Positions 1-64,000 of a stretch of 64,000 nucleotides of DNA are shown here, piece by piece. The stretch covers positions 10,178,861 to 10,242,860 of the forward strand of contig OX381716.1 in assembly GCA_947462335.1 (NCBI GenBank), given 5' to 3'. Source of the stretch: Harmothoe impar. Lineage: Eukaryota > Annelida > Polychaeta > Phyllodocida > Polynoidae. The notes below the pieces were generated by a model. That model was given only the letters and a program-made list of their open reading frames with translations, was not told where the DNA came from and made no database searches. The first letter of the stretch is position 1; each line of letters begins with the position of its first letter. Made by a program: the position numbers and the translations under genes.

Positions 1-865
1 GCTACAATAAAACTAGGACATTACAACAAGTTAACATCCAATAGGGAATGTGAATTATATAAAACAATATATTCTAGGTCCTAGTAGGTTCTAGTAGGAA
101 CTCCAATTACAAAGTGGTTATGATAAAGTCTAGGCCACTCCCCCCACATATCTTTGTGAATGATGAACAACTACAGACTAGACTGTGCCTAATGGTATGT
201 GGTGTGTGACAGGGAGTGATGTAACAATGGTAACAGACGTCTAAGGGATCACCAATTACTGTGTGACGAGATGGAAGGGTCAGGGAGGGTTAGCTACACT
301 ATGGAGACATGCATTCAAACATGATGCTTGCTAATGTAAGAGAACTAGGTATTAACAAGCCTCTGGTTATAGTACCTAAGCTAAAACTGACTTGATGAAA
401 TTAGCCTCACCTAGTTCTAACTGTAGCCTGTTGGTAATAGGAAGCACTTATATCTTTCTCATTTGTCAACTATTCGCTGAAGAAATGGTGTACATACATG
501 TCACTTTTATTGAACAGTGGACAGAATAATCATATGTCTAGGGCTTGTAGACTGGTGAATACAGTAGAGCTGTGCTGGGTTTGGATCAGATCACATACAG
601 GGGGTGAAGGAAGTTGACTGACATTATTTTTAAATGGTTTGACGAAATATCAAGTCAGGTAGGCCTAAGCACTGATCCTCGTATTTCGCAAAAGCTGAAT
701 AACAAGCCCCCGTATTTCCTCAAACCTCCGTATTTCCTCAAAACTTTACTTCCGGTATAGCATAAGGATTCTCAAAAGGTCAAAGGTCAAAGGGCACTGT
801 TAAAATCTCCCTACTGTCTAAGGTCAGCGGGTTAAGGTGGCCAACTGACTGCCTTTCAGCTAACG
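1..865. other. Non-coding DNA, no gene seen
   Basis: I see no supported gene. Around 680-745 a short phrase of the form CGTATTTCCTCAAA is repeated three times in slightly different versions, which looks like a local tandem repeat next to the SINE-like unit that follows. Confidence 0.5.
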
Positions 866-938
866 TGGCCGAGATGGTCTAGCGGTTAGCGTTCTGGCTT
901 TGCAGCGCGGCGGCCCGGGTTCGAATCCCGGACGAATC
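866..938 (+). repeat. tRNA-derived SINE head (pol III A and B boxes)
   Basis: A perfect A box (TGGTCTAGCGG, 875-885) and a perfect B box (GGTTCGAATCC, 918-928) are spaced as in a tRNA, and the T stem pairs. The anticodon stem pairs poorly and the seven bases after the T stem do not pair with anything at the 5' end, so there is no acceptor stem. The loop would read TGC (Ala-like). It is therefore more likely the head of a tRNA-derived SINE, or a pseudo-tRNA, than a working tRNA gene. A repeated body follows directly at 957. Confidence 0.6.
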
Positions 939-956
939 TAGGACGACGTTCGTTTT

Positions 957-1430
957 AAGACGATATCTTTTTTTTTTCATTGACTCCGTTTAGGGGTTAA
1001 AATACCATATTTTTGCTTGAAACCAAGCCTAAGCTCCACAAAACATCCCATATTTACACGTACTATAGCTGAATTAGGCCTTAACCCCCCAGAAAATTTG
1101 GTTGAGCCTCTCTAAGTTGATAGATCGGTGAAAAATTGAGACGATAAAAATGTGGCCGCTCGGCTTGCGATCAGCTGATCGTTGACCCACATTCAGATTG
1201 AGACGATATCTTTTTTTTTTCATTGTCTCCGTTTGGGGGTTAAAATACCATATTTTAGCTTGAAACAAAGCCTAGGCACTACAAAACATCCCATATTTAC
1301 ACGTACAAAAGATAAATTAGGCCCATACCCCCCAGAAAATTTGGTTGAGGCTTCATAACTTGATGAATCGGACAAACAGTGCTGCCAAAATCGTTTGCGA
1401 TCATCATCGCCTGAGTCTAGCTCACTCGTC
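957..1430 (+). repeat. Two direct copies of a ~240-bp SINE-body-like unit
   Basis: Units at about 957-1197 and 1199-1430 share a GACGATATCTTTTTTTTT start, then matching blocks (GGGGTTAAAATACCATATTT, ACAAAACATCCCATATTTAC, CCCCCCAGAAAATTTGGTTG). The first copy follows the pol III promoter head at 866-938, so the pair may be the body of a SINE duplicated in tandem. The short ORF on the minus strand here is an accident of the repeat. Confidence 0.65.
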
Positions 1431-1764
1431 TTGAACTTAAACTTGACCTAGATAGGGCCGAAAATCCTTCGTATGAGTTTTTTATTTCTCTATCGTTTTG
1501 ACTGGTTTAATTGTTAAATCGTGTTCCTTTTTAACAAATTAACATATCTAAATCGAAAAGCAGGCCTAATTCATACACATAAAGACCATTTAGACGATGA
1601 AGGGGGGGGGGACTATATTTTTGCAAACCACATCACGCACGCGCAGAGACCGGAAGTGAAGTCAAGCAAGGTGTCATGGCGGCGTTCGGACGTGAGGGGG
1701 GACGATGCAGGTTAATAAAATGTCTTTTTCTCCTTTAATACTTGACATCTGCATTTAAAAATAA
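1431..1764. other. Non-coding DNA, nothing recognised
   Basis: No supported gene, RNA or repeat. A 64-codon open frame lies here but shows no domain or repeated evidence. Confidence 0.4.
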
Positions 1765-1917
1765 ATACAGGATCAGTTTAAGTTGTGTATTTCCCCGACA
1801 GATTGACATTGAAAGGCCCCGTATTCCTTTCTAACCCTTTATAAGGGTTGAAACGAAATACGGGGCCTTTCAATGTCAATCTGTCGGGGAAATACACAAC
1901 TTAAACAAATCCTGTAT
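1765..1917. mobile_element. Near-perfect palindromic MITE (hairpin)
   Basis: About 65-bp arms beginning ATACAGGAT and ending ATCCTGTAT are almost exact reverse complements around a short centre (CCTTTATAAGG at about 1836-1846). The whole 153 bp would fold into one hairpin. There is no coding capacity. This is the form of a non-autonomous foldback MITE; the superfamily is not identifiable from the ends alone. Confidence 0.75.
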
Positions 1918-1919
1918 AT

Positions 1920-4900
1920 GTATTCATGAGGTAACCATGGAAACCATACAACATGAACAGGTTGTATGTGACATAAGAATGACATGAGTATGATGGGGAA
2001 TTGACAAGTACTGGAGTGGTTTGTTGTCATGTACATGTATAATGTATATAGATACATAGGCCCTTTTGTGCTCTGCTACTCATATCTACTAACTAACTGC
2101 TAATCATAGCTACAAACTGTTGTCAGTATCCCATTTATCTTTATACAATCGAGTAATATTATGTTGATTGTACAAAACAAAGTATAAAGCGCATAGTTTA
2201 AATAAAAGCAAAGATTGAAACAACGCAACTCCCCCTGGACATCAGTTTGCTCCACCATTCAATAGACGTCACCGGTTGAATATTCATGTATGTTAATAAT
2301 AAGAGCATGTGACCTGCCTGCCATTGGTCACTGACATGGTCACATGAAGCGCAGACCATGGTTTGGCGGTTAATCTGTTTGTCACTGCATCTCATTCTAG
2401 CCAGCAACACCTCACACCCTGGTCCAGCCCAGACCTTTCTGCCATGTTTGGTCCCAAAAGGTCATACAATTTAGAAATACATGGTAATTACCAAGTCAGA
2501 GGCCCCACACATATCATAGCATGCAAGATAAAGATATTTGCACCATATGAAAATAATGGTTAGTTTTTTTGGGAGTACTTTGATAATCCTTCAATGCATA
2601 TTGTAATGGGAATTTTCATGACAGAATCGTCCTTAGTATTTAGGATACCCTACTTGTGTCTTTGAAATATAGCCAACAATTTCATGAAACATTCTGAAAG
2701 AGGCCCTCGAGTAGCCATGTGTGTCAGTGTTTGCTAGTATGTCTGTTGTCAAACAGCAACATTTGTAAGCGTACCCTGATCAGGCTGTCTCGTATTACCT
2801 TGTATACTGCCCATTTGGATACACAGCTTTGCTACTTTATCCTGTCTACACTCTGAACCACAGACCTGTGTGGCAGGAGGGATCTTTCTACCAAAGGCAT
2901 TCTTCGACACAAAATTATGTCTGACTCAGATTTCTAATGTCACCAGGAAGTCAGAGAGAGAGAGATAGAAAAAATTATTTTGAAAAAAAAGTCTTCTAAC
3001 TTAATATGGACATAAGCTTAATGAGTCAATTCTGCATGCTCACAAGAGAGAGGTCAAGTTCAAACAGAAGCATATGTGAAATTTTTCGAACACACTCAGC
3101 AGGGAAGTTTGAACCAAATCAAAGTGCAACTTCAAAGATCACAAGCCTTGATAATTCTACACAAGGCTAGATATATTGGTCAAGCAACGGGAATAATCTT
3201 TCTTATTTACATGTACTAGCTTGATATTACATGGATCAATGCGAGCTGAAAGGGGCCATATTAACCTGCACAATAAGTGGCCAGAGGCAATAACAAAGAT
3301 ATAGGTCAGGAGGAAGACTGCAACTGTCTTCTGGGAGTATTATTGTTGTTATAAGCTGCCCTCTCCTTACCATGGCCGTTATTGTACCACTACCACGGAG
3401 CAGGCAGCCACTTGACGTCCAGGCTGCAATACAATGGGATAAAGTGGGAAATAAGGGGAATGGTTGTTTTACCTTTTCAATAGCTCAAAACTATGCCTCA
3501 CACTCTCCACTGGATAATTCCAAAATGCTTTGTTTCGGTTATTTCATATTATGACCCAGTCAGTTCTTTTAATGCTGTACACACTGTATTGTTGTACAGA
3601 CTTATTGAACTAGTAAGGCGTCTTTGCTGCTCATGAATATTCAATTTGGGATTTCTAGCTAGAGCAGATACGTTTTGGGAGAGTAAAGAGTGTGGCAATG
3701 TTTGGATATCAGGCCATCTTTTATTCCTCCTTTACAGTGCAATGGTGTCTTACCAATAAAGGTCCTGGTATAACCCACCAGCCGGCAGCTAGTGAACATA
3801 GCCAGGTAATGATCATTTTGAAAATTAAAAATATAACTGCAATGGATAATCTTGCTGCTACCCCCTAACCCCCTGTACAAACAACATCAGTAATTGTCTG
3901 GGAAGTCTAGGAATAGGGAGAGAAATTGACAAGGGAAATGATGCATTGTAGGTATTGACAATATTCCCTATCAGATTGGTCAGTGTGGTTCAGGGGCAAT
4001 GGTTCTAGCTGGAAAGCATGAAGGCAAGCCTATACTCGGAAATCAGAAGCCAAGTTTTTCTGATGAAGAATGTCACCCCCTGAGCAGTTAAATGTCCTAC
4101 TGGTACAAGACACTGGATGTGACCCTTCATAATGCTCAGGACAAGTCATATAGCAGATTTGGTAAAGCATAAAGTGCCAGCAATTGATTAAGCAAAAAGT
4201 CTGAACCTTTGTTTTTAGCTTGATTTGTGGCCAAGTCAGAGAGCAGAATAGGGTTATCACAGATGAGCAGCAATTTAAAAGGATCTTCATATTTACAGGC
4301 AGATGTATAGAGTTTTCCATAACACCATGTTAGTTGCTTTGAACTACAATCTAAAGATATAGAGGACCATTTAGCAAACAGCTCATCAAACCCTGACATA
4401 TAAATGCTAAAATGCTGGTTCGGTTTGCATTTAATTGGCCATCTTCACTAAATACCAGGCTCATTGTTATGAACCTAGAATTTAACTCCATATTTGCAGA
4501 TTCACCATGATGTTGCAGGTAAGCATTCTGCAGGTTCACAGCAATAACAACAGTTAATTAATTAATTTTAATGAATTATTATTATATTGAGTATGGATAC
4601 AATACAATTAATACCATGTGCATTAAATTTGATTCAATACATCTAAGTTTGGAATCGATGTTACCTTGCATTCAATTAGAATCATATTAGATAAGTTCAG
4701 GCTTTCTCAGTGTTTTTACTTTCCACTAAGACTACAATAAGTCAGTCTAATAGACATTATTGATGTGCCTCATACTTTGAAGGCTTTACCAGTAATGTAT
4801 GTTTTCTTGTACTTTATGGATTGCTTCTACTCTATTGTCAGGGTGCTGAAAGAACCCATAAATCTACTCAACACAGCATGGTCAACTACCTGAGTCATGC

Positions 4901-6540
4901 AGCGTCTGAAGGTTTACACCACATCCTACGCCAACAGGATAACGCTTCCTGTCTTTTAATACTGTGTCTTTTAGTATCATTCTTAAAGCTCTAGTCTTTT
5001 ACCTTCTTTCCGTCAAAATCCTGTGCCTAATTCTCATTTCTTGAATATGCCTGAGATCAATATGTGTGTTTGGTCACCATCACCTGCACAGTCATTTCGT
5101 TTTTGTAGCCATGGATAAGACCGTAATGATCAGTCCAAATTCTAGTCCCCATCACCTTAGGGAATTGGCAGCCCTTTTCGCTGCACAGATACCTACTGAG
5201 TGCTTAGGGCTGTGTCTCATTAGATTGTTGCAATTGACCGGGTGTAGTCTTTGACCAGCAAGCTTCAAAACAGCAGAAATGCCAAGAAAATGTTAATAGA
5301 TTTTTTAACACTATATCTCACAAGTTTCCCGCATTTCTATGTATATAGCCCTTATTTCAAATGTATGACAATATGGGCATGATTTTGAAATTCAACTAGT
5401 GACCTATCGAAACAATTAGAGACAGGAACATAGACAAATAGAAGAATTTAAATGATATGTCCGGGCATTGTTTTGTACTACAAGAGACCCTCCATGCCCT
5501 CAAAGATGTCATTAATTTTATCTGCAGTTATCTGTAATTCAGTGGATTGATCACCTGTGTCCTGGGGAAGCTTAGATCTGCCAATTAGTTCCTGTGGCTA
5601 CAGATAGGTGCCACCACCATTAAACAGTCAAGTCTAACTTAGCCACACAGGGGGCCTCCTGACGAGGGAGATGTGGGACCTCAGGCGGCAACCCCATGTT
5701 TTATTGTAAGTCTCTGGGTACTGAGGGGAAAGAAGTTTTTGAGTGTATAGCACAAAGCACACTGTGCAGTACGGGGTGATAAGGGAACAATCAGGTCTAA
5801 AGCAGACAGTACACTGTAAGATGGCAGTCATTGAGTACTGTCTAGTGCACAAAAATACAAAGGTTAGAACCTATATATGATAAAGTAGAGCTATACTGAG
5901 AGACAGGTACAGAGGCAAAGAGAGGAACTGTACAGATAGGGAGAAATAGAGACAGAGCGAGGCAAAGTAGGAAAAGATGAGAAAGAACAGACAAGGAAAA
6001 TATGTGGGATAACATCCATTCCTTTATAAAAACAAGAGCTTTCTCACAGTGTAGATGTTGTGTTGAACATGAAGGTATATTCCTTTCAAGTTATGTGTAC
6101 TGGGAATAATAGGGTGCACTAAGGTACCTTTTCACAGATTGTGTGTGGTCACATGAAACATTGATGGTTCATACTTTTACAAGCAGGAATTGGCAGTGCC
6201 AATGATCACCAATCAGATATAAAAGTGTAAAGAAATACTGCTGGATCCCTCTTACATCTCGAGAATGGAGCAGAGCTCACCGCTATGTAAAGACCACTGT
6301 CTGATACCACGTCTGACACTGAGCCCTCTTCACAAGTGACATGTCACATGTGGAGTGTACAGGATTATGAGGTGTCAGGCACAAACCAGCAAGCCGTAGC
6401 ATATTTAGACATCAACAAGCAATCTGTGATGGGATAACAGCATTCAGTTGCAGCACAGTTAGACACAGATAAGCAGTATGGCGAGAAGCAGGAATGTGAC
6501 CAGCTCATGAAGATGTGAAGGGTATGCTGTAGTAAGTCAT
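1920..6540 (+). repeat. Segmental duplication, copy A
   Basis: Long diverged similarity in the same order and orientation to 21324-27540. Anchor blocks are at 1925 versus 21324, 2700-2880 versus 22010-22200, 3330-3440 versus 22870-22970, 4010 versus 23971, 4770-4930 versus 25360-25510, 5540-5725 versus 26120-26300, and 6270-6400 versus 26980-27400. There is no long open frame in either copy, so the unit looks non-coding (intergenic or intronic). Copy A lacks the Tc1-like MITE and the long GA arrays present in copy B. Confidence 0.8.
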
Positions 6541-8790
6541 AGTTACTGTAGTAGTCTGTTGGTACCTGGAACTATTCTGAAGTGTATGTCTTGGCTACTA
6601 TCATTGTTTTGGTTGGTGTACTCTTGAGTGCTAGGTAAGTGTTGTTTACCGTGCTTTAGACCTGCACTACTGAGGGCTATTGTTACAAGTTGCATGAAAC
6701 ACTGGTTTACAGTGACAATGAAAGATTTTACAACTTGATATAAAGACCAAGGGCAAAAGGTACACAATGTTCAGCTGTAACTTTTTCACTTCTACATCTG
6801 TATCATTCATTATATTTGTGTAACCAATTTACATTCTTGTCGTTTTAGGTGAGTGACATTTATCTCAGTTCAAGGTAAGATAGGGCTTCCCGAGCCCTTT
6901 AAGAATAGCATGATGCAGTAAACTGTTATGTTCAGTTATCATCACCAAAGGTCAAAGTTAATGACAGAAGGTAACCAAATTGTGTTGTGGCATGACAGCT
7001 AAGAGTGTGTGAATGCCCAAAGTGCCTATAAGGCTGATGACATGAATCATTTTAAATTGTATTCTACTGGAGTAGCTCCCAGTCTGTGTGAGGTGTGGTT
7101 AGTACATGCTGGCATTCTATAAGACATAGATAGCATAGTAGGTGTTCTAGTCATGGACCTCAGTATCCACTTAATGCTGCCTTTTGTTCCTTACACTCTG
7201 CCAATGAATACAATGATGTAACTCGATCCCTAATTGCTTTCCTCATTACAAAATGTGTTATACCTTTATTTTGTGAATTGATTTCATAGTTCACGTTAGG
7301 GTTATTAAGCAACATGTCTGACCCCCACATTTGAATCCTTCTCCACCCATTAATCCCCCTTTTTCTCCTCTCCTCCATTTCAGGCTGCCAGAGATTCAGG
7401 CCCTTTCCAATCCAACATATTCCCCCTCTGAGTAGAATTACGAGATCTTATCCATCAAAGTTCTTCCTAACACACAACACTAGAGCCATTAAAGTATAAA
7501 CATATCTCACGCTGAGGTACTGTATCACTTTATCTTTGTCACCATGTCACACTCCATCTACACCTCACCATCAATATTGTTGAATATCAGGCCTTCCCCT
7601 CTAATTAAAGTTATGTCTTTCCACTACATATTCAGTCAACAAATCATAGTACCTCCCTCTCCTCATTGCTGCTTTACATTTGTTATAATTCAACATCCTA
7701 TCCTTGTGTAGATATTTCATTGCCATGTTAATACTATTACGAAGTCTGTACTAATCGAATTAATTACCAATGCAATATGATTATGAAACTCACTTTTGTT
7801 TTCTTGTTTATCTAATTTCATCATAGATATGCCTCCTTCCTCCTGTGAAACTACTGACTTTACTGTTTACATTGCAGTAAATCCATTGCATTTAATGAGG
7901 GATTTCAATTTCCTAAATTGCTTCCTAATGCATCAACTGCTGATCAAGAAAAATAAACAAAAATAGTAGGGAATGAAAAGTGACTTGATTTTCCAAAAAA
8001 AAAGATTATGGAATGGTCAGTACATGATGGCCGAATTCTCCCTTATTGTGGGGCCAATCAATAAGGTCGGAAGAGGAGATAAATCTCCTTAACCCCTTTA
8101 CATTATAGCAACATGCAGGTCTTCTTGCAGCAAAAAGGGGTACTGCTCATTCTTCTATTCATTCTGCTATCTACTGATATGGGGAGGATCTGCTCAGAAC
8201 TACTTAATACAACGTGTGATAAATCCACTTGAATACTCAATCAGGAAATCAGATGACCATATCAACTTCTAATTCACCTTCAGAATTTCCCACTCAAATG
8301 AGTGTCCTGGGGCCCGACAAAGTCCACTACACAGGATGAAGACACCACTCACACAGCTTATTAAGTCTTATAGTACAGGGGATGGTGGATCATGAGCCCA
8401 TGCAGGGAAACCATCTACTTGGACCAACACCCTACAATGACCCCAGCTTCCCCCCTCTATGGGGGAAGGTGGGGTACTTAAGGCACCCTACAGTGGGCCT
8501 GACTTCATTAAGGTGTCTACTTTACCCTGTAAGGGATGTATAGCGTACAAAGGCAGTACACCCTTCGTTGTCAAGAAACATAAAGGAAACCCTGAAAATA
8601 AATGGGAAGGTAAAAGTAAACAGGCAAGGCTGCATTCATGCATCATACCAACCATACAAGGATGATACACTGCCAAAGTGTCAATGATGGATGAATGTAG
8701 CATTAGTGAGTTATTCCACAGGTCAACTTGTATTCCTAGATCAAGACGATCAAGGAAATTGAAGCAGTATCCAGACCTTAATCCATTGAG
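6541..8790. other. Non-coding DNA with one possible recursive-splice site
   Basis: No supported gene. The segment holds a candidate AG/GTGAGT zero-exon splice site at 6849 (listed separately), a pyrimidine-rich stretch at 7330-7700 and otherwise unremarkable AT-rich sequence. Confidence 0.4.
6849..6874 (+). promoter_or_regulatory. Candidate recursive-splice micro-exon
   Basis: A pyrimidine-rich tract ending in TTTTAG is followed immediately by GTGAGT (6849), and 26 nt later by a second donor, CAAG/GTAAGA. An acceptor joined directly to a donor is the form of a recursive (ratchet) splice site. Two similar sites occur at 44109 and 62320. This could be chance; there is no transcript evidence here. 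Confidence 0.3.
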
Positions 8791-8882
8791 GGCGGATGTC
8801 GATTATAATCAACATCCATCCCTGGCCGGATGTCGATTATTTACTACACCATGTGGGGCCGGATGTCGATTATAATTGACTT
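8791..8882. repeat. Three 34-bp-spaced copies of a GGATGTCGATTAT motif
   Basis: GGATGTCGATTAT occurs at about 8795, 8829 and 8863, each preceded by a GC-rich GGCCG-like block. In the first copy the motif forms part of a palindrome (GGATGTCGATTATAATCAACATCC-type, 24 bp). GC-rich GGCCGG blocks continue to about 8960. Confidence 0.6.
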
Positions 8883-10354
8883 AACTCTATGGGATTTTGG
8901 AAAAAAAATTGAAAAAAAATCCGGCCCCCTGGCTAGAATTTTTTTTTTTGGCCGGCCTTAATTGGTAAACGGGGTAAAGCAGCCTCACCTGAACCTGACT
9001 TAATGAAGGTGGCTAATGGTGCAGAGCCTGATGGTTAAACTACCTCTCATGTGGGCTGTGTAAACCTACTCACCCTTACATAACACAGGGGCGAGTGTAC
9101 TACCACAGCCATAGGCCACACACCGACTCCACACTGGCACCAGCTAATGACCCTCTAAGCTTTAATCACACTTATTGATGTTTGCTGGCATGGAAATTGA
9201 TGTCTATGATGCTGGTAACGGATATTGAAAGTTCATTCTTTGAGTACATTCTATACTGGTCATTCTCCTTTTTTTCTAATATTAGGCATTTTATAATCAC
9301 AGGGATACCGTAATCCTTGGTAAATCAAGCAATGAGTTTTATAAAGTACCATCCATGGTTGTTGGCTGGATTAACCAGTTTCATAGCGATGTTTGGCATC
9401 TACTTTGAGTTTATTTCTTGACATTCAATACCTCTGAATCAGACAGAGAAATGTCATGCAACAACCTGGAATATCCATTAAAGCTTATGAAACATGAGTA
9501 GAGCCTACGCCTTAGGGACCTCACCCCAACTGGAATGACCCTGGTGTTCAGGCCGGCCACCTGGTGAGATGTCAGCGCACCACTGGTTTATATTTACACC
9601 ACCAGGGGGAGGGTTGAGTGATGGGTAACTGTATCAGCATACCTCAGTCTGACTGGTGTACACCACTTCTGCATTATCTCTAACCCTCACAATACATATA
9701 AACAATCAGCATCCTCACCCTTCTGTCCTGTGCTGTGCCTACCAATACATCTCTGGGCATTCAACATGTAGCACATTTACCGCTACCTCTGAACAAGAGA
9801 TCCTCTTATTGCTTCTTCTCTATCATCCATCTGTCTCTACCCCCCCCCTTTTTCTTATACTTTTCCCTCATTCTCTACATCTTACCTCTTTCACACCCAA
9901 CATCCTCCTCTCTTGTCCCTCTCTGTGAATGTTGGCTCACGCATGCTCCCTACAAGTCTCGAGACTCAAACCCCTACGATCAGTAGTCGTCAAGACATCA
10001 GGATAAGGTCTATATTTGTTCTAATAACTGCATTTTGTCTGGCGCTCCCCAATTTCTCAGTCTGTGTCCTAAGTACCTATCTATACCACCCAATAAGAGT
10101 AGAGATTGCCCCTACTTAGGGAATCCACTGTGTGGCAATTGGGTGTCTTTTCAGTCTGCGCTGAGGTTGATTTAATCTAGAGAGCCCCCACTCAGACCAC
10201 AGGGTGGGACTAAGGGTTTCCATGTAAGTTTGTAAGGCATAGTGAGGTCTGCCACCACATTCAGTTATTGGGAATAGAAACCAATGCCGGTCTGCAAGCA
10301 AATTGCCTGTAATTTTGGATCTGGGCCCATATTTCTCGGTTACATAGGTTAAGG
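8883..10354. other. Non-coding DNA, nothing recognised
   Basis: No supported gene. Pyrimidine-rich tracts at 9830-9930 create several overlapping open frames of low complexity that I do not accept as genes. Confidence 0.4.
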
Positions 10355-10360
10355 CCCGGA
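10355..10360. repeat. Target-site duplication, left (element 1)
   Basis: CCCGGA directly precedes the left TIR and is repeated exactly at 19901-19906 after the right TIR. A 6-bp duplication is the length made by Maverick/Polinton-type integrases. Confidence 0.9.
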
Positions 10361-10769
10361 AGTAGTATAGTATGTATCGGAACGGGACTATAGTTAAGTA
10401 CTGTTTATTACTCAATCGACATGCAGCCAATCAGAGGCCTCCATTTGGTCACGTGACCGGAAGTGACCTACTTAGGGGATTAGTGGTGACGTCACGTGAC
10501 CTAGTTAGCCAATCAGAGGCCTCCATTTGGTCACGTGACCGGAAGTGACCTACTTAGGGGATTAGCGGTGCATTCTGGGTAACCCTGAAGCCAATCAGAG
10601 GCCTCCATTGGGTGACCGGAAGTGACCTACTTAGGGGATGGTGCATTCTGGGTAACCTACTGACCTACTTAGGGGACCGGAAGTGACGTCACATGACCTA
10701 ATGGCCAACCGGAAGTGACCTCATTGAGGATCACGTGACCGGAAGTGACCTGATTGATCACGTGACCGG

Positions 10770-10796
10770 AAGAAGAAGAAGAAGAAGAAGAAGAAG

Positions 10797-10826
<30 letters not shown>
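10770..10826 (+). repeat. (GAA)n microsatellite in left TIR
   Basis: About 18 GAA units extend from an ETS-type CCGGAAG site. The right TIR has only about three units at the matching place, so the array expanded after, or independently of, TIR copying. Confidence 0.9.
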
Positions 10827-10827
<1 letters not shown>

Positions 10828-11058
10828 GACGTCACGCGACTTAATGAAGAGATGAGCGTCTTTAAGGGGTCACGGGCTTTAAAATGTGATATCTTTTTTT
10901 TTTTGGAGGAGGAGGCGAGTCTCTTATTTTTTTTTCGGTAAACTAATAAAAAACACTACGATATAAGTTTTTTTTTCATTTTTTTTTCATTTTTTATTGT
11001 TTTACGAGCGACTGGAAGTGACTTATTGAACTAGGTAGAAGCGTTCTTTAGAGTGTAT

Positions 11059-11215
11059 AAGGGGGGGAGGGGAGGGGAGGGGGGGAGGGGGGCCCCTTTA
11101 AGATGCATGGGGAGGGGGGCGCTTTTAGGATGCATGGGGCGGGTGGTGGGGGGGAGGGGGGGAGGGGGGAGGGGGGCACTCTAGGGGGGTGGGGGAGCAC
11201 TCTAAGGGGCGTTTG
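11059..11215 (+). repeat. G-rich tract, possible G-quadruplex
   Basis: Long runs of G (mostly 4-8) are separated by single A or short AT spacers, with two GATGCATGGGG phrases. Element 2 has a comparable tract in each TIR in the same place relative to its hairpin. Such runs can form G-quadruplexes; I see the sequence, not the structure. Confidence 0.7.
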
Positions 11216-11256
11216 TCTCTTTTAAGAAAAAAAGAAAAGAAAAAGATTTCAATCGA

Positions 11257-11296
11257 GAGACACGCTTCTTCCTCTCGAGAGGAAGAAGCGTGTCTC
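11257..11296. repeat. Perfect 40-bp palindrome next to the G tract
   Basis: The two 20-base arms starting GAGACACGCT are exact reverse complements with no loop (centre CTCGAG). Element 2 carries a different-sequence hairpin at the same relative position in both TIRs, which suggests that structure rather than sequence is kept. The matching region of element 1's right TIR lacks it. Confidence 0.9.
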
Positions 11297-11451
11297 TTCG
11301 TGTTTTTTTTGTTTATCACGTGCTGCGATGAGGCGATCAGCTGCGACTGGAGGAAGTGACACTTTAAGAGATCGCGCGTCTTAATTGTTATGATGTTTTT
11401 TTTTTTTTTACTTACTAATAAAGAAGACGTATGAAAATAAAACACAACAAT

Positions 11452-12201
11452 TCACATGTCCGTCGTTCTCGTTGTTTCTTGCTTGATAAAGTCAAGTAAT
11501 ATCGCGATGCCCAGGCCAAACTTTCCCATGTCCTCAGTCAACACTCGAAGGAGTTCAAAAGGCGTACCGCCGGCGCCGTCAGCTTCATCTTGCCACATTT
11601 TCAACACTCGGAAGGCCCACTCAGCGGGACTTCCTCCGTATTCGCATTCTTCAGCGATCTTATCTAACCTCTCAGGCGACAATTTTAAATGGTCCCCCAC
11701 CTCTTTCCACCTGCTACCCAGACGTCTGCCGAGGGTGCCCAAGTGCTTGTGCATCGCGCGCGAGTCGGGGTTTTCGAAATCCAACCCCTGTCTGTGGAGA
11801 AGGGCCATCCACTGAGCTAACAGTTCCATGCGTCTTATGCGGGTGAAGACGCGACCGAGCTCGCCCCATCTATGACGATGCGGGGTTTCACCCCACCACA
11901 CTCGGAACATCGCCGTACACAGCTCCTCCGGTGTCTTGACACTGCGCTCTACTAGAGCATCCATACGGGCGGCGCTGACTTTTAAGCTACTGCCCAACTC
12001 TCTCCAACAGCCGCTCAACTCTTTACCTAGTTGACGAAGCAAGGCGTCGCTATAGGCTAACCGCCGCTGTCCTACCTGTCGGGTCTCCCCATCATCGGTC
12101 TGCTGCCTCGCGCCGCGTCTCACGTCGTCAAGCCGCATTAACTTTTTTTCAGGCGCACCGGGCGGTGAAGGCGAGCTTGAAAGTGGAATAGCTTGAGCCA
12201 T
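11452..12201 (-). CDS. Tandem death-domain protein
   Basis: The 249-aa protein consists mostly of two death-domain-like modules, residues about 54-134 and 154-238, after a ~50-residue Ser/Pro and charged N-terminus. Each shows the family pattern: LGKEL..CWRELG then VSAARMDALVE in the first; LGRRLGSRWKEVG, LSPERLDKIAEE and AFRVLKMWQDE in the second. Death domains are homotypic adaptors in apoptosis and innate signalling. There is no caspase, kinase or membrane segment, so a free adaptor or decoy that alters host death signalling is the natural inference. It lies alone on the minus strand, divergent from the PC4-like gene, with a TATA box about 140 bp upstream, and its stop falls at the inner edge of the TIR. 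The start is the first ATG, with an open frame throughout. It could be captured from a host gene or from a virus. Confidence 0.85.
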   Translation of the reverse strand: MAQAIPLSSSPSPPGAPEKKLMRLDDVRRGARQQTDDGETRQVGQRRLAYSDALLRQLGKELSGCWRELGSSLKVSAARMDALVERSVKTPEELCTAMFRVWWGETPHRHRWGELGRVFTRIRRMELLAQWMALLHRQGLDFENPDSRAMHKHLGTLGRRLGSRWKEVGDHLKLSPERLDKIAEECEYGGSPAEWAFRVLKMWQDEADGAGGTPFELLRVLTEDMGKFGLGIAILLDFIKQETTRTTDM

Positions 12202-12209
12202 CTCGTCTC

Positions 12210-12227
12210 GTCTTGGCGGCGGCGGCA

Positions 12228-12258
<31 letters not shown>

Positions 12259-12290
12259 CGGTGGTGGTGGTGGCGGTGGTGGTGGTAGTA
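12210..12290. repeat. (GGC)n/(GGT)n tract in 5' leader of death-domain gene
   Basis: About 80 bp of GGC then GGT triplets on the plus strand lie between the TATA box and the start codon, so the minus-strand leader would be a GCC/ACC repeat. The tract makes spurious open frames in several phases. Confidence 0.85.
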
Positions 12291-12341
12291 GCCGTTACTG
12301 GGGTCAGAGGTGATATGTTTTTTTTCCAACAGAAATGAGAG

Positions 12342-12350
12342 CTTTTTATA
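12342..12350 (-). promoter_or_regulatory. TATA box for death-domain gene
   Basis: TATAAAAAG on the minus strand, about 140 bp upstream of the ATG at 12201. The transcription start would fall near 12315-12320. Confidence 0.6.
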
Positions 12351-13240
12351 CAGAGGGAGTTTAATCCCATTTCCAACAGCGCTCCAGCTGTCTAGCACCC
12401 TGTCCGCATGACGCTTTTTCAGCCGCTCCGCTCCTTAAGAGCTTAGATGACGAGGGGGTGTGGCATCGCTATCCGTGGAGACCAGCTGAAAACGGTGTTT
12501 TTTCCTCACTCATAGCCTTAATACCTCCTACCCCCTACCCGAGGACGTCTCCCTCCCTCTGACATTCATTGTAACAAACGTCAGAGGTCAGGTGAAAATC
12601 GGATTTTTTTTCATGCACAGCCTTAGGCAGCTGTCACCCCTCCCTATTGAACTAGCCGGCCGCCCGCCCGCCTGTCCGGCCCGGTCTACTCACCACGGCA
12701 GGAGGTGGCGATTTTTGTCTTACACTTAAGTCGCTCACCACATGCACACGTCTCTACTCACAGACAGGCACGTTCGTCTTAGGGGGGTCCTGCTTCACGC
12801 CACACGCCTCCTGTAGTTTTTTTTTGTATACACACTCTAAGCTCATCACCGTTACCGTTAATCCTTTATACAGCTAACGCGCGCTGAATGGCTGAACAGG
12901 GTGGTAAGCGGCTTAGCTCACCACAGTGGATCCCTCAAAAAGGGATCCAGCTGAAAACGTCATACCTTATGTCTTTGTGAATGGCCGCCGCCGGTCAGTC
13001 GACGGCAGGCAGCAACCGCTTAACCCTTTATACAGCTAATGCGCGTTGAATTGCTGAACAGGGTGGTAAGCGGCTTAGCTCATCATCACAGTCGATCTCT
13101 CAAAAGAGGGGGGGGGAAAGGGATCCAGCTGAAAACGTCATGCCTTATGTCTTTTTGTTTCTCTTTGTGAATGGCCGCCGGCCAGCCGGCGGCAGCTGAA
13201 CAGGGTCGGTAAGTAGCTTAGCTCTAGAAGCGAGAAGGCG
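12351..13240. promoter_or_regulatory. Bidirectional promoter region with duplicated block
   Basis: This separates the two divergent genes. A block of about 165-200 bp is present twice (about 12853-13018 and 13022-13220) and contains CTTTATACAGCTAA, GCTGAACAGGGTGGTAAGCGGCTTAG-type sequence and ATCCAGCTGAAAACGTCAT. The phrase CAGCTGAAAA or CAGGTGAAAA recurs at 12483, 12591, 12950 and 13126 and also occurs in element 2. The segment 12690-12850 matches element 2 at about 36135-36260 in reverse orientation. This is probably where element transcription is controlled. Confidence 0.6.
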
Positions 13241-13248
13241 TATATAAG
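13241..13248 (+). promoter_or_regulatory. TATA box for PC4-like gene
   Basis: TATATAAG lies about 68 bp upstream of the start codon, with CATTCACTCACTCATTC initiator-like sequence 20-30 bp downstream. Confidence 0.75.
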
Positions 13249-13308
13249 GGGCTTGGAAACCTCCATTCACTCACTCATTCTTTTTTGCTGCTCTCTACAG
13301 TCACCACC

Positions 13309-14895
13309 ATGAGCAAAAGACAACAGCTAGCGGCGTTCAAGAACAAGAAGACTACGCGGAACAGCGTTCGTTTAGCGTCAGTGCCTGCTCTTGCTACTGA
13401 ACATGAGACTACCGCCGCAGCCGGTTGGTCTTATCACCCTCCTGCTGTAGCGAGCGCTCGCGGCAGTAGTAGTAGTAGTAGTAGTAGCAGTAGCACTAGT
13501 AGTAGCAGTAGTAGTAGTAGTGGTAGTAGTACTAGTAGTACTACTGGTAGCAGTCGTCGTGCTAGCGACGTTGTTACACTCGCGACGGTACACGTTGCTG
13601 CTAAGCGCGCTGCCGCTGCTACCGCCGTCCCGCCTGCCGCTGCTGCTGCTGCTGCTGCTGCTGCTGCGCCTGCTACTGCTGCGCTTGCTACGGCTGCGCC
13701 TGCTGAGGCTGCTGCTGCGCCTGCTACTGTTGCGTCTGCTGCGGCTGCGCCTGCTGCGGCTGCTTCTGCTGCACTTGCTGCTACTGCTACTACTACTGAC
13801 GACAACGCTCCTGGCACAGCGCAGTACTGGCAACCGGGTTTTTACCTCCCCACTACTGTTGATGACTTTGATGACCTGCCGCACGTTGCACAGCCCCTCT
13901 CCTCCACCACTACATCGACGGACGCCCTCGACGCCGCTCGCGCTGAGAGTTACAGCTATTCGGACACTCAGCCCCTGAACCGAGAAGAAGAGGAGGAGGA
14001 GGAGCAGCAACAGGGTGAGACAGAGAACGACGCTGACGACGAGGCGTACGAAGAACCCGAAGGGCAAGGGGTGAGCGGTACGTTTTTCGGCTTCCCTCTT
14101 CGACCTTTCGACCTCACTTCCTCCACTGCTAGCGCCCCCCCGTCCGGTCCGTGGCGACTGCCCTCACCGCCACCTTACGAGGGCGGCGGCGGCGCTTCAT
14201 CTTCTACCGCTACACACAGCACGGACGGCGTGTGGCTGCGCTGTTCCAACAACGAGACCTCCGATACCACCAGCGCTGACGCTGCTCCTGCTATCGGTTC
14301 TGCTGCTGATTCAGCTCACGCTGATGGTGTTACTCATCCTGCGGGTGTGAAACGTTCTAAGGTGAGTTCCAGAACAACAAGGCCCACTAAGAAGAGAAAA
14401 ATACAAGAAAAAGAAGGAGATGGACGAGAAGAAGCAGAGAAAACACTCGGGTTAGAGTTCTGCTTAGACGGAGCTTTGACGCTGGAGATCTGGGAGGACG
14501 TGGCTAGACTGTCTAGGAGGCCGCGCTACACAAAAGACGGCCAGGTGAAAGAGGCGTCTCTGACCAGAAGCAAGCGAGTGCACTTCACGGCCGACGCGCT
14601 GCGCGAGCTCATAGCACGCATCGCCGATATCCGCGCAGTGGTGCGCATACGCGACACAGCGGCCGCGCAAGGAAAACCTAATCACACCCCCTGGTTCGCA
14701 GTGCTGGATGAGGCGGGCGAAGTGTACGCAGCTGTGAGCTACTACAGCGGTAAGAACCTCGTCCACGTGCGCAAGTACGAAGGTCCTGACAAAAAACCCA
14801 CACAGCAGGGGGTGACGCTGTCCGCCAGAGCGCTCAAAGAGTTGGATGACAAAACAGAGATCATTCTGAAATATCTCGGCATAGATTCGGAATGA
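13309..14895 (+). CDS. Low-complexity protein with tandem PC4-like ssDNA-binding C-terminus
   Basis: The start is the ATG at 13309 in a near-ideal Kozak setting (CACCACCATGA), giving 528 aa; the upstream in-frame TTG is not used. Layout: basic N-terminus (MSKRQQ), Ser run near residues 50-82, Ala-rich stretch near 102-165, acidic run (EEEEEEE) near 226-250, basic likely nuclear signal (TRPTKKRKIQEK) near 358-370, then a folded domain at about 380-528. That domain has two halves. The second (YAAVSYYSGKNLVHVRKYE, then QQGVTLSARALKEL) resembles the PC4/Sub1 pattern of strands followed by a GV.L....L helix, and the first (LTLEIWED then HFTADALRELIARI) looks like a second copy. PC4 proteins bind single-stranded DNA, which would fit strand-displacement replication by the neighbouring polymerase. 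The match is by eye only. Confidence 0.6.
   Translation: MSKRQQLAAFKNKKTTRNSVRLASVPALATEHETTAAAGWSYHPPAVASARGSSSSSSSSSSTSSSSSSSSGSSTSSTTGSSRRASDVVTLATVHVAAKRAAAATAVPPAAAAAAAAAAAPATAALATAAPAEAAAAPATVASAAAAPAAAASAALAATATTTDDNAPGTAQYWQPGFYLPTTVDDFDDLPHVAQPLSSTTTSTDALDAARAESYSYSDTQPLNREEEEEEEQQQGETENDADDEAYEEPEGQGVSGTFFGFPLRPFDLTSSTASAPPSGPWRLPSPPPYEGGGGASSSTATHSTDGVWLRCSNNETSDTTSADAAPAIGSAADSAHADGVTHPAGVKRSKVSSRTTRPTKKRKIQEKEGDGREEAEKTLGLEFCLDGALTLEIWEDVARLSRRPRYTKDGQVKEASLTRSKRVHFTADALRELIARIADIRAVVRIRDTAAAQGKPNHTPWFAVLDEAGEVYAAVSYYSGKNLVHVRKYEGPDKKPTQQGVTLSARALKELDDKTEIILKYLGIDSE
13460..13790 (+). repeat. In-frame AGT and GCT trinucleotide repeats in PC4-like gene
   Basis: AGT triplets encode the Ser run and GCT/GCG triplets the Ala run. 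The repeats also open long meaningless frames on both strands. Length polymorphism between copies would be expected. Confidence 0.8.
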
Positions 14896-15100
14896 GAGAC
14901 GCTCAACGCTCACGCGCGCACACACACACACACAGCGTTTGACGTACGCTGTATGAGACAGACAGACAGACAGACAGACAGACGGATACACAGACAGCAG
15001 ACAGAAAGATAGTTACATAGACGACAGATTGATAGATGGCTAGATAGATAGATAGATAGTTAGACGGCTAAGTAGTTGGTAACCGAGTGAAAAAAAAAAC
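14896..15100 (+). repeat. CA, CAGA and GATA microsatellites between two genes
   Basis: The 205 bp between the PC4-like stop and the polymerase start are almost entirely (CA)n, (CAGA)n and (GATA)n. I see no TATA box and no AATAAA here, so the polymerase may be read from the same transcript as the upstream gene, or by splicing or re-initiation. Confidence 0.7.
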
Positions 15101-18100
15101 ATGACACAGTACGTATGCGAAAAGTGTTTCAAAATGTTTAAAAGAGCGTACAACCACGAGAGACACGTAGAAAATTGTAGAGTAGTAGCTAAGTTTTGCC
15201 CTCTATGCGGCGAAGGGGATTGCCGAAAGAGCGCTTGTCGACGCGAATCTCTGGACGGGGTGACCGTCCCTCCGCGCATATGTGCTGTACCGAACGGGGA
15301 GGAAACGTTCACGGCGAATTGGCCTGCGATACAAACGGGCGTCAGGATGCACGGGACTCGCGTGAGTGTAACAAACTTCAGGCTACCAACCGGCGAGTTG
15401 AGTGACGCTGTAGATACTATGCGTCGCATTCACTTGACACAAAGATTCAGATACAAAGTGGGTTTCTCGGTAGGCTTACTGTTACAACACAGAGAAGACA
15501 AGAGCAAACTGCGCTACTTCCACGCCTCCCAGAACAACGCAACTCTCATACAACCGCTCCCTACTGTAACTAATTCAGAAACTTTGGAAGAGCTCCTCTC
15601 AAAGATGCAAAACACCGTCGCTTGCGAGGAGGTACGGAAACTTTGCGACGCTGACACCAAGTGGCACGTTCTTTTTCCTACCAATTTGAACATCTGCGTT
15701 TACATGGGACCGGGGGAATTCCCCATAGGCGGTAGGATCACTCAGGCCGGTCGAGTTGGAAAGAGAAGCGGCGTGTTAGATTTTCCCAACAAGGACAACC
15801 TCTGCATCTTCCGCTGCATTTCCTTTCACTTATACAACACCAGCAAGCGCGCTTCAGATTTGTTACGTCAGTTCTGTCCCGCTGCCACACCTGAATCCTT
15901 TCCGGGTCTGAACATCCGCGACTTACCCGCGTTAGAGAACTTGTTTGACGTACAAATAGCGGTTTACACCGCGTCGCGTCAAGTGCCGGGGCGGAAGTTG
16001 AGAAGACGCGTTACTCTGATCAGACCGCCTTCCAGAACTGTGGCCGCCCGAGGTAAAGTCAACCTACACCTGACGGCGAAAGGCGGTTTGCACGTCTCTC
16101 TCGTCACGGACTTCAACGCGTACGCGGGCATATACGAATGTTGCAAGTGTAAGGCGGCGTTCACCACCGAGTTCTTGCTGAAGAGACACAGGAACCAGCT
16201 TTCCTCTTGCCGACAAGTCAAGTTGCGCTACGTAGGTGGCATCTACCAAAATTCGAGAACGATTTTCGAAGCGCTAGCAGACTTCTCCATTTTTCCCCCC
16301 GACGGACATTCCGGAATCTACCCTTACAAGATCGCCTTCGATTTCGAGGCTTTCTTCAGACCGTGCAAAGAACCGTCGACAGAGCACGTGTCCCTGCTGT
16401 GGGATCACGTCCCTTTGTCGGCTAGCGTCGCATCCGACTTTCCGGGGTGGGAGGGGCCCGTCTGCTTCGTCAGAGCGTCCGACGCAGATTCCGACCCCTT
16501 GTTGGACCCAGTTTTAAATCACATAAACGAGAACGCCAAAGCGATCGGGGAAGCTGTGCTAGAACTTTACCGACCGACGTTAGCGAAGTTAGATGCGGCG
16601 ATAGGTGAAGCTCTCCTGCTGGAGGAGGCGACGTTCACCACCCCTTCTCCAGGCGGCTTCGCTGCGGCTCAGACCAGACACCCGTTAGTTCAACTGAAGA
16701 AGCGTCTTCTGAGATACATCCGTCAAGCTCCAGTGGTGGGCTTCAACTCGGGGCGTTACGACTTGAACCTGATCAAAATACGCCTTCACTCGTTCTTCGC
16801 CTCCGGAGACCGAAGAAACCAAGAATTCAGCGTCATAAAGAGAAGCAATCAATACTTGGCGGTTTACACACAGCACACGGTTTTCTTGGACGTAGTCAAC
16901 TATTTGGCACCCGGTTACAACTACGCGACCTATTTGCGAGCTTTCACCAGGAACGAAGAGAAAGGTCACTTTCCTTACGAATGGATGACGTCTACCAGGA
17001 AACTGGCAAACAGAACGCTGCCGCCGAGATCGGCTTTCGACAGCGAGCTGACGGGCGTCAAAATGTCCGAATCCGACTACGCCGCATGTCAGAAAGTTTG
17101 GTCCGACGAGAAGATGCAAACTATGGAAGACTACTTGATCCACTACAACAACAAAGACGTGAAACCTTTCATAGAAGCTCTGAAAAATCACGCTAAATTT
17201 TTCCAAGATCGCGGCATCGACATGTTGAAAGACGGAGTTTCTCTCGCCGGTTTGACTTTACGCTTCCTCTTCCAAAACCTAGAAGACGCGTTCACAACGT
17301 TTCCCCAGTTCGACGCCGTCCTCCACGCTCTGATCAAAGAGAATCTAGTCGGCGGTCCTTCCATCATCTTCCATAGATTTCACGAGAAGGGCACCACGCG
17401 GATAAGGGAGCACAAGTACGGCGAAGAAGCGAGACCGTGCCAACACATCCTAGGACTAGACGCTAACTCTCTGTACTTGCGCTGCATGAGCGAAGCGCAC
17501 TGCACGGGCTATTACGCGGTGAGACGGCCCGAGACCGAGTTCAAGCCCGAAATCAGGCAAAGAAACTCTCACAGCGCTTTGGAGTGGTTACGCTTCGTAG
17601 AGCACGACCGCGACGTGAAACTGCGCCACGCTCTGAACGGCGGCGAGATGGCGGTAGGCTGTCGGAGAATTCGCGTGGACGGATTTCACGCGGCCTCTAA
17701 TACGGTTTTCCAGTTTCACGGGTGTTGGTTCCACGCTCACGAGTGCATACCGTCGCACCGATATCAGTGCGCTTCACTGAGAGAGGAGAGACGCGACAGA
17801 ACGACCAGAGTAAGCGCTTACTTGAAAGCGTTAGGTTACAAGCTGGTCGTCGTGTGGGAGTGCGAATGGCGAGAGATGAAGCGTCGAGATGAGCGGGTCA
17901 AGGCCTCCCAACAACGCTGGAAGGTTGACGCTTTGAAAGTGTCTCGAAACGCGATGAGCGAGAGCGACATCCTTTCCGCTGTGAAAGAGGAGAAAATGTT
18001 CGGTTTAGTTCAAGTGGACATCACTACGCCGCCTCACCTACGAGAGTACTTCGAAGAAATGACCCCCGTTTTCAAGAACGCGACCGTTTCAAAATCGGAC

Positions 18101-19228
18101 ATAGGCCCTCACATGTCAGACTTTGCGCAGGAAGAAAAGCTGTTGAGCACGCCTCAGAGATGTCTGATAGGGAGTTACCACGGAAAAAATATTCTCTTGG
18201 GAACGCCGCTTCTCAAGTGGTATTTAGAGCACGGTTTGATAGTCACCAAAGTGCAGCTGGTGGTAGAATACCTACCTAAACGCGCCTTTGCCGGTTTCGC
18301 GGACGAAGTGACGGCGGCGCGAAGACGTGGCGACGTGAACGAGAACGAGAAAATTCTGTCAGACTGTTACAAGTTAATGGGAAACGCTACGTACGGTAAA
18401 ACAATCTGCAACAAAGAAAAACACACGGCGGTGAGATACACTGACAGTCGGAAGTTCGAACTATTGGCCAATTCGTGGCGCTTCAAAAAGGCGTCCGAGT
18501 TGACTTCCGATCTGTTTGAAGTCGAACTACAACCGAAAACGGTCAAGAACAACCTCCCTATTCAGATAGGGTTCATGGTATACCAGTACGCGAAGTTGAA
18601 AATGTTAGAGTTCACATACGACTTCTTGGATAGATTCGTCGATCGGCGCGATTATGCCCTTTGTCAAATGGACACCGACAGTCTTTACATGGCTCTCAGC
18701 GGTGCCACGTTGGATGACCTAGTGAAACCTCGCCTGAGAGAGACGTACTTCAGAGAGAAACGAAAGTGGCTTCCGACAGCGGTGTGCGACGAGCACTTAG
18801 AGCTTTTCGTGAAGACAAAAACGGAAAGAGTGCGAGAATGGTGTGCGCCGCCCGGCGGATGTTGTGAGAGACGGTACCTTCACGATCTGAGAACTTCGGG
18901 GCTCATGAAAGCGGAGTGGGAAGGTGACGGGATCCTAAGTCTCAACCCTAAGACTTACATTTGCTACGATCGAGTCAGCGACACCGGTGAAAGAAAATCC
19001 AAAAAATGGAGTGCAAAAGGCGTACAGAAGAAACAAAACCCCCAGGAACCAGACGCCTTCTTGGATGTTCTTCGCCAACGAAAAACTCTCATTGCTGTAA
19101 ATAGAAATTTCAAAGTGGTGCGAAACAAAATGGTCACCTACACCATAGAGAAAGACGGCGTGCGCTACTTGTATTATAAGCGTCGCGTGCATTCTGACGG
19201 TGTGACAACGAGTCCTTTAGAGATATGA
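15101..19228 (+). CDS. Protein-primed family-B DNA polymerase
   Basis: The protein is 1375 aa, intact, and would replicate the element by protein priming. Exonuclease motifs: FDFE (D414, E416), NSGRYD (N549, D554), YNNKD (Y682, D686). Polymerase motifs: A, LDANSLY (D787); B, KLMGNATYG (K1091-G1099); C, DTDS (D1191, D1193); KTY (K1284). The spacers between Exo III and A (~100 aa) and between A and B (~300 aa) leave room for the TPR1 and TPR2 insertions of this family, and the second holds GCWFHAHEC (874-882), a cysteine/histidine motif common in Polinton-type and linear-plasmid polymerases. The N-terminus has a C..C...H...C finger (C6, C9, H22, C26), a DNLCIFRC motif (232-239) and a second finger near 347-363. 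The start is the first ATG after an A-run. Polintons are the nearest relatives by motif style; a relation to adintoviruses is also possible. No sign of decay. Confidence 0.95.
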   Translation: MTQYVCEKCFKMFKRAYNHERHVENCRVVAKFCPLCGEGDCRKSACRRESLDGVTVPPRICAVPNGEETFTANWPAIQTGVRMHGTRVSVTNFRLPTGELSDAVDTMRRIHLTQRFRYKVGFSVGLLLQHREDKSKLRYFHASQNNATLIQPLPTVTNSETLEELLSKMQNTVACEEVRKLCDADTKWHVLFPTNLNICVYMGPGEFPIGGRITQAGRVGKRSGVLDFPNKDNLCIFRCISFHLYNTSKRASDLLRQFCPAATPESFPGLNIRDLPALENLFDVQIAVYTASRQVPGRKLRRRVTLIRPPSRTVAARGKVNLHLTAKGGLHVSLVTDFNAYAGIYECCKCKAAFTTEFLLKRHRNQLSSCRQVKLRYVGGIYQNSRTIFEALADFSIFPPDGHSGIYPYKIAFDFEAFFRPCKEPSTEHVSLLWDHVPLSASVASDFPGWEGPVCFVRASDADSDPLLDPVLNHINENAKAIGEAVLELYRPTLAKLDAAIGEALLLEEATFTTPSPGGFAAAQTRHPLVQLKKRLLRYIRQAPVVGFNSGRYDLNLIKIRLHSFFASGDRRNQEFSVIKRSNQYLAVYTQHTVFLDVVNYLAPGYNYATYLRAFTRNEEKGHFPYEWMTSTRKLANRTLPPRSAFDSELTGVKMSESDYAACQKVWSDEKMQTMEDYLIHYNNKDVKPFIEALKNHAKFFQDRGIDMLKDGVSLAGLTLRFLFQNLEDAFTTFPQFDAVLHALIKENLVGGPSIIFHRFHEKGTTRIREHKYGEEARPCQHILGLDANSLYLRCMSEAHCTGYYAVRRPETEFKPEIRQRNSHSALEWLRFVEHDRDVKLRHALNGGEMAVGCRRIRVDGFHAASNTVFQFHGCWFHAHECIPSHRYQCASLREERRDRTTRVSAYLKALGYKLVVVWECEWREMKRRDERVKASQQRWKVDALKVSRNAMSESDILSAVKEEKMFGLVQVDITTPPHLREYFEEMTPVFKNATVSKSDIGPHMSDFAQEEKLLSTPQRCLIGSYHGKNILLGTPLLKWYLEHGLIVTKVQLVVEYLPKRAFAGFADEVTAARRRGDVNENEKILSDCYKLMGNATYGKTICNKEKHTAVRYTDSRKFELLANSWRFKKASELTSDLFEVELQPKTVKNNLPIQIGFMVYQYAKLKMLEFTYDFLDRFVDRRDYALCQMDTDSLYMALSGATLDDLVKPRLRETYFREKRKWLPTAVCDEHLELFVKTKTERVREWCAPPGGCCERRYLHDLRTSGLMKAEWEGDGILSLNPKTYICYDRVSDTGERKSKKWSAKGVQKKQNPQEPDAFLDVLRQRKTLIAVNRNFKVVRNKMVTYTIEKDGVRYLYYKRRVHSDGVTTSPLEI

Positions 19229-19239
19229 AAAAAAAAAAT

Positions 19240-19305
19240 AATAAAAAATAAGCGTGTGCATCTTTTCAAAAATAGAGTGTTTATCAAGATTGAAAAAAAA
19301 ATAAA
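19240..19305 (+). terminator. Poly(A) signals after polymerase gene
   Basis: AATAAA occurs at 19240-19245 and again at 19300-19305 in very A-rich sequence, followed by a GT/T-rich stretch (TTGTTGTGTTTTTATT, about 19328) of the kind found downstream of cleavage sites. Confidence 0.6.
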
Positions 19306-19319
19306 TAAAAAAAATTAAA

Positions 19320-19900
19320 AGAAAATATTGTTGTGTTTTTATTATCATACGGCTTCTTTTACTAGTAAGTCGCGCAGTCTCTTAAAGCGTCACTCATGTG
19401 ACGACGTCGCTTCCAGTCACGGGATCCTAAACAAAAAAAAAACTTCTTCTTCTTCCGGTCACGTGATCAATCAGGTCGCTTCCGGTTGGCCATTAAGTCG
19501 TGTGACGTCACTTCCGGTCACGTGACTCATCAGGTCACTTCCGATCACGTGATCCTAAATTAGGTCATATGACGTCACTTCCGGTCCCCTAAGTAGGTCA
19601 GTAGGTTACCCAGAATGCACCATCCCCTAAGTAGGTCACTTCCGGTCACCCAATGGAGGCCTCTGATTGGCTGCAGGGTTACCCAGAATGCACCGCTAAT
19701 CCCCTAAGTAGGTCACTTCCGGTCACGTGACCAAATGGAGGCCTCTGATTGGCTAACTAGGTCACGTGACGTCACCACTAATCCCCTAAGTAGGTCACTT
19801 CCGGTCACGTGACCAAATGGAGGCCTCTGATTGGCTGCATGTCGATTGAGTAATAAACAGTACTTAACTATAGTCCCGTTCCGATACATACTATACTACT
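19320..19900 (-). repeat. Right TIR of element 1
   Basis: Inverted copy of the left end. The outer ~330 bp are nearly identical, including the CCAAT, CACGTG, CCGGAAGTG, TGACGTCA and TTACCCAGAATGCACC sites. It is shorter than the left TIR because it lacks the long GAA array, the G-rich tract and the 40-bp palindrome. Confidence 0.9.
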
Positions 19901-19906
19901 CCCGGA
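19901..19906. repeat. Target-site duplication, right (element 1)
   Basis: CCCGGA, identical to 10355-10360. Confidence 0.9.
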
Positions 19907-21323
19907 TTGCCTTTAGCTTTATCCTTTCCGATTCTCAGGTTGATATGGCTTGATAGAATTGTAGAGTGAACGCAAATTATGTATTCTTGAAGCTAAAGCA
20001 AAAAATTGCGATTGTCTCAGATATGTTATATAAAACGGCATTATATTGGTAAAACACTCTTCTCCGGACAAGAACCAAAAGTGGAAATTGCCACATTATA
20101 ATCACAGGTCATACACTGTGAAATGTAGATAACATGGAAGCTTTATTGTTTATGAATAGAAAGCTGTACCTCGGATGATGGTCATCATTGACTATTTACA
20201 ACCAGTAAGCCTACAGCACTGGTGAATCACTTGGTGGTGACTATTCCAGCACTGTTATATCTAGATGATTCAGTGTATCATAAAGGTTAAGCTAACCATT
20301 ATTGTCTTGCACTTCGCCTAGCCACTAGTAGTAGTTATTTATAGAGGCCTAAGTTAACGGTGATTTGTCCCATTTAATTGTCAGTAAACATCACAGCACC
20401 AGCAACTGCTGCTATATTATTGAAGAATATGGAAATGGGAATATAAGATATAAAGCTGCTGTATAATGGTCTTACAACACATTGTTATTACTTCATTTTC
20501 CAAATCGAGCCCATAATTGTGGTGAACAACAAGATGAAATAACAACATGCCTGAGGTTATATTGGTGAAGTAATGGGGCTATTGCAATGTGCAGTGTACA
20601 ATTAGGTTAACTTTCGGAGATGCCCCAAAAATATTCCTATACTTTATGACCCGATCTAAGTAGCTCTACCATTTCACTGACAATAGTGCTTTATGCCTTT
20701 AAAATTGGTTTATAATGCCTGTAAACCCTGTTATCAGCTTAGTCCAGTGACAGAACTCTTTCTTCTATAATCATATTATGACAAACTTTACAAGTTTATG
20801 ATGTATTTAAGATGCAGGCTTTGGAAACTTATCTTACAATATGTGGAGCTTAAAGTGAGTTGATGTTGGTGAGTGGACTCTAGGATCAATGTGATTACAA
20901 GGCATCAGGGTTCTGCTCAAGCAACTTTAGTAGAACAGCTTTAAAGTTAGCCGGGGGATTGCACCATTTAACCAAAGCCATGTTGTACAGGTTACATGTT
21001 TGTGAGGCTAGGCACCCATGCCCGTTAGATAGCTTGTTCAGTTATTTATATTTTATATTTTATATTTTTATTATCACTCACTCATATATCCTGATGACAA
21101 ATTGACCACTACTTCAAGTATAATAATAGTACATAATCAGAGTTGGGTATCCTACTATAGATCTGGTCAATAAGAATTGAGACATGTGTTACAAGCCATT
21201 ACAATATTACAGAGACATTGGCACAGACTACATACCTCATGCCTAATAACACTCTGTCTATACATGCAGGGGTTGGAGGACCACAATAACAAACTGGGGA
21301 TGAAAGGAGTTGACTGACAGCAT
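19907..21323. other. Non-coding DNA, nothing recognised
   Basis: AT-rich sequence with no supported gene or repeat family. It lies between element 1 and duplication copy B. Confidence 0.4.
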
Positions 21324-21610
21324 TCATGAGGTATCCATGGAAACCATACAACATAAACATTTTGTATGTGACATGAGAAAATCTGCTGTGTACCAGTACA
21401 GGGGTTGAGAGACATCACTTTTCATAATTCTTATTTAGCATTTCAGTGCAGACATTTTGTTTGAATTAGATGCAGACTAAACTATACAATTAATTGGATG
21501 TTGACCAAAATTTGTTTCATACAGACAAAGTGTGATATAAAAAACTAAGTTCAGAAAAAATATACATTGCAAAAGAACTGTTAGATGTTGATGTCAACCT
21601 TTTTTAGATT

Positions 21611-21735
21611 TGGATGCTTTGCGGACAATTTGTGAGAGTTGGATGTGGACAAAACACAATTTTTCGACAATTTGTTGGATTTGGATGTGGACAAAACACA
21701 ATATGTGTACAATTTGTCAGATTAGGATGTTGACA
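21611..21735. repeat. Short tandem repeat of GGACAAATTTGTCAGATTTGGATG type
   Basis: Three to four diverged units of about 40 bp share TTTGGATGTGGACAAAACACAAT. They make the repetitive C-terminus of an otherwise unsupported minus-strand open frame. Confidence 0.55.
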
Positions 21736-22272
21736 ATGTACATGTAATACGGATAGATTGTGATACCCGGACAAAATGGGACGGAACAGAAGCTCTTTCA
21801 GAAGAGGTATGAATTTAGTGAGAAATTCATTTTTGTCAACAATTATTTTTTTGCAATTGATGGTGCCACTCATCATCATCAATAGGTGATATTTTAATAT
21901 CTTGTCGTACATATTTAAATAGGATTTCTTGTAAAACAAGCTTCCTATTATTTTTGCGATGTCCTTTTCATGTCTTGACAACACAGCCAATAAATTCCTG
22001 AAGTGTTCTGAAAGAGGCCCTAGAGTAGACACTGCTTTAATATGCTAGTGTGTCTATTCTCCATGCTTCTGTAGGTAAACAGCAACATTTATAAGCATGC
22101 CTTGAACAGGCTGTCTCCTATTCTCTTGTATACTGCCCGTTTGTATACACAGATCTGCTACTTGTTCCTGTCTGCCTCTGAGGCACGGACTGACCTGGCA
22201 GGTAGGAATAATTTAACAAGGGCATTTTTAGACATATATTTCTGAGTAATATGAACACTAACAAATTATACC

Positions 22273-22313
22273 AGAGAGAGAAAGAGAGAGAGAGAGAGAG
22301 GGAGAAAGAGAGA

Positions 22314-22393
<80 letters not shown>

Positions 22394-22417
22394 GAGAGAG
22401 CTAGAGAGAGAGAGAGC

Positions 22418-22474
<57 letters not shown>
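22273..22474. repeat. (GA)n microsatellite, ~200 bp
   Basis: Nearly pure GA/GAGAAA tract. The equivalent place in copy A (about 2953-2966) has only a short GA run, so this array expanded in copy B. Confidence 0.95.
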
Positions 22475-22478
<4 letters not shown>

Positions 22479-24295
22479 CTGTTGAGACAAATTTGCATGC
22501 AATATCCCCTGAGGACCACAGTCTGGTTGGATGTGCATAGTGAAGAGAACCAGAGTCAATTCAGCATACGGAGAAGGTTCAGTAGAGGAGTCTAGTATAA
22601 TGCAAACAATGACAAATAGGATTGAAACTTCATCAGCAGAATCTAATTCACTCAGCAGGGAATGTTAGATTTAATTGAAGTACAGCTGCAAAGATCACCA
22701 GCAGATGTAGTTTCAAATGAGGCTAGATATGTGGGTCAAGTGGGACCTCTTTTATCTACACACACTGACTTTTTGTTATGGGGCACAATGTGGGGCCAAA
22801 GAGGCAGGATGTAGTAGCATGATAGCCCACCATCTAAAACTAATAACTGGGATCTGGGTCAGGTTGAAGGCTGTTATTGTCTTCTGTGAGTATTATTGTT
22901 GTTATAAGCTGCCCTCTCCTTACCCCAACCAGTACTGCACCACCGCAGCAGGAGCGGCAGCCACTTGATGTCCAGGCCGCACCAGAACCTGCCATACAAT
23001 GGGTGATATTGGGAAGTAAGGAGAATGGTGCTCCTTCCAGCTTCTCCCTAGCCAAAATTCTGCCTCAAACTCTCATACAGCATAACTCAAAATGAGTTCT
23101 ACCGGTCATTTAGTATTGTGCCCTGGTCAGCTCTGTTTAATCGGTACATATTGTTGTACATAATTAATGAACTACTGAGGTGTCTTTACTACTCATGAGT
23201 ATTCAATTTCTGGGATAGAGATAGTGTGGGAGTGAAAGATGTGGCAATGTTTGGAGGTCTAACTGAATGTGTGTGGAATAAAATACAATGGTATCTCAAT
23301 AGGGTTTCCTTCTCATGGAATACAATAGGTTATCATGATTATAGAAATTGAGTACCTTTGTAGTTAGTCTACCTTGTTCTTAATAAGTGGGATACCAGTG
23401 CCCGTAAGTGGTTTTATTATTTGTGTAGCTGGTGCCTCAACCTGTAGTTATTCCTGTTTGGTATTGTCTCTAATTGTCCTTTGTTTGGATCGATTAACAT
23501 TGTTAGTGTACTCAATCAAATCATATATCTCTATTCAACCATTTTTTTGTACCATATGTATCATGCATTAATAACTACAAAAACTGTGAAGACATGCATG
23601 GTCAAGCTGGAACTTCCGGTACAATACTCCCGATCTCATGAGTAGAGGCCTATCAGTATAGGGACAAATGGAGCCATCTACAGAAACCAGCTGCATGGTC
23701 CCTAAAACTCAAAAACTGAGCTGGGAGCTGGTAGGAGGGAAAATGACGCTGTTAAATATAACTCTATGGCAGCAGTTGTCTTGCTGCAACTCCCTCAACC
23801 CCTTTATAAACACCATCAGTAATTGTCCAAGAAGCTGAGGAATAGGGAGAGAACCTGACAACAGAAATGATGCATTGCAGATTGCATTCACAACTTAGTA
23901 CACTCCCGACAACTTGCTTTATCAGATCGGTCATAGGGAGGTGGAAATAGTTTTAGCCTGGCAATGTAATCTGGCCTATACTTGGAAATCAGAAGCATTG
24001 ATTCTAGTAAAGACTGCTTCTAGTAAAGATCTTACTGGTGCAGAGTGATGGTTGTGGACTTTCATACTGCTCACCACAAGGCATAGAGCAAATGTGGTAA
24101 TTGTAGCAATGATAAGGCAGAACCCCAAACTGTTGTATTTCATTTTCTGTGACTTTTTGATGAGCAGCATGACCAGCCGTTTACTGCAGCTATATAATGC
24201 TCAGTGGGTTTCACCATGCAGCTAAGTTTTGGACAATTCTCTCTATGGCAGCTATTGTCATTTATGTGTGGTTAATATATGTCTGGAGCCATCCC

Positions 24296-24595
24296 TCTAA
24301 ACAGAACCCAAGAAATCACACAAGTTAGAAACTTTTTTATCTAATTGTATCTAATGATTTCTATTGATATGTTCAATGGGGGTGTGTATTGCCGAGTTTT
24401 ACTTGTACAAATTACCAGAAATTCCACAAGTAGAATGAAGACCTGTATTTGGCGACTTAAACTACAACAATAGACATGGATTATGCCACAAGAAATGTTA
24501 AAAAACGTTTCGAAAAACGTTCTAAAATTCTTGAGTTTTGACAGCATGAGTTCCGCTTGAGATTTTGTTTGCAGGGATGTCTCTTCTTCATACAA
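24296..24595 (+). repeat. Dispersed repeat (AACAGAACCCAAG family)
   Basis: Matches, in reverse orientation, 57288-57615: both contain AAACAGAACYCAAG, ACACAAGTTAGAAA, a GAATGAAGA/ACTTGT block and GCGGAACTTG/CAAAATC ends. Partial same-orientation relatives are at about 27835-27990, 28816-28925 and 30268-30420. There is no coding capacity; probably a MITE or SINE family. Confidence 0.6.
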
Positions 24596-26480
24596 ATCAT
24601 GATGCAGCTGTATGATATTTACAACCTATGATCGAACATGTATATCAACTTACACCACAGTTGGGTGGAAAGACAAAAGGACTTGACCATTTATATAAAT
24701 TATAGTCAGGGACATGCGGTCCACTGAGCACCCTCTTCTACTGTGAGTAACGTAATGCCCGTACACCTGTCATGAACCATGGACCATTGTTAACATCCAC
24801 ACCTGGCGCCTTGGACAATTACCCTGCTGTCCTTGGCTTATAACAGGCATATAGCCACTTACTTAGACCATATCTAGTACACAACATGTGACTTTCAGCA
24901 AACAATATATAGCTCACATATAATCGGCAATTTCAGGTTCAATAAGTACCTTGCCGCGTGTTACAAATCTAATATTTAACTCTATAACAGCTAACAAGTT
25001 GATTGTGTGGTGCTGCAGTACTCTGTTGGCAGATTCATCATGATGTTGCAAGAAGGTGACTCAGGTATATTCAGATTCATGGTGGGGACAGCACAACAGG
25101 TAAAGAAAATTGTATCATTAATCTATTTAGGTTGGTGTAGAACGATATGTCATTAAATGATAAATTAATGAAACTACAAATCATTGCTGTTTAAATAAGG
25201 GGAATATATGTGCAATGCAGTATGTGGTACAGTATTAAAGAGATGCCATAGTAGTGCATTATAACCTATTTCATTTTTGTTTTGATACAAATACAATGCA
25301 TCTGACAAGGATTTTACTTCTCACTAAGAATACAATAAGTCAGTTTTTATTGACGTTATTGATGTGCCTCACACTTTGAAGGCTTTACCAGTAATGCATG
25401 TTTCCTTGTACTTTATGGACGGCCTGACTAGCTTCTACTCCATTGTCAGGGTGTTAAAAGAACCCATAAATCTACTTAACACTACCCCCACTACCCGAGT
25501 CATGGAGCGTCTCAGGCAGACGTTACAACACTTCCGGCACCAACACATTCACTGCCATGTTAGCACAGGTCCTACACAGAATTACACGTCCTGTCTTTTA
25601 ATACTGTCTTCCTTCTGAACATTCCTTAAGCTTTAAAGTAGCAGGAGACATGTCCATGTCGTCCTACAGTATACAGTGCTACACTTCCTGCCCTTTGATA
25701 ATGTTCCCTTCTGATAACTCTTTAGGCTTTAAAGTGATAGGCTCCTACAGTTAACGCTGAATCCTCATCTCTTTCATTGTTTTCATACTTTAGTCCTGTT
25801 TATCTGGCATGAATAACTTTATGTATTTATTGTAGCACTGTATCACATTAAACTGATCTGTCCAATTATCATTTTTTGTAGTAGTAAGTCGCATACTTTG
25901 AGGATTCAGCAGTCAATAATGGGAGACAATAAAGCAACATAAAAGGATGTAAAATGGTGTTCTAATAATGTTATGTATCACAAGAGATGCTCCATATCCC
26001 GCAAGGTGTCATATATTTCATCTACAGCGAAGTGTAAACAGAGTCTTTACCATGGCCGTTATCTTTATATCCCTCTCCTTGTAAGTTTTTTCTACTTTCT
26101 AGTTCCGTTGGCTATTTAGCGGATTGATCACCTGTGTCCTGGGGTAGCTTAGATCTGCCAATTAGTTTCTGCCGCTACAGATAGGGGCCATCACCATTAA
26201 ACAATCAAGTCTCATGTGACCACACAGGGGGCCTCCTGACGAGGGAGATGTCGGACCCCAGGCGGCAGCCCCATGTTTTACTGTAAGTCTCTTGGTACTG
26301 AGGGGGAAGACGTCCCTGAGTGTACAAAGAACACTGTATGTGGATCTAGAGAGTTGGGGCTTCAGAAATTAGACAATTTAAAACTGGCAGTACATTGCTG
26401 TCATTTAATACTGGTGGGCCATTTTGAACTAAATTACCAAGATAAGGGATACTCCAAACTGAAAGAAGAAATATAAACAT

Positions 26481-26505
26481 AGAGAGGGAGATATAAACAG
26501 AGAGA

Positions 26506-26576
<71 letters not shown>

Positions 26577-26585
26577 AGGAAGAGA
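26481..26585. repeat. (GA)n microsatellite
   Basis: About 85 bp of pure GA within a longer purine-rich stretch. Copy A at about 5890-5970 has only interrupted GA-rich sequence. Confidence 0.95.
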
Positions 26586-27049
26586 ATCCTGCAAAGCAGA
26601 GAGAAATCACAGGAACAGAAAAAGGTGAGATTATAAGAAACTTATGAAGTTATAGTCAAACTCAGTAATATGCTGATAGAAACCATATTTAAAAAGATGT
26701 ATTAACGAAAGTATTGTACCATTTATTTGACGACAGAATTTTTTTTTGATTGAGAAACCATTTTGAGATACATAACTTTCATAGTCATAATAAAGGTAAA
26801 CCCATTTTTTTAATATTCCATGTGATTCTGGCAAATATATGTAGCATTAACAATTACACAGTTTCCTGGTCAGTGATGTACACCTAGAAATCCCCAAATT
26901 GACTGCAAACTAGTGTCAATGATTCCCAATCAGGGAGAGTAGTGTGAGGAATCACTGCTGAATCCCTATCACATCTCCAACGGCCACTGTCTGATACCGC
27001 GTAAGACACTGCGTTTCCTCTACAAGTTACATGTCACTTATGGTGGCTA

Positions 27050-27312
27050 CACTGAAAAAGTAAACTTATCTCCAGACTCGTCTAAGTGACTATCATAAAA
27101 TAAACGAGTCAAAAGTTGTCTAACCTATCAGGTTATCATCCCACAAATAGAATCTGGAGCTGGCAAATGTCAAGTTTTGGGCTGGCACATGCCAAGTGGG
27201 TCTTCTATCACCAGCTCAAAGACCCACTTCCTTGTCACTTAGACAAGTTTTGACTCGTTTATTTTATGATCATCAGTTTAAAGAGTCTGGAGACAAGTTT
27301 ACTTTTTGAGTG
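27050..27312. mobile_element. Tc1/mariner-like MITE
   Basis: Inverted repeats of about 75 bp start CACTGAAAAAGTAAACTT and end AAGTTTACTTTTTGAGTG, flanked by TA on each side (27048-27049, 27313-27314). The sequence at the matching place in copy A (about 6350-6370) runs straight through without it, acting as an empty site. No transposase is encoded. Confidence 0.8.
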
Positions 27313-27540
27313 TACAGCATGATTAGGGACACTGAACCCTCTCTGTAAAGGAAACATCATGTGTGGTGTACACAGGGTTATTGAGGTGTCAGACCTTAAC
27401 CAGCAATCTGGGATGGGATACCTCCAAACAGAACCCAGGAAGAAGATATGGGATAACAGTGTACAGCTGTAGCAGGGTCAGACACTGACAGAGGCAGGGA
27501 TGCCATCAGTTGGTGATGAAGATGCTCTATTGAGGTATAG

Positions 27541-30500
27541 TTGCCACAATCTTTCTATGGGTCCTGAATGGATTCTGCAGTCTCCTAGGCACTCACATTT
27601 TTATTAGATATTTCCCTGTAAGCCAAACCCGTGCCATTCTTGAGTCTTGACTCGTGATCCCCAGGAGATTTTTCCCGGGAATTTCTTGTTTTTTTAACAA
27701 GTTTTTTTAACAAGTTTTTGGAACAAGTTCTAACGTTATACATTAGTGGTAAGGAAGATGTTATATCCCTTCTTTTTTTTCTACACAAAAGTATATAAAA
27801 ATATATTTAAGTGATAAATCTCATGATTGGATAGACGATTTAATTTCAGAGTAGAATGAAGACCTGTATTTATCAAGTTTCACCTAAAGGAATGACAGGG
27901 AATAGGGCACAACAGAATTTCCAAACAATTTCCAGAAGCATTTTGAAAATGTGCTGCAATGCCCTAGTTTTGTGGGGAGAGTCACCTCAGTGATCGAGTC
28001 CAGACTCTCATTTGGGAATCACCGTAATTCTACTTCTTTTCTCTGTGAACCTATAGTGTACCTCGGGTAATCGGCAAGCCTAGGGCACCATGATGCTTGC
28101 CCTTACTGAATCACTGTTCGACCTCACTAGGGGTTACCTTTCTATATAGGGAAGGATCAACCCTAGGCACTATACAAATAATATACGGTCCAAAGCAATA
28201 TTTAAGATAAAAGATCCTTCAATATGGGACACAATTCGTCAGTATACAACCCTCGCAGTGCTCCTCAATCCATATCCAAACCCATTTACATTTGGTGGTA
28301 AACCTATTATCTTTACAGCTCTATATGCTCTATTTGAGTGGGTTCATTAGGGAAGGCTCATATCGATTCACTGCCTTTAATACAATGAATCTAAGGAAAA
28401 AGGGCCGGGCTTTAAAGAACCAACAAAAAGCTCTCTTTTCGTCCCACCATAAGGTACTGTATGTAAGGGGAATCGTAATAGAAATAAATTAATTATGATC
28501 GTGGTCATGGTCAGCTTTAGTACAAGTACATGTTGCGCAAATTTTAACTCCCTAGTAACTTTGATAAGTGACCTATCAAAAGGAGCACGAACCAACAATC
28601 AGCGACAATGGTAGCTCATCAAAAGAGCTATTATACAGACATGACAACTGAATCCAGGTGCTTTACTATACTTTGTAATTGCTTTTAATTGCTGGTATCT
28701 CTGTTAGTTGTTTTTGCCCTCAGCCTTCATTGATCAAATTGACAGTTAATCAGCAATAGCACAGTGATTTGTGGCAGTGGGTCATCTCTGAATCACAACT
28801 CACTATAGTGTTTACTCTCCAAACAGAACTCTAGAACCACACAAGTTAGAAGCGTTTGTATTTCCCGAGAAACGCACAAGCTGTATGCACAGGATAGACA
28901 AAGGAGATTCTTGAGTTGAGTCCTGCCAGTAAGCAGCTTTAGTTTGCTGAAGCTTGCAAGACTACCGGAAGCTAGAGTCAGGCTGGTTTAGTGTCTTCAA
29001 TATTGCTTCATGCGATAAGATAATCGAGTCAACTGATCGAGACAGTCATTATAGACAAGTGTCAATTGTACCAACATGCAACAGTAGGCACATTGGCACA
29101 TTCTGTCTGGTTCTACTATTAGCCTTCATCCAGACAGACATGTGGATGTGTGTGAGCAAGGGCGTGAACCTACATCTCCAAGCACAGTCTTGGTGGTTGG
29201 ATGGGTATTAGAATGAGGCTGTGTCACTAGAAGTCCCCAGTCTCCTTTGAGCATCTCATTCTGATAAAAATACATGTATTTAAATGCATCGAAAGGTGAC
29301 ACAATTATCATAAGGCATAATAAAGAATTTTCCTGGTATCCAGAATTTGCAAATGATTTTTCAACTAATGATATAGCCCCTTTAAGCAAAGTCCCCCCTC
29401 TGCCTTGCACCAACCTTGCTGCGGGACTGACCTCCATAGCCATAGCACAGTGGGAGAGCAAAATATGACAGGAACCATGCCAAGGTCGCCAGTGTAGTAC
29501 CCAGAGTGACACACCCTTCTTCTATTAATAGTAAGTAGGTCAAGGCCCCGTGTCAGTTGCGGCCCATGTGTGTGAGTGAGGGGTGTTGTTTTATGTCAGA
29601 CTGGCTGACAGTCTGGGTATTGACATGCTACCTCCTCCCTATTGACCCTGGTCTTATTTTATATAGATTCTGTCTCTGAGGTTGAAAGCAATGAGCTAGA
29701 TTCTAAGGATGAGATGCCAATATGTCCTTCGTATTTGAATGTCAATGTCCCGGCGCCCAGTCCCTTGATGTCAGCATAATAATTATCCCAACTTTCAGAC
29801 CGATTGAAAGGCCTATAGCATTTGTCAAAATTGGGTGTGTGACTAAAACTGTGGTCATACTTTATTTCGCTGGGTATATATTTTCGCTATATTCACGGAT
29901 ATGAAAAATCTGCGAATTTCTTGTATGCTACAGTATCCATGGAATAAATACCCGCAAATTAGTATTATTTGCCACATCAGCAAAAATGTACACCCGTGAA
30001 TACTTTCATAGCATGCAAGTTAGGCTTTTACACTAGCATTTACGGTACTTGAGGCACCTTACAGTGACCCTGGACTGATGAGTCCAGCTCATTGTATAAG
30101 GTGAAAGAGGCCTATAGGGAGTCATTCTGAGGTGGAATCCCACGGAGGAATTCCCTCTCTGATAGGTCTAAACTGCAACAGAGGCATCACTCTCTTAGAA
30201 ATGTATTAGTCTCGACCCAACCCCATGTCCACAAGTGACCAATCCCTTACACAGAATAGCTGTATACCCTCTAAGCAGAACTCTGGAATTGAACGTTCGC
30301 GACCTGGGAGAATCAATGAAAGACACAAGATATTCCCAAGAATTGTGAACATGTCCTATTCACAAAATGAATTCGGGAATTGAATGTTTTGTGAGCATAC
30401 TTTGACAGATTTTCCTCAAGTCAGCGACAAAAGTTGCACCTTAATGATTATAGATGTCGTATACGCAGAGAGAGATGCAGTTGACACAGGTGGCCCCATG

Positions 30501-31375
30501 CTATGTTGCAGAATGGGTGCCTAGTGTGTTAAGAAGGCCATGCGAGATGTGACACAGTAGACTGTCACCACCTCATAGTGCACCGAGCAATGACCTCAAC
30601 AAATAAGATTCCTGGAGTTATATAGCCGCGATCGACTGCTGCAATCTCGCTATAAATTCATTTATACAAGACGTGTCAACTACCAATGGTTGTTGACTTT
30701 AGTGATGACAGTCAGCCATCACACGTCCATATTGATCCCTAAAACTTTGTTGCAAGCACTCACAGTAGGACAATGTTAAGCAATGTACCACGGGTGACAA
30801 TTGTGTGGTATATGGGCGTCGATGGAAATCGGACGGCAGATGTAGTTTTTTTTGGTAGATTGGTAACCAATTAGGCCATGAAATGACTGTGTAGTGATAT
30901 ATAGCTTTTGTCCCGAAGGCATTGCTGTATTTCCCTACTTGTGAAATGATGGATATTTTCTTTTCAGTGTAGGTTAAAAGGTTACAGTGGAAGGGTTGGT
31001 ATTAGTTGTCTCAGTGTGTTAAAAGTGTGGGTTTATTTGTTTGATATACCACTATTGACTTTTCTTACATGACTGCAAGGAGATTGCATACCCTCCCTTA
31101 GGAAACGGTTTTTTATACAATATATTGATTGGTCAGCACAACTGAACGTTGTTTGAACATATATGTAAGGGTGAAAAAAGAATCTCATCTATCTATATAA
31201 GAAGAAGGGGTGATGTTTAACCATATATCGCCAAAACTTCTGGATTTACAAAATATAGCTGCTATATATGCTCCAATATAAAATTTGTATCTCACACCTT
31301 GGGAGATTCAGCCTGAATATGAGAACACTTACGGTGTATTTGTTAATGCCACCTGCCAATCCCCCAGTACCCAGG
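27541..31375. other. Non-coding DNA with dispersed repeat fragments
   Basis: No supported gene. It includes partial copies of the dispersed repeat at about 27835-27990, 28816-28925 and 30268-30420, and an AT-rich piece at 29850-30050 (ACTTTATTTCGC start) that recurs at about 39150-39195 and is probably another MITE family. Confidence 0.4.
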
Positions 31376-31406
31376 GTGCTCACCAGGGGCAGCACCTGGT
31401 GAGCAC
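31376..31406. repeat. Perfect 12-bp-stem hairpin
   Basis: GTGCTCACCAGG and CCTGGTGAGCAC pair across a 7-base loop. There is no U-run after it and no gene before it, so no terminator role is suggested. Confidence 0.6.
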
Positions 31407-31782
31407 TAAGTGGGGGCAGCTGGCTTCCTGTTACTGGGGCACCATCTGCAGGCAGACCTTGGAACTACAGGTACTTAACACTTTTAAGGGAGGAAAGGAA
31501 AACATGAGGAGGGGATGCAATGGTCTCGAAAGATTGCATGGAATTGTGTGCTAGCAGCAGTGTCAAGTCTTAGGACTAAGAGTTGCATTTATCATAGATA
31601 AGTGCTCTTGTCTCAGATTAACAGGTACAGATACCCCTCACTATGTGTTTACAAGGGGTAAAGTGGAAATATACAATGTAAGATTTAGAGTCGTCTTGGA
31701 ATAGCAAGTGGAATAGTCAGTGGAATTCGGATCAGGGTCAGGTCTTTGGTCTTGAAAACTGCCCACCTATCTAGAGGGTATC

Positions 31783-32384
31783 AGGACAAGTACCCCCAGG
31801 ACATGTACCCCCCCGGACATCTACCCCCTGCCATGTACCCCCTTGGACATCTACCCCCAAGGACATTTACCCCCTAGGACTCTTACCCCCTATACATTTA
31901 CCCCCTGGACTTTTACCCTCTTAGGACGTTTACCCCCTGGGACATAACACCACCTAGGAGTTCTACTCCCTAGGACATCCACCCCCTTGGACATCTACCC
32001 CCTTGGACTTTTACCTTCTAGGACTTTTTCCCCTGGGGGAAATCCACCCCCTCCCCATGCCCATATGGTTGAGTCACATCATGTGGATGGGGTAGATGTC
32101 CACATGGATAGAAGTCCTAGAGGGTAGAAATCCAAGGGGATAGATGTCCAAGGGGTGGATGTCCTAGGGGGTAGAAGTCCTAGGGGGTGGATGTCCTAGG
32201 GGGTAGAAGTCCTAGGGGGTAGATGTCCCAGGGGGTAAAAGTCCTTAGGGGGTAAAAGTCCAGGGGGTAGATGTCCAAAGGGGTAAAAGTTCCAGGGGGT
32301 AAATGTCCTAGGGTTTAGATGTCAAAGGGGGAACATGTCCGGGGGTAGATGTCCGGGGGTAGATGTCCAGGGGGTACTTGTCCT
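31783..32384. mobile_element. Small foldback element of ~16-bp inverted repeats
   Basis: The left half repeats GGACATCTACCCCCT-type units, the right half the reverse complement (AGGGGGTAGATGTCC), meeting near 32040-32100. The outermost units (AGGACAAGTACCCCC and GGGGTACTTGTCCT) are exact inverted copies. There is no coding capacity. The form resembles foldback/TU-type elements. A clear target-site duplication was not found. Confidence 0.75.
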
Positions 32385-32399
32385 AGAACCATTAAGGGA

Positions 32400-32985
32400 T
32401 GCGTGCATCATGGATAAGTGCTGTTGTATCAGGATAGTTGACTTGTATTCTAATTACCTGAGTTTTTTAATTTTTAATTATTTTTTTATATATATAAGCA
32501 GGAAAGGAGGCAAGCATTCAGACCAGCCAATTTGGAGGGAATACTTCAGAAGGTGTAAGACTGTGATTGGGGTGGCTGGGAACATACTTGTTAAGGTATG
32601 AATAGTTACGGAAAGTTCCCAATGGTAGCAGGTCTTCTGTCTGATAAGACAAGTTGACAATCCCTCCCTGAGACTCGTTCCCCTAATTAGTGGCTGCAGA
32701 TGATAACCAGCTACTACTAATTAGCTGCCTCAACAAGCCAGAATCTTCTCACAAAATCCTCCACACTGGATGTCATTTCTGGTGCAATTTACTCGCATGG
32801 ATTTAGTTAATTTGAGAGTTTCTGCAGAAGAACACTATCATCTGAAATATTCAAGTAAATTTTACATTTTATACTATGTTTATGCTAACTTGCATTTATT
32901 TTGTAACTAGATAATTCTAGATATATAATTAACCCTTATCCATGGCAATAATTGATAGATAAGGGAAAGGAAACAATATCTCTTC
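32400..32985 (+). repeat. Segmental duplication, copy C (first part)
   Basis: Matches 50510-50930: GATAAGTGCTGTTGTATC, then the long block GGTAGCAGGTCTTCTGTCTG through CTGGTGCAATT. It is interrupted at its right end by element 2 and continues at 42326. Confidence 0.8.
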
Positions 32986-32987
32986 CT
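32982..32987. repeat. Target-site duplication, left (element 2)
   Basis: CTTCCT, repeated exactly at 42320-42325. Confidence 0.9.
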
Positions 32988-33317
32988 AGTAGTATAGTAT
33001 ATATCGGAACGGGACTATGCTTAAGTACTGTTTATAACTCAATCGATATGCAGCCAATGAGAGGCCTCCCTTTTGGCAGGAAATTCAAAAGCAGCCAATG
33101 AGAGGCCTCCCTTTTGGCGGGAAATTCAAATAGGTCACGTGACCGGAAGTGCCCTACTTGGCGGGAAATTCAAATAGGTCAAGTGACTGGAAGTGACTAC
33201 TATGTTGGCGCGAATTTCAAATAAGTCACTTGAGATTTTTATAGATAAATAAATTTTAAAAAGAAAAAGCAAGCTGAAAGCTTGCTAAAAATATTTTTAA
33301 AATGTGGCTCTTTTTTT

Positions 33318-33396
33318 AGGGGGGGAGGGGCACTCTGGGGGGCACTCTTTAAGATGCATAGGGGGGGAGGGGGGGAGGGGGGAGGGGGGGAGGGGT
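33318..33396 (+). repeat. G-rich tract in left TIR of element 2
   Basis: Runs of G separated by single A, with GATGCATAGGGG as in element 1. The mirror C-rich copy is at 41806-41880. Confidence 0.7.
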
Positions 33397-33407
33397 TTTT
33401 AAGAGTA

Positions 33408-33453
33408 AGACTCGCTCTCTGCCCTCTCTTTTAGAGGGCAGAGAGGCGAGTCT
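33408..33453. repeat. Hairpin next to G tract (left)
   Basis: The arm AGACTCGCTCTCTGCCCTCT pairs with its near-perfect complement across a short CTTTT loop. The mirror copy in the right TIR is at 41750-41795. Confidence 0.85.
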
Positions 33454-33842
33454 ACTGGTTCATCTACTTACAATGTCAACATTTTTTTTGTTTTGTTTTT
33501 GGGCAAACTGAGTTTGCACAAGGAAAAAAAATGCGACTTACTTAGGGCAATAACGTCTAGAAGAGAGAGAACTCTTGCTCTAGGTTGAGCGGGACTACAT
33601 GATGAGTATACTGAGTGTTAGGACTCTTGCTACACGACCAAAAGATTGAAATGTATCATGATGCGTTTATGATGATGTGCATCATGATGTGACTATCTTA
33701 CAACCCTATAAGAAATAAGCAAGGTCTCTCTCCTATACATAGGCGTACTTACACTGGCTATTTGTAAACTAATGAATACGACTTCCTCATTAAAATTGTC
33801 ATCTACAACTCTTTCAATCTTAAGGCTTTTTTTTTTTTTGAG

Positions 33843-33848
33843 TTTATT
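33843..33848 (-). terminator. Possible poly(A) signal for minus-strand gene
   Basis: AATAAA on the minus strand inside the TIR; the mirror copy (plus strand, 41358-41363) would serve rightward transcripts. The distance to the stop at 34834 would imply a ~1-kb 3' UTR. Confidence 0.35.
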
Positions 33849-33902
33849 CTTTTTTTCAAATTTGGTCCCACCTCAAAAGAGGAATAGGACTCTGTAACAA
33901 TG

Positions 33903-34401
33903 TAGCTCTCTTGATCAATTAACAGCCCACATTTTTCTTAGATGTCATCTGACAGCTTCTTGCTAGGCCAAGATATTGTTAAATAAACAACTTGGAAAGC
34001 TAATTACAGTTCTCTGGGCTTGAAATATGAGTATCTTGACTGTAACAGCAGCCTTTTACCATATAGTCCTTCAACAGTCCTCTGTTTTAGAGCCATTTGG
34101 TCAGCGACAGCCCCCCTTTTCTCATCTTACACAGAGGCAAATATCAGAGTCACCCAATGTCGCCTAAACCGCTCTCAGACAAGGGTCAGGCACTGCTGGA
34201 CTATAATAGATGGGTCAAGGGCCATTCTACTGAGGGTCAGGCTAGGCCGGACATTCAATAACAGGCTGAACTTTGGCAAACTTGCTTGAAAGTCTGGCCA
34301 TGCTGGATCCTTATGCCACAGTCTGTCAATGCTGGACTCTTGCTGGCCAGACTTTCAAGCAAATGTATAAAATGGTTTCAATTGTATCATGATGCGTTGC
34401 T
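33903..34401. other. Element 2 interior, with 19-bp-arm hairpin
   Basis: No gene. Perfect inverted arms TTGCTTGAAAGTCTGGCCA (34282-34300) and TGGCCAGACTTTCAAGCAA (34343-34361) lie in the probable 3' UTR of the minus-strand gene. Confidence 0.6.
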
Positions 34402-34765
34402 GACGATGTCACGGATGCTGTTGACAGATGCTGCTGCTTGTGCTGCTCGTGCAGCTGCTGCTGCTGCTGCTGCTGCTGACGATGTCACGGATGCTGCTGA
34501 CAGATGCTGCTGCTTTTGCTGCTCGTGCAACTGCTGCAGCAGCTGCTGCTTGTGCTGCTTGTGCAGCTGCTGCAGCTGCTGACGATGTCACGGATGCTGT
34601 TGACAGATGCTGCTGCTTGTGCTGCTCGTGCAGCTGCTGCTGCTGCTGACGATGTCACGGATGCTGTTGACAGATGCTGCTGCTTGTGCTGCTCGTGCAG
34701 CTGCTGCTGCTGCTGACGATGTCACGGATGCTGCTGATAGATGCTGCTGCTTGTGCTGCACGAGA
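34402..34765. repeat. Minisatellite of GACGATGTCACGGATGCTG plus TGC triplets
   Basis: Five copies start at 34402, 34478, 34581, 34648 and 34715, spaced by variable (TGC)n-rich filler. Long frames of Leu, Ala or Cys repeats in this stretch are by-products. Confidence 0.9.
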
Positions 34766-34833
34766 CTGAGTAGCCGCTATTACTAATGCTACTAATACTA
34801 GTATGAGAAAATACATTTAGTCAGTTGATTAAA

Positions 34834-35694
34834 TCAAGGAGGTTTTCTTACTTCAGTGGATCGTTTAGCCATCGGCCACGATGAAACCATTTTATACATG
34901 GGACAATTGGCAGAGTCGAAACATGTTGGTACGATGGGGTCGATCATGTTCATCATCAGTTCAGGCAAAGGAAGTGTGTCGACAGCACGCGAAAACTTCA
35001 TGTCTGGATGTTTCAACACAAGACCTTTTAACACACTCACACAGCTGCTTTGAATAGTGAATCCTTGACCAAACTTGAGCTTTTCCAACACAGCTTTGGC
35101 CTCTTTCTGTGCAATAAGGGATCTCTCTTTCAGATTCACCTCAGTGCTGTCTAGCATGTCCTCAAAGTCTTTAACATAATGTTCCAACGGGCTACAAATG
35201 ATGTACTCCAGATCATCGTCCGTATATGTCGTCTCCTCGCACCATATTGTGTCTTCTCCTGTTTCGAATTCCATCATTTTCTGAACAATCTCCTCGTGAG
35301 TGGGTTGCATATATCGAAGCTCCTTCAAAGACCTGATAACTTGTATGGCGAAGCCTGAACAAATACCTGAAGGAATTTCACCACAGTCAGCCCAAGTATA
35401 CGGAGCTAAGAAAAATAGCTCCAACAAAATTTTCTCCCTCTGTCCAAATGAAACTACTTCCGTTCCGATGAAGTTGAAGCATGCTTCTATCCATTGCTCC
35501 TTGGTGACGTCCTTCCAATGTTTCTTTACCTCACATGCATCATAGGGCACTGTTTCTCTTCCTGCTTCAAGTGGGAGTTGCTTTTTCTTTCTTGGACTCA
35601 TTTGGAGAGTTTTGATGCTCTGTAGCGTCGACACTTCGATAAGAAAAGAAGCTGAAAAGGTAGAAATAACCCTCATAATATGCTGAGCGAGCAT
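34834..35694 (-). CDS. Unrecognised 286-aa protein of element 2
   Basis: Open frame of 286 codons. The start may be the first ATG (35694) or the Met at about residue 32 (MSPRKKKQLP), which gives a basic N-terminus like that of the element 1 PC4-like protein. The middle is rich in charged and aromatic residues and looks mostly helical (HWKDVTKEQWIEACFNFIG; EKILLELFFLAPYTWADC), with several cysteines and an acidic stretch (TTYTDDDLEY). There is no signal peptide or clear membrane segment, and I recognise no domain. It sits on the minus strand beside the shared promoter, exactly where element 1 has the death-domain gene, so I infer an accessory cargo gene. It could be a diverged death-fold protein, but I see no supporting motif. 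Confidence 0.7.
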   Translation of the reverse strand: MLAQHIMRVISTFSASFLIEVSTLQSIKTLQMSPRKKKQLPLEAGRETVPYDACEVKKHWKDVTKEQWIEACFNFIGTEVVSFGQREKILLELFFLAPYTWADCGEIPSGICSGFAIQVIRSLKELRYMQPTHEEIVQKMMEFETGEDTIWCEETTYTDDDLEYIICSPLEHYVKDFEDMLDSTEVNLKERSLIAQKEAKAVLEKLKFGQGFTIQSSCVSVLKGLVLKHPDMKFSRAVDTLPLPELMMNMIDPIVPTCFDSANCPMYKMVSSWPMAKRSTEVRKPP

Positions 35695-36569
35695 AGAGTG
35701 GACGATGCTACGATGATGAAGGGCGGGTCGAGAAAGTGTGATGGGTGAGAGCGGCGTTTCACTCCTTATGTACCCTGTCCTAGATAATCCTCTTAAACGG
35801 CTGAAAAGACTCTCTCAGTACAGAGTCTCTACTCAATTAAGTGATCTGTTAAGTAAGTTTTCACATGCTACCTGACTACTGCAGGTGGGTTTAGACTTAA
35901 GCAGCTTAGTGCACACACGTGTCTGTTAGAAAGCTACCTGCACACCTGCCTTCCTTTTTCACTAGTATTTACCCCCTGCCGACTTATAAGGCGCCTATAC
36001 ACGTGTCAGCCTCCTTATATACGTCTTCTTGCTTCTAGAGCTAAGCTACTTACCGTCGTTTTCAGCTGCCGCAGGCTGACTGGCAGCTATTTAAAAGAGA
36101 ATACCCGTTACCTGTATAACGGATCAGGGGGTTATGATTTAGAGTGTGTATACAAAAAAAAGCTACAGGGGGCGTGTGTCTGTCTGTGAGGTAGAGACGA
36201 GTCCATGTGGTAAGCGACTTAAGTGTAAAACAAAAGCACCTCCTCTTGCCGCGGTGAGTGGAGCGGACGGCGGCTGGCTAGTTGAATAAGCGTCAGCTTA
36301 GAAGATAATCCGTCCACGGGCTGGCGCGTCACACCTGTCGTTAATCACCCCCTGTAGTCTTTGTATACACAGTTGACCTGGCTTTATCTCTTCACCAGCT
36401 ATAATCCCATATACATGTAGCGCACGTTACACTTGTTATCTCTCTTTTCATGCTGATGGATTAGGGGTGGAAGGGTCCAGGTGAAAAGCAATTTGATTCC
36501 TCTCTGGAAGAGGGTGGGGCTCTAGGTGAAAACAAGCTTAGAAGATCCAGATTAGCCGCTCTCTCAGCT
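35695..36569. promoter_or_regulatory. Bidirectional promoter region of element 2
   Basis: Matches element 1's central region in reverse orientation: GTGTGTATACAAAAAAAA, CTACAGG.GGCGTGTG, GCGACTTAAGTGTAA (36135-36260 versus 12690-12850) and GAGCTAAGCTACTTACC (about 36039). It also carries the CAG[C/G]TGAAAA phrase (36053 reversed, 36478, 36522). A weak TATA (TACATAAG, minus, about 35764-35771) precedes the 286-aa gene. Confidence 0.55.
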
Positions 36570-36578
36570 ATATAAAGA
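36570..36578 (+). promoter_or_regulatory. TATA box of an orphan rightward promoter
   Basis: TATATAAAG in the position of the PC4-like gene's TATA in element 1. No PC4-like or polymerase frame follows, so this looks like the remnant promoter of a lost gene, or it drives a non-coding or spliced RNA. Confidence 0.55.
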
Positions 36579-36871
36579 GCCTCAATTTTTATCTCTGCCC
36601 ACTTCGTCTTGTTGTACACTATCAGTCACAGGGCAGACGCTCGAAGTAGCAGATGTTTGCAGTATGGTTTATACAGAGGTAACCTGCTAATAGGATTTTG
36701 TCTAAAAAAAAAAAAAAATGGGGTGAGTAGATCGCTTTTTTTTCTAAAAATAAACCTCTTAGAACTCGGGTATGAATATGTAGCACTGTAAATAGTTAGT
36801 GTGAGTACACAGTAGAATCTACGGTACTATAGTCTTAACTGTCTAAAGACTGTGGAGCGCGTTAATGTGCG
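36579..36871. other. Leader-like sequence without a supported gene
   Basis: Short frames only. The phrase CAGAG/GTAACC near 36675 could be a splice donor, but this is speculative. Confidence 0.3.
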
Positions 36872-38836
36872 GTCTCCTTACTAATTTCACTTGACCAGGC
36901 TGGCAGGGTCAACTAGTCTAGGTAATTACAACCACAAGAGCGGCTACTCAACATCCAAGTAGACCTACTACTACGAGATTGTCTTTTGACCACTCTGCTG
37001 CCGCCTGGTGATTACATGCTCTAGTATAGTTCTCCGCTCTTTTCGTCAGATGACGCCACAATAGGATTTTTGTACATTTCTACGATACTCGCGAACATTT
37101 TAAACGCATAATGAACTATAATAAGCAACAAAGCACACTTCTAATATATTGAATATAAAAAACATGTCAATGTTGTGTATTTCTGATAGAATGAGGCAGT
37201 TTCTTTGAAATATCAACTAAACTATAGCGAGATGAAAATACTACACCATATCTAAAGCGATATAAAAGCTATATATAGTCAGAACCTCTCACGGATCGGT
37301 ATTCTGCAACGGATCACTCAACCATTCGTTCTCGGCCTCCTGTCCATTATGACTTTGAGCCTTGACGCTTTTGAGGTTTGATCCTATGCTGCCTAACATG
37401 AGGTGTAATTAATAACACCGATCGGTCCCTCTTTAGGGGCCACACAATAAACAAAGAATAAAAAGACTAAGGGGCCATTCACAAACGTCATCCCTATTTT
37501 TTTCTACGGAGTCGGTAGGTCTTAGGTTTAGCACTATCTGTCGTTGCAAATGGTGCTCGTGTAGAGTCGGCATGATGTACCAAAAGAACATTTATACACA
37601 ATGATACCATTGTACAAATGTGTATACCTAGTAGGCAGTGTCTAATCATCAAATCTAAGAGGGTGCTATAGTTTTATTATACTTTTATAGGCTATTTTAA
37701 AATCCAAGCTTAGCTTAGTTCATAGTCTCCTTACCAATTTTCAGTTGACCAGGCTGGCAGAGCCAACTAGTCTAGGTAATTATAACCAGAAGGGCGGCTA
37801 CTCAAGATCCAAGTAGACCTACTACTATGAGATTGCCTTTTTGACCCCTCTGCCGCCTAGTGATTACATGCTCTAGTCTAGCTCGCCATACCCTTTGAGC
37901 AGCTCTTAGTCCCTGTCAAAGATGTGAATAACGAACGCGCTAGTATAGTTCTCCGCTCTTTCGTCAGATGGCGCCACAATAGGATTTTTGTACATTTCCA
38001 CGATACTCGCGAACATTTTAACGCATAATGAGCTATATAAAGCAACAAAGTGTGCTTCTAATATATTAAATATAAAAAACAAGTCAATGTTGTGTATTTC
38101 TGATAGAATGAGTCAGTTTCTTTAAATATCAACTAAACTATAGCGAGATGAAAAATACTACACCATATCTAAGGCGATATAAAAGCTATACATAGTCAGA
38201 ACCTCTCACGGATCGGTATTCTGTCTGCAACGGATCACTCCCACTGGTCCTCGTATGCCACACACGGCTCTGCCCAACAGGGCTTTGAGCTTTGAGGCTT
38301 TGAGGATCCATGCTGCCCAACATGAGGTGTAATTAATTACGCTGATGTTGCGCAGCAGCGGCAGCATCTAACTCTCATCGGAGTTAGTCAGCCCCTCTTT
38401 AGGGGCCACACAATAAACAAAGAATATACTGAATCTGGGACCTGCTGGCGAGGCCCCCAACTGTGAGGACATTATTGTCCACATTGGTAATATCAATTAA
38501 ACTTTAGACAACACCCACCTTAAGTATCATTAACAGGCAATATCAATAAACTTAGCATCCTCCTGGTTACCACATTTAGCACCAATTTTACAACTCACAG
38601 TGGACACCCTTGAAAATAACACCAGCCCCACCCCGCTTTTTATTGCCCTGCTGATTTCTCCAATCCAAAACATTGGGTATTTAGTCCAGCTGTGAGCTCA
38701 TTAGGCAAGCCCTTTGTCGGCCTCGCCAGCAGGTCCCGGATTCAGTATAGAAAGACTAAGGGGGCGTTCACAAACGACACTCCTTTTTCTACGGGGGGTA
38801 GGTCTTTAGGTTTAGTACTATCTGTGTCATTAGGCC
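36872..38836 (+). repeat. Internal direct duplication (~0.7-kb units) in element 2
   Basis: 36872-37552 and 37725-38836 are diverged copies (for example, TTGACCAGGCTGGCAG, CTCACGGATCGGTATTCTG, GGGGCCACACAATAAACAAA). The second copy carries a nested 321-bp MITE and two small extra segments. There is no long open frame, so the unit is probably non-coding. Confidence 0.85.
38427..38747. mobile_element. Nested MITE inside element 2
   Basis: Ends TACTGAATC and GATTCAGTA are inverted repeats continuing as GGGACCTGCTGGCGAGGCC, with TA duplicated outside. The first copy of the internal duplication reads straight through here (AAAGAATAAAAAGAC, about 37454), giving an exact empty site. No coding capacity. 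Confidence 0.85.
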
Positions 38837-40334
38837 ATTTAAGTGACATGTGACATGGCCATTCTTAAAATCGACATGTGACATGGGGCTTAGTGACATG
38901 AATAAAAAATTCTCAATTACTGTAAAGTAGGCTACCAAACTCTTCCTTCAAATTCCGTCCTTGCGGGTGGTCAAATTTTTAAAAAATTCCTGGGGTCTAT
39001 GGTCCCAAGAGTCCAATTGTATCGATTACGGTGCCCCTACATTTTCCCCTTAGTGACACTAGTGACATGCCTTTTTCCTTAGTGTCATGTGACATGGCCA
39101 TTTCTTAAAAATCGACATGCGACATGGGGACCCCCCATCTACTGTAAACATACTTTATTTCGCGCTGTACATATTTTTCGCGATTTTCGCGGATCCCCCT
39201 TGTCTTGTTGCTATAACAACATAGATGAGGTTAAACAAAAAATAAGTGGTGTCCAAAAAAAGCACCCCCCCTGACGTCCACGTTCAGACCCCCGCAAAGG
39301 GTTACATAACAATAAGTACAAAGACCCTCTTTTCATGACAATACACGTTCATCTCAAACCCCTAGCGCCCCTATAAATAGGGTTAAGTACCTGTCCCAAC
39401 TCCCCTACCACTGCTGCTGCTGCTGCTGCTGGAGGGGTACCGAGAACTACGCCCTTTTAAAAAACTAAGTAAAAATATCCTTCTTCATGTCCAGTTACAT
39501 ACAATGTCGATCAATTTGACACCGTAGCACCATGTCTCCATATCTGTATGCTGCATAAATGCACAATACACGGTTTTGCACGCACTTAAACTAAGGCTAA
39601 CATGGGTGACCTATATAGATATGATACTCTCGTTTTCGAGGCTAGTAGAAATTAGGCGTCTAATATGGACGTTCCGGGTTCGAACCCTCACTAAGTTTTA
39701 GTCAAAACGTCTAGCCACGTCGCCTAAGGCGACGAAAGCGCGTCAGGGTATTTACAGGGTTCGAACCCGTGAGCTGCTCCTTGGGGCCACAAAAAACGCT
39801 TCAGGCTTGGAATCCCATAGGAAAGAAATTTTGGGTTTTTGGACTTTAGGCCTTAATTTGGGGGTGATCCCGGGCTGATAGAAAAATAATTCTTGGACGA
39901 GCGGATAGCTCTGGATCTCTTTTTATCTAAAACAGCGAAAAATTGATTATGGTTCCGCCGCAATTCCTCCGAGGAGGGGTAATCAGCCCCCCCTCTTGCC
40001 AATCAAGGCAGTGAATTTTGACAGCGTGTAATCACTCGCAGCTATCGCGGACGGACCTCTTGGCTATGTCGGCATCTTAGTATGGTTCGTGTGACCTACT
40101 TAGAGGCTCACACGGTGGGGGTGTGTCCGGCGTAGCCTGATTGGCTACTGGTGGGAGGTGCCGTGCTGTGTTAGGAACTTTGCATATTTGGGACGGGTGT
40201 TAAGCAAGAGCACGAGCAGAAGCGAGGACACCATTTGCACAATCCGGCCGTCACGTTGGTAGCCTTACTACCCGTCGCGCATTCAACTGGAGGCTTAAGT
40301 GTGACCAATGACGATTCTTTGTCGACGCGACTAC
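38837..40334. other. Element 2 interior, no supported gene
   Basis: This holds repeated GTGACATGTGACATGG-type phrases (38840-38900, 39050-39125), a MITE-like ACTTTATTTCGCG piece (39150-39195), (TGC)n at 39413-39431, and two pol III B-box-like motifs GGTTCGAACCC (about 39680 and 39760) without convincing A boxes. Confidence 0.4.
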
Positions 40335-40396
40335 TAACATCAGCAGCATCAGCAGCATCAGCAGCATCAGCAGCAGCGGCAGCAGCATCGGCAGCA
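40335..40396 (+). repeat. CAGCAT/CAG repeat
   Basis: About 60 bp of AGCAGCATC units ending at a TATAAGG sequence (40399-40405) just before the p53-like cluster. Confidence 0.8.
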
Positions 40397-40398
40397 GC

Positions 40399-40496
40399 TA
40401 TAAGGTGAAAACATGTTCAGACACGGTCGGCGTGTGAGGCCTGTCCAGTCACGCCCGAGCAGGTTCGAACAAGTTTGAACGTGTCTGAACATGTTC
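40399..40496 (+). promoter_or_regulatory. TATA-like site and p53-family decamer cluster
   Basis: Perfect RRRCWWGYYY decamers stand at 40409 (AAACATGTTC), 40467 (GAACAAGTTT) and 40487 (GAACATGTTC). The decamer at 40477 has one mismatch, so 40467-40496 is three half-sites in a row with no spacer, the strongest arrangement for p53/p63/p73 binding. A TATAAGG lies just upstream. AACATGTTCAGACACG at the left end is also the inverted copy of the right end of the cluster. Binding is inferred. Confidence 0.5.
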
Positions 40497-40514
40497 CGGA
40501 GTGCAAGATGCGTG

Positions 40515-40685
40515 CACACACACACATACACACACACAGACACACACAGACACACACACACACAGACACACACACAGACACACACAGACACACACACACA
40601 CAGACACACACACCCACACCCACACACCCACACACCCACACCACCACACACCCACACACCCACACCCAAACACACACCCACACAT
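40515..40685. repeat. (CA)n-type microsatellite
   Basis: About 170 bp of CACAGACA and CACACCCA units. All six-frame Thr/His or Val/Cys frames here are artefacts. Confidence 0.95.
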
Positions 40686-41304
40686 TTTCTGTATGAGAAT
40701 TCAGACCTGAAGCTGCTCAGTGTACGTGACTAGGTTTTGTCATATGCCCTACGGACGCTACTCAAGGGGGAATAAGAGAGCTGTCTCACCATGGCATGGG
40801 CTGGCTGTAGTTCATGTTTCGGTACCTACAACCAAACAGCCAGTACCCACCCCAGGGCTTCATGTCGCACGCGGGAAAAGTATAAAGATTCGAACGGTGG
40901 CGCCAACTGTCGGAATAGCGGGTACACTACGTCAGTAGTTCTTTTGTTCTCCGCTGAGTGACTGGGCGAAATGTAGTCGGTAGCGCTATTTTCTGTGCGC
41001 TGTTCTGTTCATTTTCTACACTTAACGCTTAAATAGAACATGTGTTTGTACAAGCTAGCCGTTTTTATCAGTGCAAAAATTAAATAAGCATCGGATAGAA
41101 CAATAAAAAATGAGAAAGTAATCCAGCGCTTAGTATAATGCGTCAGTTTTATCATGAGACACCGAAAGTCTGGTTCTTTCGGGTGCATAAGACAGTCGGC
41201 CGAGAGCTCCAAACCAACCAAAACGTACCAGAGTGCGATCTATCTCAGAACGTACCCGACAGGGCAGGGGCCTTCTACACCCCGGCTCTGATGAGCAAGC
41301 GACA
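40686..41304. other. Element 2 interior, no supported gene
   Basis: Short frames only, no domain or repeat that I recognise. Confidence 0.4.
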
Positions 41305-42319
41305 ATTGTACCAGAGTCCTATTCCTCTGTTCAGGTGGGACCAAATTTGAAAAAAAGAATAAACTCAAAAAAAAAAGCCTTAAGATTGAAAGAGTTGTAG
41401 ATGACAATTTTAATGAGGAAGTCGTATTCATTAGTTTACAAATAGCCAGTGTAAGTACGCCTATGTATAGGAGAGAGACCTTGCTTATTTCTTATAGGGT
41501 TGTAAGATAGTCACATCATGATGCACATCATCATAAACGCATCATGATACATTTCAATCTTTTGGTCGTGTAGCAAGAGTCCTAACACTCAGTATACTCA
41601 TCATGTAGTCCCGCTCAACCTAGAGCAAGAGTTCTCTCTCTTCTAGACGTTATTGCCCTAAGTAAGTCGCATTTTTTTTCCTTGTGCAAACTCAATTTGC
41701 CCAAAAACAAAACAAAAAAAATGTTGACATTGTAAATAGACGAACCAGTAGACTCGCCTCTCTGCCCTCTAAAAGAGAGGGCAGAGAGCGAGTCTTACTC
41801 TTAAAAACCCCTCCCCCCCTCCCCCCCCTCCCCCCTATGCATCTTAAAGAGTGCCCCCCAGAGTGCCCCTCCCCCCCTAAAAAAAAGAGCCACATTTTTT
41901 AAATATTTTTTAGCAAGCTTTCAGCTTGCTTTTTCTTTATAAAATTTATTTATCTATAAATATCTCAAGTGACTTATTTGAAATTCGCACCAACATAGTA
42001 GTCACGTGACCCCCTTAAGTAGGTCACTTCCAGTCACGTGACCTATTTGAATTTCCCGCCAAAATGGTGGTCACGTGACCCTCTTAAGTAGGTCACTTCC
42101 GGTCACGTGACCTATTTGAATTTCCCGCCCAAAGGTCACGTGACCGGAAGTAGGTCACTTCAGGTCACGTGACCTATTTGAATTTCCCGCCAAAAGGGAG
42201 GCCTCTCATTGGCTGCTTTTGAATTTCCCGCCAAAAGGGAGGCCTCTCATTGGCTGCATATCGATTGAGTAATAAACAGTACTTAAGCATAGTCCCGTTC
42301 CGATACATACTATACTACT
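41305..42319 (-). repeat. Right TIR of element 2
   Basis: Inverted copy of 32988-33902, about 100 bp longer because of extra promoter-motif units. TTTCCCGCCAAAA-type E2F sites are at about 42052, 42183 and 42224, with several GGTCACGTGACC and CACTTCCGG sites, a C-rich tract at 41806-41880 and a hairpin at 41750-41795. Confidence 0.9.
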
Positions 42320-42325
42320 CTTCCT
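42320..42325. repeat. Target-site duplication, right (element 2)
   Basis: CTTCCT, identical to 32982-32987. Confidence 0.9.
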
Positions 42326-44330
42326 GTTGGTCTTACCCTTGTATATATCCATTATATTGACATTATATTCTTTACTTGTTAAAATCAAGTCATTAAGTCA
42401 TACATATTCAACTAAACCTTAGCAAATGCCAGGTCTCTAGATCTTAGATCAGTGAACAACCTTTGTCAGTGTTTTCCAATACCAATCATTTCAATTGATG
42501 ATCCTATATCTGATTAAGCTTACACAACAGTCCTCATACAGTTATCAATAAGGTCAGTGGGTTAGGGTTAGGGAAGGTGCATAGAGGTTGCTTATTATGG
42601 CACTGAACGACCACTGATTTACTGTGGCCAGGGAATGCTCCCAAACCTCTTTGGATACACAACTTAGGTCTACCATGAGTCACTCTGCTGACCTCTGTTT
42701 GTTGACCTCCACTCATGCATTCTACTAGTAAGTTCTGTGAGTTGGGGATTCCCTCATTATTAAAGCTTGACTGTCATGGTTGAAGTGAGGCCAAAAGCAC
42801 TTTTGGATATAGTTCAGTTTTGATTCCCAATATGGCTCTTAAGGGCTGGGAGCTCAGCTCTTATAGGCACAAGATAGGGTGAATTTGTTGTAGGTGGACA
42901 ATGATCATGGTCCCCTGTCCAAACACTGCTGCCCTCTGGTGAAACTGTTATTTTTGATCATGTATGGAAAATGCTGAACTTATTCCCTGACTGCCCATCT
43001 TTAATATGACAGTCCATGAAGAGTATCTCCCAGATTGCAACAACAGAACTGACTCCCAGGTCCCTACTTCCTACTAATGGCTCATACACGTTGGGATTCC
43101 CTGAGTGCAGACGGTAGCAGACTCCCCTGGTGTACGAGAAGAGAACTAACTCCCAGGCCCCTACTTCCTGGCACCCTGATGTCACATAAACATGTCACAC
43201 ATCACCAATACGTCACCAGCATGTCATAGTAAGGAGCCTAGAATTGAATTGAATTAAAAAAGCAGGAGATATCTTGGGGCTATTATATTGAAGTGCCAAA
43301 TTGGAACTGGTATTCAACGAGTAAAACATAGAAACCAAGTGTCTGCTTGGAACATGTGCAGGCCTCAAACATGTCCGAGAGACATCTAATTAAACACGCT
43401 ATTCTCCTTATTGTCTGTGAGTAATTGTGTGGAAATTGCCGCCAAGTGGGGCGGAATTCTTCTCCATAGCATTCAATAAACTGCTTCCTCTTCCAAGAAT
43501 AACTCACTGTACATGTGCAACTTAGAGCCTGAATAAGTAGGCAATCAATTCTGTCAATTGAAAGTTGTTTGATAGACTAGGAGGGGCAGATGCAATTATC
43601 ACTGACTGTATGATAGGTTATAAAGCTGTTATAAGAATATAGCCAATAGCTTTGATTGACATGCATACTATCATGCATACTAGTTATCAACTGCTTCATC
43701 CACATGATAGTATTCAAATTTCAAGTTACAATTACTTGGGGTTAAAAAAGAGCCTCTTATCTCACTTTGTAGTTTATTTCTTTAGTAGTGTAATGGTCAT
43801 GGTGAAGTCATCTGGAGAAAGTGGGACTGGAACCTATGATCTTTAGATCCATTGACCAGCTGCTCTTACTCTTAGCTACTTCTGAGAACTTGACTATACC
43901 ATGTGTTACTATATGCTACAAAAGAGAGCAGGATTACCCAAGTGATACCCCGCTGCAGGTTTACCACCAAGGCACGGGGAATCTGACCATACAGTAGTTT
44001 CCAAGTGAATAAAAAACATTTCAACATTTTAGAATGCTTTTTCCATAGCTAATTATAATAGCTATATGTGTCATGACATTATTCTTATGTTTTCTGATTT
44101 ATTTTCAGGTGAGTGCCAATATAAACTGTAAGAGATATAAAAAAGCTGCAATGCTGGTAAGTTGGTTGATACCTATAGAGCTAGGGGTTTGCTTTGGACA
44201 TTATGTATAGAAAGAAATCCCTACATTGATGTAATCCTACATCATTATAAAACTCTGTACACAGGATACCTAAAGCCATACATAATTTCACATCTAAACA
44301 GTTTGTTTGCCAACCATAGCCTGGTTAAAC
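42326..44330 (+). repeat. Segmental duplication, copy C (second part)
   Basis: 42340-42420 matches 51040-51110, 43110-43235 matches 51490-51615 almost exactly (CTAACTCCCAGGCCCCTACT, CATGTCATAGTAAGGAGCCT), and 43585-44330 matches 62000-62560. No coding frame is shared. Confidence 0.8.
44109..44156 (+). promoter_or_regulatory. Candidate recursive-splice exon (copy C)
   Basis: TTTATTTTCAG is followed directly by GTGAGT, then 48 nt later by CTG/GTAAGT. The paralogous site at 62320-62367 keeps the acceptor, the start-of-exon donor, the 48-nt length and the second donor. The 48 nt are open in one frame here, but the paralogue has an in-frame TGA. Confidence 0.35.
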
Positions 44331-45914
44331 CCATGGGATAAAGCTATCTGGTGTTCATGACATGCAGCACAGGATTTTCTATTTACTACCAATTTGTCAC
44401 ATATCTTTGACATCGTTGCCTTATTTTGTATTTGTCCCTTGGCATTTTTATTCTTCAATCTTCTCTTTCATAGACTAGATTTCAGTTTGTATATCTCTTA
44501 AGTTTGTAGACATTTGTTTTTCTCTTTTTATTCTCACACTAGCTTTTCATATCCATATAACTGTCTACCTCCTTGTTCCACATGAACCCTTCAAATCTTT
44601 TTCTTCCTCTGTTTTCTTGCCTTCCTCACTCTCCCCATTTTACAGTCTCCCCATTTCCTCATGACTCTGTGCCAGTCTTTGTCCCAACAGAAATCTATCA
44701 ATATTTGTTATAATAAAGGTCATTATTTCCTTTCTGAGCTTATCTTCTACCACTATATAATATTGCTATGAACATGTACTACATATAAAGACATAAGGGG
44801 ATTTGTGTACATAGTATACACCGATCACTGAACACTAGATTACCTAACACCGACCTTGCCGTACCCTATTGTAGGTGTAACAATACATCACATGACCTGA
44901 TCTACATCCGGGCACTCAGGGAGATGGCTGGCTATAAACCAATCAGCATCTTCATACATCACATGTGACCACATAGGGGGACCCGTGTCTCAATACTTAG
45001 CCTTGCTCTCCTCCAAGGAGCATTGAATCCCCACACATTCTCCTTAATAAAGAGGAGATTCTCTCTATACGCCACAACATGAATCTTCTGCTGCAGTCTG
45101 CCTCCTCTCCTTCCTATTGTGCTCTGCTCTCCTCACTACATCCTTTCTTCCTTCCTTTTGCTCCATTGTGCCCCTTCCTTTATCCTCTTTACCCTGATTA
45201 TCCTTCTCTATCCCTTTCATTGCAAATCAAACAATGATATTGTTTTAAAAATCCTTTGGTCCATGCCCATCCCAGTCCCCACTACCCTTGCCTCCTTGTT
45301 CTATACTTGCTATAAAAGCTAGGCCTATCAGACCATACAGTGGTCTTATTTGCATCACTGGGGGTCCTGACCGACCTGCTGGGAGTCAGTTGGTGACCAG
45401 TAAAGGATCAGGTGGGAGACAGCATCTATCTTCTATTACATCCACAGGGTAGAATATGGATAACAGGTTATCATTAGGGATGATGAGAGGTCTTAATCAT
45501 CGTACTCAAATTGCATTAGGCATGTCAAAAATCAGAAGCAAAGACAACTTTATACAGTATGTGGGTCTATTGCCGGTTTTTAAATAATGAGTAAAATCTC
45601 GCATTTGCAACATAAATATCCATAGGCATGAATATCAATAATTCCACTGCTTTACAATACAAATGGAAGCAACTCCACAAAGGGGAAGAAACCCTCGGCA
45701 ATGGTGTCCTTACACCTCAAGGTAGACATTAACCAACTTGCAGCAAAGAAATGGTGGGGATTACCACAGGATCTCCTGACATGCCAGGTGCCCAGATCCA
45801 GAGCTTACCAGATATCAGCTGGATGAATGACAACACCCTTAATCACCCCTGAAGGAAGCCTATAATCAGCAAGCATTGCAGAAAGAAGATGCAAAAATAA
45901 GTCAGGATATGGAA
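44331..45914. other. Non-coding DNA, nothing recognised
   Basis: Pyrimidine-rich stretches (44440-44680, 45090-45200) give low-complexity frames that I do not accept. No gene. Confidence 0.4.
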
Positions 45915-46460
45915 TAAATAAATTTTAGATTTCACCCCAGAGTTCCCAGCTCCCAGTCACCACTCACGGTTTCAGATAGAAATATTTATTAATGCAGGAT
46001 ATTAAGACATGTGTGCCACCCTGCCCTTAACTCTCTTATGTACCTATGGTATTTACATAATGTCATACACACTTCCTCCCCCGTCCACTGCCCCTCTTTC
46101 TCTCTTGTGGCTAGGTGATAGATGCTCCCATCGGGTTCCAGTGCTGACAAAGTAAAATAAATTCTAAATTTCCCCTCAGATCTCCTAGCTCCAAGTCACC
46201 AGTCTCAGAAAGAGAGATAATTACTGCAAGATATTAAGACATGTGTGCAGAGAACTTGAGATCTTGGGAGATAATTCTAAGACTTTATTCATGACACTCA
46301 CTATATTTTGTTATTCCCTGGCCACCCTGCCCTTAACTCTCCTATGTACCTGTGGTATTTATGTAATGTCATACACACTTCCTCCCCCATCCACTGCCAA
46401 CCTCCCTCTTGTGGCTAGGTGATAGATGTACACATCTGGTTTCCGGTGCTGACAAAGTGT
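45915..46460 (+). repeat. Tandem pair of ~240-300-bp units
   Basis: 45915-46155 and 46156-46460 share CACCCTGCCCTTAACTCTC, TAATGTCATACACACTTCCTC, GTGGCTAGGTGATAGATG and GTGCTGACAAAGT. A shorter inverted relative of the right end is at about 58765-58815. Confidence 0.75.
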
Positions 46461-47333
46461 CCAATTTCCTCTCCACTGAGTGGCATCATTGCTCCTCAAC
46501 CCTCAGTGCTACACAACACTTCTGCCAAGAGGAATTGGGAGAGATAATTTATTAACTTGTCTTGCCATGTAAGAGATGCTTCTAGATGAGTGATGTAAGA
46601 GATGTAATACAATTAAGCATGGAATTGACACAAGGATTATACCATCTAAAGGATAGCATTGCAAGCACAAAGTAGAAAATATTAGAATGCACTTAAACCT
46701 AGATATGTTACTGGTAGATGCTTGGCCATAATGCGTTTTTAATAGAAGAGCACAGGTCCTATGTCACATAGAGGAAACACCCTCAATACCTAAGGGAAGC
46801 TATCTACACCACTCATTTACATTGGGTCTGAACCAGTGTTTCTGGTCCTTGATAACCCTGTTCTAAACATAGAAGCTGCTGACAAAGCTTGCACTGTATT
46901 CTGAATCTGATTACATCTTTAAAAAAGTCAGAGGTCACCTCTGTTGCCGTGTACAACAAGGTGGTTCTCTTTGGGGAGTTGTTCCCACTAATTACTTCAG
47001 TAGAGGTGGTGAGAGGGCATCAGAATGCTTACACACAGTTGGGTTGGTGATGGACTGGGTGGCAGCAGCCATTTTAAAATGTTAACCCTTTATCACCTAA
47101 AACAAAGCATGTTGTTGACCTAAAGGTGTTGATGGCTGAAGGCTTTATGATCCATATGGCCAGTTAATCTCTGTGGAGGACCCTTCTTACTCGCAATGTG
47201 AGGTTTTACTGAGTTAGAGGCCATGTCAGTCCTTCCCATTTGATTATGTCCATACACTCATGTCTATTATGTATAAAAAAAGAAGAGTTACTGACCTTTA
47301 CCAGAGGATATCAGGCATCCTATAGCAAAAAAA
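46461..47333. other. Non-coding DNA, nothing recognised
   Basis: No supported gene or repeat. Confidence 0.4.
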
Positions 47334-48320
47334 TATAGCTATAGTACCACGAGGAGGCAAGTTACCACCCTAAATAACACTAAATCAAAAGAGTGTAGAG
47401 TGCAATTTGGGGTACCCCAAGGAAGTTCCTTGGGCCCACTACTCTTTTTATTATTTATTAATGACTTCCCAACACATGTAAGGCATAGCAAGGTGTTTAT
47501 GTACGCCGATGATATAGTTTTAGTGACTACCGGTAATTCCTACACTGAGTCGGAAAGAAAGCTATCCGTTGACGTTGAACTTACTAACCAATGGTGTCTG
47601 AATAACTGTCTAACTGTGAATAAGAAAAAGACCAAGGTCATGCGCATAACTAGGAATAGAATATCAGGGGTTATACCGGAGTTAAATATCAATATCGGTG
47701 ATAACAAACTGGAGGATGTTCAAACATACCGGTACCTTGGTATAACTTTAGACTGCCGTTTCACCTTCAAACCACATATAAATGGCCTCCTAAGGACGGT
47801 CAGTCATAAGGTCACCTTGTTAGGAAGGATCAAGAAATATATGGATGAAACTGAATCACTACTTATTTATAAACAAATGGTGGTTCCCTACTGTGATTAT
47901 GCTAACTTTGTTACTGAGTGTACTGTAGATGATCTAGTTGCAAAATTACAGCGCCTGCAGAACAGGGCATTACAGATCTGCAGATACAGTTATATGTTTG
48001 AACGCAGCTCAGCCACAGCTCTACATGAATATTTCAAGATCACTGAGTTAAAAAACCGGAGATATACACAGCTCTTATTGATGATGTATAAACAGTCAAA
48101 AACCAAGGGTCTTCTAATCCCGGAGGGGAGGAGAAGGACACCCGGCGACCATAAAATAAAATTTAAGACAAGAGTAAACACATATGCTAGTACGGACAAG
48201 AGTCCTATGTCGAGGGGAGTTAAGGCCTGGAACCTACTACCAGCCAGTACCCAAAAAATAAATACCACAGCTGCTTTCAAACATAAAGTGCGGGGAATAA
48301 AACCCCCTGTCAACAGATAA
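47334..48320 (+). pseudogene. Partial LINE reverse transcriptase
   Basis: Contains GVPQGSSLGPLLFLLFINDF and the catalytic YADDIVL motif, then the thumb and a C-terminal RGVKAWNLLP-type block common to CR1/Jockey-group enzymes. The reading frame continues upstream of 47400 (RRQVTTLNNTKSKECRVQFG) with no start codon, so the ORF is the 3' part of ORF2. The fingers region and the endonuclease are missing. The surviving frame has no stop before its natural end, so truncation happened at insertion and decay is slight. Confidence 0.9.
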
Positions 48321-49158
48321 CACACAGACGAACACATTTCCTGTTACAACGCCGAGTCGAGCGGTCATGTCCGGGTATTATATATTATTTTATTGTATAT
48401 ACTGTATTTAAAAACGATTCTGTGTACATAGTATAACTCTTGAGCTCGTTGGCCATGCATGACACATGGCAAGGCTCTCACCCTTATCACTGTAGTGCTG
48501 GAATGTAAAAACAGATAGTTTAGTATCAAACTTGGGAGGTGGCACTTGTCAAGACAAAAATCCCTATCTGTCCCACCGATAAGTGAGGATAAATCCTGGA
48601 CACACATGAGAACTGTTAGTTTAGGTCTTACTGGACCTACCTGTGCGCTAAGGGTTAACTTTACTTTGTTTAATATGACCATGTTGGTCTTGGATTACTT
48701 GTATTGTAATACGGCTCAGTTTGTACTTACCGGTATTTGATGACTACACAACAAATACGCATCATTCTTTTGAGTTAGGTTAACTCTATTATGCAATCAT
48801 TTACTAGGGCATCTGTCAGGACACAGTATGACATACTAGAAATTGAACCAGGAAATACCTGCGTTCTTGTAACTAAACTAATATATGGAATCTGCAACTG
48901 CAGTATCTGTCTTGATGGGCGCATGTAGGTCTTAACATCTGACTGATCTCTAAATTATGCAACTTAGACTAAAGGTCTCTCAAACCTAGATGTATTAATC
49001 TATGGTAACTGACATGACATACAACATTTATTCTCATACACTCAAAAGGAAAAATTGTACGGGTGCTGACCATAACCCGGGTTGCCAAAGGTCGATCATG
49101 TGTATTTCTGATGAAGAGGCAATAAACAATCTTTAACTTGAACTTGACTTGAACTTGA
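47334..49158 (+). mobile_element. 5'-truncated non-LTR retrotransposon (CR1/L2/Jockey-like)
   Basis: It carries the second half of a reverse transcriptase, about 0.8 kb of 3' UTR, then AATAAA (about 49121) and a tail of diverged CTTGAA units (49135-49158). A short-repeat tail and 5' truncation are typical of CR1/L2-type LINEs. It lies between copy C of the segmental duplication and copy D. Confidence 0.85.
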
Positions 49159-50509
49159 GGACCTAGTTGTGATAGTCAGGTTTAAAAAGAAACCAGTGAA
49201 AATTTTAGTAGCTATGCAGAAAGGATGCTCCACACAACAACACATAGATCACGCCTTTTGCTTGGCTGTTCATGTATGTGCATAGAGTGGGTAGAGGCGG
49301 GGGGGGGGGAGGGCGTCAGGTCTATTGGGGGTTGTGCTGAATGTGGTCAGGCTGAACAAGGCCTATCTACCCAACTCAGCTTGGTGACCCTGCCCTCTCC
49401 CCCCCAAGCTCCCCCTTACACACCACCACCAGCATCTTTCTACCTCCAATCCTACAACAACCTCCCACCTACACAACCTATTACATTTTATCAATGTGTA
49501 ATTGGGAGTATTCTTTGTTTACGAGTTTACATGTTATAAAACCTACACCATGTATATTCCATTGTTATACTTATCTCATATCATCCTCAGGATCTAATTG
49601 TGTTCATAATCTCCTTTTTCTTTGTTCTTTGTGGTAAAATAACGCTTCAACTGATCAATTTGTGTGATATAGGGATGCTGTACAGTGTGGAAAATTGCTT
49701 AATCAAAGTTCACTCACAGTGGCATCTGCTTGGGCATAGGCTACCATTGTGCCACAACTGCCTGTAGAATAGCATGCGTCATGATTGCACTCCCAAGGTA
49801 GAACTAGAGATGGGAGATGACGGTTGCTTCCACACACCCTGCTCTCATAATGGGGGATGTTAGCACACACTCACTGCACTCCAATGACCAAGAAATAGTC
49901 CTTTAGGCCTTACCTTTATAGACACTGTACAACTTGAGTACACCTTGATTACCATGTCTTTACTTACTCTTCGGTAACTGCTTTTTTGTCTCTCCTCTCT
50001 TGCAATGCCTTCCTAGCTCCCTACTATTGCTGCCTCCCCCTTCCTCTCTGAGTCCAGGCAGGTGAGATTTATTGGTAGACCCTTGATCTTTGCAGTAATA
50101 ATAGTGCGCTCTAACACTATTGTATGGGATTGGTTAAGGAATGGCTGTGCTATCATGAGGAGTAGGTTGGGATAAAGGTCTAGGGAGGGCAGTGTCCACG
50201 CTCATTTGTTCAGGGGCTGCTAGGGTTGCACTAGGTGCTGCGTACAATTGGCAATCTTCGTCTAGCAGTCCTTTTCTGTATGACCTTGGCAAACTACAAG
50301 CCTGATTAATGGCAGCAGTCAGTGCAGAAATCACCTCCATATGTCCACAGTCTAGCATCCACCAAAACCCAATGTGTAAGGAAACCACTAGCATGAGTTG
50401 TTTAGGTTTGTACAAAATGAATGGGCCTTCCTTTAGAATCATTCCTACAATACTCATACACTTTGAGAGATTAAGAATAATCTGCCAAACAACTAAGAGA
50501 TAAGGCATT
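49159..50509. other. Non-coding DNA, nothing recognised
   Basis: Short GC-rich low-complexity patch at 49295-49315. No supported gene. Confidence 0.4.
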
Positions 50510-51620
50510 ACAGATAAGTGCTGTTGTATCCACAGGAATATGCTTCAGTTCTCTGAATTCAAAAAAGAATAAAAACTGATATGAAAGAAATTGGCAAGCT
50601 TTGCAAATAGGCAGAAGGAGAGGCAAGCATTTAGATAAGTGAGAATGGAAGCAAACCACAAAGGTATAGATATTCTTATTGGGAGGGCATGAATAGCTAC
50701 GGAAAGTTGCCAATGGTAGCAGGTCTTCTGTCTGATAAGACAAGTTGACAATCCCTCCCTGAGACTCGTTCCCCAATTAGTGACTGCAGATGATAACCAG
50801 CTACTGCTAATTAGCTGCCTCAACAAGCCATAATCTTCCCACAAAATCCTCCTCACAGGATGTCATTTCTGGTGCAATTCACTAAAATGGATTTCCAGCT
50901 TTGTTAATTCGAAAGTTTCTAGCTAAGACCACTATTAGTAGGATTAATCATGTGAATTTGACATCCTAATATGTAGGGAAAGGGGATATTGGTAATGTTC
51001 AATATGTTGCCTGGCCGTTTTTCTGCTCCATTCTGCTTCTGGACATTATATTGACCTCATATGGGGTAATCCATATTTTACTAAACCTCAATATGATTTA
51101 TGTAGATCTTAGATCACTGTTCAATTTTCATGATTTTTTTTTCGTGTTCTCCAAGAGGGCCATATAAAGTCATGACAACTGACTATAAGATGCCATCTTT
51201 AGCAATGGTTTATGCAGCTTTTGATGAGGTTTGTTGGTGGTCAAGGAAGGTACATAAATTTGTCTTATAGGGGTTGTGAATAACTACTAATTTCTAGGCC
51301 CCTCAACATCCTCTGCTTCTTTCCTTACTTTCTACCTCTACCCGCCTGTCAACATGTATCTCCCTTCCCCTCTTGACTCTGCTGGGATACACAGCCTGGT
51401 TCTGTTAGTTTGACTACTCTGCTGGCCTCTGCCTGTGTTCTACCAGTTGCTGCTGCGTTTGGGGTTTGCTGAGTGTTGATATGACAGACTGTAGCAGACT
51501 CCGCTGGTGTGCCAAAAGAGAACTAACTCCCAGGCCCCTACTTCCTGGCACCCTGATGTCACATAAACATGTCACACGTCACCAATACGTCACCAGCATG
51601 TCATAGTAAGGAGCCTCTCA
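50510..51620 (+). repeat. Segmental duplication, copy D (first part)
   Basis: Matches copy C (32400-32985 and 42326-43235) but contains no element 2, so it is a natural approximate empty site for that insertion. Confidence 0.8.
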
Positions 51621-51994
51621 GGATGCTGTCAGGTTGGTGTACAGACTGCCAGGATGTGGTGTGTCTGTTTATGGGGTTCAGTGGAGCAGTATTAAACCAA
51701 GGTAAAAGGTAGGCCTACTAGGCATCAGGGGTCTTAGAGGTTCAATCCTTCTTAAAAGAGCTTGCACCTAAAGAGGGCCTGTTGGGCCCTTATCCCTCAA
51801 ACGAGCCCTTAACCCTCAAACGAGTAACCGTTTGAGGGATAAGGGCTCACCACGGGCCCTTATCCCTCAAATATGGCGTTAAAGCACAAACGGCCTTATC
51901 CCTCAAACGGCCTTATCCCTCAAACGGCCTTAACCCACAAACGGCCTTATCCCTCAAACGGCCTTATTCCTCAAACAGCCTTAACCCACAAACT

Positions 51995-54130
51995 ATATAG
52001 CGTTTGAGGGATAAGGGCAAGTTGATGTTTAAAGCAAGTTATGCATGTTAGATGACTATAGGGTTTGAGGGATAAGGGCGCACTGATACACAGGTGGTAC
52101 TAGGTGTATAAGCTTACTATATAGCGTTTGAGGGATAAGGGCAAGTTGATATTTCAGGCAAGTTACATATGTAGGATCACTATATAGCTTTTGAGGGATA
52201 AGGGCAGGTAGATATTTCAGGTAAGGTAGGTATATAGGATCACTATATAGCGTTTGAGGGATAAGGGCAGGTTGATATTTCAGGTAAGGTAGGTATGTAG
52301 GATCACTATATAGCGTTTGAGGGATAAGGGCAGGTTGGTATTTCCGGTAAGCTATGTATATTAGACAACTATATAGGGTTTGAGGGATAAGGGCAAGCTG
52401 ATGTTATATGCCAGTTAGGTATATAAGATTACTATATAGCGTTTGAGGGATAAGGGCAAGTTGATGTTTCAGGCAAGTTATGCATATTATATGAGAATAG
52501 GGTTTGAGGGATAAGGGCGCACTGATTCACAGGTGTTACTAGGTGTATAAGCTTACTATATAGCATTTGAGGGACAAGGGCAAGTTGATGTTTCAGGCAA
52601 TTTAGGTATGTAGGATCACTATATAGCGTTTGAGGGATAAGGGCAGGTTGATATTTCAGGTAAGGTAGGTATATAGGATCACTATATAGCGTTTGAGGGA
52701 TAAGGGCAAGTTGATGTTTCAGGCAATTTAGGTATGTAGGAATACTTTATAGCGTTTGAGGGATAAGGGCAGGTTGATTTTTCAGGTAAGGTAGGTATAT
52801 AGGATTACTATATAGCGTTTGAGGGATAAGGGCAAGTTGATGTTACAGGCAATTTAGGTATGTAGGATCACTATATAGCGTTTGAGGGACAAGGGCAGGT
52901 TAATATTTCAGTTAAGCTATGTATATTAGACAACTATATAGGGTTTGAGGGATAAGGGCAAGCTGATGTTATATGCCAGTTAGGTATATAAAATCACTAT
53001 ATAGAGTTTGAGGGATAAGGTCAAGTTGATGTTTCAGGCAATTTAGGTATGTAGGATCACTTTATAGCGTTTGAGGGATAAGGGCAGGTTGATATTTCAG
53101 GTAAGGTAGGTATATAGGATTACTATATAGCGTTTGAGGGATAAGGGCAAGTTGATGTTTCAGGCAATTTAGGTATATAGGATCACTATATAGCGTTTGA
53201 GGGATAAGGGCAAGTTGATATTTCAGGCAAGTTACATATGTAGGATCACTATTATAGCGTTTGAGGGATAAGGGCAGGTTGATATTTCAGGTAAGGCAGG
53301 TATATAGGATCACTATATAGCGTTTGAGGGATAAGGGCAGGTTGATATTTCAGGTAAGGTAGGTATGTAGGATCACTATATAGCGTTTTAGGGATAAGGG
53401 CAGGTTGGTATTTCCGGTAAGCTATGTTTATTAGACAACTATATAGGGTTTGAGGGATAAGGGCAAGCTGATGTTATATGCCAGTTAGGTATATAGGATT
53501 ACTATATAGCGTTTGAGGGATAAGGGCAAGTTGATTTTTCAGGCAATTTAGGTATGCAGGAACACTATATAGCGTTTGAGGGATAAGGGCAGGTTGATAT
53601 TTCAGGTAAGGTAGGTATATAGGATTACTATATAGCGTTTGAGGGATAAGGGCAAGTTGATGTTTCAGGCAATATAGGTATGTAGGATCACTATATAGCG
53701 TTTGAGAGATAAGGGCAGGTTGATATTTCAGGCAAGCTATGTATATTAGACAACTATATAGGGTTTGAGGGATAAGGGCAAGCTGATGTTATATGCCAGT
53801 TAGGTATATATGATCACTATATAGCGTTTGAGGGATAAGAGCAGGTTGTTACACAGGTGGTACTAGGTGTAGAACTCACTATATAGGGTTTGAGGGATAA
53901 GGGCAAGCTGATGTTATAGGCCAGTTAGGTATAGAAGATCACTATATAACGTTTGAGGGATAAGGTCAAGTTGTTACACAGGTGGTACTAGGGGTAAGGG
54001 CAGGAGTATTTTTGGAGCAGTTAGGTATATAAGATCACTATATAGCGTTTGAAGGATAAGGCAGGTTGATATTTTAGAGCAGTTAGGTCTATGAGACCGC
54101 TGTTTAGTGTTTGAGGCATAAGGGCAAGCT
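51995..54130 (+). repeat. Left 63-bp tandem array (about 34 units)
   Basis: Unit core CTATATAGCGTTTGAGGGAT then AAGGGCAGGTTGATATTTCAG. A distinct variant with TTAGACAACTATATAGGG recurs at about 52361, 52926, 53431 and 53746, so higher-order units of about 5 to 9 monomers are present. Confidence 0.9.
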
Positions 54131-54132
54131 GA

Positions 54133-55795
54133 TCCCTTATCCCTCAAACGCTATATAATGATCCTATATACCTAAGTGGCCTAAAATATTACCTTACCCT
54201 TATCACTCAAACGCTATATACTGATCCCATATATACTAACTGGCCTAAAATATCAACTTGCCCTTATCCCTCAAACGCTATATAACAATCCTATGTACCT
54301 AAATGGCCTAAAATATCAACTTGCCCTTATCCCTCAAACGCTATATAGAGATCCTATATACCTAACTGGCCTAAATTATTAACTTGCCCTTATCCCTCAA
54401 ACGCTATATAGGGATCCCATACACTAACTGGCCTAAAATATCAACTTGCCCTTATCCCTCAAACACTATATAGTGCTCTTATATTCCAAACTAGTCCAAA
54501 ATATTAACTTGCCCTTATGCCTCAAACACTATATAGTCATCCTATATACCTAACTGGTCTAAAAAATAAACTTGTCCTTATCCCTCAAACGCTATATAAC
54601 AGTCCTATGTACCTAACCGGCCTAAAATATCAACTTGCCCTTATCCCTCAAACGCTATATAGTGATCCTATAGACCTAACTGGCCTAAAATATGAACTTG
54701 CCCTTATCCCTCAAACGCTATATAATGATCCTATATACCTAACTGCCTAAAATATCAACTTGCCCTTATCCCTCAAACACTATATATAATGATCCTATAT
54801 ACCTAAATGGCCTTAAATATCAACTTGCCCTTATCCCTCAAACGCTATATAACAATCCTATGTACCTGACTGGCCTAAAATATCAACTTGCCCTTATCCC
54901 TCAAACACTATAGTGCTCTAATATTCCTAACTGGTCCAAAATATCAACTTGACCTTATGCCTCAAACACTATATAGTGATCGGATATACCTAACTGGCCT
55001 AAAATATCAACTTGCCCTTATCCCTCAAACACTATATAGTGCTCTAATATTCCTAACTAGTCCAACATATTAACTTGCCCTTATGCCTCAAACACTATAT
55101 AGTGCTCTAATATTCCTAACTAGTCCAACATATTAACTTGCCCTTATGCCTCAAACACTATATAGTGATCGTATATATACCTAACTGGTCTAAAATATCA
55201 ACTTGCCCTTATCCCTCAAACGCTATATAGTGATACAATATACCTAACTAGTCTAAATTATCCATTTGCCCTTATCCCTCAAACGCTATATAGCGATCCC
55301 ATACGCTAACTGGCCTAAAATATCAACTTGCCCTTATCCCTCAAACACTATATAGTGATACAATATACCTAACTGGTCTAAAATATCAACTTGCCCTTAT
55401 CCCTCAAACGCTATATAATGATCCTATATACCTAACTGGCCTAAAATATCAACTTGCCCTTACGCCTCAAACACTACATAGTCATCTAATATACCTATTT
55501 GTACTAAAAGAATAATCTGCCCTTATCCCTCAAACACTATATAGTGCCCTAATATTCCTAACTAGTCCAACATATTAACTTGCCCTTATGCCTCAAACAC
55601 TATATATAGTGATCCTATACACCTAACTGGCCTAAAATATCAACTTGCCCTTATCCCTCAAACGCTATATAGTGATACAATATACCTTACTACCCTAAAT
55701 TATCCATTTGCCCTTATCCCTCAAACGCTGTGTAATGATCCCATACACTAACTGGCCTAAAATATCAACTTGCCCTTATCCCTCAAACGCTATAA
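54133..55795 (-). repeat. Right 63-bp tandem array (about 27 units)
   Basis: Reverse-orientation units with the consensus TGCCCTTATCCCTCAAACGC then CTAACTGGCCTAAAATATCAA. The non-core part differs consistently from the left array (GGCCAGTTAGGT here versus CAGGTAAGGTAGGT there), so the arms were homogenised separately. Confidence 0.9.
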
Positions 55796-56065
55796 TATAT
55801 TATATGATGTGGTGGAAGAGTTATGGTTAAGGCCGTTTGAGGGATAAGGCCGTTTGAGGGTTAAGGCTGTTTGAGGGATAAGGCCGTTTGAGGGTTAAGG
55901 TCGTTTGAGGGATAAGGCCGTTTGAGGGATAAGGCCGTTTGTGCTTTAACGCCATATTTGAGGGATAAGGGCCCGTGGTGTGCCCTTAACCCTCAAACGG
56001 ATACTCGTTTGAGGGTTAAGGGCTCGTTTGAGGGATAAGGGCCCCACAGGGCCCTCCTTTCCCTA

Positions 56066-57287
56066 ATTGTGTAATAGAAAGTAGCTTATTCTACTCTTAG
56101 CTTGACCTGCACTGTATCAACAAATATCAGCCTAACCAGCACCCTTTGAACTTCAAGTTGATCCTAATAGCAAAAGTAATTGTATTAGCACAGCCATTAT
56201 TTCAAGAAGAGTTCTCCAGCTTTGTTAAGAATAAAAAATACAATTAATCTGTCAATTGTATCCTCAAACTGTATTACAGGGACACTTTTACTTAGCTACC
56301 CTGCACAGTTTCTTGATCTCAAAAAAGCATTCATATATAGGAGCTACAGTATCAACATTTATTTGACATTTAGAACTGGATTTAGAAATGAAGGGAAATA
56401 TTTGTCTGTGTCCACCATTAATGGTCCATAAGTTATTGTTGAAATTTCTTATACACCTTCTGTAAAATGTTTGGCAGTTCATATTGATTCACAGGTTTAG
56501 CCTTGCCTCAGAACTTCTATAGAAATCAACTTGGTGCAAATCAATGTCAATAAATATAATCAATAAATGCTATGCCACTAGAATACCATTTATGCATGTA
56601 ATAAACTACATATACATATATTGTAAAATACATTGCATACCCTCTGAGTGTGTTGGCTGAAAGAAAACTACATACCACTCAAAGACAAAGAGCCTCACAC
56701 CCTTCTTCAGGCTCTGAGCACTGACCGTGACAAATCCCAGATCTCACAAAGAACAAGATCAAGAGTCTTGTCTACATAATGTGTTGGTCTTACAGGACTC
56801 CTCCATCAGATTACTGACAAAATGGCCGCCAACTTCTGACCACGTGACTCTTCTGTGGGGACTGAAAGTGGTCTCTAAACATGCCGAGTCATGGTGGGTG
56901 AGCGGTAATTGAGGAAAGTGCTAGAGTGTATTATCGGCCTGGTAGGGATAAGCTCTGGTAATGTCCTGACATTAACCAGACACATTGCAATGTTGCTGTT
57001 ATGTGCACATCAAACTTTTGTAATATCATCAAAAGAAGCTTTCTTGATGTTGACTGTGTTGTCCCAACGGTTGGGCTCATAGGCGAATTTTAAGCAGTTT
57101 TAATAAAAAAGAGAAAGGCATAAATTTCAGTAGAGATTCAAGTGCATAGAATTCAGGGATGTTGGACATAGATGTTGTGATGAAAGGTTCCTTTCTCAAA
57201 AAGCAGGAAGAGGTTTCCTGGCAGTTGTATCTTGAGTTAGGTGTTAGTGCAACTATTTACATGTTATTTTCATAGCATCCCCGCAAA
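56066..57287. other. Non-coding DNA, nothing recognised
   Basis: No supported gene or repeat. Confidence 0.4.
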
Positions 57288-57615
57288 CAAAATCTTAAGC
57301 GGAACTTGTGACATTGTCATGTCAAAACCAAAGAATTTCAGTACGTTTTTCCAAACTTGGTTTTGAAAGTTTTTTTGAGTGCTTTTTTAAAATTTCTTGT
57401 GTCATGTTCCTTGCCCTTTCATCTATTGAAACTTGTGAAATACACATCTTCATTTGTGGAATTTCTGGTTAATGGCACGAGTAAAACTTGAGAAATATGC
57501 ACCACCATTGAACATGTCTCCTGAGTTTATCTTGTGTATGCAGCTTGTTCTATTTCCCAGGATTTATGCACATTTCTAACTTGTGTCATACTTGAGTTCT
57601 GTTTGGATTGATAAT
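57288..57615 (-). repeat. Dispersed repeat, inverted copy of the 24296 family
   Basis: Reverse complement of 24296-24595, also related to 28816-28925 (CAAGCTG, TTTCCCAG blocks). Confidence 0.6.
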
Positions 57616-60600
57616 ACTTCATGTTGTTAGTATTTGTGTTGTGTATATTCAAAATACTGTTCAATATTCAGAGCTTTAGACAATGAACCAAAGCTCTATA
57701 TAGGTTTTTCTATAGACAGACAACAAACATCTACAGTATTCTTCAATTCCATGGCAGACTTTTTTCATGTCACCATAGCAACCTGTTTAAGGTGTGTGGT
57801 TTCCATGGTGACCTCATGAATGGTGTCCCTACTATTGGTCCCTCCTGCTATCTCAGACACACTCAAGATTCAACAGTAAAAATCACATAAGCTTAGTCCA
57901 AGGCTGCTTTAGAAATAAGTAAGGCAGTGCGTACTATCCAACAATAATGATAGGATGTAATATTTTAACACTGTGTCAAACCGACTTTTTAAATATTAAC
58001 TCATGAGGAAGCAGTGAGACCATTGAATTACTAGAGATGTCTTCACAGGAATAATACTAATATGAACTGTAATTATAATGATCCCCAAGGCAACTTTTTG
58101 AAAACTTTTTTTGGTCAAATTTTGAGATGTTTACAGCATTCATGGGACTTTGGGCTTTATCCGTTTAGTCCACCTTTATTATGATAACCTTATATGCCTT
58201 AGCCTGACATGTCCATACACGTGTGGAAACATGTTATCGTACTATATGACTCTGGCCTGACCTGAACTCAAAGATATCAAATTAGAAACATTCCTATTGA
58301 TGTGGATAGGATCTTTTTTCTCTAAGGATTCTTTGTACAAATGGTCCATTTCTAAATGTGGTGAGAGTCAGTGATTAAGATTGAGGAGACCCCAACAACT
58401 TCCAAACAGCCAGTTTTGATGCAATCTTACATGATAGGTAAGATGTCATTTCTTGTGTCACCCAAGTCTTTAGTTGCGCCATGCACCACCCTGATAGCTC
58501 TCTCTGTGATGGCTTTGAGAGGAAAATTAAAACAAAACAGCAGGTATACTTGAAGTGAGTTACTAGTGGTGGGCCCTGATCTGAGGATGTTGAGGTGACC
58601 CAAGTGGAAGTAGTTGGCCCGGGAGTCACTTGTTAACATAAAATGGAGACGGCAGTGATCTGAAACAAAAACTAGAGGGGGAGATTGTAGCAATATCAGC
58701 AGGAGAAGTGTTGGGGAGCACTGGGTATAGGGGGGATGTGGGGGTAGAGTAAGCCCAATGGTGCCTCACAGGGGACAGGAAATTGGTTACTTTGTCAGTG
58801 CTGGGAACCGGAAGGGCGTGTTTATCATGTGGTTACTATGGCCAGGGGGACATGTGAGGGGAGCTCAGGCGGGGAGCTTTATGTGACAGACGTAGGAATG
58901 CGGAAATATAGGGGTTGATTCACTGATAGAAATAAGGCACCATATGGCTAGTGTAAAGCCATTCAACATGTCATTAGCTCAATGACAGCTCAATGACAGT
59001 AGAAGTGGTACATAAAACTCATAATGGCCTGTTTGACATTTTAAAGGAACAATGGTACCGTTATGACTTAATTGTGGTGGTTAAGCTTAAAAAACAAGGG
59101 ATAATGTGAGTAGTCACACAGAAAATATACTGACTTCTATGCAAGGTTTTACAGTATCCTGAAGGACCCTTACTCAGCTGCGATCAATATCTCCTCTCAA
59201 TAAACACAATTATCACAGCAAATAGCTGAGTCAGGAACTGTCTGCTGTGGCTCCTTCTACAACTAGGGTAGGGTCTAGAGACAGTGTGCTCATGTCATCT
59301 GAATACATGGGGTAGCATTGCTCACCCATTCATGCATCATGGCTCATGTTTTTTGTGGTATTTGTGAACCAATACAGATCTAGTGAGAACTTCAATGGTG
59401 CTGCATTCCTGCATCATGATGCCTGCCCTGCAGGAGTGTATCATTCATATCTCGGGGTGACGAGATGCATAAATGCAGCACTGGCATATAGTGGCAATGA
59501 CTGCATTTTTACATCATGGTGACAGAAGGGAAAAGAGTATCATTGCAATGTTTAGTTCTCCAATAGTGAATATGGCAGCAGATGTCTAGACTTAACAATC
59601 AGCAGCCACTGGTTTAACCTGGTGTCCGCATTGTGAATCAGGCTCAGCTCAGGCTGAATACAGACATAATCCCTACACAGTAGACACCCTGCAGGGTCCA
59701 CGTCCTGTCTGTGTACTAAGAGGTAGCTGGTTAGGGAGGGCCCAGATATAATAGGGATATTAGACTGATAGGTGTATAGGACCAAGTTATGTAGTGTCTG
59801 TATGAGACACCTCGCCCCAGGCTATCATGAGGGTTCATAAAGAGTTAAATAAGGAGTGAGTAGAATAGAGAGGGAGGACATAAACAAGGACAGTATGGAG
59901 GGAGGGACTTAGTGAGACTTGCCAACTGGAAGGGAGGGATCGACAGGGTGCATTAAAACTCAACAGCTTCATTTGAATGTGAGTAACACACAGCCACTCA
60001 TTCATGAGTTATATTGTAAAATGGGCAGACAATTTAAAACACTGTGCTGCCTTTAAAGTTCCACTTAATTGTCAACATAATGTGTTCTGTCACCACAGCT
60101 TCACTTCATATCTATCAAATATTTTTCCTTGGCTATATTTTATTTATCCCTTCAGTTTATCATTTTAGACTTTACATTTAGAGTTTCAAAAAGGCCCTTG
60201 ATATGTGCAGGAGGTCTAGGAAATATCTCCCTGTCCCTGATCAAAGGCCCTTTCACTGGTGCATCCATAAGGAGCTACTCATTATGAAGCAGGAAACTCT
60301 CTACTCACTGATGAAGATCCTGTCTGCCAGAATGGCTTGAGGGAATAACAAGGAAACATTGAAAGCACCTCATCTATGGTGTAGTGCTATTGTAGCAATG
60401 GTGTAATGAGCTCTGGTTGCAGTCTCTTACGGTGCACCAAGCCCCATCTTTATTTTCAGGGATCTCCCCGCACTGCACATTGCTTGTAAGCAGATTGATA
60501 CGGATAGAGATTGATACAATCATGTCACAAGATAGAACCTGAAGGGATTGTAACTACAGGGATGATTGTACGTTACAACAGAACTACATCTGATTACCGT

Positions 60601-60799
60601 GTTTCACTAATGAACAATATCCTCACTAGGGGGAGCCACCAGCTTTTGTACCTTGTAAATTAGTTCACCATTCATCTACCAGATTGTGCTCTTGGTACTT
60701 CAAGTGAAGTCACAGAGATCCTCATTTTATTTTACAACTCTTCACAATCTATGATGCTCTACCTGCATCCTTTATGTCATAAATGGATCAGTTGGCCAT
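57616..60799. other. Non-coding DNA, nothing recognised
   Basis: No supported gene. A fragment at 58765-58815 is the inverted relative of 46440-46490. Confidence 0.4.
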
Positions 60800-60801
60800 T
60801 A

Positions 60802-61726
60802 CAGTCAACTCCCTCTAATCCGGACACCTTTGGGACTATCCAAAAATGGCCGCAATGGCGAGGTGGCTGCACTGGAGGGAGTCAATGCTATGGAGTACAT
60901 TGTATGCAAGCTTAGAGCTAGAGGGGTTAATTAAACCAGTTTCCAATATAGTATTTAAACTAGCAGTGCTCCAGAGTAGTGTGTATAAGTTATATACATC
61001 GACATTTCAAGTATAACATGAAACTTAATGTTGGTCAGTATGATATGTTATTGATATTTTTTGGGAAAATTAAATTGAGGTGCCCCCTTTCATAAAGGCA
61101 ACAGACTCGGCATTTCCCTCCCTCTCCGTCGTCTCTCATGTAGTCAGTCAAGCAGAACATGAGCAGCATGTGTCAGGTGGCGGTGTGGCTTGGTGGGAGA
61201 GCGAGCTGTTAAAGCTAGACGCCCCCCCCTGCCCCCCTCCCCTCCTCCCCCTCCCCTGGCTTGCTTCTGCCAACATAGACATAGGCTACATGTCTCTGAC
61301 ACCTTCCCCTCATTAACTACAAATGTGACACGTATGCTACATGTGAACGGAAATACAAGTCAAGGTGCCAACAAAATTTAGAATTAATGAAACACACAGC
61401 CTTCTTTATTCCATTTATTTTTTATAAAACTATTTCCCAGAATCGGCTTTCCGATTAAGATTTTATAAATAGTAGTAGGAACCATGACCCTGTCTGAAAT
61501 AGAAGTCTTACAATTCTTAGAGGTGGCCGTATTAGAGGGAGTAATTCTTCACTTGGGACTGTAAAATCGCTGTCCGCAGGGCGGGGTGGCCGCATTAGAG
61601 GGGTGGCCGCAGTGGAGGGAGTATTTTACATTAAAATAAAGGGGAAAACGTTCGGGACTTTTCAAATATGGCCGCATTGGTGAGGTGGCAGCTATAGAGG
61701 GGTGGCCGTTAGGAGGGAGTTGACTG
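60802..61726. mobile_element. pogo/Tigger-like MITE
   Basis: Ends CAGTCAACTCCCTC and GAGGGAGTTGACTG are perfect inverted repeats flanked by TA (60800-60801, 61727-61728). Near the ends, phrases of the form GGTGGCCGCATTAGAGGG recur several times. The TIR style and TA duplication fit the pogo/Tigger branch of Tc1/mariner. No transposase frame; a C-rich stretch at 61220-61258 creates spurious frames. Confidence 0.75.
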
Positions 61727-61849
61727 TACCTTATAATATGTGGGGTGAAATCATTGTTCACCTTAGAAGAGGGTTGGGAAGGGGTTGTCTATAGCCAGAA
61801 TCCATGAGTAGACAATAGCCAATCAGAGCTGGTCAGCACGTATAGTGGA

Positions 61850-62560
61850 AGTGCCAGCTACACTTGTAGACAGTACAATTTCCCCACTTGGTGAATGACA
61901 TTATCAATGAGATGGCAGCTGGGTGCTGGTGCGCAGGACGGTTATAAACAGAGAGGTCTGATGTATCCAGTGAGTGCATCCTCTCATGAAGACTAGGGGA
62001 GGCAGCTGAAATTGTCACTGACTGCATGAGAGATTATGAAGCTGCTGTAACAATTTGACCTAGCCTTGATCAACATGCTTACATGCATACTACCAATAGC
62101 TTCATCAACATACTAGTATTCATGATTCAAGCTACCGTTGCTCAAGGTACAAAATGAGCCCCTAATCTTACTTTGTGTCTGAATTCTACAAACTAAAGAA
62201 AAATATTGTTCAATGTTTCACAACGCTTTTTACGTGCATCCTTACTATAGCCATATGTTTTATGACATCAACAATTTTTATTCTGACATAAAGTTATATG
62301 TTTTATGTTTCATTTTCAGGTGGGTGCCAATATAAACTGTAAATGATATATTAGAGCTACAATGCCGGTATGTTTTTTTATAGCTAGCGGTTTGTTTTGT
62401 TTATTTTAAAGAAATAACATCTCTACATTGATGAAATCCTCCATCATCATATAGCTCCATACACAGGGTACCTAAAGCCATCCTTAATTACACATCTACA
62501 CGAGTTGTTTGATAACCTTAGCCTGGTTAAACCCATAGGATGAAGCTGTCTGGAATTTAT
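61850..62560 (+). repeat. Segmental duplication, copy D (second part)
   Basis: Matches 43560-44330 from about 61985. Between the two parts of copy D lie the large foldback element and several kb absent from copy C. Confidence 0.75.
62320..62367 (+). promoter_or_regulatory. Candidate recursive-splice exon (copy D)
   Basis: TTTCATTTTCAG is followed directly by GTGGGT, then 48 nt later CCG/GTATGT. It is the paralogue of 44109-44156 with identical length. The first donor is weaker (GTGGGT) and the exon contains an in-frame TGA in the phase open in copy C. Confidence 0.3.
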
Positions 62561-63046
62561 CTTATGCAGTACAGGGGATTCATGGTGAATATCCCACATA
62601 GCTAGCATGTGTGGCATTAGAACTAAATGTGGAAGAATTATACATCTCTCCATGTGTTGTTGAAAGACCAGATAATTGTAATATATTTTATGTTATTTTA
62701 GAATAAAGATTAATAAATTCTTGCAGGAGAACACATTTTTTGACAATAAAATGAAATGTCATGAAAGAATACAAAATATACAAATTCATATATAATATTG
62801 ACACATTAAACATACCAGGACAAAATTTGATTAATTTTTAAGTATGGCCTTTACAATATCTACCACCAAAAGGTTATTATGTTAAAAAAAAAAAAGTTAC
62901 AGTCAAAGTAGACACCAGGTTTTTATCTGCATCCCCCACAGGACTTTTTTTATGTAAACTAAATGGTAGAAACACAAGCAAGTTTTTTTCTAAAGTACAG
63001 ATATTGCAGCCTTCAATACAGATTAAGATTGTCATATTATCTGACT
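62561..63046. other. Non-coding DNA, nothing recognised
   Basis: AT-rich, no supported gene. Confidence 0.4.
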
Positions 63047-63569
63047 TTTATTATACCTAGCATATGATAGTCCTATCTCTTAACCATTGGAACCCATATG
63101 CACACTGCAGTGGCGTATTACTTCAATACGCCCACCCAGTGGGCGTATGGAAAATGTCAAGTGACCAGCTTTTGACCAATGAAAGTGCAGCTATGCTGAA
63201 GATCTTTCATGTCAAAACGATCGCCGATTGCCGATTTAGATCCCGATTTTTACACATTAAACAGTATATTTCGGGTGGTTTAATGATTGGATATGCTAGA
63301 TCGGATATGCTTCTGTGCATATAAAAGTTTACAGCATGTAATTCGGAGCAGAACTGAGGTTTTTAGAGAAATTTCTTCTGTAAAGAATCAGGAGACACCT
63401 AGCTGCCATCGGAAAAACTAACAACAAAAACGTTCGGCGATGCATCGGCGATCGAGGGATTTCTCTATATAGGGGCCTAATAATCAAGTTTATTTTGCTT
63501 TAAAGATAAATACTACGGTAGCAAGTAACATTTTAAGAGATAGGACTATCATATGCTAGGTATAATAAA
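63047..63569. mobile_element. Non-autonomous TIR element (37-bp TIRs)
   Basis: Left end TTTATTATACCTAGCATATG and right end CATATGCTAGGTATAATAAA are perfect inverted repeats of 37 bp (63047-63083, 63533-63569). The ~450-bp interior is non-coding. A palindromic unit abuts its right end. Confidence 0.75.
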
Positions 63570-63680
63570 TCAAACACACAACTCGTGAGCATATCCCAGC
63601 CATATGCCTACTTGTGGGCCTTATGAAGGCCCACGCGTAGGCATATGGCTGGGATATGCTCACTCGTGGTGTGTTTGGTT
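63568..63680. mobile_element. Palindromic MITE (hairpin)
   Basis: Arms of about 53 bp (AATCAAACACAC start, GTGTGTTTGGTT end, with AGCATATCCCAGCCATATGC in the arm) pair around GGGCCTTATGAAGGCCC. Confidence 0.75.
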
Positions 63681-64000
63681 AAAATTCAGGAAACGTATCC
63701 AGCGGGGTTCAGTTACCATTGTCATCTGCTGGTACACTTTTTTCATCCTTTCCTCGGGGCTGGGATTGATCTTCTCCACATTCCCTTTCAGTTGGTGTAA
63801 AGGGCAATGCATGCTTTAATTATGCTGCAGCTAAACGGGTCGATAAGAGAGGCCTCTGGTGGCAGAAAATTGATCTAAACACAGACACAGGGAGACACCA
63901 AGGTGTAGAGGTGCAGCATTCATCCACCAGGTAATGCTACTAGTGTGTAGGGTCTGTCAGAGGAAAGTTTTTGAATGAAAATGACATCAGCCGACTATGT
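63681..64000. other. Non-coding DNA, nothing recognised
   Basis: No supported gene before the window ends. Confidence 0.4.

Follow-up and report, generated by a model that had tools for sequence, protein, structure and literature searches.

Polintons, or Mavericks, are described as single elements in which replication, integration and capsid genes are carried together. Adintoviruses are single-genome viruses, and the Bidnaviridae have a bipartite genome and a PolB taken from Polintons; to our knowledge, no bidnavirus carries an rve integrase. In the excerpts of the literature on which we draw, bidnaviruses are ssDNA viruses with a parvovirus-type capsid and helicase (PMC4061559), cytoplasmic linear plasmids are linear elements that bear pPolB and have lost the morphogenetic module (PMC11071308), and Polintons/Mavericks are recognized by the end motif (AGT)2//(ACT)2 together with a 6-bp target-site duplication, or TSD (PMC8097293).

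The element that we describe here, E1, is like group I Polintons/Mavericks in its (AGT)2//(ACT)2 ends, its 6-bp TSD, and a PolB with a Vsr-like insertion and a possibly OTU-like N-terminal part. At 9.5 kb it is unlike the intact vertebrate Mavericks, for which the same excerpt gives 12.7-24.6 kb (PMC8097293), and unlike Polintons/Mavericks it is without integrase and capsid genes; an integrase and a capsid-like gene are found instead on other elements that have its ends. The system to which E1 would belong resembles the Bidnaviridae in having a Polinton-type PolB and, if the split proposed below is right, a two-part genome. In contrast to cytoplasmic linear plasmids, E1 is chromosomal, is flanked by TSDs, and has the same ends as elements that bear an integrase.

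E1 and a second element, E2, lie in the window, by which we mean the whole stretch of 64,000 nucleotides of Harmothoe impar DNA that was analyzed. Their features, with the evidence for each, are as follows.

10355..10360, + strand: left target-site duplication of E1, CCCGGA (flank sequence)
10361..19900, no strand: E1, complete PolB unit, 9,540 bp (ends, TSD, both ends present in 19 of the 20 copies sampled)
10361..10781, + strand: left terminal inverted repeat (TIR) of E1, starting AGTAGT (421 nt aligned)
11452..12201, - strand: tandem death-domain protein, 249 aa (Pfam; 3 homologs)
12681..13253, + strand: intergenic region with two blocks common to E1 and E2, inverted in E2 (sequence comparison)
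13309..14895, + strand: protein with a PC4-like C-terminal stretch (Pfam, sub-threshold; one homolog)
15101..19228, + strand: PolB of the protein-primed type, 1375 aa, open frame (ORF, Pfam, alignment, models)
17705..17920, + strand: Vsr-like endonuclease stretch within PolB, residues 869-940 (profile match)
19443..19900, - strand: right TIR of E1, finishing ACTACT (458 nt aligned)
19901..19906, + strand: right target-site duplication of E1, CCCGGA (flank sequence)
32988..42319, no strand: E2, with ends of the E1 type, 9,332 bp, TSD CTTCCT on both sides (ends, TSD, TIRs)
34834..35694, - strand: sole long ORF of E2, 286 aa, without a Pfam match (ORF, Pfam)

The boundaries of E1 are well defined. 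Its TIRs align with 412 matches, 6 mismatches and 5 gap events (421/458 nt), and the junctions read CCCGGA / AGTAGT...ACTACT / CCCGGA, with an exact 6-bp duplication. A 31-nt pattern made from the end matched four times in the window and not once in 100 shuffles. Within these boundaries the coding set comprises an intact Polinton-type PolB, the tandem death-domain protein, and possibly a PC4-like protein. In the three leftover gaps, stop-to-stop frames reach at most 108, 79 and 68 aa; the only gap frame run against Pfam (ORF 12138-12398) matched no family. No rve integrase was found within E1, as the gap frames are too short and a tblastn search with the integrase of a partner element, described below, was negative; that integrase and the partner's capsid-like proteins had no tblastn match at E<=1 anywhere in the window. 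Because there is no room for them (gap frames of at most 108 aa), capsid proteins, an ATPase and a protease are likewise absent from E1. No SF3 helicase or capsid of the parvovirus type appeared among the Pfam matches of the E1 ORFs, and the intergenic region at 12681..13253 is perhaps a promoter. Rfam and tRNA scans across the window gave no matches. Elsewhere in the window, a retroelement ORF at 47400-48320 encodes a reverse transcriptase (RVT_1, 60 bits). Thus an earlier note on this DNA, written from the sequence, was right about the true ends of the element and about the lack of integrase and capsid genes between them.

The same note held the polymerase to be intact, and this is borne out: the 1375-aa frame is open and has all the residues of the Exo I-III, Pol A-C and KxY motifs. 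The protein matches PF03175 at 30.1 bits against a cut-off of 25.8, and from N- to C-terminus is laid out as C2H2-like fingers, an OTU-like domain, a 3'-5' exonuclease, the Vsr-like insertion and the polymerase. When E1 was aligned with 39 of the 40 homologs (P0001 being excluded as identical), the Exo residues and the Pol A Asp were kept in each of the 40 rows, and the Pol C Asps in 36, with 3 gaps and 1 change in the others. A model of the catalytic C-terminal polymerase has a mean pLDDT of 88.8, and its best match in a BFVD fold search was the PolB of a Drosophila-associated adintovirus (E 6.8e-34), a fold that E1 thus has in common with adintoviruses; other matches were densovirus, bidensovirus, bidnavirus and bidnavirus-like virus records. 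For the N-terminal model (pLDDT 78.6), the best PDB match was a weak one to OTUD1 (E 2.4e-3, prob 1.00), Y-family polymerases matched at E 0.087 or more, and no PDB match reached E<=0.001. An OTU-type Cys is present in 34 of 36 rows and the His in 35 of 36. This weak, model-based resemblance would be in line with the TP-vOTU-Exo-Pol layout given for Polinton PolBs in the excerpt of PMC11071308.

Trees of PolB were built with 36 rows (5 of the 40 alignment rows dropped and L003, a long branch, added) and with 29 rows (13 of 40 dropped and two PolBs of host Polintons added, one of them partial), both confined to these sequences. E1 grouped with P0002 and P0003 in both. Names of scallops occur among the relatives of the E1 PolB. 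One relative, P0027, has 251 member sequences, with a longest contig of 1.6 Mb, and is perhaps another large expansion. Searches of viral_contigs with the E1 PolB, A1, the L003 Polinton PolB and A5 gave no confirmed relatives, and genome_contigs yielded four loci that serve for distant comparison only; one of them, L001, is from the MAG of a tubeworm symbiont, and the other three, L002-L004, share one MAG. At L003:1-8482, in an alphaproteobacterial MAG, a Polinton-like PolB with an apparent HNH-like insertion, and an apparent integrase-like ORF, were picked out by eye (no Pfam match).

The insertion in the E1 PolB raises the question of whether E1 needs no partner and inserts itself in some other way, for example with its own Vsr-like nuclease. 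A profile of 21 sequences matched Vsr structures at E 1.1e-7, and D860, H878, E920 and C921 are conserved in 40/40 rows, the first three of which would favor such a route. Against this, the excerpt of PMC10328495 gives the insertion as a mark of ordinary group I Mavericks, which also have an integrase, and we accordingly rejected it as a new feature; moreover, the ends and TSD have the form typical of integrase-mediated insertion, and an integrase element with the same ends exists. We regard a self-sufficient E1 as extremely improbable. E1 has the PolB and the ends of group I Polintons.

The Death family matches the 249-aa protein in two stretches (32.5 bits, cut-off 22.6), and the domain is present in all three homologs. 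At L066:163-4396, beside a full Polinton, are a DUF5662 protein, a tandem death-domain protein 27% identical to that of E1, and a SOCS-box match just under the cut-off; we rejected this death-domain relative as a gene of the full Polinton, as it lies about 4.7 kb outside that element. The third E1 gene had been read as encoding a single-strand-binding protein. A C-terminal stretch is possibly PC4-like, although at 21.9 bits it falls under the Pfam cut-off of 25, as does its one homolog, and no PC4 match was found for ORF 13309-14895 among solved structures; for these two reasons ssDNA binding is retained as a tentative label for the predicted product.

To place E1 in its genome we searched the 1.51-Gb host assembly (G000), in which the numbers of candidates are lower bounds. 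A 1,001-bp PolB query gave 964 first-look candidates, of which the best 40 were scored, all shown at 100% identity. Twenty of these 40 were sampled, a sample that leans young because it was drawn from the best-scoring copies. Both ends and an exact 6-bp TSD were present in 16 of the 20, so that the (AGT)2//(ACT)2 ends and TSD of E1 and E2 recur in them, in the kind of search for further copies that the note had proposed; three more had both ends with differing flanks, and one showed no left end within the retrieved sequence. The copies with both ends, 19 in all, measure 9,482-9,723 bp, and the small gene set is therefore the rule rather than the loss of a single copy. Over about 4 kb each, the window E1 and eight other loci differ by 0-9 mismatches and 4-56 gap columns per pair. 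The PolB frame is open across 833 residues in all eight genomic loci, and the death-domain gene was found in each of five PolB copies checked.

The ends are more numerous than the PolB candidates. The 31-nt end occurs 11,590 times in the genome (5,791 forward, 5,799 reverse), against none for a reversed-pattern control. The first 100 places, in the first 5 Mb of C1, give 41 pairs of neighboring ends that face inward, with 18 ends left single. Among the pairs, 28 span 8,728-9,881 bp and 11 span 10,344-10,537 bp, placing 39 of 41 within 8.7-10.54 kb. The two longer ones (C1:3921638-3934882, 13,245 bp; C1:4267525-4283450, 15,926 bp) are possibly nested insertions. On the assumption that no end is unpaired and that the mean length of the 41 pairs is general, about 5,800 elements would occupy about 58 Mb (3.8%) of the genome.

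One element of the longer class, C1:68939-79384 (10,446 bp), has an end identical to that of E1 over 61/61 nt and an exact TSD, CATAAC. We read 5,001 bp of it (C1:69500-74500), and this part encodes an rve integrase (50.0 bits, cut-off 32.6; chromo at 19.5, sub-cut-off) that is 34% (E 2e-65) and 32% identical to the integrases of two full Polintons of the host. Three further frames, ORF439, ORF384 and ORF147, match no Pfam family. ORF439 is related to ORFs of the two full Polintons (22-24%; E 6e-33 and 2e-31), and its kinship, size and place lead us to predict a capsid-like protein; ORF384 resembles the full Polintons weakly (E 0.001-0.002). The 5,001 bp have no similarity to E1 or E2 and contain no E1-type PolB, PC4-like or death-domain gene, and a packaging ATPase and a protease were seen neither in E1 nor in this half. 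A second such element, C1:492661-503194 (10,534 bp), has a matching end (40/40), an exact TSD (GTTATT) and an integrase 99.6% identical over 250 aa. The integrase query gave 884 first-look candidates, 40 of which were scored with identity shown as 100%. When the 40 PolB places and 40 integrase places were compared by eye, none lay within 11 kb of each other and the nearest were 57 kb apart.

For the parts of the partner that were read, then, complementary gene sets are carried by elements with common ends, and both types are numerous and near-identical. The suggestion that E1 takes its integrase from elsewhere agrees well with these elements. That E1 is a minimal replicon of a new type, standing alone, is not supported, given that it has a group I PolB and ends and that integrase and capsid-like genes occur on elements whose ends match its own. 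With 5,001 bp of the 10,446-bp partner read, we think it probable that E1 serves as the replication unit in a Polinton that is split, whether bipartite or multipartite. Another arrangement would be that of satellite and helper. Here the ~10.4-kb partner would be a complete Polinton in compact form, encoding a diverged PolB of its own, and E1, the satellite, would keep a polymerase and borrow the helper's integrase. The other 4.9 kb of the partner is about the size of a PolB gene and would have room for one; a 4.1-kb PolB, however, would leave that half no space for an ATPase and protease, and the near-equal candidate numbers (964 and 884) suggest partners. We consider this arrangement unlikely.

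Because ordinary Polintons are also present in the genome, E1 might be a deletion derivative of these ~20-kb elements that is mobilized by their integrase. With PF04665, five matches exceeded the cut-off (E 6.6e-4 to 9.8e-4). The ordinary Polintons (C5, C13, C20, C21, C8) form two families whose copies are about 99.5-99.8% identical in long matches. Family A (C5, C13; 19,985 and 20,306 bp) has AGTAGT//ACTACT ends and exact TSDs (ATCTGT, GAGGAT), and family B has AGCAGG ends with TSDs, read by eye, of GGACAG (C20) and GGCGTG (C8); for the copy on C21, no left end matched. Each family carries an rve integrase. Full Polintons with the starting motif of the E1 TIRs, which the note had asked for, are thus found in family A, but the TIRs of the full Polintons have no match to those of E1 or E2. 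Their PolBs fall outside the E1 group in the tree, and by BLAST match that of E1 only around the Vsr-like part (30-38%), apart from an extra weak stretch with family B (E 0.034). Because these PolBs are so far from that of E1, it is not a recent deletion product of the full Polintons, and derivation by deletion seems to us very improbable.

E2 bears on how many kinds of unit a split Polinton might have. Its TIRs differ at 14 of 589 positions compared, and what it shares with E1 is the outer 86 nt and the two intergenic blocks. No match was found between E2 and the E1 proteins, 44 related proteins, or the integrase and capsid-like proteins of the partner, and of thirteen E2 frames run against Pfam, the 286-aa ORF among them, none scored above a cut-off. 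About 6 kb of E2 is without long ORFs; the 286-aa ORF is downstream of a block common to E1. From its sequence, E2 appears to be a further element type in which neither the replication set nor the integrase/capsid-like set is detected. The 1,848 PolB and integrase candidates fall far below the ~5,800 end pairs, so that many elements carry other content or the search missed some.

A split Polinton of this sort could operate as follows. Replication genes are on the ~9.5-kb unit and integrase and capsid-like genes on the ~10.4-kb unit, and the units would serve each other in trans via their common ends. The PolB of the former would start protein-primed copying at the common end of either unit, and the integrase of the latter would insert the two units into the chromosome, duplicating 6 bp of the target. 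The capsid-like protein might package the units, and the death-domain protein might dampen a host cell-death or immune signal. Going further, we entertain, at slightly less than even confidence, a segmented Polinton virus with at least two ~10-kb segments (replicase; integrase and capsid) that have common ends and are replicated, integrated and packaged together, of which E2 is perhaps a third kind of segment. The narrow range of lengths, E2 included, would then stem from a limit on packaging at about half the length of a ~20-kb Polinton genome.

In this annelid the gene sets appear to be on separate units with the same ends, which would have spread to an estimated ~5,800 elements. If the split is true, it would parallel the two-part bidnaviruses, and genome splitting, the origin of satellites, and cooperation among integrated virus-like elements would become testable in one genome.
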